From Stieleria neptunia (lineage in GTDB: Bacteria > Planctomycetota > Planctomycetia > Pirellulales > Pirellulaceae): a DNA stretch of 64,000 nt. The notes beneath the pieces were generated by a model that did not search any database, was not told the DNA's origin, and saw nothing but the letters and a program-made list of their open reading frames with translations. The stretch spans positions 10,164,938-10,228,937 of the forward strand of contig NZ_CP037423.1 in assembly GCF_007754155.1 (NCBI RefSeq), read 5' to 3'. Of this stretch, positions 1 through 64,000 are shown one piece after another; within the stretch, counting starts at the first letter, position 1; each line of letters opens with the position of its first letter. Made by a program: the position numbers and the translations under genes.

Positions 1-1035
1 GTTCGTCACGGGGCTGGTGTCAAACGAACTTACGCCGCTGATTCCTCCGCCAGCACCCGAGCTCGTGGTGTTCCCGGTGATGGTTGACTGAATGACGTTG
101 AGCCTTGAAAAATTCGCGATCGCCCCTCCGCCATTCCCGAATACCGAAGTTGCAGAGTTGCCCGACAGCGTCGATTGAATCAGAGTCGTCGTGCCACCGT
201 TGAAGATCGCGCCGCCAGTTTCGGCCGCATTGTTGGAGAATGTCGAGCCTGTGACGGTCAGTTTGCCAAAAAAGTTGTCGATCGCGCCGCCGCTGGTGAA
301 TGCGGACGAATTAGAGAATGTCGAGCGCGTGACTATCAGCGTGCCTCGGTCGTTGCTGATCGCGCCGCCGCTGCCGCTATCCGCCGAATTGTTGGAGAAT
401 GTCGAGCCTGTGACAGTCAGCGTGCCAAGAAAGTTTTCGATCGCGCCGCCGCTGCCGCTATCCGCCGAATTGTTGGAGAATGTTGAACCCGTGACGGTCA
501 GCGTGCCAAGAACGTTTTCGATCGCGCCGCCGCTATCCGCCGAATTATTGGAGAATGTCGAGCCCGTGACGGTCAGCGTGCCGTAGTTGTCGATCGCGCC
601 GCCGCCGAAGATCCAGCTCCCGCCGGAGAGTGTGACTTCCGCGATGGTGAGATCCGTGGCGGATCCCACCTCGAGAATCCGGAATTCGGGCGTGGCAGCG
701 CTGGTGTCGCGCTGGATCGTTCCGTTGCGGATCGTCAGCCCGTTCCCACCATCGGCAGCGATCCGTGGGAGTCCACTATCCCGGAAAGGCAGGGCGGCTG
801 TCAGGGTGAACGTGTTGCCGCCGAGATCGATCTCGTCCACTTCGCCGTTGACGTTGGCCTGGTCGATGGCGGAGATCAGGTCGGCCACATCGCTGGGTGT
901 GAACGCGGCGAGTAACGCGCGAACCTCCAGTCGCTCCAGCCCCGCCCTCCGCCGCATCGCGCGGCGGGCCGCTTTGATCTTTCGCCGTCTGTTTCTGGTA
1001 GCTCGCGTCAGCGTATCGATGAATGAATTCAACAT
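1..1035 (-). CDS. LEPR-XLL-type secreted beta-helix protein (C-terminus beyond window)
   Basis: The frame is open from an ATG at 1035 to the left window edge (345 codons), so the C-terminus is missing. The N-terminus is very basic (RNRRRKIKAARR) and is followed by LERLEVRALLA at about residues 33-43, a variant of the planctomycete LEPR-XLL export/sorting signal. After it comes AFTPSDVADLISAIDQAN, the usual opening of right-handed beta-helix proteins, then repeats of the type GGAI-N-GTLTVTGSTFSNNSA, a polymorphic outer membrane protein-like parallel beta-helix. Likely role: exported or surface structural/adhesive protein; no catalytic residues are recognised. It lies on the same strand as two further exported proteins (1092-1760 and 1860-5687). 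Family assignment is solid, specific function unknown. Confidence 0.8.
   Translation of the reverse strand, partial: MLNSFIDTLTRATRNRRRKIKAARRAMRRRAGLERLEVRALLAAFTPSDVADLISAIDQANVNGEVDEIDLGGNTFTLTAALPFRDSGLPRIAADGGNGLTIRNGTIQRDTSAATPEFRILEVGSATDLTIAEVTLSGGSWIFGGGAIDNYGTLTVTGSTFSNNSADSGGAIENVLGTLTVTGSTFSNNSADSGSGGAIENFLGTLTVTGSTFSNNSADSGSGGAISNDRGTLIVTRSTFSNSSAFTSGGAIDNFFGKLTVTGSTFSNNAAETGGAIFNGGTTTLIQSTLSGNSATSVFGNGGGAIANFSRLNVIQSTITGNTTSSGAGGGISGVSSFDTSPVTN
233..590. repeat. Tandem DNA repeat encoding beta-helix rungs, 5 units
   Basis: Five units begin near 233, 311, 392, 473 and 548, so the period is 75-81 bp (25-27 codons). Each holds a near-identical block reading TTGGAGAATGTCGAGCC on the plus strand, which on the minus strand encodes GSTFSNNSA-type rungs. 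Units 3 and 4 are almost identical at DNA level, which points to recent duplication or homogenisation inside the gene. Confidence 0.85.
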
Positions 1036-1091
1036 GGTGAGTTCTTCGTTTGGTGTGAAGTTTTCGCGGACCAACAACGTCTGGCCGCCTC

Positions 1092-1760
1092 TCAAGCGAC
1101 AGAACGCAAGTGCGCACAGGATTCAAATTTCCTTCTGAATCGGCGGAAGGCTAGGCACGCGATTGCGAAACCAAAGATCAAGGCACTGCTCGGTTCGGGG
1201 ACAGTGCTGTTTGTGATGGCGCTGGTTGTGATGGTCGCGAAACCGTCGGTGATCTGCGCATCCAACGCGATTCCCCAGCCGGAAATCAGATCGTCCGTGA
1301 AGGGATCGAAGTCGGTAGCGCGAAGGTATGTGACCTCTCCGGGAACGTTCCCGGCCGTGAAGGTCAGCGTTCCCAACAGAAGGCTGTTGCCAGTGATTGG
1401 CGCAAACGGATCGGCAACGCTGTCGACAAAGCCCGCGCTGATGCCAGGATCGAGGCTCAGGTCAGGTCCCAACAGCAGGTCGTCGAACGCCGCCGACGGC
1501 TGGATGTCGGCCAACGACAAAACGGTCGCCGGATCGGTCGGCGGTGTGTCATTGAAGAACACTCGGACGCCGCCGCTGAACAGACCGTCGGTCGTGAGCA
1601 CGGTGTCCGGATTCGTTTGCGTGAGGAAGATCTGTGTTTCCACGGTCGCACCGGGCTGAACGATGTAGTTTGCCTGGTCGAAGGTGAAGATCAGTCCGGC
1701 TGACGCGGTCGGACTCACGAAAATGGTCAGAATCAAAAACAGTAAAGAGGTTCGTTTCAT
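1092..1760 (-). CDS. PEP-CTERM sorted exported protein
   Basis: 222 residues. The N-terminus (MKRTSLLFLILTIFVSPTASA) is a clear signal peptide. The C-terminus has VPEPSSALIFGF, a hydrophobic stretch and the basic tail RRFRRK, the tripartite PEP-CTERM signal recognised by exosortase/archaeosortase-like enzymes. Between them lies a beta-rich domain (about residues 22-185) like the small cohesin-like or choice-of-anchor domains of such proteins. Its target would be the outer surface or extracellular matrix. It sits between two LEPR-XLL-type genes on the same strand, forming a surface-protein cluster. No enzyme motif is visible. Confidence 0.8.
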   Translation of the reverse strand: MKRTSLLFLILTIFVSPTASAGLIFTFDQANYIVQPGATVETQIFLTQTNPDTVLTTDGLFSGGVRVFFNDTPPTDPATVLSLADIQPSAAFDDLLLGPDLSLDPGISAGFVDSVADPFAPITGNSLLLGTLTFTAGNVPGEVTYLRATDFDPFTDDLISGWGIALDAQITDGFATITTSAITNSTVPEPSSALIFGFAIACLAFRRFRRKFESCAHLRSVA

Positions 1761-1859
1761 CGGAAGATTCCTGAATGTGAGCGGATACGTTCTCTGAAAG
1801 GTGATCGTGGTGGCGACCGACGTGGCCGCGCTGGAAGGGTTTGTGTGCTTTCCATTCGG

Positions 1860-4800
1860 TCAGGGGAGAAGGATCCGGCGATAGTTGGATCGAAACGACC
1901 GCAAGTCCTGGGAGTCGACATCGCCGTCGCCGTCGTAGTCCAGCGCTGAATTGAACCCTGCGTCGCCGACGCCGCGGTCGTACGTTTGCAGCAGGAACAG
2001 GTAGTCTCGTCGGTCGACGTCCCGGTCTCCGTCGGCGTCACCGAAGAGCCGGAAGAAATCGTCGGTGGCGGAGACGCCCGCTTGGCCGTCACCGTCACCG
2101 TCCAGAATGTTGCCAGCCGTGTCCGTCACCTGAGTGTCGATCACGGTCAGCGTGTAGTTCCCGTCCGGCAGCGACCCGCCAATGATCCCTGGTCCGCTAA
2201 AGGTCAACGTGGCGACCGTTTTTCCGGCCACGACTTGCGAGGACACCGTGGGCACGAAGGTGGTGTTCGTTGTCGTGTTCTGCACCGAGAATGAGCTGGC
2301 GTCCGCCGAAACGATCTCGCTGAAACGAACGGTGATTTCGGAGACCATGCTGCGCTGCGTATCACCGCCATTGATCTCGATCTGCTCAACCTGAGGGGCG
2401 ACCGTGTCAAGCCTGAACTCGGTCGCATCATTTTCGCCGGCTTCCGAAGGCACGCCGTTGCCGTTGGGGTCGGGATCGGCACCGGAGTCAGACCGATCGA
2501 TGGACAGCACGCTGCCGGGATCCGTTGACGTCACGACAGACTGATTCGAGTAAACGCCGAGCCCGCGACCTCGATCGGTGATCGTCGTGAGTGTCACAAC
2601 GATCCGGACCTGCGCCGTCTCGCCTGCTGGAAGTGTACTGCCTGCAGACAGGAGGTCGGTGGTGCTGCTGCCGTCATACGAGGCGCTGAGTGTCAACGTA
2701 CCGGGATGGCTGACCAACACGGGAGCCGATGCGAGCACGTAGTTGCCTGCGCCAAACGTACCGTCCAGATCATTCACCAGCGTCAGATTGCCGGCCGTTT
2801 CCGTGCCGAAGTTCTCGACGATGATGTCGATCGTGATCTGATTCCCCGCAACAGTCACGGTGTTTGCTGCTCCCACAACAGCCGTGCTGTGGACCTCGAA
2901 GGCTCCGATGTCGGGTACGGCATCGCGAGTCACACCACGCTGATCCGTCACGGGAGCGCCGCTGGCTGCGCCGGTGTTGATCGCGGGCGAACCGGGCAGC
3001 AGGGCGTGCGTCGCGGTCGGGCCGCCGTTGTTCTGCAGCGGGCCGAGCAGGGGATCGCTCGTCAGGGTGTTCAAGAGTCCGGAGGGAACGTTCCCGTCTC
3101 CGACCAGATTGTTCGTGCCCGAAAACGATCCAGGCGCGGTTGTTGAAATCAGATCACCGCCCGACGGGTTACCGGCCACGATCGTGTTCTGCAGCGTTGC
3201 CGTGCCTCCGTTGTTGTAAATGCCACCGCCCAGGGTGGCAGAGTTTTGGTGGATCGTGGTGTTGGTGATTGTTGCGGTGGTGCCGGCTCCGAAATTCTCG
3301 ATCGCCCCGCCGGTCACCGCTTGGTTGTCAGAGAACGTAGCGTTCGCCGACTGCAAGCCGCCGTGGTTGATGATCGCGCCACCGCCGTTGCCGGCCGAGT
3401 TTGACGCGAAGGTTGACTCGCTGATGGTCGCGGTTCCGAAGACGCGGATCGCTCCTCCGTTGACCCCGGCGTGGTTTGTCAGGAAAGACGAACGGTTGAT
3501 CGTCAGCGACCCGTCCGTATTGATCGCCGCACCGAGAGAGGCTTCGTTGGCGGTAAAGACCGAATCGTCGATGTGAAGATTGGCACTGTTTGCGATCGCG
3601 CCGCCGACATCGTTCGCCGGCGCCTGACCGCGTGTGAAGGTCAGCCCCTGCAAGGTCACGTCGCCGGCCGATGCTGGGATGCTGAAAAGTCTCGTGGCAT
3701 CCTGCCCGTCCAGAATGGTCAGGGACGATCCGTTGCCCACGATCGTTAGATCTTCGGTGATCGTCAGTTCGCTGTTCAATCCAATCGTGTCGGGCGTGGC
3801 ATCCAGGAAGTTCGTTCCACCTGATGCCGAACCATCACCAAACGTGATCGTATTGGGGCCGGGAATCGCGTCGGCGTTCAGGATCGCCTGTCGCAGCGAC
3901 CCGGTGCCGCCGTCGCTATCGGTGGTCACGAGGAAACCGTTTTGAGCAATCGTGACCGCGGCTGTATTGGCCGAACCATCGATGACGTAGTCACCTGCCG
4001 CCAGGTCGAGTGTGATGGTTTCGTCGGCTTCGGCTTCGTCGTTGGCATCGACCAGTGCGGTCAGCGTGATGTCGAGCGTATCCCGACCGTCGGGGAACGT
4101 GACGGAGAAGTTGCCGCCGCTGACATCGATCGGCGGATCGGCACCGACGGTCAATTCAAATTCGCTGTCCGCGGCGGTGCTGGCGCCGCTGCGTGTCAGG
4201 TTGACGGTCAACGCGTCATTCGGGTTGTCACGCGTCAGCCGGAACATGCCTGGGTCGCCGCTTTCGTCCGCGACGGCGTCGAATGCCGAGAGGCTGACAG
4301 TCAGCGGCCCGGTATCAGTCGAGACTTCCTCGCTGTAGATGCTGGTCAGGTCATTGGGGTTGAGGGAGTGCTTTGGGGTGAATGTCCGAACGACAAAGTA
4401 GTTTGTGCCGCTAGGCAAGCCGGTGACGGTCAGCCCGGTGGCCGTCTTGGCCCCGGAAGCGGCGGTCGTGCCGCGCGAGGTGTACGGACCGCCGGGCGTC
4501 GTTGACGACAGAACTTCGTAATGGCCGCCATCACCCTGATACAAGATCGGTGTCCACGTCAGTACCGCCGTTCCGTCGATCGGCGAACTGACCTGAACGT
4601 CCGTTGGCGGGACGGTCTGTGTCGACCTCCAAAAAGTGCCCGGTTGCGGCGAGTTGACAACGTCGAGCATGTTGTAAAGCAGCAGGCTGATCGGACTATC
4701 TGGGTCAGTGATGTAGTCTGGGACAACCCCGTCGATCATGTTTCCAGAAAAGTCAAACCGGGTATGGCCAACGGCATTCGGATCGGTCGGAAGAGGACCA

Positions 4801-5687
4801 CTGAGCTGATTCCGGCTCAGAATGACTTGCATGGCGGCGTTGTTGATCGCTAGGCCAGCAGGGATCGGGCCGGTGAGCGCATTTGCTGCGGCATTGAAGA
4901 AAGCAATATCTGGGTTGCTACGCGCCAGGTCATCGGACAATTCCCTCAAGGGGCCGCTCAATTGATTGTCATCGAGGCGAAGAATACGAAGTGGCAAGTG
5001 TTCGATGTTTGGCAATGAGCCGGTGAGTTCAATCTTCGTGAGCTGAAAACTGAACATTTCCGTGAGGTTGGGCGTCGGTGGCAAGGTCAAGAGTTCCGCG
5101 TTCTCTCCTTCGACGATTAACGATGCGACGTTCGTCGAAGTGCAAGTTACGCCCTGCCAGGTACACGGCTGGTCCCCCACCCAATTAACGACCGGCGATA
5201 GCGCATTGCGCAAGGCTTGCATATCGGAGAGTTCGAGATCGGGAAGAAACGAATCGCGAATGTCGACATCCTGCGACAGGGTCGCGCCCGGCTGCAGCTC
5301 GGCCGAGAGGTTCGTGAGCGTCAGCGTTGCCGTTTCACGAATCTCCAGGTCCGGATCGTTCACGCTGGTGAACGTCACCGCGCCACTCGACTCACCATCG
5401 GGAATGACGATCGAGACGCTTGACAGCGTATAGTCGGCCGGGGTGATTCCGTTGCCGCTGACAACAACGTCCACCACCTGCTGGCCGTTTACCGGCTCGT
5501 CCGTCGTCGCGGCGACAACGATGCTGTTGAGGCCGTGGTCCGGATTCTCCTGAATCTCGGCTGCCGACACTCCGATATTGACAACCGCCCACATCTTCCG
5601 CGGTTCAAGAGGCTCGAGCCCGAGTATGCGGGACAACGACCGTCGCCTGGACGATCGGGGCGATTTCTTTGGCTTGCGTCGTTTCAT
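1860..5687 (-). CDS. Large LEPR-XLL surface protein with LRR, FN3-like, beta-helix and dockerin-like domains
   Basis: About 1275 residues from an ATG at 5687 (MKRRKPKKS). I chose this start because it places the basic leader and LEPLEPRKMWA (residues 24-34) at the N-terminus, as in LEPR-XLL proteins. Order seen: a Calx-beta-like segment; leucine-rich repeat-like rungs (LRILRLDDNQLSG, MQVILSRNQLSG); an FN3-like segment (PTDVQVSS..AVLTWTP); a second Calx-beta-like segment; a right-handed beta-helix with repeated GGAI/STF motifs ending in LPGSPAIN..DQRG..DIGAFE; a DUF11/CARDB-like segment; and a C-terminal pair of Ca-binding dockerin-like loops (DADGDRDVDRRDY and DYDGDGDVDSQDL). Likely a calcium-stabilised extracellular structural protein. 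The frame also continues upstream into a GT7 remnant, so a longer 1357-residue fusion starting at 5933 is possible. Confidence 0.75.
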   Translation of the reverse strand: MKRRKPKKSPRSSRRRSLSRILGLEPLEPRKMWAVVNIGVSAAEIQENPDHGLNSIVVAATTDEPVNGQQVVDVVVSGNGITPADYTLSSVSIVIPDGESSGAVTFTSVNDPDLEIRETATLTLTNLSAELQPGATLSQDVDIRDSFLPDLELSDMQALRNALSPVVNWVGDQPCTWQGVTCTSTNVASLIVEGENAELLTLPPTPNLTEMFSFQLTKIELTGSLPNIEHLPLRILRLDDNQLSGPLRELSDDLARSNPDIAFFNAAANALTGPIPAGLAINNAAMQVILSRNQLSGPLPTDPNAVGHTRFDFSGNMIDGVVPDYITDPDSPISLLLYNMLDVVNSPQPGTFWRSTQTVPPTDVQVSSPIDGTAVLTWTPILYQGDGGHYEVLSSTTPGGPYTSRGTTAASGAKTATGLTVTGLPSGTNYFVVRTFTPKHSLNPNDLTSIYSEEVSTDTGPLTVSLSAFDAVADESGDPGMFRLTRDNPNDALTVNLTRSGASTAADSEFELTVGADPPIDVSGGNFSVTFPDGRDTLDITLTALVDANDEAEADETITLDLAAGDYVIDGSANTAAVTIAQNGFLVTTDSDGGTGSLRQAILNADAIPGPNTITFGDGSASGGTNFLDATPDTIGLNSELTITEDLTIVGNGSSLTILDGQDATRLFSIPASAGDVTLQGLTFTRGQAPANDVGGAIANSANLHIDDSVFTANEASLGAAINTDGSLTINRSSFLTNHAGVNGGAIRVFGTATISESTFASNSAGNGGGAIINHGGLQSANATFSDNQAVTGGAIENFGAGTTATITNTTIHQNSATLGGGIYNNGGTATLQNTIVAGNPSGGDLISTTAPGSFSGTNNLVGDGNVPSGLLNTLTSDPLLGPLQNNGGPTATHALLPGSPAINTGAASGAPVTDQRGVTRDAVPDIGAFEVHSTAVVGAANTVTVAGNQITIDIIVENFGTETAGNLTLVNDLDGTFGAGNYVLASAPVLVSHPGTLTLSASYDGSSTTDLLSAGSTLPAGETAQVRIVVTLTTITDRGRGLGVYSNQSVVTSTDPGSVLSIDRSDSGADPDPNGNGVPSEAGENDATEFRLDTVAPQVEQIEINGGDTQRSMVSEITVRFSEIVSADASSFSVQNTTTNTTFVPTVSSQVVAGKTVATLTFSGPGIIGGSLPDGNYTLTVIDTQVTDTAGNILDGDGDGQAGVSATDDFFRLFGDADGDRDVDRRDYLFLLQTYDRGVGDAGFNSALDYDGDGDVDSQDLRSFRSNYRRILLP

Positions 5688-5759
5688 GGAAAAAGGTTTT
5701 GGAAACGGATTGGGATGGGACAACGGAGTGCTCGCGATTTTGAGTGTTAGTGCGGGTCG

Positions 5760-5933
5760 ATTCATCAGCACGCCTTTGTTGAAAGGCTTGCCGGCTTCCT
5801 GTTCGACGATGTGAACGTGGTAGTCGATCTGCTGCTGTTGCAGGTAGCGTTTGATATGCGGCAGAAACTGCTGAAGGTGTGCCTCGCGATCACGGTACGG
5901 CACGACGAGCGCCAGCTTGTGTGTTGAATTCAT
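5760..5933 (-). pseudogene. Remnant: N-terminal 58 codons of a GT7 (beta-1,4-galactosyltransferase-like) gene
   Basis: The ATG at 5933 overlaps the stop of the upstream glycosyltransferase gene (ATGA), typical of translational coupling. The first 58 residues carry ALVVPYRDREAHLQQFLPH and then HIVEQEAGKPFNKGVLMN, the conserved opening of glycosyltransferase family 7. After LMN the GT7 similarity stops; the catalytic C-terminal part is absent. The frame runs on without a stop for about 24 codons and enters the LEPR-XLL protein. I read this as a GT7 gene that lost its 3' part by deletion, leaving its start joined to the next gene. Confidence 0.7.
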
Positions 5934-7933
5934 GGCTGTCCTCCGCTGCACCAGCGTTTCCACATCTGTCGATAAACAGCCTCCATGTTGCCGGCGAATC
6001 GCGGCGCATCCATCAGCGGGGATAACTGCATTCGGTCGCGGAGTGTGCCGCGCAACTCGATCAACCGGGGCAGGTCGCGCGCCAACTCCGCCGCGATCCG
6101 AACGTATTGCTCCGGTGTGTGGGCGATCAGTTCCGGCAGCCCGAGATTCGTCAACTGCGACAGTCCGGCTCGCCCCGGCGCTGTGCGGCCGACCAGCGAG
6201 ACGACGGGCACGCCCATCCAAAATGAATCGAGGCTGGTGGTGTGTCCGTTGGTCGGAGCCGGGTCCAGCGTGATGTCGATCTGGTGAAACAGACGCAGAT
6301 AATCGGCAGGTGCCTGGCGAGGAACGAAGTCGACACGGTCCGCGTGGACGCCGGCGCTGGCGAATGTCCGCAGGACGCGCTGGCGATGCGAGCCCCCGCC
6401 GGACAGAATCACGATTCTCGAACCGACAACTTCCTTCAACACTGCGGCCCACATCCGCAACGCCAAGTCGCTGACCTTGTAGAAGTTGTTCAGGCATCCA
6501 AAAGTGATTCCACATCCCGATGCTGCCGGCAGCGCGCTAACAGGAGGCGACGATTCCAGCGGAGCGTAACACCAGAACGTGTCCGGCAACCGCATCGTCT
6601 GCTCGCTATAGAGCTGGTCGTGTTGTCCGGGCGGGTCGAGAGAAGGGTCGGACAAGCGGTAGTCCATCGCCGCCATTCCGGTCGTGCCCGGATACGCCAG
6701 CCAGCAGACCTGCACCGGCGCCGGTTTGCGGGCGAAGGTCAGCAAGCGGTTCCCGGCCATGTGCATGGTCAGGTCCACGAGCACGTCGATCCGGTCTTCG
6801 CGAATCGTGTTGGCGAGCTGCTCGTCGGAAAGCCGATGCACCGGCCGCCAATGGTCGGCGTAACCGCGCAGTCGCTCAGTCGTGGCGTCAGGGTTCACAA
6901 CGTCGCTGTAGCAGTAAACCTCGAACTGCTCGTGATCGTGCGCGGACAACAGCGGTGTGGTGAACAACGACTGGCAATGGCCGCGAAAATTCGGCGAGAC
7001 GTATCCGATCCGTAACGGCCGTTCGGTTCGGCGGTCATCCGTGTGGGGCGGGATGTCTTGTGACAGTGGGGCCGCATGCGTGTCGTTCCACTGACGCTGC
7101 TCGGCGCGCACGACGTGCGGATCGTTGCCCGGGAAATAATTTCGCGCAAACAGCAGACCGCTGCCGGCAACGCGATCTGTCGGATCCAACTGGAGGGCGC
7201 GCCGGTAGCACGCAATCGACTCGTCGCCACGTGCCTGATCCATCAGCGCCAGGCCGAGGTTCGTGTACGGCTTTGAGAAATTCGGTTTGAGTTCTATCGC
7301 GCGACGGCAGCAGCAGATGGCTTCGTCCAAACGACCGAGTTCCTTGAGAGCGACGGCCAGGCTGTTGTGGAACTCGGCGACATCGGGTCTCAGCTGGATG
7401 GCTCGACGATGGCTGCTGGCCGACTCGTCCAGCCTGCCCAGCAGCAACAACGTTTCGCCAAGATTGCTGTGAGCGACCGAGAAATCCGGCTGTAGCTGGA
7501 CGGCTCGCTGATAAAGTGGCACCGCCGCGGTGAGTTCGCCGCACAATCGCAGGCAGCTTGCCAGGTCGGTGAGCGAATCGACCCGCTGGGGGTTTAATTC
7601 CAGAGCGCGTCGGTAGCAGGCGATGGCTTCATCCAGCATCCCCTGTCCGTACCACAGTTCTCCCAAGGCGTCATGAACTTCGGACTCCTGCGGATTTAAA
7701 TCGAGAGCCCGCCGAAAGAGTTCAAGCGCGGTCGTGCTGCTACCCTTTTGGCGAGCAATCAAACCCATCGAAATCAGGGTCCGCACATGATCTGGGTGGC
7801 TCCGCAGAATCTGTTGATAGACCTCGGCCGCCGTGCGAACGTCGCCGGCTTGGTGGCGGTCATTCGCAAATTGCAATGCTTCATCCACCGTCAGGTCGGC
7901 TCGCGTCGGCTGTGTCGCAAGAATGGTGTTCAT
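5930..7933 (-). CDS. TPR-containing GT41 (O-GlcNAc transferase/SPINDLY-like) glycosyltransferase
   Basis: About 667 residues from the ATG at 7933 (MNTILATQPTR), chosen because GGGAAAG lies just upstream; an in-frame start at 8047 would add 38 poorly conserved residues. Residues about 15-280 are tandem TPRs (EALQFANDRHQAGD, AIACYRRALELNPQ, SAVAHSNLGE-like units). The C-terminal half matches the GT41 catalytic domain: RIGYVSPNFRGH, APVQVCWLAYPGTTGM, DYRLSDPSLDPPG, FGCLNNFYKVSD, ITLDPAPTNGHTTSLDSFWMGVPVVSLVG. Predicted activity: transfer of a sugar from a UDP-sugar to protein Ser/Thr, with acceptor choice by the TPRs. Acceptors are unknown; neighbouring secreted proteins are candidates by position only. 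Its stop overlaps the start of the GT7 remnant. Confidence 0.88.
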   Translation of the reverse strand: MNTILATQPTRADLTVDEALQFANDRHQAGDVRTAAEVYQQILRSHPDHVRTLISMGLIARQKGSSTTALELFRRALDLNPQESEVHDALGELWYGQGMLDEAIACYRRALELNPQRVDSLTDLASCLRLCGELTAAVPLYQRAVQLQPDFSVAHSNLGETLLLLGRLDESASSHRRAIQLRPDVAEFHNSLAVALKELGRLDEAICCCRRAIELKPNFSKPYTNLGLALMDQARGDESIACYRRALQLDPTDRVAGSGLLFARNYFPGNDPHVVRAEQRQWNDTHAAPLSQDIPPHTDDRRTERPLRIGYVSPNFRGHCQSLFTTPLLSAHDHEQFEVYCYSDVVNPDATTERLRGYADHWRPVHRLSDEQLANTIREDRIDVLVDLTMHMAGNRLLTFARKPAPVQVCWLAYPGTTGMAAMDYRLSDPSLDPPGQHDQLYSEQTMRLPDTFWCYAPLESSPPVSALPAASGCGITFGCLNNFYKVSDLALRMWAAVLKEVVGSRIVILSGGGSHRQRVLRTFASAGVHADRVDFVPRQAPADYLRLFHQIDITLDPAPTNGHTTSLDSFWMGVPVVSLVGRTAPGRAGLSQLTNLGLPELIAHTPEQYVRIAAELARDLPRLIELRGTLRDRMQLSPLMDAPRFAGNMEAVYRQMWKRWCSGGQP

Positions 7934-8389
7934 GGCTCGCTTTCCCATCGAGTGGTGGTGGCTTCCCTTGGCCATCGAAAAAACCAGGACGATGCGGCGG
8001 TCCACCGCTACATCGCGCTCGGACCGCTCCTCGCCCGTACTGCTCAAAACATTTCTTGAGGTCAGTTAACGAAATTTATTGACGGTTTGTCGATTTAATC
8101 GATGTTCTGCAATGAACCCGATGATGCCAGGCGCGACGCGTGAGCGAGCGGCGATGCGTGGCCCCTTGCGAACGTGTACGGGCTTAGATCAACAAGCCGT
8201 TGAGGATTTTCGTTCGATCGCTTCTGGATCGACGCAAGTTGTTGTGTCACAATGCGTTGCCAACACGGACGCATGGCAGACGCGGTCTGCTTTCTTCGCC
8301 ATTAAACTTGCAGAATGTTGACGCGACGGCAGGTCGAGCGGCACGGGAGACCGCGAATCCCTGGTTCGAAGAACAATCCACGCGAGGCA
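7934..8389. other. Divergent intergenic region
   Basis: 456 bases between the minus-strand glycosyltransferase and the plus-strand sigma factor. Short frames extend from both genes (to 8047 minus, from 8315 plus), but the extra residues look non-conserved. It should hold both promoters; I could not pick out boxes with confidence. Confidence 0.5.
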
Positions 8390-9136
8390 ATGCAGGAAGA
8401 CAGCCTTACAACGCCGCATCATCAATCAGCGTTTCAAAGCACGCATTGGAGTGTCGTGCTGCGCGCCGGGGTGGACGGTGGCGAGGACGCTCGAAGCGCC
8501 CTTGGAGAACTTTGCCAGACGTATTGGTATCCCATTTACGCATTTGTTCGGCGGCGCGGGAACGATCATCATGATGCAGTGGATTTGACCCAGGGTTTCT
8601 TCACGCAACTAATGGAAAAGCAATCGCTCCATCACGCGGACCCGCAGAATGGCCGTTTTCGAGCATTCTTACTGGCGTCGGTGAAGAACTTCATGACGAA
8701 CGACTGGCGCGCACGCGGGGCGGTTCGACGCGGCGGCAACACGACCACGGTGTCCGTGGACAACGACGCGTTTCGCCAGCAATACCAGCAGCAACTCGCC
8801 GATGATTGCACTCCCGAAATGTTGTTCGAGCGGAGTTGGATTGACACACTGCTCCGCAGCGGGATCGAGCGATTAAGACGCGAATACGCTCAAGCCGGAA
8901 AATCAGTGCTGTTCGAAGCGATCCATCCGCATCTGGTGGCCAGCAGCGAAAAGGTCCCGCAGGCCGACATTGCCGATCAACTTGAGATGACCAAGGCGGC
9001 CGTCGCCATGTCCATTCATCGGTTACGCCAGCGGTACGCACACGTCATCCGCGAGGCAATTGCCAGCACGGTCGCCGATCCGGAGGACATTGAGGATGAA
9101 CTCAGTCGACTGTTGGCGGTGTTCGCGGCGACTTAG
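8390..9136 (+). CDS. ECF-type RNA polymerase sigma factor (planctomycete kinase-linked type)
   Basis: 248 residues from ATG 8390 (MQEDSLTTPHHQ); the frame is open from 8315, but the extra residues are basic and unlike the family. Region 2 is seen at THWSVVLRAG..YWYPIYAFVRRRG..DAVDLTQGFFTQLME, and a region-4 helix-turn-helix at ADIADQLEMTKAAVAMSIHRLRQRYAHVIREA. The length and the LTQGFF motif fit the large planctomycete ECF class encoded beside Ser/Thr kinases. The kinase gene starts 357 bases downstream on the same strand, so the pair probably forms one signalling module in which the kinase takes the place of a classical anti-sigma factor (inferred from known planctomycete context). Confidence 0.88.
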   Translation: MQEDSLTTPHHQSAFQSTHWSVVLRAGVDGGEDARSALGELCQTYWYPIYAFVRRRGNDHHDAVDLTQGFFTQLMEKQSLHHADPQNGRFRAFLLASVKNFMTNDWRARGAVRRGGNTTTVSVDNDAFRQQYQQQLADDCTPEMLFERSWIDTLLRSGIERLRREYAQAGKSVLFEAIHPHLVASSEKVPQADIADQLEMTKAAVAMSIHRLRQRYAHVIREAIASTVADPEDIEDELSRLLAVFAAT

Positions 9137-9245
9137 GACCGTCGGAAGAATAGGTGCGGGGATTGATTGTGGGATAGGCTCCCAGCCTGTCGTTTTCGCC
9201 ATGCCAGGCTGGAAGCCTATCCCACCTTATTCTTCCGACGGTCCT
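9135..9245. repeat. Long nested inverted repeat (hairpin) after the sigma gene
   Basis: Outer arms AGGACCGTCGGAAGAATA (9135-9152) and its exact complement (9228-9245) are 18/18. Inner arms 9169-9189 and 9205-9225, built on GTGGGATAGGCT-CCAGCCTG, pair 20 of 21. The first outer base lies inside the sigma stop codon. Such an element could end transcription from the sigma gene. Its GGATAGGCTTCCAGCC core reappears in degenerate form near 14806 (GGGATAGGATTCCAGCC) and 17774 (GATACGATTCCAGCCTGTC), so it looks like a dispersed palindromic repeat rather than a plain terminator. Confidence 0.85.
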
Positions 9246-9493
9246 CAGAAATTCCGGCACGACCTGCACGAGACGCCAGTTTGCCGTTGGTCGTCAGCCA
9301 GGAAGTACAGGTCATCAACGGGTCACCCTGGGCGACGAGCGGCCACCGGATTCGCGCGCAGCCTTTGCGGATGTCGCCGTTGCAAAATAATCTGTTATTT
9401 CGTTCTACAAATCACGTTGTACTAGTTTGACGGCAGATGTGTCCGGGCGCATCGCCTTTTCTGAATTCCCCTCTCCTGAAATTCGCGAATCGC
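9246..9493 (+). other. Spacer between hairpin and kinase start
   Basis: 248 bases with no convincing gene. The kinase frame is open from 9437, but its first 19 residues are not family-like. AT-rich patches near 9385-9425 (AAAATAATCTGTTATTTCG) are the best place for a promoter; no clear -35/-10 pair was resolved. Confidence 0.4.
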
Positions 9494-12400
9494 ATGACGT
9501 TCGATGCAGTCAACCGGTGTGTGGAGTGCGGTCAGGAGATCCTGTCAACCGTTGCCGGCAACCAATGCGCTCACTGCCTGCTGAAACTGGTGGCTGGCGC
9601 AGAGAGTTCGACAGGCAGTATTCTGTCGGGACACGATGGACTGGAATTCCTTAAACAGGGCGTGTTACCACGCTTTGACGACTATGAATTGGTCGACGAG
9701 ATTGCCCGTGGTGGCATGGGGGTGGTGTACCTTGCCGAACAGCTTAGCCTGCGTCGGCCGGTCGCCATCAAGATGATTCTGGCCGGGCAACTGGCCACCG
9801 AGGAGTCGATTCAGCGGTTCCGCAACGAGGCCGAAGCCGCCGCGAAACTCGATCATCCAGGAATCGTCCCGATCTACGAAGTTGGCGAGTTCCAGGGGCA
9901 ACACTTTTTCAGCATGAAGCTGATCGACGGGGCGAGCCTGTCAGAGCGGCTTGGCGAGTTCGCATTGACGGCGGCGATGTCGGAGGCAGAGGCCCGTCGG
10001 CGGCAGAGCGTGATTGCGTCGCTGATCGAAAAGATCGCCCGCACGCTGGCCTTTGCGCACGAACGTGGAGTCCTGCATCGTGATGTCAAGCCAGGCAATA
10101 TCCTGGTCGATCGCGACGGCGCACCGCACCTGACAGATTTTGGCCTCGCCAAGTTGACGGGGCGTGAAGCGAGCGGATTGACACTGTCGTCAGCCGTTCT
10201 TGGCAGTCCGAGTTACATGGCCCCGGAACAGGCGGTCGGCAGTCTCGATCAGGTAACCACATCCGCTGACGTTTACGGCGTCGGCGCGGTGCTGTACGAA
10301 CTGCTCACCGGCCAGCCTCCGTTTGTGGGCACGACGGCGCTGGAAACGATGCAACAGGTCATCAAGCGGCCACCGGTCCGGCCCTCGCAATTCGGCCACA
10401 ACATCCACCCCGATCTCGAAACGATCACGCTTAAGTGTCTGGAAAAGCAGCCGGAGCGACGGTATGCAGGTGCTGCCGCGGTCGCGGACGAACTGGAACG
10501 GTTCATGCGTGGCGAGCCGATTCGTGCACGACCGATTGGCCGGAGCGAATACGCATGGCGTTGGATGCAACGAAATCCGGTCGTCGCAGTGATGACCATG
10601 TCGCTGTTGCTGGCGATTGTCATCGGCTCCGTTTCGGCGCTGTGGCAGTGGCGACGCGCTGAAACAGCGAACGTTGATCTTACCATCAGCATTGAACAAC
10701 TACAGTGGCGTGAGATCGCCGCCATGCTGCAGGCCGGTGAGTCCGCCCGCGCTCTGGCCAAAGTAGCTTCACTGATTCGCGAGGACGAAACCGACTGGAA
10801 AGCGGCGATGTTCGGCATGTCGATCATGCAACAGCATCGCTTTCCGCTCCCTGTCTCGACACCCATCCGGCATCCCCACGGTGCCGAGTTGCGCGCCGCA
10901 AGGCTGAGCCCGGACGGTCGTCGGATCGTCACCACATCGTATGACGCCACGGCACGGCTCTGGGATTCGCGCACGTCCAAACAGGTTCTTCCAGCACTGC
11001 AGCACGAAGGCGTGGTCAACTGGGCGTCGTTCAGGCCCGACGGACAGACACTCGCGACCTGTTCGGACGACAAAACGGTGCGTTTCTGGAACATCAACAC
11101 AGGCCAGCCTGAGGGCCAACCGATTGTGCACGACGAACGCGTGCTGCGCGTCCATTTCAATCGCGACGGTCGCTACTTGCTGACCCGCACCAATCACTTC
11201 GTTTCAATCTTCAACGCCGATGACCAGCGACGGCTGGTCGGCCCCTTAAAACACAAGGGGCAGGTCGTCGCAGCCAGATTCCTGCCCGATGGCGAAACGT
11301 TCTTCACCGCCCAACGCGCCGGACAGGACTCGCTTGTCCAGGCTTGGGACATCGCGTCGGGCAAGCAGCGACTGCGGCTGGCGACGAGTCCACTCGTCGC
11401 CGCAGATCTCTCCGCTGGACTGGAGCGCGTGGCGACGGTGACGGCCGGCCGCTTGGCCTCGATCTGGGACGCGACCACCGGAAAACAGTTGCACGAGATC
11501 ACGACCGGCAATGGTGAGATGACCGATGTCCTGTTCAGCCCTGACGGTGAGAGTGTTGCGGCCGTGGGCCGAAACCACTGGGCCCGCATCTTGAACACAA
11601 CAACCGGGCTGCCGGTCACACCGGAACTCTCGCACTCCTATCTTGTCAACGGAGTCGCGTTTTCTGCGAGGGGAGACCGCGTTTTGACGTGGGCCGACGA
11701 CTCCCTCGCGCAGCTTTGGGATGCAACGTCGGGCAGTAAGCTGTGTGAACCGATAAGACACACTCACCGTGTCAAGCATGCCGAACTTGGCACGCTGTCC
11801 GATCACGACGTCATCCTGACGACGCTCTCGCATACGAAAATGCGTCCAGGAGAATCCGGGACGGGAGCGGCGATGTTGTGGTGGATTCACGACAGGGTCA
11901 AACCGATCAGCAGGCACGTCGGTGTCGAGCCATCCACTTACGATGGAGGAAGACTCAGTCGCGACGCCGCGCGGATCGTCATCGGCAAGACGACTGAGGA
12001 GGCCTGGGTCATTGACACCGCCACGGGTCATCCGGTGTGTGGACCACTGAAGGTGAACGGCGGTGCGTGGGGACTTCTCTTTAGCCCAGATTCCGAACGC
12101 GTCATCACGACGACATCACGCGGTCAGGTCTGTGTGTGGGATGTCGCGAGTGGGAAACTCGTCGACGCGCCGGTGCAGCTGGACACCATGATTCAACCTG
12201 CAGAGATCACCACTGACGGCCGTCACTTCGCCACCGGTTCCACCGATGGCTTCGCGAGACTTTGGGATGCGGCGACAGGTCGCGTCGTTCACGCCATGAA
12301 GCACGGTAGCGAAATCAACGCGTTAGACTTTTCACCCGACGGCGCGCGACTGGCCAGCGCGGGTGAAGATCGCATCACGCGCCTCTGGGACACGGAGACA

Positions 12401-13135
12401 GGTACGTGTGAGATTGAGCTGAAAGGACATGGAAACGAAGTGATGGCCGTCTCGTTCGCACCTGACGGTCGTCGCGTGGTCACGGCGTCACAGGACTTCA
12501 CGGCCCGGATTTGGGACGCCACAAGCGGCCACGAGATCGCCCGCCTGTCACACCAGGGTGAAGTCATCGACGCAATCTTCAGTCCTGACGGACGCTATAT
12601 CGCAACCGCGTCCCGCGACCGAACCGCCGTGATTTGGGATGCTGAAACGGGACGTGCCCACTCGGGCAGCTTGATGCACAAACAGGCCGTTCGGAACGTG
12701 CGATTCAGCCCCGACAGTCAACGACTCTTGACACTCGACTTTCGCGGTCTGCAACTATGGGACGTCGCCACAGGCCATCCACTGACCGTTCATCTGCCCC
12801 AAATCTTACAGGGTGGCATCGGTTTCCAATCAAACACCGGAGGCCCTGGATTCACGCCCGACGGCAACATGGTCTTCCTTGCGTGCGACAGCCCCGAATC
12901 ACTGCTCTGGCATGTCCCCGTCCCGCCACCCAATATCCCAGCGTGGTTCCCGGCCTTCCTGGAAGCTGTTGCCGGACTGCGATTTGAGCAGGGAACCAAC
13001 ATCACCGCGACGGTACCTCCAACCAGCTTTCTGATGATGCGCGACCGTCTGGCAAACTCCTCCGAAGTGGATGACTACACGACGTGGGCACAGGAGTGGC
13101 TGAAAAACGCACCCGACCTGGAATTTGGTCATTGA
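9494..13135 (+). CDS. Transmembrane Ser/Thr protein kinase with C-terminal WD40 repeats
   Basis: 1213 residues from ATG 9494 (MTFDAVNRCVECG). Two CxxC pairs (C9/C12, C25/C28) form a likely zinc ribbon. The kinase domain follows (about 64-345): YELVDEIARGGMGVVYLAE, VAIK with K93, LHRDVKPGNILVD, DFGLAKL, GSPSYMAPEQ, so all catalytic motifs are intact. One membrane span follows (AVMTMSLLLAIVIGSVSALW). The remaining ~800 residues contain over ten WD40 units with the recurring FSPDG and (L/I)WDATTG motifs, a beta-propeller sensing or scaffolding domain outside the membrane. It is paired with the ECF sigma gene at 8390. The ligand cannot be read from sequence. Confidence 0.92.
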   Translation: MTFDAVNRCVECGQEILSTVAGNQCAHCLLKLVAGAESSTGSILSGHDGLEFLKQGVLPRFDDYELVDEIARGGMGVVYLAEQLSLRRPVAIKMILAGQLATEESIQRFRNEAEAAAKLDHPGIVPIYEVGEFQGQHFFSMKLIDGASLSERLGEFALTAAMSEAEARRRQSVIASLIEKIARTLAFAHERGVLHRDVKPGNILVDRDGAPHLTDFGLAKLTGREASGLTLSSAVLGSPSYMAPEQAVGSLDQVTTSADVYGVGAVLYELLTGQPPFVGTTALETMQQVIKRPPVRPSQFGHNIHPDLETITLKCLEKQPERRYAGAAAVADELERFMRGEPIRARPIGRSEYAWRWMQRNPVVAVMTMSLLLAIVIGSVSALWQWRRAETANVDLTISIEQLQWREIAAMLQAGESARALAKVASLIREDETDWKAAMFGMSIMQQHRFPLPVSTPIRHPHGAELRAARLSPDGRRIVTTSYDATARLWDSRTSKQVLPALQHEGVVNWASFRPDGQTLATCSDDKTVRFWNINTGQPEGQPIVHDERVLRVHFNRDGRYLLTRTNHFVSIFNADDQRRLVGPLKHKGQVVAARFLPDGETFFTAQRAGQDSLVQAWDIASGKQRLRLATSPLVAADLSAGLERVATVTAGRLASIWDATTGKQLHEITTGNGEMTDVLFSPDGESVAAVGRNHWARILNTTTGLPVTPELSHSYLVNGVAFSARGDRVLTWADDSLAQLWDATSGSKLCEPIRHTHRVKHAELGTLSDHDVILTTLSHTKMRPGESGTGAAMLWWIHDRVKPISRHVGVEPSTYDGGRLSRDAARIVIGKTTEEAWVIDTATGHPVCGPLKVNGGAWGLLFSPDSERVITTTSRGQVCVWDVASGKLVDAPVQLDTMIQPAEITTDGRHFATGSTDGFARLWDAATGRVVHAMKHGSEINALDFSPDGARLASAGEDRITRLWDTETGTCEIELKGHGNEVMAVSFAPDGRRVVTASQDFTARIWDATSGHEIARLSHQGEVIDAIFSPDGRYIATASRDRTAVIWDAETGRAHSGSLMHKQAVRNVRFSPDSQRLLTLDFRGLQLWDVATGHPLTVHLPQILQGGIGFQSNTGGPGFTPDGNMVFLACDSPESLLWHVPVPPPNIPAWFPAFLEAVAGLRFEQGTNITATVPPTSFLMMRDRLANSSEVDDYTTWAQEWLKNAPDLEFGH

Positions 13136-13320
13136 CGGTTACGGAGTCATAGCGGTAAAGACCGAGAGGGGGCCACGCTTTCAAGTGTGTTCCTGCTCGG
13201 ACCGGAGTGCCAATGTTGACAGTCCTCCAACCTGCAGGCACGACTGACGCTTGGCACGCAGATTGCGTCGGCAACTTTCGCGACCTCATTCAATCGTCCC
13301 TGATCCTGGAGATCAAACCA

Positions 13321-13659
13321 ATGAAACTTCGATACCTTGCCGCTGCGTGGTGCCTTTTGATTGTCGGATGCCAGGGCGAACCCACAACGCTTCGTGAGGA
13401 AGCTGAGCAGGCTCAAGAGAATCTCGAAGACGCCCGAGTGCAGGCGGCGGAAGTGATTGCCGATTCGGAAGAGGAGGCGGTGGACATCGTTGCCGATGCA
13501 CGCGTGGAGGCCAAAGAGGAAATGCAAGATGCAAAGCGAGAAGCGGCAAAGATGATCTCCGACGCAAAGGAGGAATTGACTGAGAAACTGGATGCGCTTG
13601 GCAAGTCATCGACGGTGGATCCGAGGCCAAGCGAAGATGCGGAATCAGAGTCCCCGTAG
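13321..13659 (+). CDS. Small coiled-coil lipoprotein
   Basis: 112 residues from ATG 13321 (MKLRYLAAAWCLLIVGCQGE). The hydrophobic leader ends in the lipobox LIVGC, so the mature protein starts at Cys17. The rest is highly charged and built of about 11-residue repeats rich in A, E, D and K (EQAQENLEDARVQAAEV, DADARVEAKEE-like, QDAKREAAKMISDAKEE), predicting a long amphipathic helix or coiled coil like LEA/apolipoprotein-type repeats. A likely periplasmic or outer-membrane structural or stress protein; function not identified. A frame extension to 13207 lacks the signal peptide position and is rejected. Confidence 0.7.
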   Translation: MKLRYLAAAWCLLIVGCQGEPTTLREEAEQAQENLEDARVQAAEVIADSEEEAVDIVADARVEAKEEMQDAKREAAKMISDAKEELTEKLDALGKSSTVDPRPSEDAESESP

Positions 13660-13660
13660 G

Positions 13661-13712
13661 CACAAGCTGCCAGCTTGTCGGCTCCAGACAGCTTACGTGC
13701 CGGCAGCTTGTG
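13661..13712. repeat. Inverted repeat between lipoprotein and hydrolase genes
   Basis: Perfect 11-base arms CACAAGCTGCC (13661-13671) and GGCAGCTTGTG (13702-13712), with an additional internal AGCTTGTC copy. It begins one base after the lipoprotein stop and may work as a terminator. Its theme (GCTGCCAGCTTGT) resembles planctomycete dispersed palindromes. No T-tract follows. Confidence 0.7.
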
Positions 13713-13749
13713 GCAATTTGACCGATCCGCTTCCAACCTGGACGATTCT

Positions 13750-14769
13750 GTGCCTCAATCACATAACCAAGCAGTCAATCATTTTGATTGGCTTGATCGC
13801 TTCGAGCCGCATCCGTTGTGGCGCGGCGGTTGGCTGCAAACGGCTTCCATCAAGACGCTGCGTCCCAAGATTGACGTTTCCTCGCATCCTGGCTGCGTCG
13901 CCTTCGATGTGCCAGACGATCAAACGCCACCTGACACGCTCTCCGGCTATTACCTTCCCCCTGAAGACGACTCGCAGGGCAAGCCGACGGTCATTGTGTT
14001 TCATGGAATGGGTGGCCATGCGAAAAGCGGCTACATGCGTTCGATGGCAGAATGCCTGCTGAAAGATGGCTTCCCCGTGATCCTTTGGAACAACCGAGGA
14101 GCAGGAGGATCGGCTCGCACCTGCCAGCGGTTTCATCACCCCGGATACACCGAAGACTGCAAGCGGTTAATCCATCACTTGCATGAAAACCATCCGTCGT
14201 GGACCGAGCATGGATTGAATGCCGTTGCCTTTTCATTGGGTGCGAACCTGCTGTTGAAATATCTCGCCGAGACATGCAACGACTCGGCATTCTCGACTGC
14301 CGTCAGTGTTTCCGCACCGATCGACATGAAGATCACGTCACAGAACTTGCGGCGAGGATGGAATCGGGTATTCGACCGGTATTTATTGAAGCGACAGAAA
14401 CAGGAACTGCTTCGTCCCAACGCTGAGCTGAACGAAGAGGAACGCGAGGCAATCAAGAACGCGTCGAGTGTGTGGGAACTGGATGACAAATTCACGTCGC
14501 GACGACTGGGCTATGACGGAGCGGAGGCTTTCTATCGCGACAACTCCGCCATTGATGTCCTGGATCAGATCTGCACTCCGACCTTGCTGTTTCACGCGGC
14601 GGACGATCCCGTCGTGGATGAAGACGTGTTCACAAAACGAGATTGGAACCCGGAGGGTCCGCTGTTCGCGGCATTCGCGCATTCAGGGGGGCACACAGGA
14701 TTCATCGACCGCGAAGGCAGGCGTTGGCACGAGCGCAATGCCGTGCGTTTCTTTCATTCGCAACGGTAG
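13750..14769 (+). CDS. Alpha/beta hydrolase of the YheT family
   Basis: About 339 residues from a GTG at 13750 (start VPQSHNQAVNHFDWLDRF); the frame is also open from an ATG at 13675, but that stretch overlaps the palindromic repeat and looks non-genic. Fold signatures: TVIVFHGMGGH (oxyanion region), ILWNNRGAGGSART, the nucleophile elbow VAFSLGANLLLKY (Ser162 from the GTG), the acid in FHAADDPVV and the catalytic His in SGGHTGF. This is the order of YheT-like carboxyl-ester hydrolases, which are cytoplasmic. The N-terminal FEPHPLWRGGWLQT is also typical of the family. Substrate unknown. Confidence 0.85.
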   Translation: MPQSHNQAVNHFDWLDRFEPHPLWRGGWLQTASIKTLRPKIDVSSHPGCVAFDVPDDQTPPDTLSGYYLPPEDDSQGKPTVIVFHGMGGHAKSGYMRSMAECLLKDGFPVILWNNRGAGGSARTCQRFHHPGYTEDCKRLIHHLHENHPSWTEHGLNAVAFSLGANLLLKYLAETCNDSAFSTAVSVSAPIDMKITSQNLRRGWNRVFDRYLLKRQKQELLRPNAELNEEEREAIKNASSVWELDDKFTSRRLGYDGAEAFYRDNSAIDVLDQICTPTLLFHAADDPVVDEDVFTKRDWNPEGPLFAAFAHSGGHTGFIDREGRRWHERNAVRFFHSQR

Positions 14770-14895
14770 CGGCAAGCCAAGCAACGCGTGAAAAATATCT
14801 GGGATAGGATTCCAGCCAGCCGATGCTGAGACGCTGCAGGATGCCGCAATCAGCAGAGGTGAAACACCTGACGTTCCGTGTCGGTGGCTACGGGG

Positions 14896-16281
14896 TCACA
14901 GTTCCGAAGCGAACAGACGAACCGTGGTCGCCATCGCCGATCGGAAACCTGAACGATTGGTCAATCCAGGTTCACACTGATCGGCCAGATCTTCATACCA
15001 GTCGCTGATTTTTGCGATGGTTTCCTGATCGTGGATCAACACCGACAGCTCATAATTCAGGAAGAACGAGCGGACGTCGAAATTTGCGGACCCAACCAAC
15101 GCGACCCGGTCGTCAACGATTCCAATCTTGGCATGGACCATTCGGTCGGGAAACCGGTGCACCTTGCAACCGACGTCGAGTAAGTCCTTGAAGTAATCAA
15201 AACGGGCATAGTCGACCGGACGCAGGTCGCTGACTTGTGGCACAACGACTCGAACGTCGATTCCACGTCGACACGCCAGTTCCAGCGACCGCATCGTCTG
15301 CGGCGGCGGAATAAAGTATGGCGTGCAAATCCAAATCCGCTTCTGGGCTTGGTGGATCGCGAACAGCCAGAAGTCTTCCAGGATTTCGTCAGGTCCGTCG
15401 GGGCCGATCGGCATGATCGTCAGTCGCGAACCCTCTTCCGGTTCACAGGCATCGTCTTCCTCCAATTTGCTGGGCGGCAAGTCCTCCTCGGTTTCGAAAT
15501 TCCAGTCGCTGCAAAAGACCGACTGCAATTGAGTCGCTGCGGGTCCATCGATCCACAGGCTCAAGTCGATCCAAGCATCCTCACCGGGGTCGTCGCACAC
15601 TTCGTCCTCGACGATGTTTGCGCCGCCGAGGATGGCGCGCTTGCCATCCGCGACTGCTAACTTTCGGTGATTGCGAAAGTTCAGGTATGCCAGCCTCGAT
15701 AGTGCTGACATCGCCTTGAACCGATGGGCTCTTCCGCCGGCGTCGCGAACCCGTTGCAATTGGTCTTCCGACAACACGAACGATCCAAATCCATCGACCA
15801 GCAGTCGCACTTGGACACCGCTTCGCGCCTTTTCGCACAAGCGATCGATCATCGCATCGCTACTATCCTTTTCATCCAAGATGAAAGTCATGACGTAGAT
15901 CGCCTCTTCGGCCGAGTCGATCAGTTCCATGAATGCCTCACGCACCTCTGAAGGATGACTGAGCAGACGCACGTGATTGCCCGATGTCGGCGGACAGAGA
16001 TTCCTTGCCAGCAGCAACGTTTCGAACGCGTCGATGGGATTCTTTTCGGCACCAGGAAGACTTGGTATCTCGACGAGCTTGCGTTGCTCATGTTCCACCG
16101 AGATCTTTCGACCCCCAAGCCACAGGAAGAGTACCAACCCAATGGGCGGTGAAAGTAGGATCAACCCCAACCACCCGATCCGACCGATGCTATGCCGCTG
16201 CTCGTTCCGGATCATGGTCATCGCCAGAATCGTTAAGAACGCCCCCAAAACGGAACTGAAATAGGCGACGATCCAAAGCAT
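14896..16281 (-). CDS. cls: Cardiolipin synthase (phospholipase D superfamily)
   Basis: About 461 residues from ATG 16281, which has AAGGA seven bases upstream; an ATG at 16284 is adjacent and a longer frame to 16377 is less likely. Two N-terminal membrane spans (IVAYFSSVLGAFLTILAM; LGLILLSPPIGLVLFLWLGG). Two HKD motifs: NHRKLAVADGKRAILGGANI in the first half and VHAKIGIVDDRVALVGSANFD in the second, both complete. It joins two phosphatidylglycerol molecules to cardiolipin at the inner membrane. It runs in the same direction as the DUF1206 gene 111 bases upstream, so the two may be co-transcribed. Convergent with the hydrolase gene. Confidence 0.9.
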   Translation of the reverse strand: MLWIVAYFSSVLGAFLTILAMTMIRNEQRHSIGRIGWLGLILLSPPIGLVLFLWLGGRKISVEHEQRKLVEIPSLPGAEKNPIDAFETLLLARNLCPPTSGNHVRLLSHPSEVREAFMELIDSAEEAIYVMTFILDEKDSSDAMIDRLCEKARSGVQVRLLVDGFGSFVLSEDQLQRVRDAGGRAHRFKAMSALSRLAYLNFRNHRKLAVADGKRAILGGANIVEDEVCDDPGEDAWIDLSLWIDGPAATQLQSVFCSDWNFETEEDLPPSKLEEDDACEPEEGSRLTIMPIGPDGPDEILEDFWLFAIHQAQKRIWICTPYFIPPPQTMRSLELACRRGIDVRVVVPQVSDLRPVDYARFDYFKDLLDVGCKVHRFPDRMVHAKIGIVDDRVALVGSANFDVRSFFLNYELSVLIHDQETIAKISDWYEDLADQCEPGLTNRSGFRSAMATTVRLFASEL

Positions 16282-16392
16282 CATGTTTTCCTTGATGATT
16301 ATTCGATTCCCGGGTCCGCTAACTGCTCGCCGCACGATACTCGGCCGGCGAGTTGGGCCAGCGACATGGAAATCCATTGATCGGACATCTGA

Positions 16393-17265
16393 TCACGCCA
16401 CGTTGAACTTGCGGAACCAGCCCATCAGCATCATATGAACGGCATAGCACATCAGCCCGAAGCCGGTGATGCCGATCAAAATCTTTCCGTACGTCTGTGC
16501 AGCGATAGCAGCCAACGCATCGCTCATTCCAGCGATTTCTCCGTCGGCGGTGCCGCGAATTGCAGAAACGAGAATGAAAGCTCCGATGATGGCAACTGCG
16601 ATCCCGCGAGTGCTGAGTCCCATCCGCCCGGCATGCAACGCGACCTTGCGAGTCGTTTCGCTCATTGCGGACAAGTCGTACTTCGTCATGAACTTGGCCT
16701 GATAGGCCTTGTAAACGAAGTAGATCGCGACGCCGATCGTGATGACACCAACGATCCCCAGGGCGACTCGCCCCCAGGATGAATCCAATAACGGGCTTGA
16801 CGCACTGTTTTGCGAACTTCCCGATCCGGAACCAAAGCCCAAGGCCAGCGATCCGGCGAAGATCCCCAGCGCCAGATACCCTAGTCCGCTGACTGCATAG
16901 CCGATTCGCTTGCAGACACCTTTTACATCTTGCCCGACTCCCTCGGTGTCTTTTCCGGCCTGCACCCATCGCCATGCGGTGTAACCGAGCAACCCGATCG
17001 AAACCACGCCAAGCAAGACGCGGCCGAACGGTTGTTGCCCGATCTCTCGAATCGCGTCACGAGAACCGGAGATTTCGCCTCCTGCGCCGATCGCCAACTG
17101 AAACGCTAAGAATCCGATGATGAAATACACGATTCCTTTGGCGAGATGTCCGGCACGCCCAAGCGATTCGATCCACGATGGAACTTCGGGCATCGAGCGG
17201 GTTTCAAATCCATGCCACGATTGGCCGGAAGCGGTGCGACGAGCCGTGGGCTGACTGACGGACAT
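16393..17265 (-). CDS. DUF1206 integral membrane protein
   Basis: About 290 residues from ATG 17265 (MSVSQPTARR), with GGAG eight bases upstream; a frame to 17391 is less likely. Six hydrophobic segments fall in three related pairs (IVYFIIGFLAFQLAIGAG, VLLGVVSIGLLGYTAWRWVQA; VSGLGYLALGIFAGSLALG, ALGIVGVITIGVAIYFVYKAYQA; GIAVAIIGAFILVSAI, ILIGITGFGLMCYAVHMML). This three-fold repeated arrangement with Y-W/Y-K-A ends is the DUF1206 pattern. Function is unknown in this family. It is upstream of the cardiolipin synthase gene, suggesting a membrane-related role by association only. Confidence 0.85.
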   Translation of the reverse strand: MSVSQPTARRTASGQSWHGFETRSMPEVPSWIESLGRAGHLAKGIVYFIIGFLAFQLAIGAGGEISGSRDAIREIGQQPFGRVLLGVVSIGLLGYTAWRWVQAGKDTEGVGQDVKGVCKRIGYAVSGLGYLALGIFAGSLALGFGSGSGSSQNSASSPLLDSSWGRVALGIVGVITIGVAIYFVYKAYQAKFMTKYDLSAMSETTRKVALHAGRMGLSTRGIAVAIIGAFILVSAIRGTADGEIAGMSDALAAIAAQTYGKILIGITGFGLMCYAVHMMLMGWFRKFNVA

Positions 17266-17910
17266 GAGGGAACTCCGTTGGTTGAGTTGGGACTGGAAGA
17301 CGTTCAACGCAGCTGACGCAAATGTCATGCCGTCAGTCAAGGTTCGCAGAAGCAGCGTGCCGGCTTGTGGAGAATTCCCTGTCAAACGCACTCAGCGATC
17401 GGTTTGTCGTCTGATACGGACTCACAATCTTGGCCAGGGGTCCAGGCGTCATCCCCGAGCACAACGGCGAGAGGGAGAACGTCGCTGAAACTCCCGGGGG
17501 TTGGGGCCTGGCCCCCAACGGCACTGGCCCCCAACGGCACTGGCGCAACGGAATCGAACCATGCAAATTTTCAATCGTTCCCGTTGGCTCGGTCCTGCAT
17601 TCACGTCACTCGTCCGCCGCGAGCCAAGAGGTCGCGAGCCAAGAGGTCGCGAGCCAAGAGGTCGCGAGCCAAGAGGTCGCGAGCCAAGAGACAGTGAAAG
17701 TCAGATTATCTAATCTACCAATTCGGCTCCTGACCCTTTTTCCCTGCCGCTGTGGAATAATGAATAATCGACGTGCGATACGATTCCAGCCTGTCAACTT
17801 GCAACGAATGGGCCTACCGGAACCAAGTGAAAGTCGTCAGGGAGTAACGGCCATCGGAACATGAAGTGACGGGATGCAGTGGACGAGGCTACGATCAAGA
17901 GAAACAAACG
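17266..17910. other. Intergenic region with repeats before the sulfatase cluster
   Basis: 645 bases. Holds two copies of TGGCCCCCAACGGCAC in tandem (about 17510-17541), a five-unit 15-base tandem repeat (annotated separately) and a GATACGATTCCAGCCTGTC motif near 17774. Frames here read as low-complexity peptides and I see no gene. Confidence 0.6.
17619..17693. repeat. 15-base tandem repeat, 5 copies
   Basis: The unit GCGAGCCAAGAGGTC is repeated at 17619, 17634, 17649, 17664 and 17679, the last ending in ACA. There is no spacer variation, so it is not a CRISPR. In one plus frame it reads VASQE repeated, but no start or conserved context supports a gene. A candidate variable-number repeat. Confidence 0.9.
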
Positions 17911-19494
17911 ATGAGAACCTGGAATAGCACCCCGTTGCTCGCGCTTTGCGCCCTGCTGTCACTGATGCCCTGCACCGACGTGCACGCGCAGTCAAAGCCC
18001 AATGTGATCTTCTTTCTCGTCGACGATCTTGGCTGGCGGGACGTGGGTTGCTACGGCAGCCAGTTCTATGAAACTCCGGCGATCGATCAGTTGGCAAAAG
18101 AAGGCATGCTGTTCGAGAATGCCTACTCGACATGCCACGTCTGCTCGCCGAGTCGCGCGAGTATCCTGACCGGGAAGTATCCGGCACGCACGAATCTGAC
18201 GGAGTGGCTGGGCGGGCGGCCTGAGCGCGACTACGAGATGTTGCATCACGGAGAAAAGCTCACGGCTCTGCCTGATGAAGAGCAAACACTGGCAGAGACA
18301 TTGCACAAGCATGGCTATGCCACTGCAAACTATGGCAAGGCTCATTTAAACAAGGCCCCGAAGACCTACGGCTTTGATGAAGCGATTACGGGATGGGTTC
18401 GATCCTACTATCATCCGTTCTCGCCAACGTACACCAAAACGTTGCCAGCCGAACAGGGCGACTACTACACCGATAAGCTGACCGATGCTGCCCTCGATTT
18501 CATTCAGCGGAACAAAGATCGACCGTTTTTCGTGCACCTTGAACACTTCTCCGTTCACGACCCGATCCAGGGTCGCAAGGATCTGGTTCAGAAGTACGAG
18601 AAGAAACTTGCGACGATGCCCCGTCAGGAAGGACCCGACTACCTCCTCGAACCCAACCCGGATGGACCGGCTATCTCAGCGGAAAAGCTCAATGCCCTGG
18701 AAGAAAATGACAACGGCACATTGCACCAAAATGAGCGAGTGTGGTGGGTGAAGCAGAAACAGGACAACGTCGAATTCGCCGGGATGGTTGAGGCGACGGA
18801 TGAAAGCCTCGGTCGAATCCGCGCGAAGCTGAGAGAACTCGGACTGGAAAAAAACACGATCATTATCTTCACGTCCGACAATGGAGGCATGGCGGCCTCG
18901 AACCAGTATCGTGGCATCAATCATCCCCGCAAGACCCTGAATTCACGTTTCGCAAGCTCCAACCTGCCGCTTCGCGGGGCCAAGGGCTGGAACTACGAAG
19001 GCGGAATTCGAGTGCCGTTGATTGTCCACTGGCCCGGCGAGATTCAAGCGAACTCCACTTCAAACGCGATCGTCACGGGAACGGATTACTACCCAACACT
19101 GCTCGAGATGCTGAATCTTCCCGCGTTACCGGAACAGCACGTTGACGGCCGGAGTTTCGTCCCCGCATTGAAAGCAGAAGACTACGATCGCGGACCCATC
19201 TATTGGCATTTCCCCCACTACAGCAATCACGGCTTCCAAAGCCCGGGTGGAGCTGTTCGTAGCGGAAGATACAAATTGCTGGAGTACTACGAAAACGGAA
19301 CGGTGCAGCTGTTCGACTTGGAAAATGACATGAGAGAACAGAACGACCTTGCGAAGTCCCAGCCGATGATCGTTAAAAAACTGAAGCAGATGCTGCACGA
19401 CTGGCGTGACGAAGTCGATGCCAAGATGCCGTATCCCAAAACCGCAACGTCGAAGCCCGCACCGGGGGCACGCGTCGCCAAACCGAACCGGTAG
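17911..19494 (+). CDS. Secreted sulfatase (formylglycine-dependent, type I)
   Basis: 527 residues from ATG 17911 (MRTWNSTPLLALC), which opens a signal peptide ending near VHAQ. Metal-binding NVIFFLVDDLGWRD gives D38/D39; the formylglycine signature C78-S-P-S-R82 lies in CSPSRASILTGKYPAR; the second metal site is FTSDNGG. The usual GKWHLG is here GKAHLNK: the Lys and His are kept, but Trp and Gly are replaced, which may change the substrate pocket. It acts in the periplasm or outside on a sulfated carbohydrate ester. It heads a run of sulfatase/esterase genes; the next sulfatase starts 96 bases on. Confidence 0.9.
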   Translation: MRTWNSTPLLALCALLSLMPCTDVHAQSKPNVIFFLVDDLGWRDVGCYGSQFYETPAIDQLAKEGMLFENAYSTCHVCSPSRASILTGKYPARTNLTEWLGGRPERDYEMLHHGEKLTALPDEEQTLAETLHKHGYATANYGKAHLNKAPKTYGFDEAITGWVRSYYHPFSPTYTKTLPAEQGDYYTDKLTDAALDFIQRNKDRPFFVHLEHFSVHDPIQGRKDLVQKYEKKLATMPRQEGPDYLLEPNPDGPAISAEKLNALEENDNGTLHQNERVWWVKQKQDNVEFAGMVEATDESLGRIRAKLRELGLEKNTIIIFTSDNGGMAASNQYRGINHPRKTLNSRFASSNLPLRGAKGWNYEGGIRVPLIVHWPGEIQANSTSNAIVTGTDYYPTLLEMLNLPALPEQHVDGRSFVPALKAEDYDRGPIYWHFPHYSNHGFQSPGGAVRSGRYKLLEYYENGTVQLFDLENDMREQNDLAKSQPMIVKKLKQMLHDWRDEVDAKMPYPKTATSKPAPGARVAKPNR

Positions 19495-19590
19495 ACCGGC
19501 GCGTGCTGCGGTTGCAGTGGAACGGTACTCCGATCCCACTCGTATTGATGCCGAATCGAGCCCTGTCCCAGAGAGAAAGGTCCTGTCACG

Positions 19591-21564
19591 ATGAATCGAC
19601 ACACTCTTGCCGTTCTCGCGTTTGCCGCAATGTCGACGTGCCACGTGTTGCCGGCTGCAGAAGCTTCCGGCAGCAGAACGCCAAACATCGTTGTCATCTT
19701 TATCGATGACATGGGGTTCGCCGATCCGAGCTGCTTTGGTAACCCGCTCATCCAGACGCCGAACATCGACAAGCTCGCCGCCGATGGCATCAAGTTGACC
19801 CATTTTTACGTCAACTCGCCGATCTGTTCCGCCTCGCGAGTCGCGCTCACCACCGGTCAGTATCAGGGGCGTTGGAAAATCCATTCGTACCTGAACACTC
19901 GGGCGGGAAACGCGAACCGCAGCATGGCTGATTACCTGGACCCGTCCGCCCCGACGACCGCAAAGAAACTGAAAGCCGCCGGCTACGCGACCGCTCATTT
20001 CGGCAAATGGCACATGGGAGGCGGTCGTGACGTCGACGACGCGCCTCTGCCTCAGGCGTATGGATTCGACGAGTCCCTGGTTTCATTCGAAGGCCTTGGT
20101 GACCGCATCATCGAAAACAATCCAAACGCCATCAAACGTGCGCATGCCCTGGGTCGCGGAAAAATCATCCCCTGTGAGCGTTGGGAGAGGATGCAGATCC
20201 AGACTGATCGCACGATCGATTTCATCCGGCGCCACCGCGATGGCCCGTTCTACGTCAGGCTGTTTCCCAACGACGTTCACGACGCGCACGTGCCGCTTCC
20301 CGGCAGTGCCGACAAGTTCAAATCCGTTTCCGATGACCCTTATGTCCGTGATTTCTTCGCGGTGTTGGAAGCCATGGATGAACACATTGGGCGAGTCGTC
20401 GCCACGATTGATGAACTGAATCTCGGCAACCAGACGCTGATTCTGTTCACCAGTGACAACGGCCCCACCGACTGGCCGCGCAAATACAAGACAGGTCCTC
20501 CGGCGGGTTTCACTGGCCCGTTTCGAGGTCGGAAGTGGTCCCTGTTCGAAGGCGGTATCCGCATGCCCTTTATCGCTCGCTGGACGGGAACGATCCCGGC
20601 CGGCATCGAAGACACCACCAGCGTCGTCGCCGCGATTGATCTTTCACCGACCATCTGTCGCTTCGCCGGCGTTCCGGTCGAGAATCACCTCGACGGTGTC
20701 GACCGCGGCGACGTGCTTCTGGGCCATCCCGCCCCTCGCGGCAAACCGGTGTTCTGGCAATACGGCCATCCGCACGCCATTCTCAAAGGCGGCAAGCCGG
20801 AGCACCAGAGCCCCACGTTTGCGATTCGCGACGGTCACTGGAAATTCCTGGTCAATCCCGATGGCAGTGAAGCCCAACTGTTTGATCTCGAATCGGATGA
20901 AGGCGAGACGACCAATCTTCTCTCGGTGCAGCCGGAGCGGGCCGCAGCGATGGCCCGCCAGATCGCGGCCTGGGCCGACGACGTCGGCTTTGCATTCGAT
21001 GACGAAGCTCCCCTCGACGCACCCGTGCCCACGATCGCAATCCTCGCCAGCAATCAACTTCTTCGATTCGTCAACCATGGCGTCAAAGGCGACACCGGTT
21101 CGCTCCAGTTGGATGGAACGTCTTGGCTCGACCTGCCGGCGTTTCGTGCGCCGAAAGTCGCGGGAGGCCGAGCACTTCAGATCAAGGGGACCCTTCACTC
21201 TCATTCTCCCTCGGGCGTGGTCCTCGCTCACGGCGACAGCCGATCCGGCTACAGCGTCTACCTCGATCAGGGACATCTGTGCTTTGCCGCGTGCGCGGGC
21301 GAAGAGCGCACCGTGGTCCGTTCCTCCGCCGCGATCGCCGGTCCGACCCATTTCGAAGCCAACTGGAATTCAAAGGGGCAGATGCTCCTGAAAGTCAATG
21401 GCAAGCTTGCCGCCAAGGCGGAAGCAGGCATCCTCCCGCACGAACCCGACGACTCCATTCAGATCGGTGCGGACCTGGCCCAACCCGTCGGGACCTACAC
21501 CGCCCCGAACCACTACACCGGCACGATTGAAAACCTCACCTTCAAGTATCCAAACGGAACCTGA
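19591..21564 (+). CDS. Secreted sulfatase with C-terminal LamG/ConA-like domain
   Basis: 657 residues; signal peptide MNRHTLAVLAFAAMSTCHVLPAAEA. Metal site VVIFIDDMGF (D39/D40). The formylglycine motif is C79-S-A-S-R83, with Ala for the usual Pro; this C-x-A-S-R variant is also used by natural sulfatases. GKWHMGG and FTSDNGPTDW follow. After the sulfatase part (to about residue 475), residues about 500-655 form a beta-sandwich like laminin G/concanavalin lectins (SLQLDGTSWLDLP, SGVVLAHGDSRSGYSVYLDQG, YTGTIENLTF), presumably for binding the polysaccharide. An arylsulfatase or glycan exosulfatase; the exact sugar cannot be told. It follows the 17911 sulfatase in the same direction. Confidence 0.9.
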   Translation: MNRHTLAVLAFAAMSTCHVLPAAEASGSRTPNIVVIFIDDMGFADPSCFGNPLIQTPNIDKLAADGIKLTHFYVNSPICSASRVALTTGQYQGRWKIHSYLNTRAGNANRSMADYLDPSAPTTAKKLKAAGYATAHFGKWHMGGGRDVDDAPLPQAYGFDESLVSFEGLGDRIIENNPNAIKRAHALGRGKIIPCERWERMQIQTDRTIDFIRRHRDGPFYVRLFPNDVHDAHVPLPGSADKFKSVSDDPYVRDFFAVLEAMDEHIGRVVATIDELNLGNQTLILFTSDNGPTDWPRKYKTGPPAGFTGPFRGRKWSLFEGGIRMPFIARWTGTIPAGIEDTTSVVAAIDLSPTICRFAGVPVENHLDGVDRGDVLLGHPAPRGKPVFWQYGHPHAILKGGKPEHQSPTFAIRDGHWKFLVNPDGSEAQLFDLESDEGETTNLLSVQPERAAAMARQIAAWADDVGFAFDDEAPLDAPVPTIAILASNQLLRFVNHGVKGDTGSLQLDGTSWLDLPAFRAPKVAGGRALQIKGTLHSHSPSGVVLAHGDSRSGYSVYLDQGHLCFAACAGEERTVVRSSAAIAGPTHFEANWNSKGQMLLKVNGKLAAKAEAGILPHEPDDSIQIGADLAQPVGTYTAPNHYTGTIENLTFKYPNGT

Positions 21565-21625
21565 CCGATCGCGCCGGCCTCAGACGTGGACTCCTTGTTC
21601 TCGACGATCCTCTCCGATTTTCTTG

Positions 21626-22576
21626 TCATCCATTTTTCTGTTTGAGCGTCGTCTTGGCAAGGATGGTATTGAGAAACACTCTCCGGATCGCATCGTATCC
21701 ACGATCATTGGGGTCTTCGATGTTGGTGAAGAACCAATAGTGCGGGTCGTCGCTGTCGTAATTGGAACGCCAAAACTGCCTGCAGTGCGATCCGTGGCCA
21801 AGAAACGTTTCATGAAGAGGAACGACATGCACGTACTCGTAATTGGACGCAACATCTCGTATCACCTGGTTGTAGCGGGCGTGGATCGCTAATCCGTCGG
21901 GCCAGTCCGGCAAGAAGATGCTTGGCGCATCGCCGACACCGTCGGTCGGGTCGTAGATATCACCGATGTAGATTTCACAACCCGCTGGAAACTTTGTCGC
22001 AATCTCCCGGAACATCGTGTCCAGGCGGTCCCGAAAATTGTCGATCCAAGGTTTCGCTTGCTCGAGCGTCGCGGAGTACATCGCGCACTCACGAGGCGGG
22101 CTGCGACCGTAGCTGTGGATCAAATCATTGCCGCCGGACGTCATCAGGACGATTCCGTAGGCGTCCGGGTAAGTCGGAAGCGTCTCACGAATCACGTCCA
22201 GATGGACATTCGATTCCGAGCCGGAGATGGCGAAGTTTTCAGCGACAAGATTTGGCAACACGGATGAAAGGCAGACGCCACGCATCGGATCAAACTCATC
22301 CGATGGATTTTGAATCAACCGGTTGAAGAACGTGTGCTTGGGTGATTTCGCGCCCAGCCCCGCCGTGATACTGTCTCCGATGCCGACCACGCGCACGGCA
22401 CGATCCGTCCAAACCGTTTCAAACGGAGTTCGATCGACCTCGGGTCCGGCCGGGCCTTCGCCGATCGGCCGTGATAAACAAAACTCGATGTAGCCCAATG
22501 ACCCGGGAATCACGATCAATGCAGTCGCGATCAGGATCAGCTGCCGTGTCTTGCCTCGCTGCTGTTTCATCTTCAT
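21626..22576 (-). CDS. SGNH/GDSL hydrolase, membrane-anchored or exported
   Basis: About 316 residues if started at the ATG at 22576 (MKMKQQRGK); ATGs at 22588 and 22570 are equally plausible, and the frame is open to 22717. A hydrophobic segment near the N-terminus (LILIATALIVIPGSLGYIEF) acts as signal or anchor. SGNH blocks: block I VVGIGDSITAG (Ser nucleophile), block II region AISGSESNVH, block III MTSGGNDLIH, block V near DSDDPHYWFFTNIEDPNDRGYDAIR. It is convergent with the sulfatase at 19591. Predicted extracytoplasmic ester hydrolase, perhaps deacetylating the same glycan. Confidence 0.78.
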   Translation of the reverse strand: MKMKQQRGKTRQLILIATALIVIPGSLGYIEFCLSRPIGEGPAGPEVDRTPFETVWTDRAVRVVGIGDSITAGLGAKSPKHTFFNRLIQNPSDEFDPMRGVCLSSVLPNLVAENFAISGSESNVHLDVIRETLPTYPDAYGIVLMTSGGNDLIHSYGRSPPRECAMYSATLEQAKPWIDNFRDRLDTMFREIATKFPAGCEIYIGDIYDPTDGVGDAPSIFLPDWPDGLAIHARYNQVIRDVASNYEYVHVVPLHETFLGHGSHCRQFWRSNYDSDDPHYWFFTNIEDPNDRGYDAIRRVFLNTILAKTTLKQKNG

Positions 22577-23092
22577 TCCGCTCGCCATGCCGTCCACTGC
22601 GGTGAGGGAGCCCCACCAGTCGGTCGCCCCCTCCTCGCTGCCAATCGATCGATCCACAAAATGACCGTCGACTTTCGTTAGTATACAGGGATCCCCGAGG
22701 CGACACGTTGGATCCACATGCGGAGACTTGATCGCGTGAAAGCCGTCTCACAGGGAGCGACGGAGATGGCAGAAAAATCGCGGGCAGAAAAAGGGGAGCG
22801 CCGGGAAGCGGATCGACCGTGAAAATGTGAACTAGAAAACGGGGCGGGAAATTGAAAGCCCCTTCCCGGCACGTGCAGGCGTGTCAGGAGAAGCCTGCTA
22901 TACAGCGGAAGCAACGGTATTGGTGAAGACTCTCTCGGTTTCCCCTCCATTTCGAGTGCGAGAGGGGAGCATGAAAATCGTGTGGTGTGCGGTGGCAAGG
23001 TGGCCGAGTGCTGGGTGAGGGCGCTCAGAAAAAATCAAAAAACCGTGCGTTAGATTCGGCGTGGATCGGTAGCGACCAGGTGAGGAGTGAAG
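22577..23092. other. Divergent intergenic region before the sigma/FecR pair
   Basis: 516 bases. Part of it (22577-22717) is an open extension of the SGNH frame. No gene, RNA or strong repeat recognised; an A-rich run (GAAAAAATCAAAAAACCG near 23029) lies about 60 bases before the sigma start and probably belongs to its promoter region. Confidence 0.4.
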
Positions 23093-23641
23093 ATGGCAAC
23101 AGAATCCGATCGGCAAGACGAACCCCCTGATCCGCATGAGATTTTCTTGCGGTTGTGGATGCAACATGAGCCGGAGTTGCGCGCGTATGTGCGATCTTGC
23201 TGTCCGAAGGCTCAGGAGGTGGACGACGTGATGCAGGAGGCGAGTGTTGCGGCCTTGCGGAAGTTTTCGACGCTCGATGATCATTCGGCGTTTGGGGCGT
23301 GGGCTTGCCTGATTGCGCGATATGAACTGCTTTCGGCTCGGCGTCGGTTTGCGCGGGATCGATTGGTGTTGGCGGAAGATATCGTAGAGCTGCTCGCTGA
23401 CGAAGGGTCCGACGAATTGCCTTTGCGCGAGCGGCAGCTGCGAGCTTTGGATCAGTGCATCAACAAGCTGCCGCGTGAGCATCGAGAATTGGCGCTAGCG
23501 GCCTACGCAAAGGACACAACCATTCGCGAGCTAGCCGCACAGCTTAAACGCACAGAAGGCTCGCTATATCAACTCCTCTCACGCATTCGTAAGGAGTTGT
23601 ATCGCTGCATGCAAAGTACGCTCCCGGGAGCTGAATCATGA
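23093..23641 (+). CDS. ECF sigma factor, Rhodopirellula/Verrucomicrobium family
   Basis: 182 residues from ATG 23093, with GAGGAG five bases upstream (a GTG at 23087 is the alternative). Region 2: LWMQHEPELRAYVRSCC..DVMQEASVAALRKF; region 4: LALAAYAKDTTIRELAAQLKRTEGSLYQLLSRIRKEL. The Ser-Leu-Tyr-Gln-Leu-Leu-Ser motif in the last helix is typical of the planctomycete/verrucomicrobial sigma subfamily linked to FecR-type partners. Its stop overlaps the start of the FecR gene (ATGA), so the two are translated together; the partner probably holds it inactive at the membrane. Likely targets are the neighbouring sulfatase/esterase genes (inferred). Confidence 0.9.
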   Translation: MATESDRQDEPPDPHEIFLRLWMQHEPELRAYVRSCCPKAQEVDDVMQEASVAALRKFSTLDDHSAFGAWACLIARYELLSARRRFARDRLVLAEDIVELLADEGSDELPLRERQLRALDQCINKLPREHRELALAAYAKDTTIRELAAQLKRTEGSLYQLLSRIRKELYRCMQSTLPGAES

Positions 23642-25191
23642 AAAACGAAGAACTCAATCTGCTGCATCGATATCTGGATGGTGCAATCACTCCTGACGAG
23701 CTGGAGCCCTTGGAGGATCTGCTGCGGACCAGTGAGGAAGCTCGTGCCACGTTGCGTTCGCTCGCGACGATTGACGCGAAGTGGCAACAGCTTGCGACCG
23801 AAGAGCTGGTAGCGGCGCCCAGCGACAGCGTCACCGCGTCGCGAATGACGAGGAAGGCGATTCCATGGTGGCTGACCTTCAGCGCTATCGCCGCTTCGGT
23901 GATTTTCGGCGCGTTCGGCTGGTTTCGCGCCCCTGGACAGCGCGCCGGTGAGATCCGGCACGGCATTGCCAGAGTCATACGGATCGAAGGCGATGGCACC
24001 ACCGGAAAAGACCGGAATGTTGCCGATGGGACGGAACTGTTCGCTGGCGAAGAACTCGAAATGCAGCGAGGGCTGATCGAACTGGCGTTTCGCGAAACCG
24101 GAGTGCATGTCGTCGCGACAGCTCCGCTTAGGATGATGCTCAGCAGTGATCAGCGAGTGTCACTTCATGAGGGTCAGGTCAAGCTGGTCGTCCCGCCGCA
24201 GGGTGTGGGATTTGTTGTCGATACGGCTCAGCGGAAGTTTGTCGATCTCGGGACGAGTTTTGTTGTCACGGCAGGTGCGAAGGGCTCTGAGGTTCTGGTT
24301 CTCGATGGGCAAATCTCTGTCGATGATCACGAAGGCACTTCTGCGGAGCTGATGAACGAAGGAGAATTTGCCAGATTCGATCGCGATGGCAAGCTCAAGA
24401 AACGAACGCCGACTCGCCTGTCGCAGGCATTGCCCGAACTGTCTCTGGAAGCAACACGTGCGGGTGACAGTTCATTGCGGGGAATCGTTCTGGGTTACGA
24501 AAGCCGGGCCGCAATGACGAAGAACGGTCCGAACGAGGACGTGATCGCACGCGAACTGTTGCCGCTCATTCGTTCGGGATTCAATGATGGTTCGCATTTG
24601 GAAGCACTCAAGCAAGGAGAGCCGCTCAGTTTCCGCGGCATTGCGGGAGCCTTTCACGAGTTCCCTGACCGAACAGGTCTGGCACCGTACTCGCGCGAAG
24701 ATGGCTGGCTGGTGTGGTACCACGGACAGGTGACTCCAGCTCGTGCGGGACGTTACCGATTCTGGGGTTATGCAGACAACCACCTGCTCCTTGCGATCAA
24801 TGGAAAGCCTGTCTTTGAAGGGTCGCGGAAGAATTCTTCTTTCAAGGAGCTCGGTATTGAACGCACCGATAACCCTGCTTTGCCATGCCTGATTGCACCG
24901 GCCGGTTTCGCCTGCAGCGAGTGGGTCGAAGTGGGGAATGATCCGGTTCGTCTCGACATTCTGTTTGGAGAAGTCGGTGGCAACACCACGTCTGGGCTAC
25001 TACTCGTTGAACGGGAAGGTGAGACCTACGAAGAGACACTCTGGGGTCAGCCGAAGTGGCCGCTCTTTCTGACTGAAACCCCGAGTGCAGAAGAGGCTGC
25101 GGAGTTCAAGCGGCTGGTGGATCATTTGGGCCAGAGGACGATGGGATCGTTTTCTGTTTCGGAAGAAGCGGTGTGGAGGGTGGCTGAGTAA
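23638..25191 (+). CDS. FecR-domain transmembrane anti-sigma/regulator with PA14-like C-terminus
   Basis: 517 residues. A short N-terminal cytoplasmic helical part (LLHRYLDGAITPDELEPLEDLL) fits sigma binding. One membrane span (AIPWWLTFSAIAASVIFGAFGWF, about 77-98). The periplasmic FecR domain follows (VVDTAQRKFVDLGTSFVV, VLVLDGQISVDD, about 110-245). The last ~230 residues (GWLVWYHGQVTPARAGRYRFWGYAD, NHLLLAINGKPVFEG) resemble a PA14 or carbohydrate-binding jelly roll. The architecture suggests direct glycan sensing outside the inner membrane, signalling to the sigma factor at 23093. It overlaps the sigma gene by four bases. PA14 assignment is less sure than FecR. Confidence 0.85.
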   Translation: MKNEELNLLHRYLDGAITPDELEPLEDLLRTSEEARATLRSLATIDAKWQQLATEELVAAPSDSVTASRMTRKAIPWWLTFSAIAASVIFGAFGWFRAPGQRAGEIRHGIARVIRIEGDGTTGKDRNVADGTELFAGEELEMQRGLIELAFRETGVHVVATAPLRMMLSSDQRVSLHEGQVKLVVPPQGVGFVVDTAQRKFVDLGTSFVVTAGAKGSEVLVLDGQISVDDHEGTSAELMNEGEFARFDRDGKLKKRTPTRLSQALPELSLEATRAGDSSLRGIVLGYESRAAMTKNGPNEDVIARELLPLIRSGFNDGSHLEALKQGEPLSFRGIAGAFHEFPDRTGLAPYSREDGWLVWYHGQVTPARAGRYRFWGYADNHLLLAINGKPVFEGSRKNSSFKELGIERTDNPALPCLIAPAGFACSEWVEVGNDPVRLDILFGEVGGNTTSGLLLVEREGETYEETLWGQPKWPLFLTETPSAEEAAEFKRLVDHLGQRTMGSFSVSEEAVWRVAE

Positions 25192-25267
25192 ATCGTAGCC
25201 TGAGAGAGACGATGAAGAGCACCCTGCACGGCAACGCTGTGAAGCATTTTCCCCATGTGTTTCTTGA

Positions 25268-25534
25268 GGTTTTAGCGGCAGGGCGCGAGCCCTCCGGTTC
25301 TTCACAAACCTGAACGGGTTCGCAGTTCAGACCGACTACGATGCCGCAACAGAAGGCGGAAAGGTGCGAGTGGGTCGGAACGAGCGGCCGCAGTTGATCG
25401 GACAGCAGCCGGGCGACAGCTTTGACATCACTTTCAAAGGTTTCGCTGTAGCCATCCAGGTGATCGCCGGACCCAAAGCCGGTATCATCCAGCACAGCGT
25501 CGATGGCTCGAATGGTTCTGGACCGGAGAAATAA
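25268..25534 (+). pseudogene. C-terminal fragment of an SGNH hydrolase-like protein
   Basis: An open frame of about 89 codons ends at TAA 25534, immediately before the next sulfatase gene. It has no start codon context and reads QTDYDAATEGGKVRVG..ERPQLIGQQPGDSFDI..GFAVAIQVIAGPKAGIIQHSVDG, the recurrent C-terminal beta domain of planctomycete SGNH/sialate O-acetylesterase-like proteins. The catalytic part is missing. The start of the fragment (GGCAGGGCGCGAGCCCTCCGG) looks like a dispersed repeat, which may mark where the rest was lost. TTG/GTG starts exist, so a short translated product cannot be excluded. Confidence 0.6.
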
Positions 25535-25537
25535 ACA

Positions 25538-27019
25538 ATGAAGCTGGCCACTTATATTCCTTTGCTCTTATTGACAGCCATTCTTGCTGCACCGTTTCCC
25601 GCCGGAGCGAATGCCGGCGAGAAACCCAACGTGATCCTGATCATGTGCGACGACCTCGGCTGGGGCGACGTCGGCTTCAACGGCGGGAAACACATCCGCA
25701 CGCCGCACCTGGACGAAATGGCGGCCAACAGCCTCAATTTCACTCGCTTCTACGCCCAGGCGCCGGTGTGTTCGCCGACCCGAGCTTCGGTGGTGACCGG
25801 CCGGCATCACGACCGCACCGGTATCTACACCGCCAACAATGGCCACCTCCGTGAAGGCGAGTTCACCCTTTACGAGGCGCTCGCCGCGGAGGGTTATGCG
25901 ACTGGCCATTTCGGCAAGTGGCACATGGGCACCCTGACCCGCGAGAGAAAAGACTCCAATCGCGGCGGCAAGGACAAGTCCAACTACTCACCGCCCTGGC
26001 AGCACGCGGTAAACACCACCTTCGCGACCGAAGCCAAGACGCCCACCTACGATCCGATGTGGCAGCCGGCGGGTTCGAAGGGCACGAAAAGGAACAACGT
26101 CAGCAAAGGGGATTTCCGCGGAGCCTCGGGCAAGGGCTGGCACGCCATCGCCGAGGGCGCCGGCCGCGAATTCTATGGCACCCACTACTGGACCGGGGAG
26201 GAGACTTTCATCGATCCCGAGTCCGAGGATTTGCTCGGCGACGACTCAGGCCTGATCATGGACCGCGCGCTCGGCTTCATCGACACGCATCGCGAAACTC
26301 CCTTTCTCGCCGTCGTCTGGTTCCACGCCCCGCACCTGCCCGTCGTCGCCAGCAAGTCAGACACCGACAGCTATGCCGACGCTGACGGCAAGCTGGACGG
26401 ATACCACCTCAATTACTACGGCTGCGTCACCGCGCTCGACCGGGCCGTCGGCAAGCTGCGCGCCCGTCTCAGGGAGCACGGCATCGCCGACAACACGCTG
26501 GTCGCGTTCACTTCGGACAACGGTCCCGAGGGCAACGACAAGGCTCCCGGCCGCCAGGGACGATTCAAAGGGCGCAAGCGAAGCCTGTACGAGGGCGGCG
26601 TGCGCGTGCCCGGCCTGCTCGAGTGGCCGGCTAAGATCAAGCCCGGGACCAGCAGCGACGTAGCCACTTGCACCGTCGATTACTTTCCTACCATCCTCGA
26701 CATCGTCGGCGTCGACATGCCCGACGACCGCCCGCTCGACGGCGTCAGCCTGGTCCCCTTGCTGGAGGGCGGCATGGAGACACGTCCGCGTCCCCTCGGA
26801 TTTCACATCCGCGGCCAAGCCGCCTGGCACGACGGCGATTGGAAAGCCTACTGCGCTAAGGTCAATTCGCGCGACTGGGAACTCTACAATCTGAAGGATG
26901 ACCCGGGGGAAACGAACAATCACGCCGCGGCTCAATCCGAGAAACTCCAAGCCATGGTCGCCGCCTGGGAACAGTGGAAAGCCTCCGTCAACGCCAGCGA
27001 CAAGGGCGGGGATTATTGA
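25538..27019 (+). CDS. Secreted sulfatase (type I)
   Basis: 493 residues, signal peptide MKLATYIPLLLLTAILAAPFPAGANA. Metal site VILIMCDDLGWGD (D38/D39), formylglycine motif C78-S-P-T-R82 in VCSPTRASVVTGRHHDRTG, then HFGKWHMG and FTSDNGPEGND, all intact. The ATG lies three bases after the SGNH fragment stop. Codons are visibly more C/G-rich at third positions than in the flanking FecR and esterase genes, which may indicate separate acquisition. Predicted to remove sulfate esters from polysaccharide in the periplasm. The 27218 esterase follows after 198 bases in the same direction. Confidence 0.9.
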   Translation: MKLATYIPLLLLTAILAAPFPAGANAGEKPNVILIMCDDLGWGDVGFNGGKHIRTPHLDEMAANSLNFTRFYAQAPVCSPTRASVVTGRHHDRTGIYTANNGHLREGEFTLYEALAAEGYATGHFGKWHMGTLTRERKDSNRGGKDKSNYSPPWQHAVNTTFATEAKTPTYDPMWQPAGSKGTKRNNVSKGDFRGASGKGWHAIAEGAGREFYGTHYWTGEETFIDPESEDLLGDDSGLIMDRALGFIDTHRETPFLAVVWFHAPHLPVVASKSDTDSYADADGKLDGYHLNYYGCVTALDRAVGKLRARLREHGIADNTLVAFTSDNGPEGNDKAPGRQGRFKGRKRSLYEGGVRVPGLLEWPAKIKPGTSSDVATCTVDYFPTILDIVGVDMPDDRPLDGVSLVPLLEGGMETRPRPLGFHIRGQAAWHDGDWKAYCAKVNSRDWELYNLKDDPGETNNHAAAQSEKLQAMVAAWEQWKASVNASDKGGDY

Positions 27020-27217
27020 TAAAGACAAAAAACATGAGTCCCCGCAACTTTATCCAATCGAAAAGAGCCATCACCTTGTTCGAAGCCATCTCCGACAATC
27101 AGGCGGAGAAAGAAGTCAGAATGAGAACCCTACCCACATTCAGCTCCAGCAGGTGTGCCCCCACGGGGAAGACAAGAGCACCGTGGTGGATTCGCAGAGT
27201 AACAACAACAGAGTGAT

Positions 27218-27943
27218 ATGAAAAACGTCTTGGCAATCGCATTAATACTAGTGACTTCGGCTGTCTGTCAGGCTCAGGAGGAGGCTGTCGTCGTTGGCCT
27301 CATAGGAGATTCCACCGTCGCGGTGCAATCCGGGTGGGGACCGGCCTTTGCGGAGCGGTTTGATCGTCGCGCAAAGATTCTCAACTACGCGAAGAATGGA
27401 GCCACGCTTCAATCTCTGTCAAAGAAGCTGGATGACCTCGTCAGGCTCAAACCCGATTACGTTCTGATTCAGTTCGGCCATAATGACCAAAAACGATATG
27501 ACACGACTGTCTACAGCGATCACCTGAGATCGTACGTGCAGCGCATCAGGAAGTCTGGCGGCAAAGCGGTGATCGTCAGTTCGGTCACCCGTCGCAGCTT
27601 CGGCGCTGACGGGAAGATCGTGTCCAACTTGATCAAAAACGAAAAGTACAGCTTCCAAGGGACGCTGACAGACTACGCAAATGCCGCCGAAGCGGTGGCG
27701 GGCGAATTGAACTTGCCATTCATCGATCTGCACCGATCCAGCATCGCGCACCACAACAAGATCGGCCGCCAGCAGAGCATGGCCTACAATTTCAAAGAGG
27801 GCGACACCACCCACTTCAATCAAAAAGGGGCGGAGGCGATCACGGATTTGATACTCGACGAACTCAAAACGGAAGTTCCGGAGCTTGCTACCTTTTTGAA
27901 AGTCGCTGGCCCCCAAACAAACGAATCGAACCAGCCTTTGTAG
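27218..27943 (+). CDS. SGNH esterase, rhamnogalacturonan acetylesterase-like
   Basis: 241 residues with signal peptide MKNVLAIALILVTSAVCQAQ. Block I GLIGDSTVAVQSGWGPAF (Ser of GDST), Gly in LNYAKNGATLQS, block III VLIQFGHNDQK (Asn), block V EGDTTHFNQKGAEAI (Asp/His). GDST-V and FGHND-K are the signatures of CE12-type rhamnogalacturonan acetylesterases. It would remove acetyl groups from an exopolysaccharide in the periplasm, working with the neighbouring sulfatases. Substrate inferred from family only. Confidence 0.85.
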   Translation: MKNVLAIALILVTSAVCQAQEEAVVVGLIGDSTVAVQSGWGPAFAERFDRRAKILNYAKNGATLQSLSKKLDDLVRLKPDYVLIQFGHNDQKRYDTTVYSDHLRSYVQRIRKSGGKAVIVSSVTRRSFGADGKIVSNLIKNEKYSFQGTLTDYANAAEAVAGELNLPFIDLHRSSIAHHNKIGRQQSMAYNFKEGDTTHFNQKGAEAITDLILDELKTEVPELATFLKVAGPQTNESNQPL

Positions 27944-28431
27944 GAGGTGGATCCAAGCAGGCATATCGGCTGGAAAAAGGGAACGCCATGGCTTGGTACG
28001 AGGGTGGGACGGTGGCGGAAGCGATACGATGTAGCCCAAACAACTGGCTGTTCTGAAACGAAGGAAACCCGATCCGCGAGCGAGGCCACGACTTCTGGAT
28101 CGATCAACTCAAACACCGTCGGATTCGTGATCCTTGATGCTCTGCAACTGTTGCCGAGCAATCGGGAGTCGAATTAGAATGAACCACACACCCATCGGTC
28201 TTGCGAAGCTGCATTTTACCTGAAATGCAGGGTGAATCGACGAGCCGGCGCGACTCCCGGTCCTTTCTCTCCTGCCACTCTTTTTTTACACTTTCTGCTC
28301 TGCCAGCACCTCGGATAGTTCGGTCCTCAGCCCGGCTCGTTGTGTTGTCGAAGATTCGAACCCCCCAACATCTCTCCAGAACTTTCCTGGGAAGCGACAC
28401 GCTTCTTCAGGCTCATTGAGGTCAATCACTC
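27944..28431. other. Intergenic region without recognised gene
   Basis: 488 bases between the acetylesterase and the cupin-like gene. Short frames exist on both strands, none with a recognisable domain or start. The composition falls to T-rich (CCACTCTTTTTTTACACTTTC) around 28275-28295, a possible promoter area. Confidence 0.4.
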
Positions 28432-29751
28432 ATGGCTACGTCGACGGCAATTCTCGCGGATAAACTGCACGAGTACCCCCAACAGGATGTCATCGACGGG
28501 GGATCGGCATCGATTCTTGATGACTGCCTCGATAAGAATGGCGGTGTGTTGCAGTTGCTGCACCGCTACGCCGGCCGGACATTTTGCACGCCAGGCAAAC
28601 GCCTTCGCCTTGATGAACGATCGTACTATCCGGACTACATGAATGGGACGGGGCTCGATGAACTTTGGATGTGCTGCACCGTTCCCATCGTGACGGGGGT
28701 CGTCGATACGCGCACGAAGAAAGCACCATTTCGCGAAGGGGAATCGCACGTCCTGACCCCGAACGGACAAGTCATCTCGCTGCAGGATTTGATCGTCGTG
28801 AATCCGGAAGCGGTCATGGGTGAGAAGATGACAGCCTTTTCGAAATCGCTGTTCGGCGATCCGACCTGGCCGATTGTGTCAAAGAAGTTCGACAATCTGA
28901 ATCCGATTCCGCATCATCTTCACTGGACAAAGTGGGAAGTCTACGACATCAATTCCTTTGACAATCCTGGAGTCAGCCCGTCGCATTATCACACCACGGC
29001 GATGGGTTTGTACCCGTTCGTAACAAAGGACCAATTTCTCGAATGCATGAAGCGTTTCGGACAGGGCGAGTACAACGGGGTGCGGCATTTGTCGCCGCAC
29101 ACAATGATGCATATCGACAACGGTTTCGTGATGCCCAACGGTGTGCTGCACTCGCCGACGGACCTCTGCACGCATGAGCTGCACGTCACGATGGATGAGC
29201 ACTTCCTGGCCGAGGACCTGACGCTTGACGGACGCATCGGAGCGGCGGACGCGTTTTACGCCTGCCGGGAAGAGGACTATCCGAAGGACCGGCACGAAGA
29301 CTGGGAGTACCTGGTTGAAAAGCTCGACTTCGATGCGAACCAGGACCCGGACTTCGTCATGAAGAATTCGCGTCCGGCAATCACCGCCGAAGAATTCGCG
29401 GGCGACGGAGTCGACGCGAAGTGGATCGTTTACGGCGATTTCCTCGGCGACCAGAAGTGCTCCATTCTCCGACTCACGGTGGAGCCAGGTGGCAAGACAA
29501 ATTTCTGCCCGGAGAGCCCCGCGCTGTTCCACACCAATGGCGGAAGCGGCCGCGTTGGAAAGCTCGAAGTGCGATATCATCAGAATATGAAGCTTGGCGA
29601 GATCTATCCCGAGATCGGATTCATCACTCAGGCCGCACTTTCCAGCGGCGGTGTGGAAATCGAGAACACGGGAACGGAACCGCTCGTGTTGACCTTTGAC
29701 TTCCCGCAGAACGCGCATTCTCAAACACCCGGTGCTGCTGTGACGTCGTAG
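28432..29751 (+). CDS. Cupin-type protein, possibly sugar-phosphate isomerase-like
   Basis: 439 residues, no signal peptide, so cytoplasmic. It carries PSHYHTTAMGLYP, a cupin-like His pair, then SPHTMMHIDNGFVMPNGVLHSPTDLCTHELHVTMDEHFL, reminiscent of type I phosphomannose isomerases, in which metal is held by His/Glu on a cupin barrel. A second cupin-like half is suggested by SILRLTVEPGGKTNFCPES..LFHTNGGSGRV. The role may be isomerising or binding a sugar released by the neighbouring sulfatases and esterases. I do not recognise an exact family. Confidence 0.55.
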   Translation: MATSTAILADKLHEYPQQDVIDGGSASILDDCLDKNGGVLQLLHRYAGRTFCTPGKRLRLDERSYYPDYMNGTGLDELWMCCTVPIVTGVVDTRTKKAPFREGESHVLTPNGQVISLQDLIVVNPEAVMGEKMTAFSKSLFGDPTWPIVSKKFDNLNPIPHHLHWTKWEVYDINSFDNPGVSPSHYHTTAMGLYPFVTKDQFLECMKRFGQGEYNGVRHLSPHTMMHIDNGFVMPNGVLHSPTDLCTHELHVTMDEHFLAEDLTLDGRIGAADAFYACREEDYPKDRHEDWEYLVEKLDFDANQDPDFVMKNSRPAITAEEFAGDGVDAKWIVYGDFLGDQKCSILRLTVEPGGKTNFCPESPALFHTNGGSGRVGKLEVRYHQNMKLGEIYPEIGFITQAALSSGGVEIENTGTEPLVLTFDFPQNAHSQTPGAAVTS

Positions 29752-29757
29752 TCGCTT

Positions 29758-30476
29758 GATTTCTCAGACGGGGTTGCCTCATTGGTCAGGTTAGCGAAAT
29801 CGATGCGCCGCGCCGCCTACTCACGATCGTCAATCACCTCAGCTTTTATCAGCCCGCGTTGATCCCGCAGGCGGAGGGCGCATTCCAGAATGCCCCGCCC
29901 CTGCTGAACGAGTTATCCGATCACTTTGACCACCTGAAGATCTTCAGCGGGCTGGACAACCCGGCGGTCCAGAACGGTTTCGGTCACACGCCGTGCGTCG
30001 GCATTCTCTCGGGTTATTTCAACAAGCTCGAGCGCAAGAACCGACTATCGATTGACCAGGCGGTCGCCGATCGGATTGGCGGCGACACGCGTTTCAAATC
30101 GCTGGTTTTTCAAGCCGGCGAGAACCTGAACTTTTCCCAGATCTCCTGGGACAAGCACGGACTGCCGGTGAAACAAATCGACTCGCCGCGCAAGATTTTT
30201 AACCTGCTCTTCCAGGTCAACGAAAACGAGAAGACGCAACAGCAAGTACTCGCCGAAGACCGCAGTATTCTCGACGCGGTGCTTGCCCAGGCCAGATCAA
30301 TGGAAAAGCGTCTGAATTCCACTGACCGGGCGAAATTGGATGAGTATCTGACCTCGGTTCGCGAAGTGGAGAAGACCGTGAAACGTCGCGCCTACTGGGC
30401 CGATCGTTCCAAGCCGCAAGTGGACTACGAAATCGAAGACTTCGACCGCAAGTCGGTGGATGACTACGTGGCTAAC
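29758..30476 (+). pseudogene. DUF1552 protein remnant, both ends lost
   Basis: Open frame after a TGA near 29757. It begins FLRRGCLIGQVSEIDAPRRLLTIV; the RR-FL fragment recalls the Tat signal of DUF1552 proteins, but the leader-to-domain region is shortened. Then come NHLSFYQPALIPQ, IFSGLDNP, SIDQAVADRIGGDTRFKSLVF, EDRSILDAVLAQA and KLDEYLTSVREVEKTVKRR, all DUF1552 hallmarks. The family match stops at VDDYVA near 30476 and the C-terminal half is absent. The following sequence belongs to a DUF1592 gene in another frame, so the two were joined by deletion or recombination. Confidence 0.8.
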
Positions 30477-31527
30477 CGACGTGGAGCGGGCGTATCGTCT
30501 GTCGTATTTCCTCTGGAACTCCGCGCCCGATGCCAGGCTTCTCAGCACTGCCAAGTCCGGCGACTTAAGCAAAGATCCATCGGCCCAGGTGGAGCGTATG
30601 CTCAAGGACGCCAAGGTCGGGCGTTTCATCGACGACTTCACCCGTCAGTGGCTGCAACTCGACAAGGTCGACGACTTCGGGCCGGACGTTCGTGTGTTCA
30701 AGGATGTTCGCCGCATGACCGTCGATTCCATGGGCCGCGAAGGCCGTGAACTCTTCCGCCACCTACTCGAGAACGGCCTGAGCATGGAACACTTCATCGA
30801 TTCGGATTTTGTCATGGCCAACGACCGACTCGCCCGCTTCTACGGCTTGCCCGCAGTAGAGGGTGATGCCTTCGTACCGGTGAAGCTTCCCAAGGAAAGC
30901 GAACGGGGCGGGCTCGTGGCCCAGGCCGGTTTCCTCAAGCTGACGTCGACCGACTTTGCCACGTCACCGATTCACAGGGGCTCCTGGATTCTCAAGAATC
31001 TGTACAACGAACGGATCGAACCGCCCGCCGACGTGTTGATCAACGAGCCCGACATTCGTGGCACCACCACGATTCGTGAAGCCATTCTTAAACATCAGGA
31101 ACTCGAGAGTTGCTCGCGCTGTCACTCGAAGATCGATCCGCTGGGATTCGCCCTGGAATATTACGATCCGGTTGGGCGCAAGCGGGACAAGTATCGTCAT
31201 GTGGAAGAGTTGATTGTCGACGTAAAAAGCACCACGTTCACGAAGAAGATCAAATTCACCGAGGCTCCAATCGACGCCGCCATGAAACTTCCGGGCGGCC
31301 GCGAGGTGCGTGACCTGCCCACGCTCAAGGCCGCGCTGATGGCCGACAAGGAAGACATCCTGAAAGGCGTCATCGGGAAACTCATCAGCTATGCCCATGG
31401 CCGCGAAGTCACCCGGGCCGATCGTCCGCATGTCGACGCAGTCTTCGAGTCGATTTCACAAGAGGACTTCTCACTTCGCGCCGCCATCCACGCCATCGTC
31501 GCCCACCCCGCCTTCGGTCGGAGATAA
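30460..31527 (+). pseudogene. C-terminal part of a DUF1592/DUF1588/DUF1585 cytochrome-type protein
   Basis: 355 codons from an ATG at 30460; family similarity starts at VERAYRLSYFLWNSAPDARLL (about 30481). Present: DUF1592 (LSYFLW..FIDDFTRQWLQLDKVDDF, DSDFVMANDRLARFYGLP), DUF1588 (FATSPIHRGSWILKNL, SCSRCHSKIDPLGFALEYYD) and DUF1585 (LISYAHGREVTRADRP). Absent: signal peptide, the N-terminal haem-binding PSD domain, DUF1587 and DUF1595, about 500 residues judging by the intact homologue at 31546. It would be a cytoplasmic fragment if made at all. The intact paralogue follows 18 bases later. Confidence 0.8.
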
Positions 31528-31545
31528 AGAACGACGGATACACAA

Positions 31546-34224
31546 ATGACTCGTATCGTATTCACAATCTGCATTACATCTTTCTCGCTTTGTTCTCTCG
31601 CGCAAGCTGCGCCGCCCGAAGCGAGTCTTCCCGAGAAACACCGGGCGTTCTTCATAGCACACTGCCTCGACTGTCACGACTCCGAGACCCAGGAAGAAAA
31701 AGTCGATCTGGAGACGCTGCCGCTGAGCATCACCACCATCGAGCAGGCGGAACTCTGGCAGAGGGTACTCAACGCGCTAAACGCTGGTGAAATGCCGCCG
31801 GATGATTCTGAGCAGCCGGGCAACACGGAAAAGGCGGATTTCCTTGATGACCTCGCTCGAACCATGGTGACCGCGCGGCAGGCTCTGTCGGATTCAGGCG
31901 GCAAGATCACGATGCGACGGCTTAACCAACGCGAGTACCGCAACACCATCGAACACTTGACCGGCGCGCATGTCGATGTCGGCTCACTGCCCAGCGATGG
32001 CGGCTCGGGCACCTTTGACACGGTGGGGGCATCGCAATTTATCTCCAGCGATCAGTTCGAGCAGTATCTGAAGCTTGGACGCAGCGCGATCGATGAAGCC
32101 TTCGAGCGGCGGAAAACAACGGGACGGGAAACGAATCCCTTCCGCGTCGAGCCAGAAACGACGGTCAATCCGGCGAACGAAAAAGAAATCGCGAACATCG
32201 AAGACGAATATGCCCGCTTCACCCGCTGGCAAAAGGGAGTGGATGCAGCCGCAAAGACTCCGCAGAATCAGGCGAGGATTGCCGAGATTCGCAAGACGGA
32301 TCGCCTGATCGATCACCCCATCCGCTTCTACGCTTATGCCGATCGTCTGGAGGAAACCCCCGATCCGAAAGATTTTGGTTTTCGCGACTCGCCAAAAGCC
32401 GCTAGCGGCAATCCCGAGGGGGACCGTCGCAACCTCGCCTATCACAAACACTACGCCGCCCTCCCACATCGCGACCGTGGCACTTACTTGAAGCTCGCTC
32501 ACGGCACCGGTCGCATCATTGTTCCTCCGAAGAAAACGAATCTGTCGCCCGGCAGCTATGTCATCCGCGTGCGTGTCGGAGCGGTCGAAGGCACTCCGGC
32601 CGAACGACGTTTCATCCAGGTAGGGCATCCTCAACGCCAAATCGAGAGCAGAAACTGGGGACTCGAAGGCCGCGCGATCAGTACTCATCAAGTCACCGGA
32701 ACGATCGAGAACCCCGAAACGATCGAAATCCCGCTTGAGGTCACCGCCAATACGATTCGTGAGTTCGCGGTGCAGGAGAAACAGCCCAACAACGGAAACC
32801 TCAAAGCACTTTGGGATGCGCACAACAGGTGGAAGAAAGAGAACGGCTATGGACACCCGCCCGCCATCTGGATCGACTGGGTGGAACTCGAAGGTCCGAT
32901 CGCGAACGCGTCAGGTCCATCCGCGTTCACAGCTTCGTGGGCGCATCACGATGCAGACCGTGAGGAAACGCCGCGAGCCCGAAAGATACTTGAGCAGTTT
33001 GCGCAACACGCTTTTCGAGACGTGTCGCCAGAACCCGAATTCATCGATCGCCTCGTCAGAATCTTTCAGACCCGACTTGCAGCGGGAGATTCCTTTGATG
33101 TTGCCATTCGCAAGCCACTAAGCGTCATTCTTGCTTCGCCGGGATTCCTCTATCTCTACGAGCCTGGTGACGAAGCTCTGCGACGCCAGCTTGATGATCG
33201 CGAACTGGCCGTGCGGCTTTCCTACTTCCTCTGGAGCGGACCACCGGATGCAGAACTGCTCGAACTCGCCGAAAAGAACGAACTGCACATCCCGGAAACC
33301 CTTCGTCAGCAGGTTGATCGACTGATTGACGATCCGCGCAGCAATGAATTCGTGGCCGGCTTCGTCCACCAATGGTTGGACATGGAGCGACTCGATTTCT
33401 TTCAGTTCGACGTCAACCTCTACCGGGATTTCGATGAAAGCACCAGGGCAGCCACACGCAAAGAGGTCTATCAGTCGTTCGCCCACCTGCTTCGCGATAA
33501 GGGAAGCGGTCGCATCGGCAAGCTTATCAAGAGCGACTACGTGTTCGTCAACGGCCTGCTCGCCACGTACTACGGCATCGAAGGCGTCACGGGCGACGAG
33601 TTCCGAAAAATCAAATTGCCCGCCGACTCGCCACGCGGTGGATTACTCGGAATGGCCGCCATCCACGCCATGGGCAGCGACGGCATCGTTAGCAGTCCGG
33701 TCGAGCGCGGAGCCTGGGTCTTGCGCCATCTCTTAAACGACCCACCACCGCCGGCGCCACCCAATGTCCCGCAAATCTCACGGCTGAACGATCAGATCCT
33801 GACCACCCGCGAGCGCCTGCTGGCGCACCAGGAAGAAGCCCAGTGCGCCAGCTGCCACCGCAAGATCGATCCGATCGGTTTCGGCCTGGAGAACTGGGGC
33901 GCCGCCGGTAAGTGGCGGACCACGGACCATGCCGGAGGCAAAGGGAAGAACGGGAAAACCTGGACGATCGACGCTTCAGGAGCGTTTCATAAGGGGCCGG
34001 CCTTCAGCGACTACAACGAACTACGAGACCTCATCGCCGAACGCGAAGAAGACTTCGCTCGCGGCTTTGCCGAACACCTGATTGAGTACGCGTCAGGCCG
34101 CCCGTTCGGCTTCACGGATGAAGACCTGGCCAGCGAAATGGTCAGCTCCGCGAAGAGCAAACAGTTCGCACTCAGCGAATTCGTTCACGCACTCGTGCAA
34201 CACAAAGCGTTTAAAACGAAATAA
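31546..34224 (+). CDS. DUF1592 family exported cytochrome-type protein
   Basis: 892 residues; signal peptide MTRIVFTICITSFSLCSLAQA. The planctomycete cytochrome C domain is at the start (HC40-LD-C43-H44, a CxxCH haem-binding motif). DUF1587 follows (MRRLNQREYRNTIEHLTG), then a long middle region with a carbohydrate-binding-like segment (SYVIRVRVGAVEGTPAERRF). DUF1595 is near FRDVSPEPEFIDRLV; DUF1592 at LAVRLSYFLWSGPPDAELL; DUF1588 at CASCHRKIDPIGFGLENWG, a second CxxCH; DUF1585 at LIEYASGRPFGFTDEDL. Members are thought to be periplasmic redox proteins, often encoded with DUF1552; here the DUF1552 partner survives only as the 29758 remnant. Enzymatic role unknown. Confidence 0.9.
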   Translation: MTRIVFTICITSFSLCSLAQAAPPEASLPEKHRAFFIAHCLDCHDSETQEEKVDLETLPLSITTIEQAELWQRVLNALNAGEMPPDDSEQPGNTEKADFLDDLARTMVTARQALSDSGGKITMRRLNQREYRNTIEHLTGAHVDVGSLPSDGGSGTFDTVGASQFISSDQFEQYLKLGRSAIDEAFERRKTTGRETNPFRVEPETTVNPANEKEIANIEDEYARFTRWQKGVDAAAKTPQNQARIAEIRKTDRLIDHPIRFYAYADRLEETPDPKDFGFRDSPKAASGNPEGDRRNLAYHKHYAALPHRDRGTYLKLAHGTGRIIVPPKKTNLSPGSYVIRVRVGAVEGTPAERRFIQVGHPQRQIESRNWGLEGRAISTHQVTGTIENPETIEIPLEVTANTIREFAVQEKQPNNGNLKALWDAHNRWKKENGYGHPPAIWIDWVELEGPIANASGPSAFTASWAHHDADREETPRARKILEQFAQHAFRDVSPEPEFIDRLVRIFQTRLAAGDSFDVAIRKPLSVILASPGFLYLYEPGDEALRRQLDDRELAVRLSYFLWSGPPDAELLELAEKNELHIPETLRQQVDRLIDDPRSNEFVAGFVHQWLDMERLDFFQFDVNLYRDFDESTRAATRKEVYQSFAHLLRDKGSGRIGKLIKSDYVFVNGLLATYYGIEGVTGDEFRKIKLPADSPRGGLLGMAAIHAMGSDGIVSSPVERGAWVLRHLLNDPPPPAPPNVPQISRLNDQILTTRERLLAHQEEAQCASCHRKIDPIGFGLENWGAAGKWRTTDHAGGKGKNGKTWTIDASGAFHKGPAFSDYNELRDLIAEREEDFARGFAEHLIEYASGRPFGFTDEDLASEMVSSAKSKQFALSEFVHALVQHKAFKTK

Positions 34225-34250
34225 AATCAATGAAATGACCATCGGCCCCA

Positions 34251-34506
34251 ATGATCAACTTCAAGTCCACACAACAGAGGTCTTTGCAGAAGAATGATCG
34301 CCCCCGTCAGAGCGAAGACTGCCTGTATTTGAATGTCTGGACGAATCGAGTGCGAAAGCAGGACAAACGTCCCGTCATGGTTTGGATTCACGGCGGCGGA
34401 TTCGCACAGGGTTCCGGGCATCAGGGCGGCTACGACGGCACTCAACTGGCCAAGCGGGGCGCAGTGGTGGTGACCATCCACTATCGCCTCGGTGCTCTCG
34501 GCTTGC
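34251..34506 (+). pseudogene. Fragment of a type-B carboxylesterase
   Basis: Within a 124-codon frame, RQSEDCLYLNVWT, RPVMVWIHGGGFAQGSG, YDGTQLAKRGAVVVTIHYRLGALG match the conserved middle-N-terminal block of type-B carboxylesterases (SEDCLYLNVW and the oxyanion-hole HGGGF). Neither the N-terminal region nor the catalytic Ser (GESAGG), Glu and His are present. Similarity stops at about 34506, where a minus-strand GH127 fragment begins. Clearly a decayed remnant. Confidence 0.85.
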
Positions 34507-34638
34507 GAAGAAGAATCGTTGTGTCGTACCTCCGTTATCGACTCCTTCGGCACAGAGAACAAAGGGACCTCGCGTCAGCGCGATTCGGTTCCGATTGGCC
34601 TTCACAGCCGGGTGGCATGCCGTGATGTGAACGGGCAT
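34500..34638 (-). pseudogene. Fragment of a GH127/DUF1680 (beta-L-arabinofuranosidase-like) gene
   Basis: On the minus strand the frame reads MPVHITACHPAVKANRNRIA followed by LTRGPFVLCAEGVDNGG. The pattern P-x-V-x-A-N-x-x-R-x-A-L-x-R-G-P-x-V-x-C-x-E is the conserved segment of DUF1680/GH127 glycosidases. Only about 45 codons remain, abutting the carboxylesterase fragment of opposite orientation. It indicates that a plant or algal glycan-degrading gene once lay here. Confidence 0.65.
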
Positions 34639-34659
34639 CCTCGGAGCAACGGCAAAACA

Positions 34660-34702
34660 ATGGGGGCAAAACAATTTTAGGCTCTGATCGTTTTGCCCCC
34701 AT
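34660..34702. repeat. Hairpin with 13-base perfect stem
   Basis: Arms ATGGGGGCAAAAC (34660-34672) and GTTTTGCCCCCAT (34690-34702) with a 17-base loop. A short extra GGCAAAACAA copy precedes it (34651-34660). It sits at the end of the gene-fragment zone; it may be a terminator-like or mobile palindromic repeat. Confidence 0.8.
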
Positions 34703-35096
34703 CATCGTGCCCATCGTTCGTTGTCCAGTCGAGCAACAAAGACTGACAACTGATGACGCAGTCGGTTGCATCGCCCGCTGTCTCGAAGAAACCGATCTAA
34801 GTCGCGTCGGTGAAAACCACATCCGCGCCGAACTGAAAACGCTTCGTAAAATCGGTTTGACTAACCGAAGCAGGCGAGAAAGCCGCCCAAACGGAAGAAA
34901 GGACACCGAAGCTCGACATTTGATACACTAGAACGTTAACGTCGCAGTTGGAGTGTGGGCCGGCCACAAGGAGGCGTCAAAGCAAAATCAGCCTCCTTAT
35001 TGGCTTTCCTACGAGTCACCCCGATGCGAGCGACTCCGTCCCTTTGCGGATATCGCTCGTGACTACTTGCAAACGCCATTTACGGAGAGAGAAGGT
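34703..35096. other. Intergenic region, possible short gene fragment
   Basis: 394 bases. A plus frame 34707-34931 reads DDAVGCIARCLEETDLSRVGENHIRAELKTLRKIGLTN, which has a protein-like character but no family I recognise. The rest (34932-35096) leads into the 35097 gene. No RNA gene seen. Confidence 0.35.
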
Positions 35097-35945
35097 ATGA
35101 TTGCGAAGCTTCGTGCATTGGTTTGTGTTGTGCTGGCTGGGCTTGCGATACCGCAAGTTGTGTCAGCAGATTCTGATGCGGCTGATCAAGAAACCGGCAA
35201 CGAACAACATCTTGAGTATCTCGTTAAACGCCAGCAAGCTTACACGCTGGAACGCGTTAGCGACGAACGAATTGCCGTACTGCAAACATCTCCACTCTTC
35301 CGATGGGACAACCCGATTAGCGGTGCCAGGGGCGGCGTTTTCCTCTGGACAATCGACGAACGTCCTGTGGCGATGACGAAATGCCACGTCAACGATCGCA
35401 AGCAGCACTACGTCGAGTCCAGCGTGTTTTTATCCGACAGTCTGCTTCTGAAATATCAAGATCAGACGATTTGGCGTCCAAAAGAATCTGCATTGAAACA
35501 CGTGTCGGTCGAGCGCGACTCGAGCCCTGTGCAGTCGAGCGTAGGCCGACTTGTCCAAATGCGACAATTGGCGGCGGACTTTGCAATAGAGGATACATGG
35601 GGTGAGGGAGACGGTGAGCCGTATCAACTCAGATTAATACCACGACCGCTATATCGGTATGCATCAAAGGAGGCAGGCCTGCTGGATGGTGCTGTTTTTG
35701 CGTTTGTACAAGGAACAAACCCAGAAGCGGTCGTCATTGTCGAAGCTATTCGACGCAATAACCAGGTTCAATGGCACTGCGGCATCTCGCGGCTGACCGG
35801 TTACGCGCTGACCGTTGAGCGAAACGGAAATGTCGTCTATAAAGTCCCAAAGTTGAACCATCCCGATCACCAAAACAGTTATCGGCATTACTGGGAGAAA
35901 CCAATTCCATATCCGTTCCAATCCGAGAAAACGTCCGGCGAATAA
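35097..35945 (+). CDS. Exported hypothetical protein, planctomycete type
   Basis: 282 residues from ATG 35097 (MIAKLRALVCVVLAGLAIPQVVSA), chosen because GGAGAGAGAAGG precedes it and it opens a signal peptide; the frame itself is open from 34953. The mature part contains RWDNPISGARGGVFLWTIDERPVA, KHVSVERDSSPVQSSVGRL, YQLRLIPRPLYRYAS and WHCGISRLTGYALTVERNG. This resembles a family of secreted planctomycete proteins without assigned function. No enzymatic residues identified. The 35995 gene follows in the same direction after 49 bases. Confidence 0.65.
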   Translation: MIAKLRALVCVVLAGLAIPQVVSADSDAADQETGNEQHLEYLVKRQQAYTLERVSDERIAVLQTSPLFRWDNPISGARGGVFLWTIDERPVAMTKCHVNDRKQHYVESSVFLSDSLLLKYQDQTIWRPKESALKHVSVERDSSPVQSSVGRLVQMRQLAADFAIEDTWGEGDGEPYQLRLIPRPLYRYASKEAGLLDGAVFAFVQGTNPEAVVIVEAIRRNNQVQWHCGISRLTGYALTVERNGNVVYKVPKLNHPDHQNSYRHYWEKPIPYPFQSEKTSGE

Positions 35946-35994
35946 ATCGGACCAAGTTGATCTCAAAAACCTATTGCCTTCGTCGGAGCGTACA

Positions 35995-36693
35995 ATGCGA
36001 ACTCACACTCTTCCTTTCCTGTGCATGATTCTTTTGACTGGCATTGATGCGGTTACTGCGCGGGCCGATGAACCGGCGAAAACAATCAAGGGCTGGGGCC
36101 TCGTTGAAGATCCCACAAACGAATCCAAAATCGATTTTGATAACAAGACGTTGACACTGACCGCTCCCGACGACTACGTCGATAACCATCCATCGGGTAG
36201 AGTCAACGCGCCCCGCGTTTTACAAGACGTCTCGGGCGACTTTACCGTGCAGGTAGGCGTGATCCACGTCGATGAAGCGAAGCCGAATTCTGTCCACAAA
36301 GTCCTGAAAAGTTTCCCAACAGCCTACCATGCAGGTTCCTTGCTACTCCGGCTTGACGATCGAAGCTGTGTTCGACTTGAACGAATCAGCAAGAACCTTG
36401 AAGGCAAACAATCTCCAGCTTGCGTCTTGGAAGTCTGGAAGGATAGGAAACAATCGTTCATTCGCGCTTTCGGTATCGAGGACGTTCCGACGATTTTGAA
36501 ACTTGAACGTCGCGGCACAAAATTGATGGCTTCGTTCAGCCAGGATGACGGCGACACCTGGAAAGGTTTCCCGGAGCAGTCACTCAAAGATTGGCCGAGA
36601 AAAATTAAGGTGGGAGTCTCTATGACCAGCAACACCGATCGCGGTGCCAAGGTTCAGTTCCGAGGATTTAGTCTTGAGACAACAGATATTTAG
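35995..36693 (+). CDS. Exported DUF1349-like (ConA-like) protein
   Basis: 232 residues from ATG 35995 (MRTHTLPFLCMILLTGIDA), a signal peptide; an upstream start at 35974 is less likely. The mature part has GWGLVEDPTNESKIDFDNKTLTLT, APRVLQDVSGDFTVQVGV, AGSLLLRLDDRSCVRLER, PTILKLERRGTKLMASFSQDDGDTW and KIKVGVSMTSNTDRGAKVQF, the run of beta strands typical of the DUF1349/regulation-of-enolase jelly roll. It probably binds carbohydrate or protein in the periplasm. It follows the 35097 gene and may share its mRNA. Confidence 0.7.
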   Translation: MRTHTLPFLCMILLTGIDAVTARADEPAKTIKGWGLVEDPTNESKIDFDNKTLTLTAPDDYVDNHPSGRVNAPRVLQDVSGDFTVQVGVIHVDEAKPNSVHKVLKSFPTAYHAGSLLLRLDDRSCVRLERISKNLEGKQSPACVLEVWKDRKQSFIRAFGIEDVPTILKLERRGTKLMASFSQDDGDTWKGFPEQSLKDWPRKIKVGVSMTSNTDRGAKVQFRGFSLETTDI

Positions 36694-37202
36694 GTTCGAG
36701 AGTCTCGGAACCGAGTGCGCGACGACGCGATGTCGACAAGGAAGCGAAGGTCCCAGCAACGGTTTGATGAAGTCGGCAATTCGTTGGGCGAACAGCGCAT
36801 GAAGCCGCGACATTGCGCAGCGCGCCGGAGTCGCCTTATCAAGTTGAATATCACACTGATCGGTCGCGCCAGCGGACGCAAGGGTGTGGAATGGGCCATT
36901 AGAGGCTCGGCAATTCGGTTGCGTAACTCTCCTCGGTTGCATCGACCGCCGCGCCGGAGGAGCCGGTGTAAGTCGCATCGGTCGCGCCACCGAAGCATGG
37001 AAACAGGGCCGAAGGCGAGTACCGCTGAAACGTTTGAATGATGCCGCGCATCCCGCTTCGGTTGTGAACACCGAACACAGTTGGCTGCCCGTGCAATTCG
37101 CGTCGGGTTGCCCAACGAATGGCACGTAGCTCAGGACGACTGAACTGTTGCTGTCACCCTCCGTGCGACGTTCGCATCATCCAACGACTAGGGGCAGTGC
37201 TA
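36694..37202. other. Intergenic region with short related repeats
   Basis: 509 bases. Two related segments occur, GTCGGCAATTCGTTGGGCGA at 36772 and CTCGGCAATTCGGTTGCGTA at 36906, and two copies around ATCGGTCGCGCCA (about 36858 and 36979). A distant inverted pair GCAATTCGTTGGGC (36776-36789) and GCCCAACGAATGGC (37110-37123) is also present. No gene is convincing; frames on both strands lack domains. Confidence 0.45.
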
Positions 37203-37592
37203 TCACCCGCGATGCGAGGGCTGCGCCACATGCGGTGCAGCCCTTTTCTTCTCCGCGTCCAATTCAAAGACCACTCGGACGCTTTCGGTGAGCTCGATCG
37301 TGCCCATTGAAAACGCTTGCGTGGGACTGCCGAAGGGGTCGTCGCCGGCCATCATCATCCGATTCGAAACAGTGATGGTCGCCCGTTTGACGTCGTCGCA
37401 ATCCCCAAGGCAGCGGATGCATCGACCAGCGCGAGGTGGCAAAATCAATGTATCGAGAGAATTCTGCGGCATGCTACCACGCCCATCTGCAATGTAGAGA
37501 TGCCCTGCTGCAATGATGGGTGACCCACTAGACCAATCGGCCACCGTGATCGTGGACATTCGATTTCCAAAATCTGCAAATCTGATGTCCAC
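37203..37592 (-). CDS. Possible small protein, unrecognised
   Basis: 129 codons from ATG 37592; the frame stays open further upstream into the antisense of the sigma gene. The translation includes FADFGNRMSTITVADWSSGSP, AAGHLYIADGRGSMP, RATITVSNRMMMAGDDPFG and MGTIELTESVRVVFELDAE, which reads like a soluble beta-rich protein, but I recognise no family. No clear ribosome site. It fills an otherwise empty kilobase; treat as tentative. Confidence 0.3.
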   Translation of the reverse strand: MDIRFADFGNRMSTITVADWSSGSPIIAAGHLYIADGRGSMPQNSLDTLILPPRAGRCIRCLGDCDDVKRATITVSNRMMMAGDDPFGSPTQAFSMGTIELTESVRVVFELDAEKKRAAPHVAQPSHRG

Positions 37593-37660
37593 GAATGTGC
37601 CGTGATCCAGGGTAAATTGGTCAGTGACGCTCCATTTGTCTTTCGAGGCCCAAGGAAACC

Positions 37661-38197
37661 ATGACTGGCTCCGACGAACATCGCGAACAGGTGCTACGAG
37701 CAGCCTTCGAGCTCCGCGAGCATCTGTTGGCGTATGCCCGGTCCTTATTGGGTAACTATGCCGCCGCCGAAGATGCCGTCCAGGAAGCGTTTCTGGTCGT
37801 GGTCAAGAAACACGAGAACTTCCAAGAGGGGACATCGTTGCTGGCGTGGTGTCGGGCGATCGTGCGAATCGAGGTCTTGAAGGCAAAAGATCGCTACCAT
37901 CGCGACCGAAGCCTGATCGAACGAGTGCTCGATGATTCCGTTGACGCTGCGTTTGAAGAATTTCAAAAGTCACGGTCGCAAATGGATGCCGACCGGCGAA
38001 GAGATGCCTTGGCGGACTGCGTTGAAATGCTTTCTGAGCAGGCGCAAGGAGTCTTGCAGGCGCGGATGGCAGATGAACTGGGATACCCACAGATCGGTGA
38101 GCGATTGAGTATGTCGATCGAAGCCGTCCGGAAATCACTGTTCCGATCCAAGAAGCAGGTGCGCGAGTGTGTCGAATCGAAGCTGAGGCCAATCTAA
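37661..38197 (+). CDS. ECF sigma factor paired with FecR gene
   Basis: 178 residues. Region 2: LREHLLAYARSLLGNYAAAEDAVQEAFLVVVKKHENF and LLAWCRAIVRIEVLKAKDRY; region 4: LQARMADELGYPQIGERLSMSIEAVRKSLFRSKKQVRECVE. It is of the planctomycete sigma/FecR type. The FecR gene begins 16 bases after its stop, so they are co-expressed and form a cell-surface or stress signalling pair. Regulon unknown; the downstream boundary is the tRNA at 39877. Confidence 0.88.
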   Translation: MTGSDEHREQVLRAAFELREHLLAYARSLLGNYAAAEDAVQEAFLVVVKKHENFQEGTSLLAWCRAIVRIEVLKAKDRYHRDRSLIERVLDDSVDAAFEEFQKSRSQMDADRRRDALADCVEMLSEQAQGVLQARMADELGYPQIGERLSMSIEAVRKSLFRSKKQVRECVESKLRPI

Positions 38198-38213
38198 TGG
38201 GTAGTGCGGTGCA

Positions 38214-39584
38214 ATGAGTGATTCTGACAAACCCGATGATGACGTATGGGATGATCTGGTTGAGCGACACTTGCGAGGTGAGCTGAACCAGCGCGAACAA
38301 GAACAACTCGCGGGATGGCTCGACAGCGATGCCTCGCTTCGCGAAGACTTTGTGCGACAGGCCACCTGGGATACCGAGTTGACCGAAGTGGTTCGCAGCG
38401 GCGGTGATCGTCAATCCGAGATGGCAACCTTGCTCGCCGGTAAGGATGACATGCAGCCACGGCGAACGCCTGCAATCATGCGAGCACTGCTGGCCGTCGC
38501 CGCGACGACGATTCTTGCTCTGTCCTACGCACTAGTAAATCAAGAGGCCGCCCCCGAAACAATCGCCACTGATCAATCCAGCGGCTCTGTCGCCCGCATT
38601 ACCGGGCTGAGCGGTTCGCTGATTTGGACCGGTGATCGGGGCGAGTTGGTGCGTGACATTCGCGTCAGCACCGAGTTGGCTGGAGGCACGATTGAGGGGC
38701 TCTCACCGGATTCCTGGTTCGAATTGCAGTTCAACGACGGCTCCGAGGTCACGACCTCCGGCGCGTCCATGTTGACGTTTAGCGACGACGGACAGAAGCG
38801 ATTGCGTCTGCGTGAAGGCCGCATGTCAGCCGATGTGGCTCCGCAACCGGTTGGCAAGCCGATGGTCATTCAAACTCGTTCTGCAACGCTAACCGTGTTG
38901 GGAACGAGTTTCGACGTCGAGGCCGAGTTGCCGGCCACCGCAGTCAGCGTCCGAGAAGGAACGGTGCGCGTGACGCGCACCAGCGACGGCAAGGAGATCG
39001 ATGTGTCGGCAAATCATCGCGTCGTTGCGGCTGCCGACCAGGACTTCGAACGCAGGCAAATCGCCGGCGTGATTCGAAACTGGGAAAGCCGCATCGACCA
39101 AGGTCCCGATGAGACGTTTGGAAAGTGGATTGCCGCTACCGAGACTTCCCCGGCATTACTGAAGGCCGTGGCGTTTGTCCCCGAGCAAAATCCAAATGTG
39201 GTCCTTTACTTGTTGGGGTTGGGAGTCCGCAGCGATGAAGGTGCTCCCATTGAAGTGAACGAGGACTCACGCTTCGAGATCCATGGAAAGATCGACGTCC
39301 AGACGGAGATTTACTTTGGAATTCAAGTGGCCTACGCCAACGGCGATTTCGCAGGCAAGTTTCGGGCAAAGTGCATTGTCCGGCGCGACAATTCGGGCAA
39401 TTTCGTCGCCAGAGCGGATCTTTCCGACTTCGGGCTCGACCCGTCCGTTGCCGCCTACAAGGACAAACTCGCACCGTCCCCCGAGGGGTTGTTTGTCAAC
39501 GGAGTTTGGAGCTTTACCCATTCCGAGACGCCATCGGGACTGCGAATCAGTGAAGTCGCACTCGCCAATCCCGGCAACCCTTGA
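38214..39584 (+). CDS. FecR-domain transmembrane regulator (anti-sigma)
   Basis: 456 residues. The acidic/helical N-terminus (DVWDDLVERHLRGELNQREQEQLAGWLDSD) is the sigma-contact type. One membrane span near 93-108 (AIMRALLAVAATTILALSYAL). FecR domain (about 150-275): LQFNDGSEVTTSGASMLTF, LRLREGRMSADV, TRSATLTVLGTSFDV, VSVREGTVRV. The C-terminal ~170 residues form an extra beta domain (SRFEIHGKIDVQTEIYFGIQVAYANGDF) that may bind a ligand. It probably sequesters the sigma factor at 37661. It lacks the PA14-like part seen in the 23638 homologue. Confidence 0.88.
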   Translation: MSDSDKPDDDVWDDLVERHLRGELNQREQEQLAGWLDSDASLREDFVRQATWDTELTEVVRSGGDRQSEMATLLAGKDDMQPRRTPAIMRALLAVAATTILALSYALVNQEAAPETIATDQSSGSVARITGLSGSLIWTGDRGELVRDIRVSTELAGGTIEGLSPDSWFELQFNDGSEVTTSGASMLTFSDDGQKRLRLREGRMSADVAPQPVGKPMVIQTRSATLTVLGTSFDVEAELPATAVSVREGTVRVTRTSDGKEIDVSANHRVVAAADQDFERRQIAGVIRNWESRIDQGPDETFGKWIAATETSPALLKAVAFVPEQNPNVVLYLLGLGVRSDEGAPIEVNEDSRFEIHGKIDVQTEIYFGIQVAYANGDFAGKFRAKCIVRRDNSGNFVARADLSDFGLDPSVAAYKDKLAPSPEGLFVNGVWSFTHSETPSGLRISEVALANPGNP

Positions 39585-39876
39585 AACCATATTGCGTGGC
39601 CCAAAAGAACTGAAGGCGTTTTGGTGAACAGCGACCCCGACCCGATTCCCGCCGACAATCCTGGCGCAGTCACCGGCGTGTACATGCAGGGCAATTGCAC
39701 GCAAGTCGATGCCGATTGGAACAACGGCCGATCGCCGATGCCCTCCGTTCCATCGGACTGCGCCCGAAACAATTCGATGAGCGGGCAAGCGTGTTTGTTG
39801 TGTCCCAAACGAAGCCGGCCAGCATCGAAAAGAGAGCGAACGAGCGGGGCGTCCCGCGTTCGCAAAAGAAAAGAAA
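39585..39876. other. Intergenic region, possible coding remnant
   Basis: 292 bases. One plus frame (39695 on) reads IADALRSIGLRPKQFDERASVFVVSQTKPAS, protein-like but without start or family. Otherwise nothing recognised. Confidence 0.35.
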
Positions 39877-39950
39877 TACACCCGGCAGGATTCGAACCTG
39901 CAACCCTCGGTTCCGAAGACCGATGCGCTATCCAGTTGTGCCACGGGTGC
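39877..39950 (-). tRNA. tRNA-Arg (anticodon UCG)
   Basis: 74 nt on the minus strand. The acceptor stem GCACCCG (39950-39944) pairs with CGGGTGT at the 3' end (one G-U), discriminator A; CCA is not encoded. Anticodon stem TCGGT/ACCGA encloses the loop CTTCGGA, giving anticodon TCG with G37. The T arm GCAGG-TTCGAAT-CCTGC is perfect. The D arm has one A-C mismatch. It reads CGA (and, by wobble, CGG). Confidence 0.93.
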
Positions 39951-40059
39951 TCGTCTTTCCTAACTCGTTGCCGTCCAATGTGTTACGGGCAGATCAAAAG
40001 AAGCTAGTTCAGTCACCAACAGTCCAGATTTTACATAGTTTTCGGACTTGTCACAGGAG

Positions 40060-40090
40060 TTCTCGGACACTTCTCGGACACTTCTCGGAC
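40060..40090. repeat. 11-base tandem repeat, 2.8 copies
   Basis: TTCTCGGACAC at 40060 and 40071 and TTCTCGGAC at 40082. A related TTTTCGGACTTGTCAC lies just before, near 40039. No function apparent. Confidence 0.85.
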
Positions 40091-40123
40091 AAATCATGAT
40101 GCAATCATTTGGGATTGAAAGTT

Positions 40124-40399
40124 TCAGTACAGCTCATACCGGTTCAGCCACTTTGGCAATTTCGTAATGAAGGTGGAACGAACTAAGCTAGCTGTTTCGG
40201 TAGTGCCGCGCAGCTCCGCTACGAAGCAGATCTGATGTATGAGCTCCTGATTTTGCAAATCGTTGTTGACGGCTTCAGCTAGCAGCATTGAAGCTGAGTC
40301 CTTGTAGCCTCCCAATGCCGCGTCATGCATTGGAGCCTTGCTCCGGCTAGTCAACACTACCGTTCTGTTGCCGGGCTTACCGTGTAGGAGGCCAGTCAA
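40124..40399 (-). CDS. Possible small protein, unrecognised
   Basis: 91 codons from ATG 40399, reading KAPMHDAALGGYKDSASMLL, AEAVNNDLQNQELIHQICFV and TETASLVRSTFITKLPKWLN. It has a plausible helical composition, but no family is recognised and no convincing ribosome site is seen. It may equally be chance. It is divergent from copA. Confidence 0.3.
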   Translation of the reverse strand: MTGLLHGKPGNRTVVLTSRSKAPMHDAALGGYKDSASMLLAEAVNNDLQNQELIHQICFVAELRGTTETASLVRSTFITKLPKWLNRYELY

Positions 40400-40482
40400 A
40401 GCATCTGGTTAGTGCTCCGCAAAATAAGTCGAAAAAAACTCTGATTCGCCAATTACTCTCGCACAATTCTGAGCCTAACCAT

Positions 40483-40503
40483 GCATACCATGGTAGGGTA
40501 TGC
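40483..40503. promoter_or_regulatory. Putative CsoR operator before copA
   Basis: Arms GCATACC (40483-40489) and GGTATGC (40497-40503) are a perfect inverted repeat separated by seven bases. Inside is TACCATGGTAGGGTA (40486-40500), close to the TACCC-N5-GGGTA form of CsoR-type copper operators. It lies 35 bases before the copA ATG at 40538, where a repressor would block transcription or its start. A csoR gene is at 45053. Confidence 0.65.
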
Positions 40504-40537
40504 GTTTCATGCCAATTCAACCGCCCGGAAAGCAACG

Positions 40538-42928
40538 ATGTCTACCCGCGAGCTAGCTACAAAGGACCCTGTATGTGGAATGAACGTGCAGTCGGGGCAG
40601 GCGCGACACACGGAGTATCAGGGGACCTCTTACTTTTTTTGTAGCGAGGGGTGCCAGAAAAAATTTGAGGCCGATCCTGCTGGCGTGTTGGCGGCACGTG
40701 CCGAAAAAGAATCGACACAGGCGATGAGTGACTCCGACCCCTTGTCGCCTGGTGGCCATGAAAGTGGTGCATCGGAGTCGACCGGTGCGGACGATACTCT
40801 AGAAAGGTCAACGGCGATTTTCACCTGTCCGATGCATCCTGAAATCGAGCAGGCTGGGCCGGGAGACTGCCCGATTTGCGGGATGGATTTGGAGCCGAAG
40901 GTTGCCCAAGTGGAAAGCCACGGCGATCACGATCAGTACATTGATATGAAGAGACGTTTCTGGGTCGGCGTTACGCTGTCGCTCCCGCTGTTGGTGATTG
41001 CGATGGGTCCGATGGTAGGAGTTCGTTTGACGGATTTTTTGTCAAGTGGCGTGTCATCATGGCTGCAGCTCGTGTTGGCTACTCCAGTCGTGTTCTGGTG
41101 TGGATGGCCACTATTGGCGCGCGGAGCGAAGTCGTTTCGCTCGATGAGCCTAAATATGTTCTCGTTGATAGCGGTCGGAACGCTGGCCGCCTATCTCTTC
41201 AGTCTTGTTGTTGTGCTGGTTCCTGGAGCAATCCCCGAAGCCTTTTTCGAAAATGGCGTTCCGCCGCTCTATTTCGAAGCGGCTGCGGTAATCATCACCT
41301 TGGTACTCTTGGGGCAAGTTTTGGAATTGCGAGCCCGGCAGCAGACCGGCGGGGCCATCCGTGAGTTGATGCAGTTGGCACCGGACACCGCACACCGAAT
41401 TACTGACGATGGTGAAGAAGAAGTTTCGCTCGATGAAGTTCAAAAAGGTGATCGACTGAGAGTACGTCCGGGAGAGAAGGTGCCCGTTGATGGCAAGGTC
41501 GTGAGTGGTTCGAGCAGTGTGGACGAATCGATGCTGACCGGTGAGCCGATTCCGGTAAAAAAATCAGAAGACGATGATGTGACTGGCGGTACGCTAAACC
41601 AAACGGGAGCACTCGTGATTGAGGCTATCGGAGTAGGCGGCGATACCGTGCTCAGTCGCATCGTGCAAATGGTTGCCGACGCGCAGCGAAGTCGGGCTCC
41701 CATTCAAAAACTAGTTGACATCGTGGCCCGATACTTCGTCCCAGCAGTGATCGTCTGTTCGATCCTGGCCTTTGTCGGATGGGCTCTGTTTGGCCCAGAA
41801 CCTCGATTGGCTCACGCATTCGTGGCCGCGGTTGCAGTACTGATCATCGCTTGCCCATGTGCTTTGGGCCTGGCAACGCCCATGTCTGTGATGGTTGGTG
41901 TCGGACGCGGTGCAAAAGAAGGCGTGTTAATCAAAAACGCTGAAGTGCTCGAAGTGATGGAGAAGGTTGACACGGTCGTCGTCGACAAAACGGGAACACT
42001 GACGCAGGGGCGACCGGAAGTCACGGCGGTCGAGACATTCGGTACCTGGGGCGAAGACGACGTGTTGCGGATGGCTGCGGCGGTAGAGAGCCAGAGTGAA
42101 CATCCGCTTGCTCAGGCGGTCGTCCGGCGAGCGAAAAGCGACGATCTACAATTGGCTGAGGCGAGCGATTTCAACAGCATCACCGGTGGCGGTGTTCATG
42201 CCCGAGTCGGTCAGCACGAGGTTGTGATTGGCAAAGCGGACTTGCTTGACGAACAAGGCGTGACCGGTGTCGATGCGGGCCGAGAGAAAGCAGGTTCGCA
42301 TCAAGCCGAAGGTGCAACGGTAGTGTTTGTCTCGATTGACAACTCGCTCGCTGCGATCCTCGCCATTACCGATCCGATCAAGGAAAGCACGCCCTCGGCA
42401 TTGAATACGCTGCATCATCTCGGGTTAAAGGTCGTGATGCTGACAGGCGATGCTGAACTGACCGCGAAAGCCGTGGCAAACGAGTTGGGCATTGATGAGT
42501 TTCATGCGGGCGTTTCACCTAAGGACAAACACGAATTTGTCCAGAAACTGAAGCGAGAAGGCAAGATCGTCGCGATGTGCGGTGATGGAATTAACGACGC
42601 ACCGGCATTAGCCGAGTCCAACGTGGGCATTGCGATGGGAACCGGAACTGGCGTCGCGATCGAGTCAGCGGGTGTCACACTCGTAGGCGGTGACCTACGG
42701 GGGGTCGCGGCGGCGGGTAACCTGAGCCGAAAGACGATGAGTAACATCCGGCAAAATCTGTTCTTCGCCTTCATTTACAATGCCCTCGGTATTCCCGTCG
42801 CGGCGGGGCTTCTGTACCCATTCTTTGGCGTTTTGCTCAGTCCTATGATTGCTGCAGCGGCGATGAGCTTGAGCAGTGTGTCCGTGATTGCGAACGCATT
42901 GCGTCTTCGAACAGCCAAGCTGACCTGA
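40538..42928 (+). CDS. copA: Copper-exporting P1B-type ATPase CopA
   Basis: 796 residues from ATG 40538 ([15 protein letters not shown]); the open frame from 40481 would run through the operator, so it is rejected. N-terminal YHS domain ([20 protein letters not shown], about 10-45), then a heavy-metal-binding domain ([23 protein letters not shown], about 95-121) in place of ferredoxin-like HMA domains. Eight membrane segments are expected. CPC is at 439-441 in [14 protein letters not shown] in LTGEP; D483 in DKTGTLT is phosphorylated; SEHPLAQA and [13 protein letters not shown] are intact. It pumps Cu(I) from the cytoplasm to the periplasm using ATP. It is first in the copper island and preceded by a CsoR-like site. 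Confidence 0.95.
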
Positions 42929-43067
42929 ATGGCTTTCGTGTTAGCGACGGATCTTTCACGGATTTCTTTGGTTTTCCGTGAAGAAACGACCTTCAGCGAT
43001 CATCTAAACTCCACACATGGTTGAAAATTCGCACTCCCGTGGCGAAACGTCGCCTAAAGGAGTGCTG

Positions 43068-43595
43068 ATGTTCGTAAGCGAAGTGGTGATTGAGCGAGCG
43101 ATTTACGGTGAGTCGGAGGCTCAGCGCGAGATTTACGAGGCACTTTATCCTCGCGTCTACCGGCTGGTCCGGCGGATCGCTGGTGAAACGGATGCGGACG
43201 ATGTGAGCCAAGATGCGTTCATGCAGGTGCTGTCGAAGCTGGATTCGTATGGCGGCAAATCTGCATTCGCAACTTGGGTCCATCGTGTCGCAGTCAATCA
43301 GGCTCTGCAGCACGTCCGCTCTCGCAGTCGGCATCCAGCCGAACCGCTCTACGAGAGTTCGATGACCGGACATGACACGAGAGGACCAGCTGGGTTATCC
43401 GAGCTTTTGGACGCGGCGATGCATCGAATTGATGTCGAGCTGAGATTAGTCTTCCAGCTCAAAGAGATTGACGGGATGGCCTACGCAGAGATCGCGCAGA
43501 CGGTGGGAATTCCCGAGGGGACAGTTGCCTCGCGAATGAATCGAGCAAGGCGCGAACTTCAGCTACAACTTATTGATCTTGGGTGGGAACCTTAA
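43068..43595 (+). CDS. ECF sigma factor of the copper island (with ZAS anti-sigma partner)
   Basis: 175 residues from ATG 43068 (MFVSEVVIERAIYGE), with AAAGGAG six bases upstream; the frame is open from 43017. Region 2: YEALYPRVYRLVRRIAGETDADDVSQDAFMQVLSKL and SAFATWVHRVAVNQALQHVRSR; region 4: LVFQLKEIDGMAYAEIAQTVGIPEGTVASRMNRARREL. A standard RpoE-like ECF. One base separates its stop from the ATG of the anti-sigma gene. The Cys-cluster partner and the location suggest a metal response. It is a close paralogue of the sigma factor at 60478 (both end in LGWE). Confidence 0.9.
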   Translation: MFVSEVVIERAIYGESEAQREIYEALYPRVYRLVRRIAGETDADDVSQDAFMQVLSKLDSYGGKSAFATWVHRVAVNQALQHVRSRSRHPAEPLYESSMTGHDTRGPAGLSELLDAAMHRIDVELRLVFQLKEIDGMAYAEIAQTVGIPEGTVASRMNRARRELQLQLIDLGWEP

Positions 43596-43596
43596 C

Positions 43597-44511
43597 ATGC
43601 GATGCCAAGAAGCCGCTGAAAAGCTTTCGGCTTACTTTGATAATGAACTCGACAGTGAAATTGCGGCCCAAGTGAGCCAGCATGCGGAGTCGTGTTCAGC
43701 CTGCCAAGCCGAATTGCGATCTTTTGCGGGGATTCGCGAGCTAGCGACGCAGTATCGTGAACCGGCCGCCAAAGCGCCGTCCTGGGAGGCGTTTGCCTCG
43801 CGAATGAATTCCGCGGAGCCGATGGTACTGCGTGCGTCTGCGAAAAAGCCCAGCGGCCGTCAGAGATTGAAAGATACCGCAATCATCATCGGCGCGCTCG
43901 CGGCCTCTGTTTTAGTATTGCTGTCGCTTCGACAAGGCCAAGTGCCGAGTGAACACACGGTTGCCCAACAGCATTCGCATGACCATTCTCATCCCGGAGC
44001 AATGGCTGGCATGGCGCCAACGCCCATCGACTTTCAAGATGTCGTTCTGGATTTCGATCAGGATTCCAACATGGCCGTAAGTTCGTTTGCTTCCAAGTAC
44101 GACGGAACAGAAGTGTCGATTGACGAAGCAGAAAAGGACATGGGCTTCCGACCTCAGGCGAGAAAGTCGCTTCCTGCGGGCGTTCAGTTGGTTTCGACAC
44201 GATTGTTGAAATTGCCTGAATGCAACTGCGCCGAAGGCGAATGTTTATGTGGTCCGGATGGTTGCAATTGCGTCGCATGTGTTTGCCAGCGTCCCGACGG
44301 ATCGACGTTCATGCTGGTCGAAAAGTGCAAGTCTCAAAAGGTGAGTTTCGGCGATTTGCCGGTACAGCTTGTACGTCGAGGAAATCGAGAGTTGCAGGTT
44401 ACTCAAGGCAAGAATGGGCTAGCCGCTTCTTGGGAAGGCACTCACGCAAGGATGACCGCGATTGGTTTGCGTGATGAGATCGAATTGGGCGTGCTTTTGG
44501 CGGCGAACTGA
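43597..44511 (+). CDS. Transmembrane zinc-finger anti-sigma factor with C-terminal Cys cluster
   Basis: 304 residues from ATG 43597; an in-frame ATG at 43573 lies inside the sigma gene. N-terminal ZAS domain with H29-x3-C33-x2-C36 (HAESCSAC), as in RsrA/ChrR-type anti-sigma factors. One membrane span (about 93-111, DTAIIIGALAASVLVLLSL). Outside lies a His patch (QQHSHDHSHPG, 125-134) and then a cluster C209, C211, C216, C218, C223, C225, C228, C230 (CNCAEGECLCGPDGCNCVAC), metallothionein-like, with C244 further on. I infer that Cu or another soft metal binds here and releases the sigma factor encoded just upstream. The known ECF metal sensors I recall carry such motifs on the sigma factor (CorE type), so this placement is unusual. 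Confidence 0.82.
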   Translation: MRCQEAAEKLSAYFDNELDSEIAAQVSQHAESCSACQAELRSFAGIRELATQYREPAAKAPSWEAFASRMNSAEPMVLRASAKKPSGRQRLKDTAIIIGALAASVLVLLSLRQGQVPSEHTVAQQHSHDHSHPGAMAGMAPTPIDFQDVVLDFDQDSNMAVSSFASKYDGTEVSIDEAEKDMGFRPQARKSLPAGVQLVSTRLLKLPECNCAEGECLCGPDGCNCVACVCQRPDGSTFMLVEKCKSQKVSFGDLPVQLVRRGNRELQVTQGKNGLAASWEGTHARMTAIGLRDEIELGVLLAAN

Positions 44512-45052
44512 GAAGACTAAGTCCACCCGTTCGATGTGCGAATCGTTTTCGCGGTCGAAAACTCACGGCACAGCCACAAGCGCAGAGCTACTGTCGATTC
44601 TCCTATCAGCCACGCGTGCAATCTCGCAGTAAGGGGCCGACGCACAAGCAGCCTTGGCAGTACCCCAAGACCGATCCACGCCGTTACCGCAGCCGCTAGT
44701 TCTATAGACAACTTGCACGGCACTAACGAGCGCAGCCAACGGTCAAGAGCTGGCTGCGTTTTCTGTCTATCAATGGCGATCGTCTTTTTCACGTAGCATC
44801 ATTTCAGAAGTCCCCAATCAAACATGCGAGAGACCGATGAGCAGGTCGAATAGGAATCGAGTCGGAGGAAACAGTTCGCCATCGCGGCGATCACAATGCA
44901 AGCGTACCCCTTGCACGGTAAAGATGACGCAGGTGGTTTTAGCTCGCTTTTCCTCCCACTGCCTCTCCGTCACATCCAAGCTACAATGGATTTTTTACCC
45001 GACTCTCAGCGAAGTCGCTCTCGCATTCAATTGAACGATCCTCTGTAATCCC
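44512..45052. other. Intergenic region before csoR
   Basis: 541 bases. No convincing gene. TACCCCTTGCACGGTA at 44905-44920 resembles a degenerate CsoR half-site pair, 130 bases before csoR. The sequence becomes T-rich close to the gene (ATGGATTTTTTACCCG near 44985). Confidence 0.4.
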
Positions 45053-45340
45053 ATGCTTACCAACGACGAAAAAAGGAAACTCAACAACCGACTTCGCCGC
45101 GTCGTAGGGCAGGTCGAGGCTGTCGGGCGGATGATCGAGAACGAGGATTATTGTGTGGACATTCTGATGCAACTGTCGGCGGCAACAGGCGCTCTGGGAA
45201 AAGTCGGCCAGATCGTTTTGGAAGAGCATCTAAAAACGTGCGTTGCTGAGGCGGTTCAGAATGGTAACGCGAAAGAACGCGAGGAAAAGATTGACGAACT
45301 GGTGAAACTGTTTCGCAAGTATGCGGGAGTCATTGATTGA
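45053..45340 (+). CDS. csoR: CsoR/RcnR-family copper-sensing repressor
   Basis: 95 residues, all alpha. LNNRLRRVVGQVEAVGRMIE is the conserved first helix; the Cu(I) ligands C34 (EDYCVDIL), H59 and C63 (EEHLKTCV) keep the exact spacing of CsoR (Cys-x24-His-x3-Cys), the C-H-C set that distinguishes copper sensors from RcnR-type Ni/Co sensors. Apo-protein would bind operators of the form TACCC-N5-GGGTA and release them on Cu(I) binding. Candidate sites lie at 40483 (copA) and 61968 (Met-rich gene), with a weak one upstream of itself. Cytoplasmic tetramer. Confidence 0.93.
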   Translation: MLTNDEKRKLNNRLRRVVGQVEAVGRMIENEDYCVDILMQLSAATGALGKVGQIVLEEHLKTCVAEAVQNGNAKEREEKIDELVKLFRKYAGVID

Positions 45341-45611
45341 CGTGGAACGATTCGTCCTACTCGCTACCAGCTTGCACTCGCTCGAACCCTGCATGACCAA
45401 TCATCGCGCCACGCATCGAGGTGGCTAGACTGACGAATCGTTTTTTTGGATGCTCACTCGATCTCAATTCTTCAGCCATTCCCACTATTCTTGGGAAATC
45501 GTCCGGTTTCTTCGGTGAGCTGTCGATTCGTGAAGTTTTCGGGGATTCAGAGCATCCAACCAGTTCAGCTCAATTTTTCTGAGCGTTTATCAATTCCGAT
45601 GTGAGGAACTT

Positions 45612-45992
45612 ATGAAACGCATCAAGACGCCTGCGTTTTGGCGACGGCTCCCGTTGACGCGTCAACTACTGCTGGCAGTCAATTCCTTTCTGCTGGTAAT
45701 TGTCGGAAGCTTTCTATTCGTTGACCATCGGCTCCGCGTGCGGCGAGCAGTGCAGCAGACCAAAGTCGCTTTGGCAGAGGAGGCAAAGACGTTGTATGAA
45801 TCTGCTGCCGCCATCGAGGGGGAGAGCACGGAGCCCATTCAGAAACTGGTCGACAGTGTTTGTGCGCGGATGAATTCTGATGATTCGCCCGGTCATCATA
45901 TCGCTTTGCAGTGGCAGGGCGAGTTTCTGCAAGCTCAGTCACATGGTCGGGCGTCACCGCAAATGTTTGATGCCATGATGGCGGCTGCTAGT
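45612..45992 (+). pseudogene. 5' part of a HAMP-SpoIIE phosphatase gene, interrupted by an IS element
   Basis: 127 codons: MKRIKTPAFWRRLPLTRQLL, a membrane span (LLLAVNSFLLVIVGSFLFV), then the start of an extracytoplasmic sensor region (QQTKVALAEEAKTLYES). The codon AGT at 45990-45992 is the last one from the host gene; an IS element follows and adds a stop at 46019. The rest continues in the same frame at 47844. Together the two parts give a 487-residue protein. A 271-base spacer (45341-45611) with no recognised feature separates it from csoR. Confidence 0.88.
45987..45992. repeat. Target-site duplication, left copy
   Basis: GCTAGT at 45987-45992 is repeated as GCTAGT at 47838-47843 on the other side of the IS element, the expected footprint of insertion. 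It is six bases by inspection; IS1380 elements usually make 4-5, so one base may be chance. Confidence 0.85.
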
Positions 45993-47837
45993 CCTCAATC
46001 AAGCGAACGCGGGCGTTGATTTTGGATGACGGCTGTAGATTTCCGAGGCGCAGCGGGGCACGCGGGAGCACTGCTCCTTATCAAAAATTTCGCAATGTAT
46101 GGTGCTCAATGTTTCGTTTCTCGGGTTAGGCGTTAGCGGCGGTACCGGAGCGTCCGGACTCCGGCTTCGTTGGTTGCGACGTGTCACGTTCGAAGCGGCA
46201 TCGCAATATGGTCACTGAGCGTGAACAAATTTTCGACGCCGAGACGGTATGTCAGAATCCGCAACTTCAACTGACGCGATGAGCGGATGACTTGGGCCGG
46301 GATCTGGATCAACGATGTCAGGAACGTCGAAAACTCCATTTTGATCACGCGGTCACGGAGCCGCTTCCTCGCCTTCTTCTGACCCGGATTCCCTTTGACG
46401 CGGACCATCAGTCCACTCCAAAGCTTCAGCGTCCAGGCAAGAGAAGCGAACAACATGTACGCCCAATTGCTTTCCAGTGAATCCAGTGGCGCGGTCAATG
46501 CGTGACTCGCCTTGAGCTGGCTAATCGTGTTTTCCTGATCGCAGCGATGATTGCCGTCTCCGATCAATTCACGCGACTGCTTTTCTTGCTTTGGTTCATT
46601 GCTGATGTAGAAGAAGTACTTTTCGGTGCTGAACAGGAATTGCTGTCCGGTCGTGACGTCGATGTTTTTGCGAACAGCAACCATCCGGTAGGGACGCTTG
46701 CAGTTGCCGGGCTGATACGGAAACTCAGCGTAGCTTTCAGCACGCAGTTTTTTGTTCTCGTAGCCATTTTCTACGACGATTTGCTCTTTGTAATTCGGAC
46801 GTTTTGCACGCGGATTTTTCGAAGTCGATCTTTGCCGCCGGAGCGGTTTCCATGCCGATTCGTCGAGGGAATCGGCAATTGCAGTCAGTGTTTTGTTGGC
46901 GTCATAACCAAACACAAAACGGACGCCCTGCGCGTCCCATCGATCGAGATGTTGAGTTGACGAAAAGTCTGTGTCACCACGCAACAGGATCTTTCGAAAC
47001 CCGGCACTGCGACACAATTCGATCGCCCTGTCGAAGTAGAACGATGAGCCTTCACCGCTGGGACGATTGCCGCTGCGGTTGGCCAGATACAGCAACTCTT
47101 TGGTTTCCGCGAGCGTTACAACCAGTGGATGGTATCCCCACTGACCTTTGTAGTTGATTCCGACGCCCTCCTTCTTTTCACCGCAAGTCTCAACCATCGT
47201 ACCATCGGCTTCAATCGTGGCCTGCTCGAAGAACGCATCGGATTGTTGCTTCCAAACCTTCTTGCGTGCCGCGTTAATTCCCTGCATCAAGAGCAGTAGC
47301 TTGAAACCATCAAAACGGCGGCAGAAGTCACCAGCGGTTGTCGGATCGGGAATCCGTTCTGCGCCGAGTGCATCCAGGTACGCCTGGTCGGTGCGGCGAT
47401 GCTCTAAATGTTCGAGGCAGGTCCCCCCGGCCAATAGATTCAGGGCAATATTGAGCACGTGGTCGGCTTCGTCGTACGGCGCGTGAAGCTTAAACACTGG
47501 CGCGGACTGGTTGATGTGCTTTCGCAATCCGAGTTGCTGGACAAGCTGCATGATCATGCCGATTCCACCGCAGGAGATCGCCTCAACTTTATTGGCCAGT
47601 TCGTACTTCGCCCGCAAAGGGCGAATCATGGGCGTATGCGTCTTGCCCTTCTTCTTATCGATACGTTGCAAAAGAACTCGCTTGCGGCGCTGAAATCGAC
47701 GGCGTAAATTGTCGTTCACTCGAAATCCTCTGCTGAGTGAGTGCGTTGAAGTTGTAGTTACCTCCAATACACCCGCAAAACGCCGAGGGTTTCGAGTTTT
47801 TTCAGATTTTCATCATCCAGTGTTCGCTTGATTGAGG
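45993..47837 (-). mobile_element. IS1380-like insertion sequence, 1845 bp
   Basis: Terminal inverted repeats: left 45993-46010 CCTCAATCAAGCGAACGC, right 47820-47837 GTGTTCGCTTGATTGAGG; 17 of 18 positions pair. Flanked by a GCTAGT direct repeat. It carries one full-length transposase gene on the minus strand. It is inserted into the HAMP-SpoIIE gene; precise removal of the element and one target copy restores an unbroken frame. Intact ends, intact transposase and perfect duplication all indicate a recent insertion. Confidence 0.92.
46184..47767 (-). CDS. IS1380-family DDE transposase
   Basis: 527 residues. The DDE set is visible: D188 in ATIEADGTMVET, D265 in LLRGDTDFSS, E412 in HRCDQENTISQLK. 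The C-terminal ANWAY-like region (DSLESNWAYMLFASLAWTLKLW) is typical of IS1380 TnpA proteins. A second ATG (residue 47, MIRPLRAKYEL) could be the real start. No stop or frameshift interrupts the frame, so it is probably functional. It catalyses cut-and-paste transposition of the 45993-47837 element. Confidence 0.9.
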   Translation of the reverse strand: MEVTTTSTHSLSRGFRVNDNLRRRFQRRKRVLLQRIDKKKGKTHTPMIRPLRAKYELANKVEAISCGGIGMIMQLVQQLGLRKHINQSAPVFKLHAPYDEADHVLNIALNLLAGGTCLEHLEHRRTDQAYLDALGAERIPDPTTAGDFCRRFDGFKLLLLMQGINAARKKVWKQQSDAFFEQATIEADGTMVETCGEKKEGVGINYKGQWGYHPLVVTLAETKELLYLANRSGNRPSGEGSSFYFDRAIELCRSAGFRKILLRGDTDFSSTQHLDRWDAQGVRFVFGYDANKTLTAIADSLDESAWKPLRRQRSTSKNPRAKRPNYKEQIVVENGYENKKLRAESYAEFPYQPGNCKRPYRMVAVRKNIDVTTGQQFLFSTEKYFFYISNEPKQEKQSRELIGDGNHRCDQENTISQLKASHALTAPLDSLESNWAYMLFASLAWTLKLWSGLMVRVKGNPGQKKARKRLRDRVIKMEFSTFLTSLIQIPAQVIRSSRQLKLRILTYRLGVENLFTLSDHIAMPLRT

Positions 47838-47843
47838 GCTAGT

Positions 47844-48926
47844 GGACATGCGGACTTAGAGCCGATGGCTGGTTCGATGGTTGTGGGATCATTCGGGGGT
47901 CCAGCCGGGCAGGTCCTCGTTTCAGAAAAGCGATCGAACATCTTGGCAATCGCTCGGGATGGACTCGTTCGTCAGATGATTGCGGTTCTTCTCGCCGGTT
48001 CCATCGCGGCACTTCTGGCAAACCTCGTGTTGAGAAAGATCGTGACAAAACCAATCCGGCGATTGGTCACGTCATTGCAAAGCCTTGGCGACGGAAAATT
48101 GGAATCACGAGTTGACGTCCATAGTTGTCGCGAACTGACTTATCTTGGCGAACAGTTTAACGACATGGCGGCGAAATTGGATGCGGCCGAACGTGATCGA
48201 CGCGTGCACATGGCAAAAGCGAGGGCGATCCAGCAGAACCTTCGGCCGAGTACCCAAGTCATCCCTGGAGTGAATATTGCAGAACTATTCGAGCCTGCTG
48301 ATGACGTCGGTGGCGATTACTACGACGTCATCCGGCTGAGTGACAACTCAACACTCTTGTGTATCGCAGACGTCAGCGGTCACGGTGTGCCTGCGGCGAT
48401 GGCAGCGACGCTGTTGAAAGCGTTTGTAGCTGAGGCGGCGAAGCAATCCCATCATCCGGCAGAAATTCTCACTCGCGTCAATCAACAGTATCACGAGTAC
48501 GTCGTGATGGGCCACTTCGCTACGATGGTTCTCGTCCGCATTGACGTGGCCGAACAGCGATTAACCTATGCAAATGCTGGCCATGAATTGCCGTTTCTGC
48601 AATGCGGCGATGAACCGGTCAGGCGGCTGGATCATAGTGATCTGATCTTGGGAGTTGAGGACGACACGACTTATGAAGAATGCTGCCTTCCGATTTGTAT
48701 CGGAGCGAAACTGATACTGGTCAGCGATGGGGTCACCGAGGCTTTCAACCCATACGAAGAACAGTTCGGTACTGAGCGAGTTAGCGACACGATTGCAAAG
48801 GCAATCGGTGAACACGCTTCGGACTTAGTCGGGCGATTCGATTCGGAACTCGAAGCCTTTCGTGATGGCCGTGCGGCATTCGATGACACGACGCTCGTCG
48901 TTGCCGAATTGGTGGCATCAGACTAG
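47844..48926 (+). pseudogene. 3' part of the HAMP-SpoIIE (PP2C) phosphatase gene
   Basis: Continues the frame broken at 45992 (GHADLEPMAGS..), 360 codons. Contains the second membrane span (MIAVLLAGSIAALLANLVL), a HAMP domain (KPIRRLVTSLQSLGDGKLESRV..LGEQFNDMAAKL) and a SpoIIE-type PP2C phosphatase domain with metal-site motifs DDVGGDYYDV, IADVSGHGVPAAM, LVSDGVTEAFNP and FDDTTLVVAE. The original protein was a membrane sensor dephosphorylating an anti-anti-sigma or similar partner. A TTG at 47832 inside the IS end could still start this part, leaving a HAMP-phosphatase without its sensor. Confidence 0.88.
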
Positions 48927-49079
48927 TCGAAGTAGCCATCGTTGATTAAGCGAAAACAGATCACACCGGTTGCGACCAGCATGACAACTCCACATTTGAT
49001 CCTTTGACTGCGGACGTTCCTCGCGAAATTCTTAGGAACTTTAATTCGACGCAGTGGCGATGGACCTCAAAGACACTGA

Positions 49080-49772
49080 TCAGTCGTAGGGAGCCGCGCG
49101 TTCATCGCCGGCGTACCTGCCCGTGGGGACTTCGCCAAAGAATGGCTGGTCCGGATAGCCAGCACCGTACAGTGGGGCATCCTTAAAAAGCCGCGCCTTA
49201 CCCACTTCCCGAAACCCCATCCGATTGACACTGCGAAGCGCCGATCTGTTCGTGCATTCAGTGGTCAAGAAAAGTTTTCGGACACCATGATCTGGCAGTT
49301 GCTCCGCCGCATAGGACATCAACACAGCGTATAAACGCTGACCGCGATAGGCAGGCAGAATAAAAACATGAAAAACGAAGCCAGTATCATCCGGCAGGAA
49401 AAGAGGTAGTTGCGTATTGTCACGGGGTACCCATCGTGATTCATTTCAGCCGGAACATCGCCGAGGGCGAACCCGGCGAGCCGTTCACCGTCCATGGCAG
49501 CGAAACAAATCGCCTGATCGTTGCGAAGCCAATTCGCATGTCCTTCATCCAGATAGTTTTCCTCGCCCAGATGCTGTCGAAGATCGCTTTCGGACCACTG
49601 CACCACCGTCAAGTTTTTCCGGGCAGTGGATACGCGAAAGGCTTGCAAACTCGCAGCCGAAGAACAGTGTCTGGTTGGCGATCGCGAATCGACGCATCAC
49701 CCGATAAGGTAACTGTTTCAGGCGGGTGAGGAATGACACCGGCTGACTCTGCGGTCGGACTAATGGCAACAA
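49080..49772 (-). pseudogene. GNAT acetyltransferase gene broken by frameshifts
   Basis: Three minus frames must be joined. Frame one (from 49772: MLPLVRPQSQPVSFLTRLKQLP..FAIANQTLFFGCEFASL), frame two (49648 down: FRVSTARKNLTVVQWSESDL..AMDGERLAGFALGDVPAEMNHDG) and frame three (about 49435 down: VPRDNTQLPLFLPDDTGFVF, HVFILPAYRGQRLYAVLMSY, then LFLTTECTNRSALRSVNRMG). HVFILPAYRGQRLY is the acetyl-CoA-binding motif of GNAT enzymes. A single-base loss at GATGGGTACC near 49435 explains the second shift; the first lies near 49650. Either a real pseudogene or, for one of the shifts, a read error. Confidence 0.7.
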
Positions 49773-50035
49773 CTGCCGCCCCCGCCCGATGAAGCACGTT
49801 TCGGCGGACTGGTGTAGCTCGCCGACGGTTGAGGGCTTGGTGTGTAATCCTGCGAAAAGTCAACATCCGAGGTGCCGTACTCGATGTTTGCTGCCGCTTG
49901 CTGGGCGTACTGTTCCGCGGTCATTTGCTGGGCGACTTGTTTCTTCCGCCAGGGCAATCCACCTGTGCATCCGGTTGTGCTGAAGGCCGCAGCGACGACC
50001 GTGAGGCTAACGAAGCGAGATAGTTTTGCGTTCAT
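49760..50035 (-). CDS. Small lipoprotein with C-terminal Gly/Cys/His tail
   Basis: 91 residues from ATG 50035 (MNAKLSRFVSLTVVAAAF), AAGGA upstream. The lipobox is FSTTGC, so it is anchored to a membrane by Cys22. The mature part is short and polar (AEQYAQQAAANIEYGTSDVD) and ends GGGGSCCH, a Cys-Cys-His tail that could bind a metal ion. It lies 209 bases downstream of the four-repeat Cys-rich gene on the same strand, so it is plausibly part of the cus transcription unit. No known family. Confidence 0.65.
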   Translation of the reverse strand: MNAKLSRFVSLTVVAAAFSTTGCTGGLPWRKKQVAQQMTAEQYAQQAAANIEYGTSDVDFSQDYTPSPQPSASYTSPPKRASSGGGGSCCH

Positions 50036-50244
50036 CGGAACGTCCTTGTTGTGGTTACAAGTGGAAATCGTTTCCACCTTGGAATTGGAGTATGCCGAAC
50101 GGCTCGGCAAAAAAGGGCGGGGACGGCGTGTAAGCGTCATCACCGAAGTGAATCAACAAGGACACCGCCCCCGCGTTTCGGCGAAATTGAAGAAGTGATC
50201 AATCTCACTGGATGAGTGCCCCTACATCCAATCTCCACTTCCGC

Positions 50245-51654
50245 CTATCGAAGCGTTGGAGCAATTACCCCCTGCTGTGCGAGAACGGCCAACCACTTTT
50301 GAGGTTCCGCCGCAATCTTCTTCGCGCAGCCAGGGCAGCAGATATAAATCGCTTTGCCAGCGGCATGAACTTTATAGGGGCCACCCATCGCGTCGAGTGG
50401 TTCATCCATCACAGGGCATTTCTGTTGAGCAGCGATAAAGGGATTGTCCTCGGCACTGACTTTGAAGATCCCTTCGCGAACTTGTTCGGTGCCAGCAGCA
50501 ACGCTCCCGGACACCCCGACTCCCCCGCTCCCCATCTGGTTTTCGTAGACCATTGCCAGGTACTTTGCTGGTTCGGCTTTGATCTTTTTGATGCAGCCCT
50601 TGCAGCACAAGAAGATCGGCTTGTCACCGACCATGACCTTGATCGGATTCCCCATGCTCCCCAGTGGTTCATCCATCACGGGGCAAACCTTTTGCCGAGC
50701 AATTAAAGCCGCGTCCGCCTGAGTCGAAGAGGTCACGGAAATGCTGAAGTCGCCAGCGCTCGCTCCTTCACTTCCGACTCCCCCACTCCCCTTCTGATCG
50801 CCATAAACCATCGCCAAGTACTTCGCTGGTTCCGCTTGGACCTTCTTGATGCAGCCCTTGCAACACAGATAGATTGGCTTGTCGCCAACGGTCACTTTGA
50901 TCGGTGTGCCCATGCCACCGAGCGGCTCGTCCATCACGGGGCAGACTTTCTGCTCAGCGATCGCCTTCGCGTCGGCCGCCGTCGAAGTTGCTACGGTTAT
51001 TTGAGGACGTCCGGCCGCGTACTTCGCGGGATCGGACTTGACGGCATTTACGCAGCCACCACAACAAACGAAGACACGCTGGCCGTTCACGTCCACGGCC
51101 ACGGGATCACCCATGCTGCCGAGAGGCTTGCCGCTGACGGGACAGATTTTTTGGCGTGCAATCGCGGCGGCGGCGAGCTGGATTTCGCTGGCCGGAACCG
51201 TTGCCACTTCCTTCAGGCTGAGCGGTTGCCCGCTACTGGATTCGATACCGACGAGTTGGATGTCAATCTCGATCTGACGTCCAGCAATCTGGGAAAGGTT
51301 CACCGGGGCGGTCAGGCCGCCCTTGCCATCGGGCAACAAATCGTAGCGGTAACGTTTCGCATTGCCCTCGACACGAAGTGATGCGGCTCCGCGACCTTGG
51401 TTGACCGACACGGCTCGGCCGTTGCGGTCGTAGACGAACATTTGAATGCCGCCTTGTGAAACGACCGTTTCCAATTGAACGCCACCGGCTTGTTTCAAAG
51501 AACCGCCGTGGGGTCCGGCGACCGGACGAGCAAGTTCGGACGCCATCGTCTGACCCGGCATCGTGTGGTTGTGACCAGCATGATTGTGCTGAGCAACCGC
51601 TGTTGAGGCCAAAGTAACCGTGAACAAGGCGGCAAATAGGGTTTTGTACTTCAT
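50245..51654 (-). CDS. Exported protein with four Cys-rich metal-binding repeats (TRASH/YHS-like)
   Basis: 469 residues; signal peptide MKYKTLFAALFTVTLASTAVAQ followed by HNHAGHNHTMPGQTM, a His/Met metal-binding leader. Residues about 40-155 form a beta domain. Then come four copies of C-P-V-x5-L-x2-M-G-x-P-x-x-V ... C-C-x-G-C: C171/C197/C198/C201, C238/C264/C265/C268, C324/C350/C351/C354, C413/C439/C440/C443. The 26-1-3 spacing is identical in all four. Each would hold one soft metal ion, so about four per molecule. Linkers are Gly/Ser-rich (GSGGVG). It lies 167 bases downstream of cusA on the same strand. I infer a periplasmic copper buffer or chaperone feeding CusBA. TRASH/YHS relation is by pattern only. 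Confidence 0.75.
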   Translation of the reverse strand: MKYKTLFAALFTVTLASTAVAQHNHAGHNHTMPGQTMASELARPVAGPHGGSLKQAGGVQLETVVSQGGIQMFVYDRNGRAVSVNQGRGAASLRVEGNAKRYRYDLLPDGKGGLTAPVNLSQIAGRQIEIDIQLVGIESSSGQPLSLKEVATVPASEIQLAAAAIARQKICPVSGKPLGSMGDPVAVDVNGQRVFVCCGGCVNAVKSDPAKYAAGRPQITVATSTAADAKAIAEQKVCPVMDEPLGGMGTPIKVTVGDKPIYLCCKGCIKKVQAEPAKYLAMVYGDQKGSGGVGSEGASAGDFSISVTSSTQADAALIARQKVCPVMDEPLGSMGNPIKVMVGDKPIFLCCKGCIKKIKAEPAKYLAMVYENQMGSGGVGVSGSVAAGTEQVREGIFKVSAEDNPFIAAQQKCPVMDEPLDAMGGPYKVHAAGKAIYICCPGCAKKIAAEPQKWLAVLAQQGVIAPTLR

Positions 51655-51821
51655 CGAAATTCATTCCTTTCTAAGCGTATGCGACCGATTCCTTTGGCCG
51701 CTTCGGTTGTCAGTTGGATGCCTGGCGACCAGGAATCCTTCACCTGTTTCTAAAAAAAATCTGGGAGTCTGGGAGACAAGGAGCACAATTTCTCCCTGAC
51801 TCCCCCCTCTCCGTGTCTCCA

Positions 51822-54800
51822 CTAAGCTGCACTCCCCATCGCTTCCGTTGGCATTTCTTCGGTTCCTTCCCAAAGCTCATCCTTAAACCCAAACCGCATC
51901 TTCATTTCCAGGTAGGCGCTGTAGAGCGTTGGGACGATGAACGACGTGAACGGCTCGGCAAGCATGCCACCAAAGACCGGGATCGCCATCGCGCGGGCCA
52001 CGTCGGCTCCGCGACCGGTTGCAATCAGAACCGGGACCAGGGCGGCCAAGGTCGTTACCGTCGTCATCATGCAGGGGCGAATACGCTTCAATCCGGCTTC
52101 GTAGACAGTGTCGCGGATGTCCTGAACGGACGTGACCTTTCGTTTTTGCAGCAACTGATGGATGTAAGTCGCCATCACGACGCCATCGTCCACGGCGAGG
52201 CCGAAAAGCGCGATGAAGCCAACCCAGACGGCGGTGTTGAGTTCCACCTCCATCCATGCCACCAAGATCATTCCGCCAGCGAACGCGACCGGAATGCCCG
52301 TGAAGACGGCCATCGCAATCGGCAAATTGCGGAATTCAAAATAGATCAACAACAAATTGATCATGATCACCACGGGGATGATCCACATCAACCGCAAGTT
52401 GGCCTCAATCTGGTTGCGAAAACTGCCGACCGCTTCGAGCGAGTAGCCGGCGGGAAGCCCCAAGTGATCCGGGTGGGATGGCGGAAGCGATTGAGCCACA
52501 CGAAGTTGATCTTCGATCGCCGTCACCGATTCCAAATCACCCTGCGAACCATTCGTCATGAAGGAAACGTGAGCAACCAGCCGTCCGTTTTCGCTATTGA
52601 TCGCTCCCGGTCCCCAAGTCGTTTCCAGCGTTGCTAATTCTTCTAACGGTACAACCGCTCCACTGTGCGTGACCACGGGTAGTCGATTGAGTTGGTCGAT
52701 GCGTTCGCGAAGATCACGGTTGTAACGCAATCGCACGGGATACCTTTCGCGGCCTTCGACGGTCTTGATAAGATTCATTCCGCCGAGGGCAGTCTCTATG
52801 ACTTGGTTGACCATCGAAGCACTCATGCCGTAACGAGAGGCGGCTTCGCGATCGACCGTGAATTCGATATAGGGTTTTCCGAGCACGATGTCCGGGTTCA
52901 CCGTTCCCTCGTTGATGACCGGTGACTTCTTCAACGTTCCCGCCACGTCCATCGCGGCGCTGGCTAGCGTCTTCAGGTCGTCGCCATACACTCGAATCGC
53001 CATCGGTGCCTTGATGCCCGATTGCAGCATCACGACTCGGCCTTCGATCGGTTGCAAAGCCGACGCGGGGGTGACACCCGGAAGTGTGGCGACTTTGTTG
53101 ATCTCATCCCAAACATCACGCGCCGTCACGCCCTCGCGCCATTCGCTTTCAGGTTTAAGCATGACGTAGGTTTCGACCATCGCCGCAGGAGCCGGGTCCA
53201 GCGCCGACTCAACGCGACCGATCTTACCGAGCACGTCTTTGACCTCATGAATCTGGCCGATCAAAACATCTTGCGTTTGCAACACCTGCATCGCTTGCGA
53301 AAAGCTGGCTGCGGGATACAGCGTCGGCATGTAAAACCAACTGCCTTCGTCCAACGCGATCCAGTCGTCGCTTTGCAGTCCGGTAAAAACGTGTTTGGCA
53401 TCAACGTAGCCGGGGAAGTCGTTTAGTTCAGCACCGAATACGCGGGCAATACGTTCGATTGGCTGCAAAACCACTGGCATCCCGAAATAGGCTCCAAGTC
53501 CAACGAACAGCAAAATGACCGGAAACGAAAGTGCGAACACCTTGTGATTCAGAGCGTGCTTCAATCGGGCCGCATAAACCCAATGAACAAATCGACTCGA
53601 CGGAATCTCTTCGATCGGACGAATTCGTTCGCGAAGAAGTTGCCAACCAAAGACGAAAGCGAGCAACCCAGCTGCCACGGTGATCATCCATTGCTCGACA
53701 CCAAAGTGCTCGGCAAGGTCATCGCCCCACATAAAATGCGAGGTTGCGGCGAGTAAAGCGGAAAACGCGACACCAGCACTTAGTGCGGTGCGTTTTCTAT
53801 AGTTAGCACTTCGCAGCATGATACGGCTCAATGCGGGCACAATCGTGACAGCAGTGATCATCGCAGCGGCAATTGCGAATGTTTTCGTATAAGCCAACGG
53901 CGAGAACAGACGGTAATCGCGGCCAGTCAAAAAGAACACGGGCAAGAAACTGACTATTGTCGTTAAAACGGCTGTGACGACCGCCGGAGCGACCTCGATA
54001 GTCGCCTCGTAGACGATTTCCGTCCTCGACTTCTCCCGATCTGCTCCACTGCGTGTCTCCCCATCTTCCTTCTCCCAGTCCGCCAAATGCTGGTAGATGT
54101 TTTCGGAGACGATGATCCCCATGTCGACCATCGTGCCGATCGCGATGGCAATGCCTGCCAGCGACATGATGTTCGCCTCGACTCCCACGAAGTGCATCGC
54201 GATGAAGGAAATCAAAACAGCGGCCGGCAAACAGATCGCAACGACGAAACTGCTGCGGATGTGAAGCAGGAAAAGTAAGATGATGACTGCGGTGATGATG
54301 ATCTCATCACGCAGTGCGTGCGTCAGCGTCGCCATCGTCTCGTCGATCAACCCGCTGCGGTCGTACACGCCGTGAATCTTGACGCCCTTGAGCGCCGGCT
54401 CGATCGCAGCGATCTTGGCTTTGACACGGTCGATGACCACGCGAGGGTTCTCGCCATAGCGCATCACCACCACGCCGCCGACTGCTTCGGAACCGTTGTA
54501 ATCCAACGCACCGCGACGGAAATCAGGCCCGAGTTGGACCTGCGCCACGTCACTCACACGGACCGGCACACCTTCTCGCTGAAGAATGACGGTATCTTCG
54601 ATGTCGGAGACGGCTTTGGACTGATCGCCATCGGTTCCCAGGAAACCTTTGCCGCGAACGATGAATTCCATTCCCGTCGATTCGACCGTCTTGGCACCGA
54701 CATCCAGGTTCGACCCCTTGATTGCCATCGCCAGTTTGTCCAGCGAGACGTTGTAGAATCGCAGTTTGTCTGGATCGACCTCGATTTGATATTGGCGGAC

Positions 54801-55349
54801 GTAACCACCGATCGACGCGACTTCGCTGACCCCTTCGACCGCTTGCAATTCGTACTTCACAACGAAGTCTTGCAGGCTGCGAAGTTCGGCGAGACTCATG
54901 CCGTCTTCGGGCGGTTGCAGCGTGTAGTAGTAGACTTGTCCGAGTCCAGTTGCATCAGGACCGAGTTGCGGAACGACACCATCGGGCAACTGCGATGCGG
55001 CACTGCCGAGTTGTTCCGAGACTCGACTTCGAGCCCAGTAGAAGTCAATCGAATCCTTGAAAGTGACCTGCACAAAGCTGTAGCCGAACATGCTTTTGCC
55101 GCGAACGGATTCAGCACCGGGAACAGCCAGCAACGATACACTCAGCGGATAAGTGACCTGGTCCTCGATGTCTTTCGGCGAACGCCCCGGCCATGGTGTC
55201 AACACAATGACCTGGTTTTCACCGACATTCGGAATCGCGTCGATCGGAACCGCCTTAAATGCGAACCAGCCGCCGACGCTGAGGCCAATCGTCAGCATGA
55301 CGACCAGCCACGGTTCTTTGACGCAAAAGCGTATGAGTAGAGTTAGCAT
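51822..55349 (-). CDS. cusA: CusA-type heavy-metal RND efflux pump
   Basis: 1175 residues from ATG 55349 (MLTLLIRFCVKEPWLVV); an open extension to 55448 overlaps the cusB end and is rejected. HME-RND features: LTPWPGRSPKDIEDQVTYPL, GLGQVYYYTLQ, TMVDMGIIVSEN (proton-relay Asp of TM4), DEGSWFYMPTLYPAASF, GRVESALDPAPAAMVETYV, LQSGIKAPMAIRVYG, GLAVDDGVVMATYIH. It is longer than E. coli CusA (1047) because of an extra stretch with two hydrophobic segments (about 560-620) between the first and second pump halves. It exports Cu(I)/Ag(I) through a CusABC complex, driven by protons. It follows cusB with a 64-base gap. Confidence 0.93.
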   Translation of the reverse strand: MLTLLIRFCVKEPWLVVMLTIGLSVGGWFAFKAVPIDAIPNVGENQVIVLTPWPGRSPKDIEDQVTYPLSVSLLAVPGAESVRGKSMFGYSFVQVTFKDSIDFYWARSRVSEQLGSAASQLPDGVVPQLGPDATGLGQVYYYTLQPPEDGMSLAELRSLQDFVVKYELQAVEGVSEVASIGGYVRQYQIEVDPDKLRFYNVSLDKLAMAIKGSNLDVGAKTVESTGMEFIVRGKGFLGTDGDQSKAVSDIEDTVILQREGVPVRVSDVAQVQLGPDFRRGALDYNGSEAVGGVVVMRYGENPRVVIDRVKAKIAAIEPALKGVKIHGVYDRSGLIDETMATLTHALRDEIIITAVIILLFLLHIRSSFVVAICLPAAVLISFIAMHFVGVEANIMSLAGIAIAIGTMVDMGIIVSENIYQHLADWEKEDGETRSGADREKSRTEIVYEATIEVAPAVVTAVLTTIVSFLPVFFLTGRDYRLFSPLAYTKTFAIAAAMITAVTIVPALSRIMLRSANYRKRTALSAGVAFSALLAATSHFMWGDDLAEHFGVEQWMITVAAGLLAFVFGWQLLRERIRPIEEIPSSRFVHWVYAARLKHALNHKVFALSFPVILLFVGLGAYFGMPVVLQPIERIARVFGAELNDFPGYVDAKHVFTGLQSDDWIALDEGSWFYMPTLYPAASFSQAMQVLQTQDVLIGQIHEVKDVLGKIGRVESALDPAPAAMVETYVMLKPESEWREGVTARDVWDEINKVATLPGVTPASALQPIEGRVVMLQSGIKAPMAIRVYGDDLKTLASAAMDVAGTLKKSPVINEGTVNPDIVLGKPYIEFTVDREAASRYGMSASMVNQVIETALGGMNLIKTVEGRERYPVRLRYNRDLRERIDQLNRLPVVTHSGAVVPLEELATLETTWGPGAINSENGRLVAHVSFMTNGSQGDLESVTAIEDQLRVAQSLPPSHPDHLGLPAGYSLEAVGSFRNQIEANLRLMWIIPVVIMINLLLIYFEFRNLPIAMAVFTGIPVAFAGGMILVAWMEVELNTAVWVGFIALFGLAVDDGVVMATYIHQLLQKRKVTSVQDIRDTVYEAGLKRIRPCMMTTVTTLAALVPVLIATGRGADVARAMAIPVFGGMLAEPFTSFIVPTLYSAYLEMKMRFGFKDELWEGTEEMPTEAMGSAA

Positions 55350-55413
55350 TGTTGGCCTCCCTCCAGTGGACCAAAATTCTTGGCACGCACCTGACACAAT
55401 TTTGATCGCTCGT

Positions 55414-57594
55414 TCATTGCATCTCTCCGTTGTCCGTGCCAAATCCAACCACCTTGAAACTCACTTCTTGTCCATCGCCGTTGGCGGTATTTATGGCCAG
55501 ATCGCGAACCGTCTCGCCGCACGTCAGCATCTCGCTGCCCCAGTACGGGTTTTGCAATTCACCGCCGGGTTGCATCCAATCGCCGCCACCGCCGGGGACC
55601 ATCGGGCAATACATGTGGACCAGCGACTTGGCGGTTTTAGGGCCGCGTGCAATCGTTGCGGCGTGCAACATCGCGTGGCTGACACTGCGATACGCTTCGC
55701 GAGCGGTTTCGAGGGAACCGTCCATCCGCGACGCTCCGCGACGGGCGCTAGCGAATCGTGTTTGTGCTGTGTCAGGAACTTCCGCCAACATTTCCAGCTT
55801 GTTAAGTGAATCCAGTAGAGTATTGAGCGCAACGGGTGGTGGCGTCACGTCGGCCGCCATCGCGCATTGAATCTCAAAATAGGCATCGTATGCCCGATCG
55901 AATTGCTCGCCGGATTGACCCGCAAGCATCACAGGATCACGACTGGGGAGATCAAGCGGACCGGGCGAATAACTCGGTGCCTTGCTGGGGTCCATCAAGG
56001 ACGGGTTTCCCGCAAGCTGCATTTGCGAGTCAATCAAGAAGTTGCCATTGGTTGCAACCGTTTCCCCAGCGGCCATGCCTTCGACGATGATCGCGTCGTC
56101 GTCATTCATCGCGCCGACGGTAACGCGGCGAATTTCAAAACGCCCCGGCTCGGTCTCGACATAGACGACACCCCGCTCACCCGTCAGCAACACGGAGTCA
56201 CGAGGCACGGTGACGACGCGCTGGGCTTCGACGGGTTTTGGCGAATAGCCCAGTTGCGATGTCGGAATCAGATCCATGCCACAAAGGGGACAATCGCCGG
56301 GTTCATCGCGGATCACTTGCGGGTGCATCGGGCTGATGTATTTTTCGGCCAGTGCCGGGTCGTAAACCATGTCGACCGGGACCGCGGGAACGCTGACCCG
56401 AGCCGTCGCATAGTCGCCGGGCCGCAGCTTGCCGTCATAGTTCATCACTTCGACGCGAACGCGAACGGTTCGAGTCACCGGGTCGACCGTGGGGTCGATG
56501 AAGGCGACACGCCCAGTGAAGACTTCGCCCGGCATCGACTGAATTTCTGCTTCGACTTGTTGACCGAAACGGACCAACGAAGCGTCGTCGGGGAATAGGT
56601 CCAACATCATCCAAACGGAGGTCAGGTCCGCGATGCGATAAATTTTCTGACCCGTTTTGACATAGTCACCTTCGACCGCTGCCTTTTCCAGTACCGTTCC
56701 CGTCTGAGGCGACTTGATTCGGATGCGTGACTGCGGCTTGCGGCTCTTGCCAAGGTCTTCGATTTGCCCGGTCGTCATTCCGAGTTCGCTGAGGTTTTCG
56801 CGTGCCATCGCTTGCATGTCGGGACTGTTGATACTGAATCGCCCCACCGAATTGCTTTCCAAGCTGGTGATGTACTCTGTCTGCGCGGAGTACAGCTTGG
56901 GGCTGTAGATCAACGCCAAGTCGTCGCCTTCTTTGACTTTGACACCGACATAGTCGGCATACAATTCTTCGAGTCGCCCGTCAATGTATGCGGAGATCGT
57001 TGACAGTCGGCTTTCGTCAAAGTCGATCGAGCCGATCGTGCGAATCGTTCGATTCATCTCGCCCATCTTGCTGGTCGCGGTTTGAATGCCAACCAGCCGC
57101 CGCGCCGATGATTCAATCGTGACTGAGATCCCGTCGCCGCCACCGCCGCCGGTTGCTTCAACCAACTCCATTGCACAAACGGGGCAGCGGCCCGGTTCGG
57201 TCGATGGCGGAGTACACATCATCGGGCAGATATATCGTTTTTCCTCGCCGCCGCCCGCATCGGCGACCGCTTCCGACTCGCCACCGGAGAAACCATTGGC
57301 GGTCACCCATTCGGAACGTTGTGCGAAGCCAATCATGACCAAAATTAATGCGGCCACGGCGGTGACGACAGCTGCGTTCACTCCAACGCGCAAAAGCCAT
57401 CCAAAGCCACCGACTTTCGTTTCCGCCAACGCCGTCGATGAAGCGGGTGCTTCCGGAGTGCTGGCTTCGGCCGGTGATTCTGGCTGGTTTGCTGGGTCGG
57501 CTGAATCCGTTGCGTCGACCTTGGCGTCTGATGACTTCGTTTCCGCTGACGCGGCCGGTTTCTCGTCCGTACTAGGCTGATGACTCTTGTTCAT
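55414..57594 (-). CDS. cusB: CusB-type membrane fusion protein with two metal-binding modules and DUF3347-like tail
   Basis: 726 residues from ATG 57594, which has AAGGAGG eight bases upstream; the frame also runs up to an ATG at 57714. A low-complexity acidic/Pro N-terminus, then one membrane anchor (about 69-90). Heavy-metal-binding module 1: YICPMMCTPP..PGRCPVCAMELVEA (121-147). Periplasmic adaptor core: SARRLVGIQTA, IDGRLEELYADYVGVKVKEGD, RIKSPQTGTVLEKAAVEGDYV, RIADLTSVWMMLDLFPDDA, RPGDYATARVSVP. Module 2: YISPMHPQVIRDEPGDCPLCGMDLIP, placed after the beta-barrel. C-terminus: DRAYDAYFEIQCAMAAD.., MYCPM.., LQNPYWGSEMLTCGE, a DUF3347-like domain. It links CusA to the outer-membrane factor and passes metal to the pump. 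Confidence 0.9.
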   Translation of the reverse strand: MNKSHQPSTDEKPAASAETKSSDAKVDATDSADPANQPESPAEASTPEAPASSTALAETKVGGFGWLLRVGVNAAVVTAVAALILVMIGFAQRSEWVTANGFSGGESEAVADAGGGEEKRYICPMMCTPPSTEPGRCPVCAMELVEATGGGGGDGISVTIESSARRLVGIQTATSKMGEMNRTIRTIGSIDFDESRLSTISAYIDGRLEELYADYVGVKVKEGDDLALIYSPKLYSAQTEYITSLESNSVGRFSINSPDMQAMARENLSELGMTTGQIEDLGKSRKPQSRIRIKSPQTGTVLEKAAVEGDYVKTGQKIYRIADLTSVWMMLDLFPDDASLVRFGQQVEAEIQSMPGEVFTGRVAFIDPTVDPVTRTVRVRVEVMNYDGKLRPGDYATARVSVPAVPVDMVYDPALAEKYISPMHPQVIRDEPGDCPLCGMDLIPTSQLGYSPKPVEAQRVVTVPRDSVLLTGERGVVYVETEPGRFEIRRVTVGAMNDDDAIIVEGMAAGETVATNGNFLIDSQMQLAGNPSLMDPSKAPSYSPGPLDLPSRDPVMLAGQSGEQFDRAYDAYFEIQCAMAADVTPPPVALNTLLDSLNKLEMLAEVPDTAQTRFASARRGASRMDGSLETAREAYRSVSHAMLHAATIARGPKTAKSLVHMYCPMVPGGGGDWMQPGGELQNPYWGSEMLTCGETVRDLAINTANGDGQEVSFKVVGFGTDNGEMQ

Positions 57595-58008
57595 GCTTGA
57601 CCCCTCCTTGTTTTCAGGCACGGATGCTTCGCCAGTTGTTTGAGCGACTGGCTCGAAGTGCTTTTCCGAAACCTCGTCCGTTAAATTATTAGTGAGATGA
57701 TTTTGATTTGACATATAGATGAACTCCGCATCGCCGAATCGTTGGCGAAGACGCGAAAACTGCGGCTGATCGACGACAAACCGGAGGCAATTTGCCGCTA
57801 ATAAGTCACTCGCCGTCAGGCTGTGAATGGTCGGACGGAATTCAACCGTCGATCGAAACTGGGTTTGAAGCGGTCCATTCGCGGGCGTCGAACAAACTGC
57901 ATACGCGCGGGGCGCAGGATTTAGCAAAGAACAGCCAAGAGCAAACGAAAGATCGTTTGAACACGCGGTCTGTGTGAAACTCGCGTGAAACTGCTCAAGC
58001 AGACAGAC
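57595..58008 (-). other. Leader/intergenic region upstream of cusB
   Basis: 414 bases. The cusB frame continues upstream to an ATG at 57714 (MSNQNHLTNNLTDEVSEKHF), giving either a 40-residue extension or a leader peptide, and is open to 57927. ACATATAGATG near 57711 is AT-rich. No CsoR-type site was seen here. No other gene. Confidence 0.4.
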
Positions 58009-58596
58009 TCACAGCCGCCAATTACAGAGATGGAATTGCGAGAACCGCTCGGGCGAGTTCAACGCGTCGCCGCGGAAAAGACGCGGCGGAATGAGAACGG
58101 CGTCACCAAAAATAGTCGATAGATCCGCGAAGCGGATTGCAACCGAGTCGCGCCGCTCAATCGTGGGGCGAGTGGGCGACGAGTCGCCGATGGGCTGACT
58201 TTCCATACCGCAATGACAAGTCGACGTAACCTCGCGGGCCTGCTGGTCGTCGGTCTCACCAGCGTTGGCGGTGCTGATGACGATGACCTGAAGCTCAAGC
58301 GTTTCGCCCGCCTCCGGCTCTCCAGACATCATCTCTTTTTCGGTCCATTCCTGATTGGGCCGTTGCGACGTTGCGATACAGCAACTGCCGTCGCCATCCT
58401 GATCACCGCCGCCACAACAGCCGCATTTCTCAGTCGGCGAAGAAACTTCGCAACATCCACAGCCTTCGCACATCAGGCCGGAGGCACACTCGGAACCGCA
58501 ATCGCTGGAGAAAACCAACGCTATCCCCGGCTGGATCATCATTGCGACGACCAGTGAAAGATTAACGACGGTGCGAATTAGACGCGAGCGAAGCAC
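58009..58596 (-). CDS. Cys-rich exported protein, metallothionein-like
   Basis: 195 residues from a GTG at 58596, with GGAAGG five bases upstream; the frame is open to an ATG at 58653. A signal peptide-like leader (LIRTVVNLSLVVAMMIQPGIAL) is followed by a dense Cys block: SDCGSECASGLMCEGCGCCE, then KCGCCGG and GSCC, about 13 Cys in 50 residues with CxC, CC and CxxC patterns, and later STCHCGMES. The rest is polar and unrecognised. The predicted role is periplasmic sequestration of copper or another soft metal. It is divergent from the TolC-like gene, with a shared 134-base control region. It is not a known metallothionein family as far as I can tell. Confidence 0.7.
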   Translation of the reverse strand: MLRSRLIRTVVNLSLVVAMMIQPGIALVFSSDCGSECASGLMCEGCGCCEVSSPTEKCGCCGGGDQDGDGSCCIATSQRPNQEWTEKEMMSGEPEAGETLELQVIVISTANAGETDDQQAREVTSTCHCGMESQPIGDSSPTRPTIERRDSVAIRFADLSTIFGDAVLIPPRLFRGDALNSPERFSQFHLCNWRL

Positions 58597-58624
58597 TTGG
58601 ACCTTCCGAAACAGATACCTAGGA

Positions 58625-58645
58625 CCGGTATAAGGAGTATATCGG
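58625..58645. promoter_or_regulatory. Imperfect dyad between Cys-rich and TolC-like genes
   Basis: CCGGTATA (58625-58632) and TATATCGG (58638-58645) are imperfect inverted arms around AGGAG. The position, in the shared divergent promoter, suits a regulator site or promoter core; it differs from the CsoR-type sites. Confidence 0.35.
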
Positions 58646-58730
58646 AAATACACTCAGAAAGTTCAAGACGAATATGATTCATCACGGAACTTTTCATCAT
58701 GAAAGGATAGCTGGACGGAGCCAGTTTGTC

Positions 58731-60395
58731 ATGCGCACCCCAAAAAGCACGGTTTTTTCACGAACTCGCAGGCGGCATTTGCTGGCTTTGTCCCTGATCA
58801 CACTCTCCGTTGGCGGTTGTGCAAGCGGGCCCGTTCGTCCCAACGCGTCGCGGCACGCCGCAACGCGACCGACGGTCAGCGAAGAGCCATTGGGGGACAA
58901 ATTGCGGCAGGCCGCACCCGCCGAAAGCGACGACTTGACCTTTCATACCGTGGGGTACGGCGAGCCTCTGGCGAGTGGCGGAGTTGTACTCGCGACACAA
59001 CTCGACCTCTCACCGCCGATGCGGTTGGGGGACGAGGACGAAGATGGCGAAACGAAGCCAACGACGCTCGGGGAAATGCTTGAAAACAACGACGTAGATC
59101 AGGTCAACGAAAATTCCGACTACAACGAGGACAAAAGTGACGGACAGCCGGGAGTTGGCAACGCAGCTAACTCATTTGGTGAGGCGGATAGGGTCGGGAC
59201 GCGACAACCCATCGACTACTTCATCGCCCAGGCTCTGGCGGCTCACCCCAGCATTCAAGCCGCACGCCAACGTGTTCAGGCGGAACTGGATCGGATTCCG
59301 CAGGTCACCGCATTGCCGGATCCTCAATTCAACAACACGTTCTGGCCGCTACATGACAACTCAATTCAAACAGCTTCCGGGCGCGTTGCCAACCAGATGT
59401 CGCTACAGCAGGGCGTCCCATTTCCAGACAAGCTGCGCACCAAAGGCTCCATCGCTAGTCGCGAGGCACAGATGGCCCAGGCGGAAGTGGAACGCATCGA
59501 ACGACAGATCACTGAATCGGTTCGCTTAGCCTATTACGAAGTTTGGTACGCGACTCGTGCGATCGCGATCATTAAAGAATCTCGCGACCTAGTCGACGAC
59601 CTTGCCAAAGTAGCCGAGGCACGCTATCGCAGCGGTGGAACACAGCAGGACGTGCTTCGGGCGCAGCTGGAAATCGACCGACTTGATGATCAGATTGTGC
59701 AACTGAACAAGCAACTGGGGATGTCGCAGGCCGACCTTGCGGCGTTGCTTCAACAACCCGTTTCATTGTTGCCTCAAGCGGTCGAGGAACTTGGCGTCGC
59801 CGACGCGCCAATGCAGCTCGAAGGATTGATTGCCCAAGCCGAGCAATGCAATCCGAGCTTGCGTGGCTTGGCCGCAGAGATTCAACGTGATCGCCAAAAG
59901 CAACGACTCGCTTGCCTGCAGCAATATCCCGACTTCATGGTCGGACTCAATTGGGGAATCGTCAGCGACAACCACGATGTGATCAGTCCGGTGGCTAATG
60001 GTAACGACCAACTTAGCATCACCTTTGGGACAACACTTCCGATCTGGCGTGAGAAGATCAATGCGGGTGTTCGAGAAGCTTCACGACGAGCGAGCAGCAC
60101 GCAACAACGCCTGGAAGCTGAGCGTGATGAAATCTATGGCCGTCTGCGTCGATTGCTAGTTCAAGCTGACTCACTGGTCGAACAAACGAACATCTACGAA
60201 AACCGCCTTATCCCCAGAACTGAAGACACATTGAAGTTAGCGATCGCCGACTATCGTGGTGAACGTACCGACTTTTTCACGTTGATTGAAACCTATCGCG
60301 AGCTATTGATGTTTGAGACGCAGCTTGCTCGCATCAACGCGACCCTAGCCGGTGCGATCGCCCAGATTGATCGCACGGTCGGGTGTCCGTATTGA
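58731..60395 (+). CDS. TolC/CusC-family outer-membrane efflux lipoprotein
   Basis: 554 residues from ATG 58731 (MRTPKSTVFSRTRRR); the longer frame from 58674 is less likely. The lipobox is TLSVGGC, so lipid-anchored like CusC. An unusual acidic, low-complexity region (about 90-155: DEDEDGETKPTTLGEMLENN) precedes the OEP core. The two OEP repeats are seen at AQALAAHPSIQAARQRVQAE..VRLAYYEVWYATRAI and AEQCNPSLRGLAAEIQRDRQ..LFTLIETYRELLMFETQLAR-like helices. It is the exit duct of the CusBA pump, transcribed divergently from the rest of the cus genes. Confidence 0.88.
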   Translation: MRTPKSTVFSRTRRRHLLALSLITLSVGGCASGPVRPNASRHAATRPTVSEEPLGDKLRQAAPAESDDLTFHTVGYGEPLASGGVVLATQLDLSPPMRLGDEDEDGETKPTTLGEMLENNDVDQVNENSDYNEDKSDGQPGVGNAANSFGEADRVGTRQPIDYFIAQALAAHPSIQAARQRVQAELDRIPQVTALPDPQFNNTFWPLHDNSIQTASGRVANQMSLQQGVPFPDKLRTKGSIASREAQMAQAEVERIERQITESVRLAYYEVWYATRAIAIIKESRDLVDDLAKVAEARYRSGGTQQDVLRAQLEIDRLDDQIVQLNKQLGMSQADLAALLQQPVSLLPQAVEELGVADAPMQLEGLIAQAEQCNPSLRGLAAEIQRDRQKQRLACLQQYPDFMVGLNWGIVSDNHDVISPVANGNDQLSITFGTTLPIWREKINAGVREASRRASSTQQRLEAERDEIYGRLRRLLVQADSLVEQTNIYENRLIPRTEDTLKLAIADYRGERTDFFTLIETYRELLMFETQLARINATLAGAIAQIDRTVGCPY

Positions 60396-60477
60396 AGAAG
60401 CGGAGTGTGGGAGAGAGAAAGCGGTTGAGTGACGACTGTCGCAAACTCTCCGTGTCTCCCGCTCTCCCTGACTCTTT

Positions 60478-61059
60478 TCATTCCCAACCGAGCTGCAGTA
60501 AGACTTCACGCAAATCGGCACGGGCACGGTTCAACCTCGAACCGACCGTGCCTTCTGGAATACCAACCGCGTCGGCGATTTCGCGGTACGACAAATCCTC
60601 TTGCTCCTTCAGCACCAAGACGACTCGTAACTCCGGGTCAATTCTTGACAAGGCAACGTCAAGCAACTCGCCTTGCTCTGTCCGCTCCCTCGTGTCGTGG
60701 GAATACCCCGATGGATCATCGAGCAACGAGTCCGTCGTGTGACGAGACCTTGAACGAATGAACTGCAGAGCTTCGTTGCTAGCCAGGCGGTAAACCCAAG
60801 TTTCCAGCTTCGACCGGCCATCGAATTTATCAAGCTTGCGGAACAGGTGGATGAAGACTTGCTGCGTCGCATCGTCCGCATCCTGAATTCCGACCATGCG
60901 GACCATCTGCGCGTACACCCGCTGGCTACACCGTTCATACAGCATACACATCGCGTCCTGGTCGCCCGCAATGCAAGCAGCCACCATTTGCTTTGTGGAA
61001 TCTTGATCCGCAACTGCAGAGTCGTCGAACGCGGATTGGTCACTCGGGTGGCTATTCAA
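60478..61059 (-). CDS. Second ECF sigma factor of the copper island, no adjacent anti-sigma
   Basis: 193 residues. Region 2: MLYERCSQRVYAQMVRMVGIQDADDATQQVFIHLFRKLDKF and SKLETWVYRLASNEALQFIRSR; region 4: LVLKEQEDLSYREIADAVGIPEGTVGSRLNRARADLREVLLQLGWE. Very similar to the 43068 sigma in length and C-terminus (LGWE). No ZAS or FecR gene follows; downstream lies the end of the TolC-like gene on the other strand. It is divergent from the 61253 gene with 193 bases between, so it may drive that gene. It may share the Cys-cluster anti-sigma factor at 43597 (inference). Confidence 0.88.
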   Translation of the reverse strand: MNSHPSDQSAFDDSAVADQDSTKQMVAACIAGDQDAMCMLYERCSQRVYAQMVRMVGIQDADDATQQVFIHLFRKLDKFDGRSKLETWVYRLASNEALQFIRSRSRHTTDSLLDDPSGYSHDTRERTEQGELLDVALSRIDPELRVVLVLKEQEDLSYREIADAVGIPEGTVGSRLNRARADLREVLLQLGWE

Positions 61060-61252
61060 TCAGGGGTTCCTTCGCGTTACAGGCCGTGCAGAATCCAACG
61101 CTGCAGTCGACAGGCGTGCGAATCCGCACGTCCATGCCGAGACAATTTTGCAGCGTTTTCGTGAAGAACCCGAATCGAGCCAGCATCCAATTACCCGATT
61201 GAGGAAACGACCTCAACAAAGAATTCTCCCCTCTCCTCGAACAGGAAAATAG

Positions 61253-61855
61253 ATGTCCACGAAACACGTCGGTAAATTGCTGCTCGGTTTGGCAGTCATG
61301 TTCGCCGCCACCTCCCTTGTTCCGCAACCCGTCTTGGCACAGAGCAAAATTCGATCGCCAGTCGAACGACGGCAAGACCCAGGTGGCGGATTTTGGGCAA
61401 ACCAGCGAGCTTCCCGCAACATCCAGCACGCCCGGAACTACTCGCAAAGTATCCAACGATACGCGACCCAGGCGCCGGTGATCCGGCCGCAGGTCACGCA
61501 AGCGGAATCGCAATTGCTCGGCAATCAAATCCAGAGCATTCAGCGAGAAATGGTGGTCATTCGCGACCAAAATGCGAGCAGCCCACAGGTCGTCGAGCAG
61601 GTCAAGGCGATTGAATCGAAGTTGTCCAAAGTGGCTGACACACAGGAAATGCTGCACGCCGAATGCTGCAAAGACTCGCCCGACGGAAAGGTTTGTGGTG
61701 ACATTTCGAAGAAGATTACGGCCGCGCTCGACCAGATCGTAAAAGACCATGCCAAGCTGATGAAGACGATGGGCCACGAGGACGCCGCTCATGACGCGAT
61801 GAAACACGACCACTCCACCACCGAAGGCGAGACGCCAGCAAAAAGCGGTGAGTGA
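61253..61855 (+). CDS. Exported protein with Cys motif and His-rich tail
   Basis: 200 residues; signal peptide MSTKHVGKLLLGLAVMFAATSLVPQPVLAQ. The mature protein is largely helical (AESQLLGNQIQSIQREMVVI, QVVEQVKAIESKLSKVA). A Cys motif MLHAECCKDSPDGKVCGD lies near 143-160 and the C-terminus is His-rich (HEDAAHDAMKHDHSTTE). I recognise no named family. Given the neighbours, a periplasmic metal-binding helper is likely. The Met-rich/Spy-like gene follows in the same direction after 200 bases, with a CsoR-type site between them. Confidence 0.65.
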   Translation: MSTKHVGKLLLGLAVMFAATSLVPQPVLAQSKIRSPVERRQDPGGGFWANQRASRNIQHARNYSQSIQRYATQAPVIRPQVTQAESQLLGNQIQSIQREMVVIRDQNASSPQVVEQVKAIESKLSKVADTQEMLHAECCKDSPDGKVCGDISKKITAALDQIVKDHAKLMKTMGHEDAAHDAMKHDHSTTEGETPAKSGE

Positions 61856-61967
61856 GAGCGTCCATGACATTGCGTTTCATCGAAGCGAATTGTTTTTGAA
61901 AGTCATGATCCGCTTCGGCGCTCGTCGCCGAGCGGATCGTTGTTACTGTCACCGACAGATTCTAACT

Positions 61968-61982
61968 TACCCCGCCAGGGTA
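61968..61982. promoter_or_regulatory. Putative CsoR operator before the Met-rich gene
   Basis: TACCCCGCCAGGGTA is a full TACCC-N5-GGGTA palindrome, the classical CsoR operator core. It lies 74 bases before the ATG of the gene at 62056. It is the best match in the window and shares its layout with the copA site. Confidence 0.7.
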
Positions 61983-62055
61983 TCAAGGGCGGCGGATTAG
62001 CTGCCATCCGTCGCTGTATTTTTCTTTCTGACTGAAACCAACAAGGCATTCTCCC

Positions 62056-63060
62056 ATGAAATTCACGTCACCGTTGAGTAAACGGACCCTTTCAGCCGCT
62101 TTGATCGCCAGCAGCCTACTTTTGTCCTCTCCTTCGTTATTTGCACAAACCAAAACTGATCCGCATGCCGCTCACCCAGCCGCTTCAGAAACTGCGGACG
62201 GCGACCTCGCCACTCAATTGCAAACGTTGCGCAAGAAAGTGGCCGACCTAGAAACAACCCTGCAGTCGCAACACACAGCTCGCTATGGCGCGGACGCGAA
62301 GCCCGGCGCGATGTCGAATATGGCAATGAGCCAAGATGCTGCCGATCCGTCGTCCGGTTCGGATTCCGCAGGCATGGGCGGAATGAAAGGTATGGACAGC
62401 ATGAAGATGGGTGGAATGAAAAAGGGAATGATGAAGGGGATGGACGGCATGAACCAAGACACGACCGGCTCGTCGATGTCGTCCGGCGGCACGGGCATGG
62501 GAATGAAAGGGATGTCCGGCGGTATGGGAATGATGTCGGGCATGGGAGGAATGTCAGGTGGCATGGGGTTGGGCAAAGGGATGGGAATGATGAAAGGCAT
62601 GGGGATGATGGGGCGTAACCCCGCCATGAAATCATCCATGGATGGGATGGGTTCAATGGGAAACATGAGCATGCCATCCGCCCTGCCAGGCTTTGCCGGC
62701 GCGTCGCACCTGTACCACATCGGCGAGACCGGATTCTTCCTCGATCATCCGCAGCACATCACGCTGTCGGACGATCAACAACTCAAACTGAACCAGATCA
62801 AGGAAGCCGCATTGCTGGCAACCGCCACCGCGGAGCGCCAGATCGAAGAAGCCGAGCAAGAACTCTGGATGCTAACAGCCGAAGCCCAACCCGACATCAA
62901 CAAGATCGAAGCGAAAGCAAGAGAGATCGCCAAACTGCAAGCCGACAATCGCATCGCATTCATCCGATCGGTTGGCGAAGCCGCAAAAGTGTTGACCGAA
63001 GAACAACGCCAAACGCTCGTTGGAACGTCTAGCACAAGTGAAATCGCTCCGGCGAAGTGA
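62056..63060 (+). CDS. Met-rich exported protein with Spy/CpxP-like (LTxxQ) helical domain
   Basis: 334 residues; signal peptide to about LFAQ30, then a short His patch (PHAAHP) and a coiled coil (LATQLQTLRKKVADLETTLQ). Residues 86-206 hold about 35 Met in MGGMKGM-type repeats, a low-affinity Cu(I)/Ag(I) trap like those in CusF, CopK or PcoC-type proteins but far larger. Residues about 220-320 (HPQHITLSDDQQLKLNQIKE.., ATATAERQIEEAEQELWMLT, KVLTEEQRQTLVG) form an LTxxQ/ZraP-like helical hairpin of the periplasmic metal-stress chaperone superfamily. It is preceded by a CsoR-type operator. I infer a dual copper buffer and chaperone. Confidence 0.78.
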   Translation: MKFTSPLSKRTLSAALIASSLLLSSPSLFAQTKTDPHAAHPAASETADGDLATQLQTLRKKVADLETTLQSQHTARYGADAKPGAMSNMAMSQDAADPSSGSDSAGMGGMKGMDSMKMGGMKKGMMKGMDGMNQDTTGSSMSSGGTGMGMKGMSGGMGMMSGMGGMSGGMGLGKGMGMMKGMGMMGRNPAMKSSMDGMGSMGNMSMPSALPGFAGASHLYHIGETGFFLDHPQHITLSDDQQLKLNQIKEAALLATATAERQIEEAEQELWMLTAEAQPDINKIEAKAREIAKLQADNRIAFIRSVGEAAKVLTEEQRQTLVGTSSTSEIAPAK

Positions 63061-63115
63061 AGCGGGATCGACGTCGAGATTGAGCCATCGAACCTAGCAA
63101 CAATAGAAAGCAACG

Positions 63116-64000
63116 ATGAGTCAACAAGCTGATGAAGAGATGTTTGAAAACGCGATTGGTCGGCTCGATCAGGCCGCTGAATTCTCCAGCATCGGACCCG
63201 AGGCGTTGGAGCGATTGCGGCATCCCAAGTCGATGCTTCAAGTATCAATCCCCTTGAGAATGGATGACGGGTCGCTGAGTGTGTTTCAGGGATACCGAGT
63301 CCGTCACGATGACACACGCGGTCCCACAAAGGGTGGCATTCGATTTCATCCCGACGTGCACCTGGGCGAAGTGAAGGCACTCGCCTTTTGGATGACATGC
63401 AAGTGCGCCGTCGCGGGGATACCCTTCGGTGGCGGCAAAGGAGGCATCATTGTCAATCCAAAAGAGTTGTCGCGACTGGAGTTGGAGCGACTCAGCCGGG
63501 GGTATATTCAGCGTGTTGCAGATTTCATCGGACCTGAAACGGACATCCCAGCCCCGGATGTCTACACCAATGCCATGATCATGGGCTGGATGATGGATGA
63601 ATACTCCAACATACAGCGTCGTCGCACACCGGCGGTCATCACCGGCAAGCCGATACCGCTAGGCGGCAGTTTGGGTCGCGATGATGCCACGGGGCGTGGA
63701 GCGTACTATTGCATCAAGGAGTTGGAAAGACTTAAAGAGTGGGAGCCAAACGAAATACGCGTCGCCGTGCAGGGTTTTGGCAATGCTGGTCAGCATGTTG
63801 CGCGGCTTCTGCATGCTGACGGCTATCGAATTGTCGCGATCAGTGATTCTCGTGGCGGTGTCTATCGCAAAGAAGGCTTGGATATTCCACGTGCGATCGA
63901 ACTAAAGCAACAACGCGAAGACTTGTCGGCCGTTTACGCCTCACGAAGTGTCTGTGACTGCCCCGAATGCGGTTGTGTCGAGTGTCATTGCCATCCTGAC
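63116..64000 (+). CDS. gdhA: Glu/Leu-type dehydrogenase (C-terminus beyond window)
   Basis: 295 residues visible, frame open at the window end. MSQQADEEMFENAIGRLDQAAEF opens as in GdhA. Substrate-binding motifs VFQGYRVRHDDTRGPTKGGI, FGGGKGGI (catalytic Lys region) and DIPAPDVYTNAMIMGWMMDEY; the Rossmann motif VAVQGFGNAGQHVA follows. It oxidatively deaminates glutamate to 2-oxoglutarate with NAD(P). Unusually, after GLDIPRAIELKQQ the sequence enters C280-D-C-P-E-C-G-C-V-E-C-H-C292, six Cys in a C-x-C-x2-C-x-C-x2-C-x-C pattern, not expected in ordinary family members. It lies 55 bases after the Met-rich gene and could be co-transcribed. Confidence 0.88.
   Translation, partial: MSQQADEEMFENAIGRLDQAAEFSSIGPEALERLRHPKSMLQVSIPLRMDDGSLSVFQGYRVRHDDTRGPTKGGIRFHPDVHLGEVKALAFWMTCKCAVAGIPFGGGKGGIIVNPKELSRLELERLSRGYIQRVADFIGPETDIPAPDVYTNAMIMGWMMDEYSNIQRRRTPAVITGKPIPLGGSLGRDDATGRGAYYCIKELERLKEWEPNEIRVAVQGFGNAGQHVARLLHADGYRIVAISDSRGGVYRKEGLDIPRAIELKQQREDLSAVYASRSVCDCPECGCVECHCHPD

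Follow-up and report, generated by a model that had tools for sequence, protein, structure and literature searches.

The window, a 64,000-nucleotide stretch of the Stieleria neptunia genome (contig NZ_CP037423.1), encodes an ECF sigma factor and, directly downstream, a membrane anti-sigma factor among genes for metal transport and metal binding (Table 1). ORF reading and Pfam identify the pair at 43068-44511 as real. Both sigma factor domains score above their Pfam cut-offs, and translation most likely starts at the ATG at position 43068, which has a GGAG just 5' of it and lies within the ORF 43017-43595.

Table 1. Genes, protein segments and predicted promoters in the window.
Feature	Position	Strand	Basis
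Heavy-metal P1B ATPase, CopA-like, with YHS and HMBD N-terminal domains	40481..42928	+	TIGR01511 (copper) 595.7 bits, cut-off 397
Predicted promoter of the ECF sigma factor's own gene, CCGTGAAGAAA-N13-TCATCTAAA	42976..43008	+	Score 31.3 with a matrix built from sequences outside the window
ECF sigma factor of 175 aa, lacking both Cys and a C-terminal extension	43068..43595	+	Pfam Sigma70_r2 59.5 bits, r4_2 46.6 bits
Membrane anti-sigma factor, 304 aa, ATG 43597 to stop 44511	43597..44511	+	zf-HC2; 45 database matches including itself
Cytoplasmic ZAS domain, residues 1-72 (C3, H29, C33, C36)	43597..43812	+	
Single transmembrane helix, residues 90-112	43864..43932	+	AlphaFold2 and hydropathy
Flexible linker with His patch, residues 113-146	43933..44034	+	pLDDT <50 at 114-137
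Outer domain on the periplasmic side (residues 147-303), its model resembling the RseB/MucB small lobe	44035..44505	+	
Hairpin with eight Cys (residues 209-230); compared with cluster-less relatives, a 14-residue insert	44221..44286	+	Alignments
Ninth Cys, C244, beyond the insert yet found only with it	44326..44328	+	64/64 cluster rows, 0/23 others
CsoR-family repressor	45053..45340	+	PF02583 99.9 bits
Promoter-like site pointing back over csoR, no clear target	45445..45477	-	Score 20.8
Predicted promoter, same sigma, upstream of split HAMP-SpoIIE gene	45528..45560	+	Score 20.2
Protein bearing His and YHS/TRASH metal-binding domains; export signal judged by eye	50248..51654	-	Pfam
Predicted promoter, same sigma, before the TRASH/YHS gene	51713..51745	-	Score 21.3
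RND pump of CusA type that keeps the three E. coli CusA Met	51825..55448	-	phmmer 2.7e-208 to CusA, 8.1e-127 to ZneA; aligned Met
HMBD-containing membrane fusion protein of CusB type	55417..57927	-	Pfam
Outer-membrane efflux protein	58674..60392	+	OEP PF02321
Second ECF sigma factor of the same kind, 49% identical, no adjacent anti-sigma	60481..61059	-	Sequence comparison
Predicted promoter, same sigma, before the 61253..61852 gene and then the Metal_resist gene	61159..61191	+	Score 28.0; exact pattern match
Protein without Pfam match, motif-led in several genomes	61253..61852	+	
Heavy-metal resistance protein (PF13801)	62056..63057	+	Metal_resist 33.7 bits, cut-off 29.2

The zf-HC2 domain of the anti-sigma factor scores 36.0 bits against a cut-off of 22.2, and its ZAS motif H29-x3-C33-x2-C36 can be read straight from the translation. 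H29, C33 and C36 recur in at least 90% of the 45 database matches, 44 of which contain zf-HC2, and the AlphaFold2 model places helices at residues 3-14, 20-32, 34-52 and 63-72, the four helices of an anti-sigma domain. By its motif and its adjacency to a sigma factor, the protein is a class I ZAS anti-sigma factor with a putative role as inhibitor of that sigma factor. Of 88 family sequences scanned for hydropathy, 86 show a single membrane span and two show none. In these 88 sequences the approximately 15 residues before the span contain a mean of 2.9 K/R, versus 0.5 after it, and the single span together with this bias places the N-terminus inside and the C-terminal domain outside. The outer domain is modelled like the small-lobe fold of RseB and MucB; these two are proteins in their own right and have a large lobe as well. 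No second lobe appears in the AlphaFold2 model of the anti-sigma factor, Foldseek alone gave no match below E 0.001, and the Pfam hits of 45 family members include no RseB/MucB model. The initial annotation of this locus had described a ZAS domain, one span and eight Cys within 22 residues on the far side of the membrane, and the translation, zf-HC2, the structural model and the charge bias bear out each of these observations. The His patch that it also listed exists in the window protein but is not a family trait, as many members have no or one His there.

The Cys of the hairpin occupy positions 209, 211, 216, 218, 223, 225, 228 and 230, in the least certain part of the modelled outer domain (pLDDT 61). 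Queried with the cluster-bearing protein, a set of 5.8 billion proteins returned 45 matches of 31-100% identity, the query included. Across these 45, C209, C211, C216, C223, C225, C230 and C244 are invariant, and a reading of the rows shows C218 to be absent in one and C228 in five; this invariance or near-invariance argues that the cluster is not a product of chance. Since the search used a cluster-bearing query and needed shared words, cluster-less relatives emerged only from other searches. A scan of named genomes yielded seven relatives (31-77% identity), the genome of the window itself encodes two cluster-less paralogues (29-31% identity), one of them at 10322104-10322982 of that genome, and profile searches retrieved many cluster-less family proteins. 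Metallothionein proper was considered as a description of the Cys-rich segment and rejected: the hairpin is part of a folded domain some 157 residues long, not of a short free-standing Cys-rich protein.

Where the sequences align at this site, most cluster-less proteins have PCCxC-V-x-x-x-C; in cluster proteins PxCxC is followed by 14 additional residues (in a few, 13) that bring more CxC pairs, and these by V-x-x-V-C. In a quick maximum-likelihood tree, unrooted and computed with the insert columns removed, a single branch (SH-aLRT 99) separates 64 cluster from 23 cluster-less rows. C216, C218, C223 and C225 are present in 63-64 of the cluster rows and C228 in 48, none of them in any cluster-less row; the 23 cluster-less rows also have C209 (in 22), C211 (in all 23) and C230 (in 18). 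C244 is found in all 64 cluster rows (55 after dropping sequences more than 90% identical) and in no cluster-less row. Because C244 lies outside the insert and nevertheless co-occurs with it, the hairpin and C244 are argued to form one joint site. Within the family to which the window belongs, Pirellulaceae, 17 of the 241 genomes searched contain strong matches (>230 bits), all with the cluster on reading, and profile searches beyond this family gave no match above 230 bits; these searches scored part of the first-look candidates, so that absences are lower bounds, and the cluster status of unread weaker matches was taken from their score. The narrower spread of the cluster suggests that the insert was gained rather than lost, the tree itself being unrooted.

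The position of the pair between copA upstream and csoR downstream, as initially annotated, agrees with the Pfam and NCBIfam models. The ATPase scores best with the copper model, also passes the cadmium model TIGR01512 (417.9 bits, cut-off 313.5) and contains the motifs CPC, YN-x4-P and MSLSS, which we take to be copper-type; judged from its sequence it is probably a copper-type enzyme. For the CsoR-family repressor the best NCBIfam model is RicR, at 72.3 bits and thus below the cut-off of 175. The three aligned Met of the RND pump presumably correspond to the functional Met triad of E. coli CusA. Apart from the metal genes, another ECF sigma factor gene followed by a gene for a FecR-domain protein is located at 37661-39584. 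In the fetched loci, several genes of the island 40481-61852 are closer to the Rhodopirellula-group genomes G538 and G536 (copA 83-84%, sigma 86-88%, anti-sigma 76-77% and second sigma 88-89% identity) than to the same-genus genomes G592 and G600 (sigma 43-45%, anti-sigma 44-45%, second sigma 54-56%). This pattern suggests gene transfer of the island. Against such a transfer, cusA is about equally similar in G592 (93%), and csoR is closer in G592 (74% versus 48%).

Metal genes accompany the family more widely. At least one of CopA, CusA, CusB, CsoR and multicopper oxidase is encoded within 8 kb on either side at 16 of 20 cluster loci (all 20 matches above 230 bits, from 17 genomes, the anti-sigma factors of L084, L085 and L086 being identical) and at 17 of 22 cluster-less loci, which were hand-picked from weaker matches to span taxa and include the two paralogues of the same genome (L012 with metal genes, L011 without). 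The same probe gave a hit at 0 of 20 control zf-HC2 loci. Eight genomes had yielded 52 zf-HC2 matches, 24 of them from outside the family, and 20 of these 24 serve as controls; L123-L126 are shortened by contig ends (3-15 kb), and several controls are zf-HC2 pieces in long frames, not membrane anti-sigma factors. The four cluster loci without any of the five probed genes within 8 kb are L073, L079, L080 and L087, the first three of which do have TRASH/YHS frames. Such TRASH/YHS-like frames lie within 6 kb at 12 of 20 cluster loci (at the window, L070, L071 and L072 the frame is the ATPase's own YHS domain), 15 of 22 cluster-less loci and one of 20 control loci. In L070 and L071 the genes follow the order CopA, sigma, anti-sigma, multicopper oxidase, CsoR. 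Where an RND pump was scored, it has the CusA Met triad at five of the 12 loci with the cluster and at 12 of the 16 without. Regulator-adjoining RND pumps with a VDD-type TM4 motif in place of the triad were seen at L076, L082-L086, L088, L093, L096, L099 and L104.

The idea behind the initial annotation, that CxC clusters go together with ZAS anti-sigma factors beside copper genes, is thus partly supported by these counts: the cluster is kept in all 45 matches, and metal genes surround most cluster proteins, but relatives without the cluster, whose existence in the same context was to speak against the idea, do occupy such loci. As they share this kind of surroundings, the cluster appears to refine rather than create a metal-linked regulator. 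The link to metal is well supported. Copper, the metal originally proposed, is likely for the window locus only, judged from its genes; for the cluster clade it is not proven, because seven of the 12 nearby pumps lack the Met triad.

The promoter and regulon, like the RseB-like fold, are additions to the confirmed original observation. A promoter of the type GTGAAGAA-N14-GCATCYAA precedes 21 of the 23 family sigma factor genes outside the window, with identical spacing in all, and the scoring matrix was built from these 21 upstream regions. A two-part word search of 24 sigma upstream regions found TGAAG-N17-CATC, with one base of play, in 19 (best of 20 shuffles, 3). The window has five sites scoring above 20, and the best score in ten block-shuffled windows was 16.0. 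One of the five, at 45445..45477, may drive an antisense transcript. The matrix scan of the window placed no site in front of copA, csoR or the cusB-cusA operon. Family-wide it gave 72 sites in 426 kb at 20 of 20 cluster loci (11 being training sites), 37 sites in 439 kb at 17 of 22 cluster-less loci (10 being training sites) and none in 362 kb of control loci. The anti-sigma gene is adjacent to a sigma gene at 12 of the 20 cluster loci, the window included, and stands apart at eight; upstream of anti-sigma genes without an adjacent sigma, all outside the training set, a site is present in 8/8 cluster and 6/11 cluster-less cases, counting sites that reach as far as 150 bases into the longest frame, because such frames often begin too early.

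At the scale of whole genomes, seven of the eight exact matches to TGAAGAA-N14-16-CATCYA in the 10.98 Mb genome of S. neptunia, among them the window's three, fall within 67 kb (binomial p 2.5e-15; reversed control, one match). The strict promoter form, a pattern designed after the sigma upstream regions had been viewed, is present in 27 of 240 family genomes, 25 of which have the anti-sigma family, versus 51 of the remaining 213 (p 2.9e-12); the 76 anti-sigma-positive genomes came from 241 searched and were all taken as within the 240. Its reversed control was found in none of the 240.

In total, 156 sites at 59 loci lead frames for TRASH/YHS proteins (27), Cys-rich proteins (22), sigma factors (20), anti-sigma factors (17), the Pfam-less family of the 61253..61852 protein (8), oxidoreductases (7), SpoIIE proteins (5), a GCGCS-type protein (4) and His-rich proteins (3); of the rest, 24 lead other frames, 11 none, and eight are duplicates. 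With sigma and anti-sigma genes excluded, TRASH/YHS or Cys-rich proteins account for 34 of the 57 called genes led by the motif and for 74 of the 611 others, in classes defined after the list had been viewed and with some listed frames possibly spurious. The HAMP-SpoIIE gene, also motif-led in G538, G536, G592 and G531, is split in the window (45612-46019 and 47832-48926) by a transposase-like gene at 46184-47767 on the reverse strand, and forms one motif-led frame in L070, L166 and L164. Three small proteins led by the same promoter type (L099:15460-15798, L163:4018-4254 and L159:8344-8772) consist of 8-16% Cys and have export-signal-like starts; possibly they are secreted metallothioneins.

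The second sigma factor of the window adjoins the efflux operon and groups with the sigma factors of L074, L076, L077, L078 and L098 (SH-aLRT 95), loci at which the anti-sigma gene has no adjacent sigma gene. The two other family anti-sigma genes of the genome also lack such a neighbour. Thus two close sigma factors and three anti-sigma factors may form a small network sharing one promoter class.

The computed architecture, topology, conservation, single-branch insert, metal-gene context, promoter and predicted regulon are best read, with a probability of roughly two in three, as a two-protein envelope metal switch in which a one-chain anti-sigma factor, made of a ZAS domain and an RseB-like lobe, senses a soft metal, most likely Cu(I). 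We infer sigma binding, metal binding, the identity of the metal and the release step as follows. The ZAS domain would keep the sigma factor at the inner face of the membrane, and the outer lobe would act as the sensor, its eight-Cys hairpin and C244 taking up the metal in the periplasm. Metal binding would then alter the outer domain, or open the anti-sigma factor to proteolysis, upon which the ZAS domain would release the sigma factor for transcription from its promoter class, covering its own operon, exported TRASH/YHS proteins, Cys-rich proteins and other envelope metal genes. Because sigma and anti-sigma genes lie in the predicted regulon, the loop would shut itself off as metal is cleared. 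Cluster-less sisters probably read the signal via the shared PCCxC core, to which the hairpin may add capacity, affinity or a different metal. Against this reading stand the metal context of 17 cluster-less loci, the four cluster loci without a probed metal gene, the eight with no sigma gene beside the anti-sigma gene, the window site that lacks a clear target and the missing sites at copA, csoR and cusB-cusA. On the structural side, the low pLDDT of the hairpin and the Foldseek result also count against it.

The protein might also sense a metal other than copper, such as Ag, Zn, Cd, Hg or several of these. Thiolate clusters bind several soft metals, the window ATPase passes the cadmium-family model, and most of the pumps scored at cluster loci are without the Met triad. 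However, the best-scoring copper model, the CsoR-family repressor and the triad-bearing CusA at the window, together with the multicopper oxidase in the Rhodopirellula operons L070 and L071, favour copper, and we consider this alternative, which overlaps with the preferred reading and does not exclude it, possible but doubtful. Rather unlikely, in our estimate, is that the cluster serves as a structural or buffering site and the signal is read elsewhere, for example through contacts of the RseB-like lobe or proteolysis. Since cluster-less relatives keep the fold, the promoter and the context, the basic signal may indeed be read by the PCCxC core; yet a purely structural hairpin would be under no obligation to keep eight or nine Cys, nor would its strict pairing with C244 be expected. 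Periplasmic thiols can oxidise to disulfides, which counts against the metal-sensing reading. If envelope oxidation rather than metal binding formed disulfides and freed the sigma factor, the periplasmic location of the Cys would fit, and the available parts of one source suggest a precedent in the periplasmic Cys of OsrA (PMC4598750). We regard such a redox sensor as improbable, given the odd number of nine outer Cys in 50 of the 64 cluster rows (eight in the other 14), the CxC-rich spacing, the metal-gene context and the regulon of TRASH/YHS and Cys-rich genes. A CorE-like mechanism, in which the sigma factor itself senses copper, has nothing but the copper context in its favour and practically no chance of being correct: the window sigma factor has no Cys and hence neither CxC linker nor Cys-rich extension, the cluster lying on the anti-sigma factor as initially annotated, and the anti-sigma gene lies directly downstream, whereas CorE-like sigma factors have no linked anti-sigma factor according to the portions available of PMC3107203.

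Returning to the two-protein metal switch, the chances are about even that it represents the first membrane anti-sigma factor that itself senses extracytoplasmic metal, combining an RseB-type lobe with ZAS, a single gain of a metallothionein-like hairpin in Pirellulaceae, and a dedicated planctomycete envelope-metal regulon with its own promoter class and possibly secreted metallothioneins. To our knowledge, the ECF systems of the planctomycete phylum are largely unstudied. The sister group without the cluster provides a natural control for the contribution of the hairpin, the promoter offers a directly testable regulon, and the anti-sigma factor could serve as a modular metal-sensing part. 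If the reading is correct, metal would be read where it first arrives by a one-chain design, compared with a cytoplasmic sigma factor in CorE and a second protein, CnrX, in the portions of the literature available to us. As initially supposed, the arrangement may be undescribed: no description was found in the accessible portions of the open-access literature searched (including PMC10141476, PMC8999054, PMC7406223, PMC8103513, PMC4598750 and PMC3107203), and an earlier mention in reviews beyond it is possible.

Among known systems, CorE and CorE2 (ECF238, formerly ECF44) resemble the window pair in the Cys-rich sensing of copper or Cd/Zn within an ECF pathway; their Cys domain is on the sigma factor and cytoplasmic, with no linked anti-sigma factor, in the sections available of PMC8999054 and PMC3107203. 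OsrA of Bradyrhizobium likewise is a membrane anti-sigma factor with an important periplasmic Cys, a single one that responds to oxidative stress according to the accessible text of PMC4598750. The ZAS (zf-HC2) domain is shared with RsrA and ChrR. ChrR senses via a cupin domain. RsrA has no membrane or outer part, as far as the available pages of PMC4598750 describe it. Compared with RseA-RseB and MucA-MucB, the lobe of the window protein is single and fused to the anti-sigma factor, and RseB and MucB lack a Cys cluster; RseB answers to LPS (PMC4598750, available part). The closest logic is that of CnrYXH of Cupriavidus metallidurans, where an envelope metal signal, a membrane anti-sigma factor and an ECF sigma factor control metal-resistance targets. 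There, CnrY is a class II anti-sigma factor and metal is sensed by the separate CnrX (PMC7406223, PMC4598750, in the parts available). In the window, the PF13801 protein is encoded 17.5 kb from the anti-sigma gene and the candidate sensor sits on the anti-sigma chain itself: a ZAS (zf-HC2) rather than a class II domain, the membrane span and the putative sensor with its thiolate-type hairpin are united in one chain.
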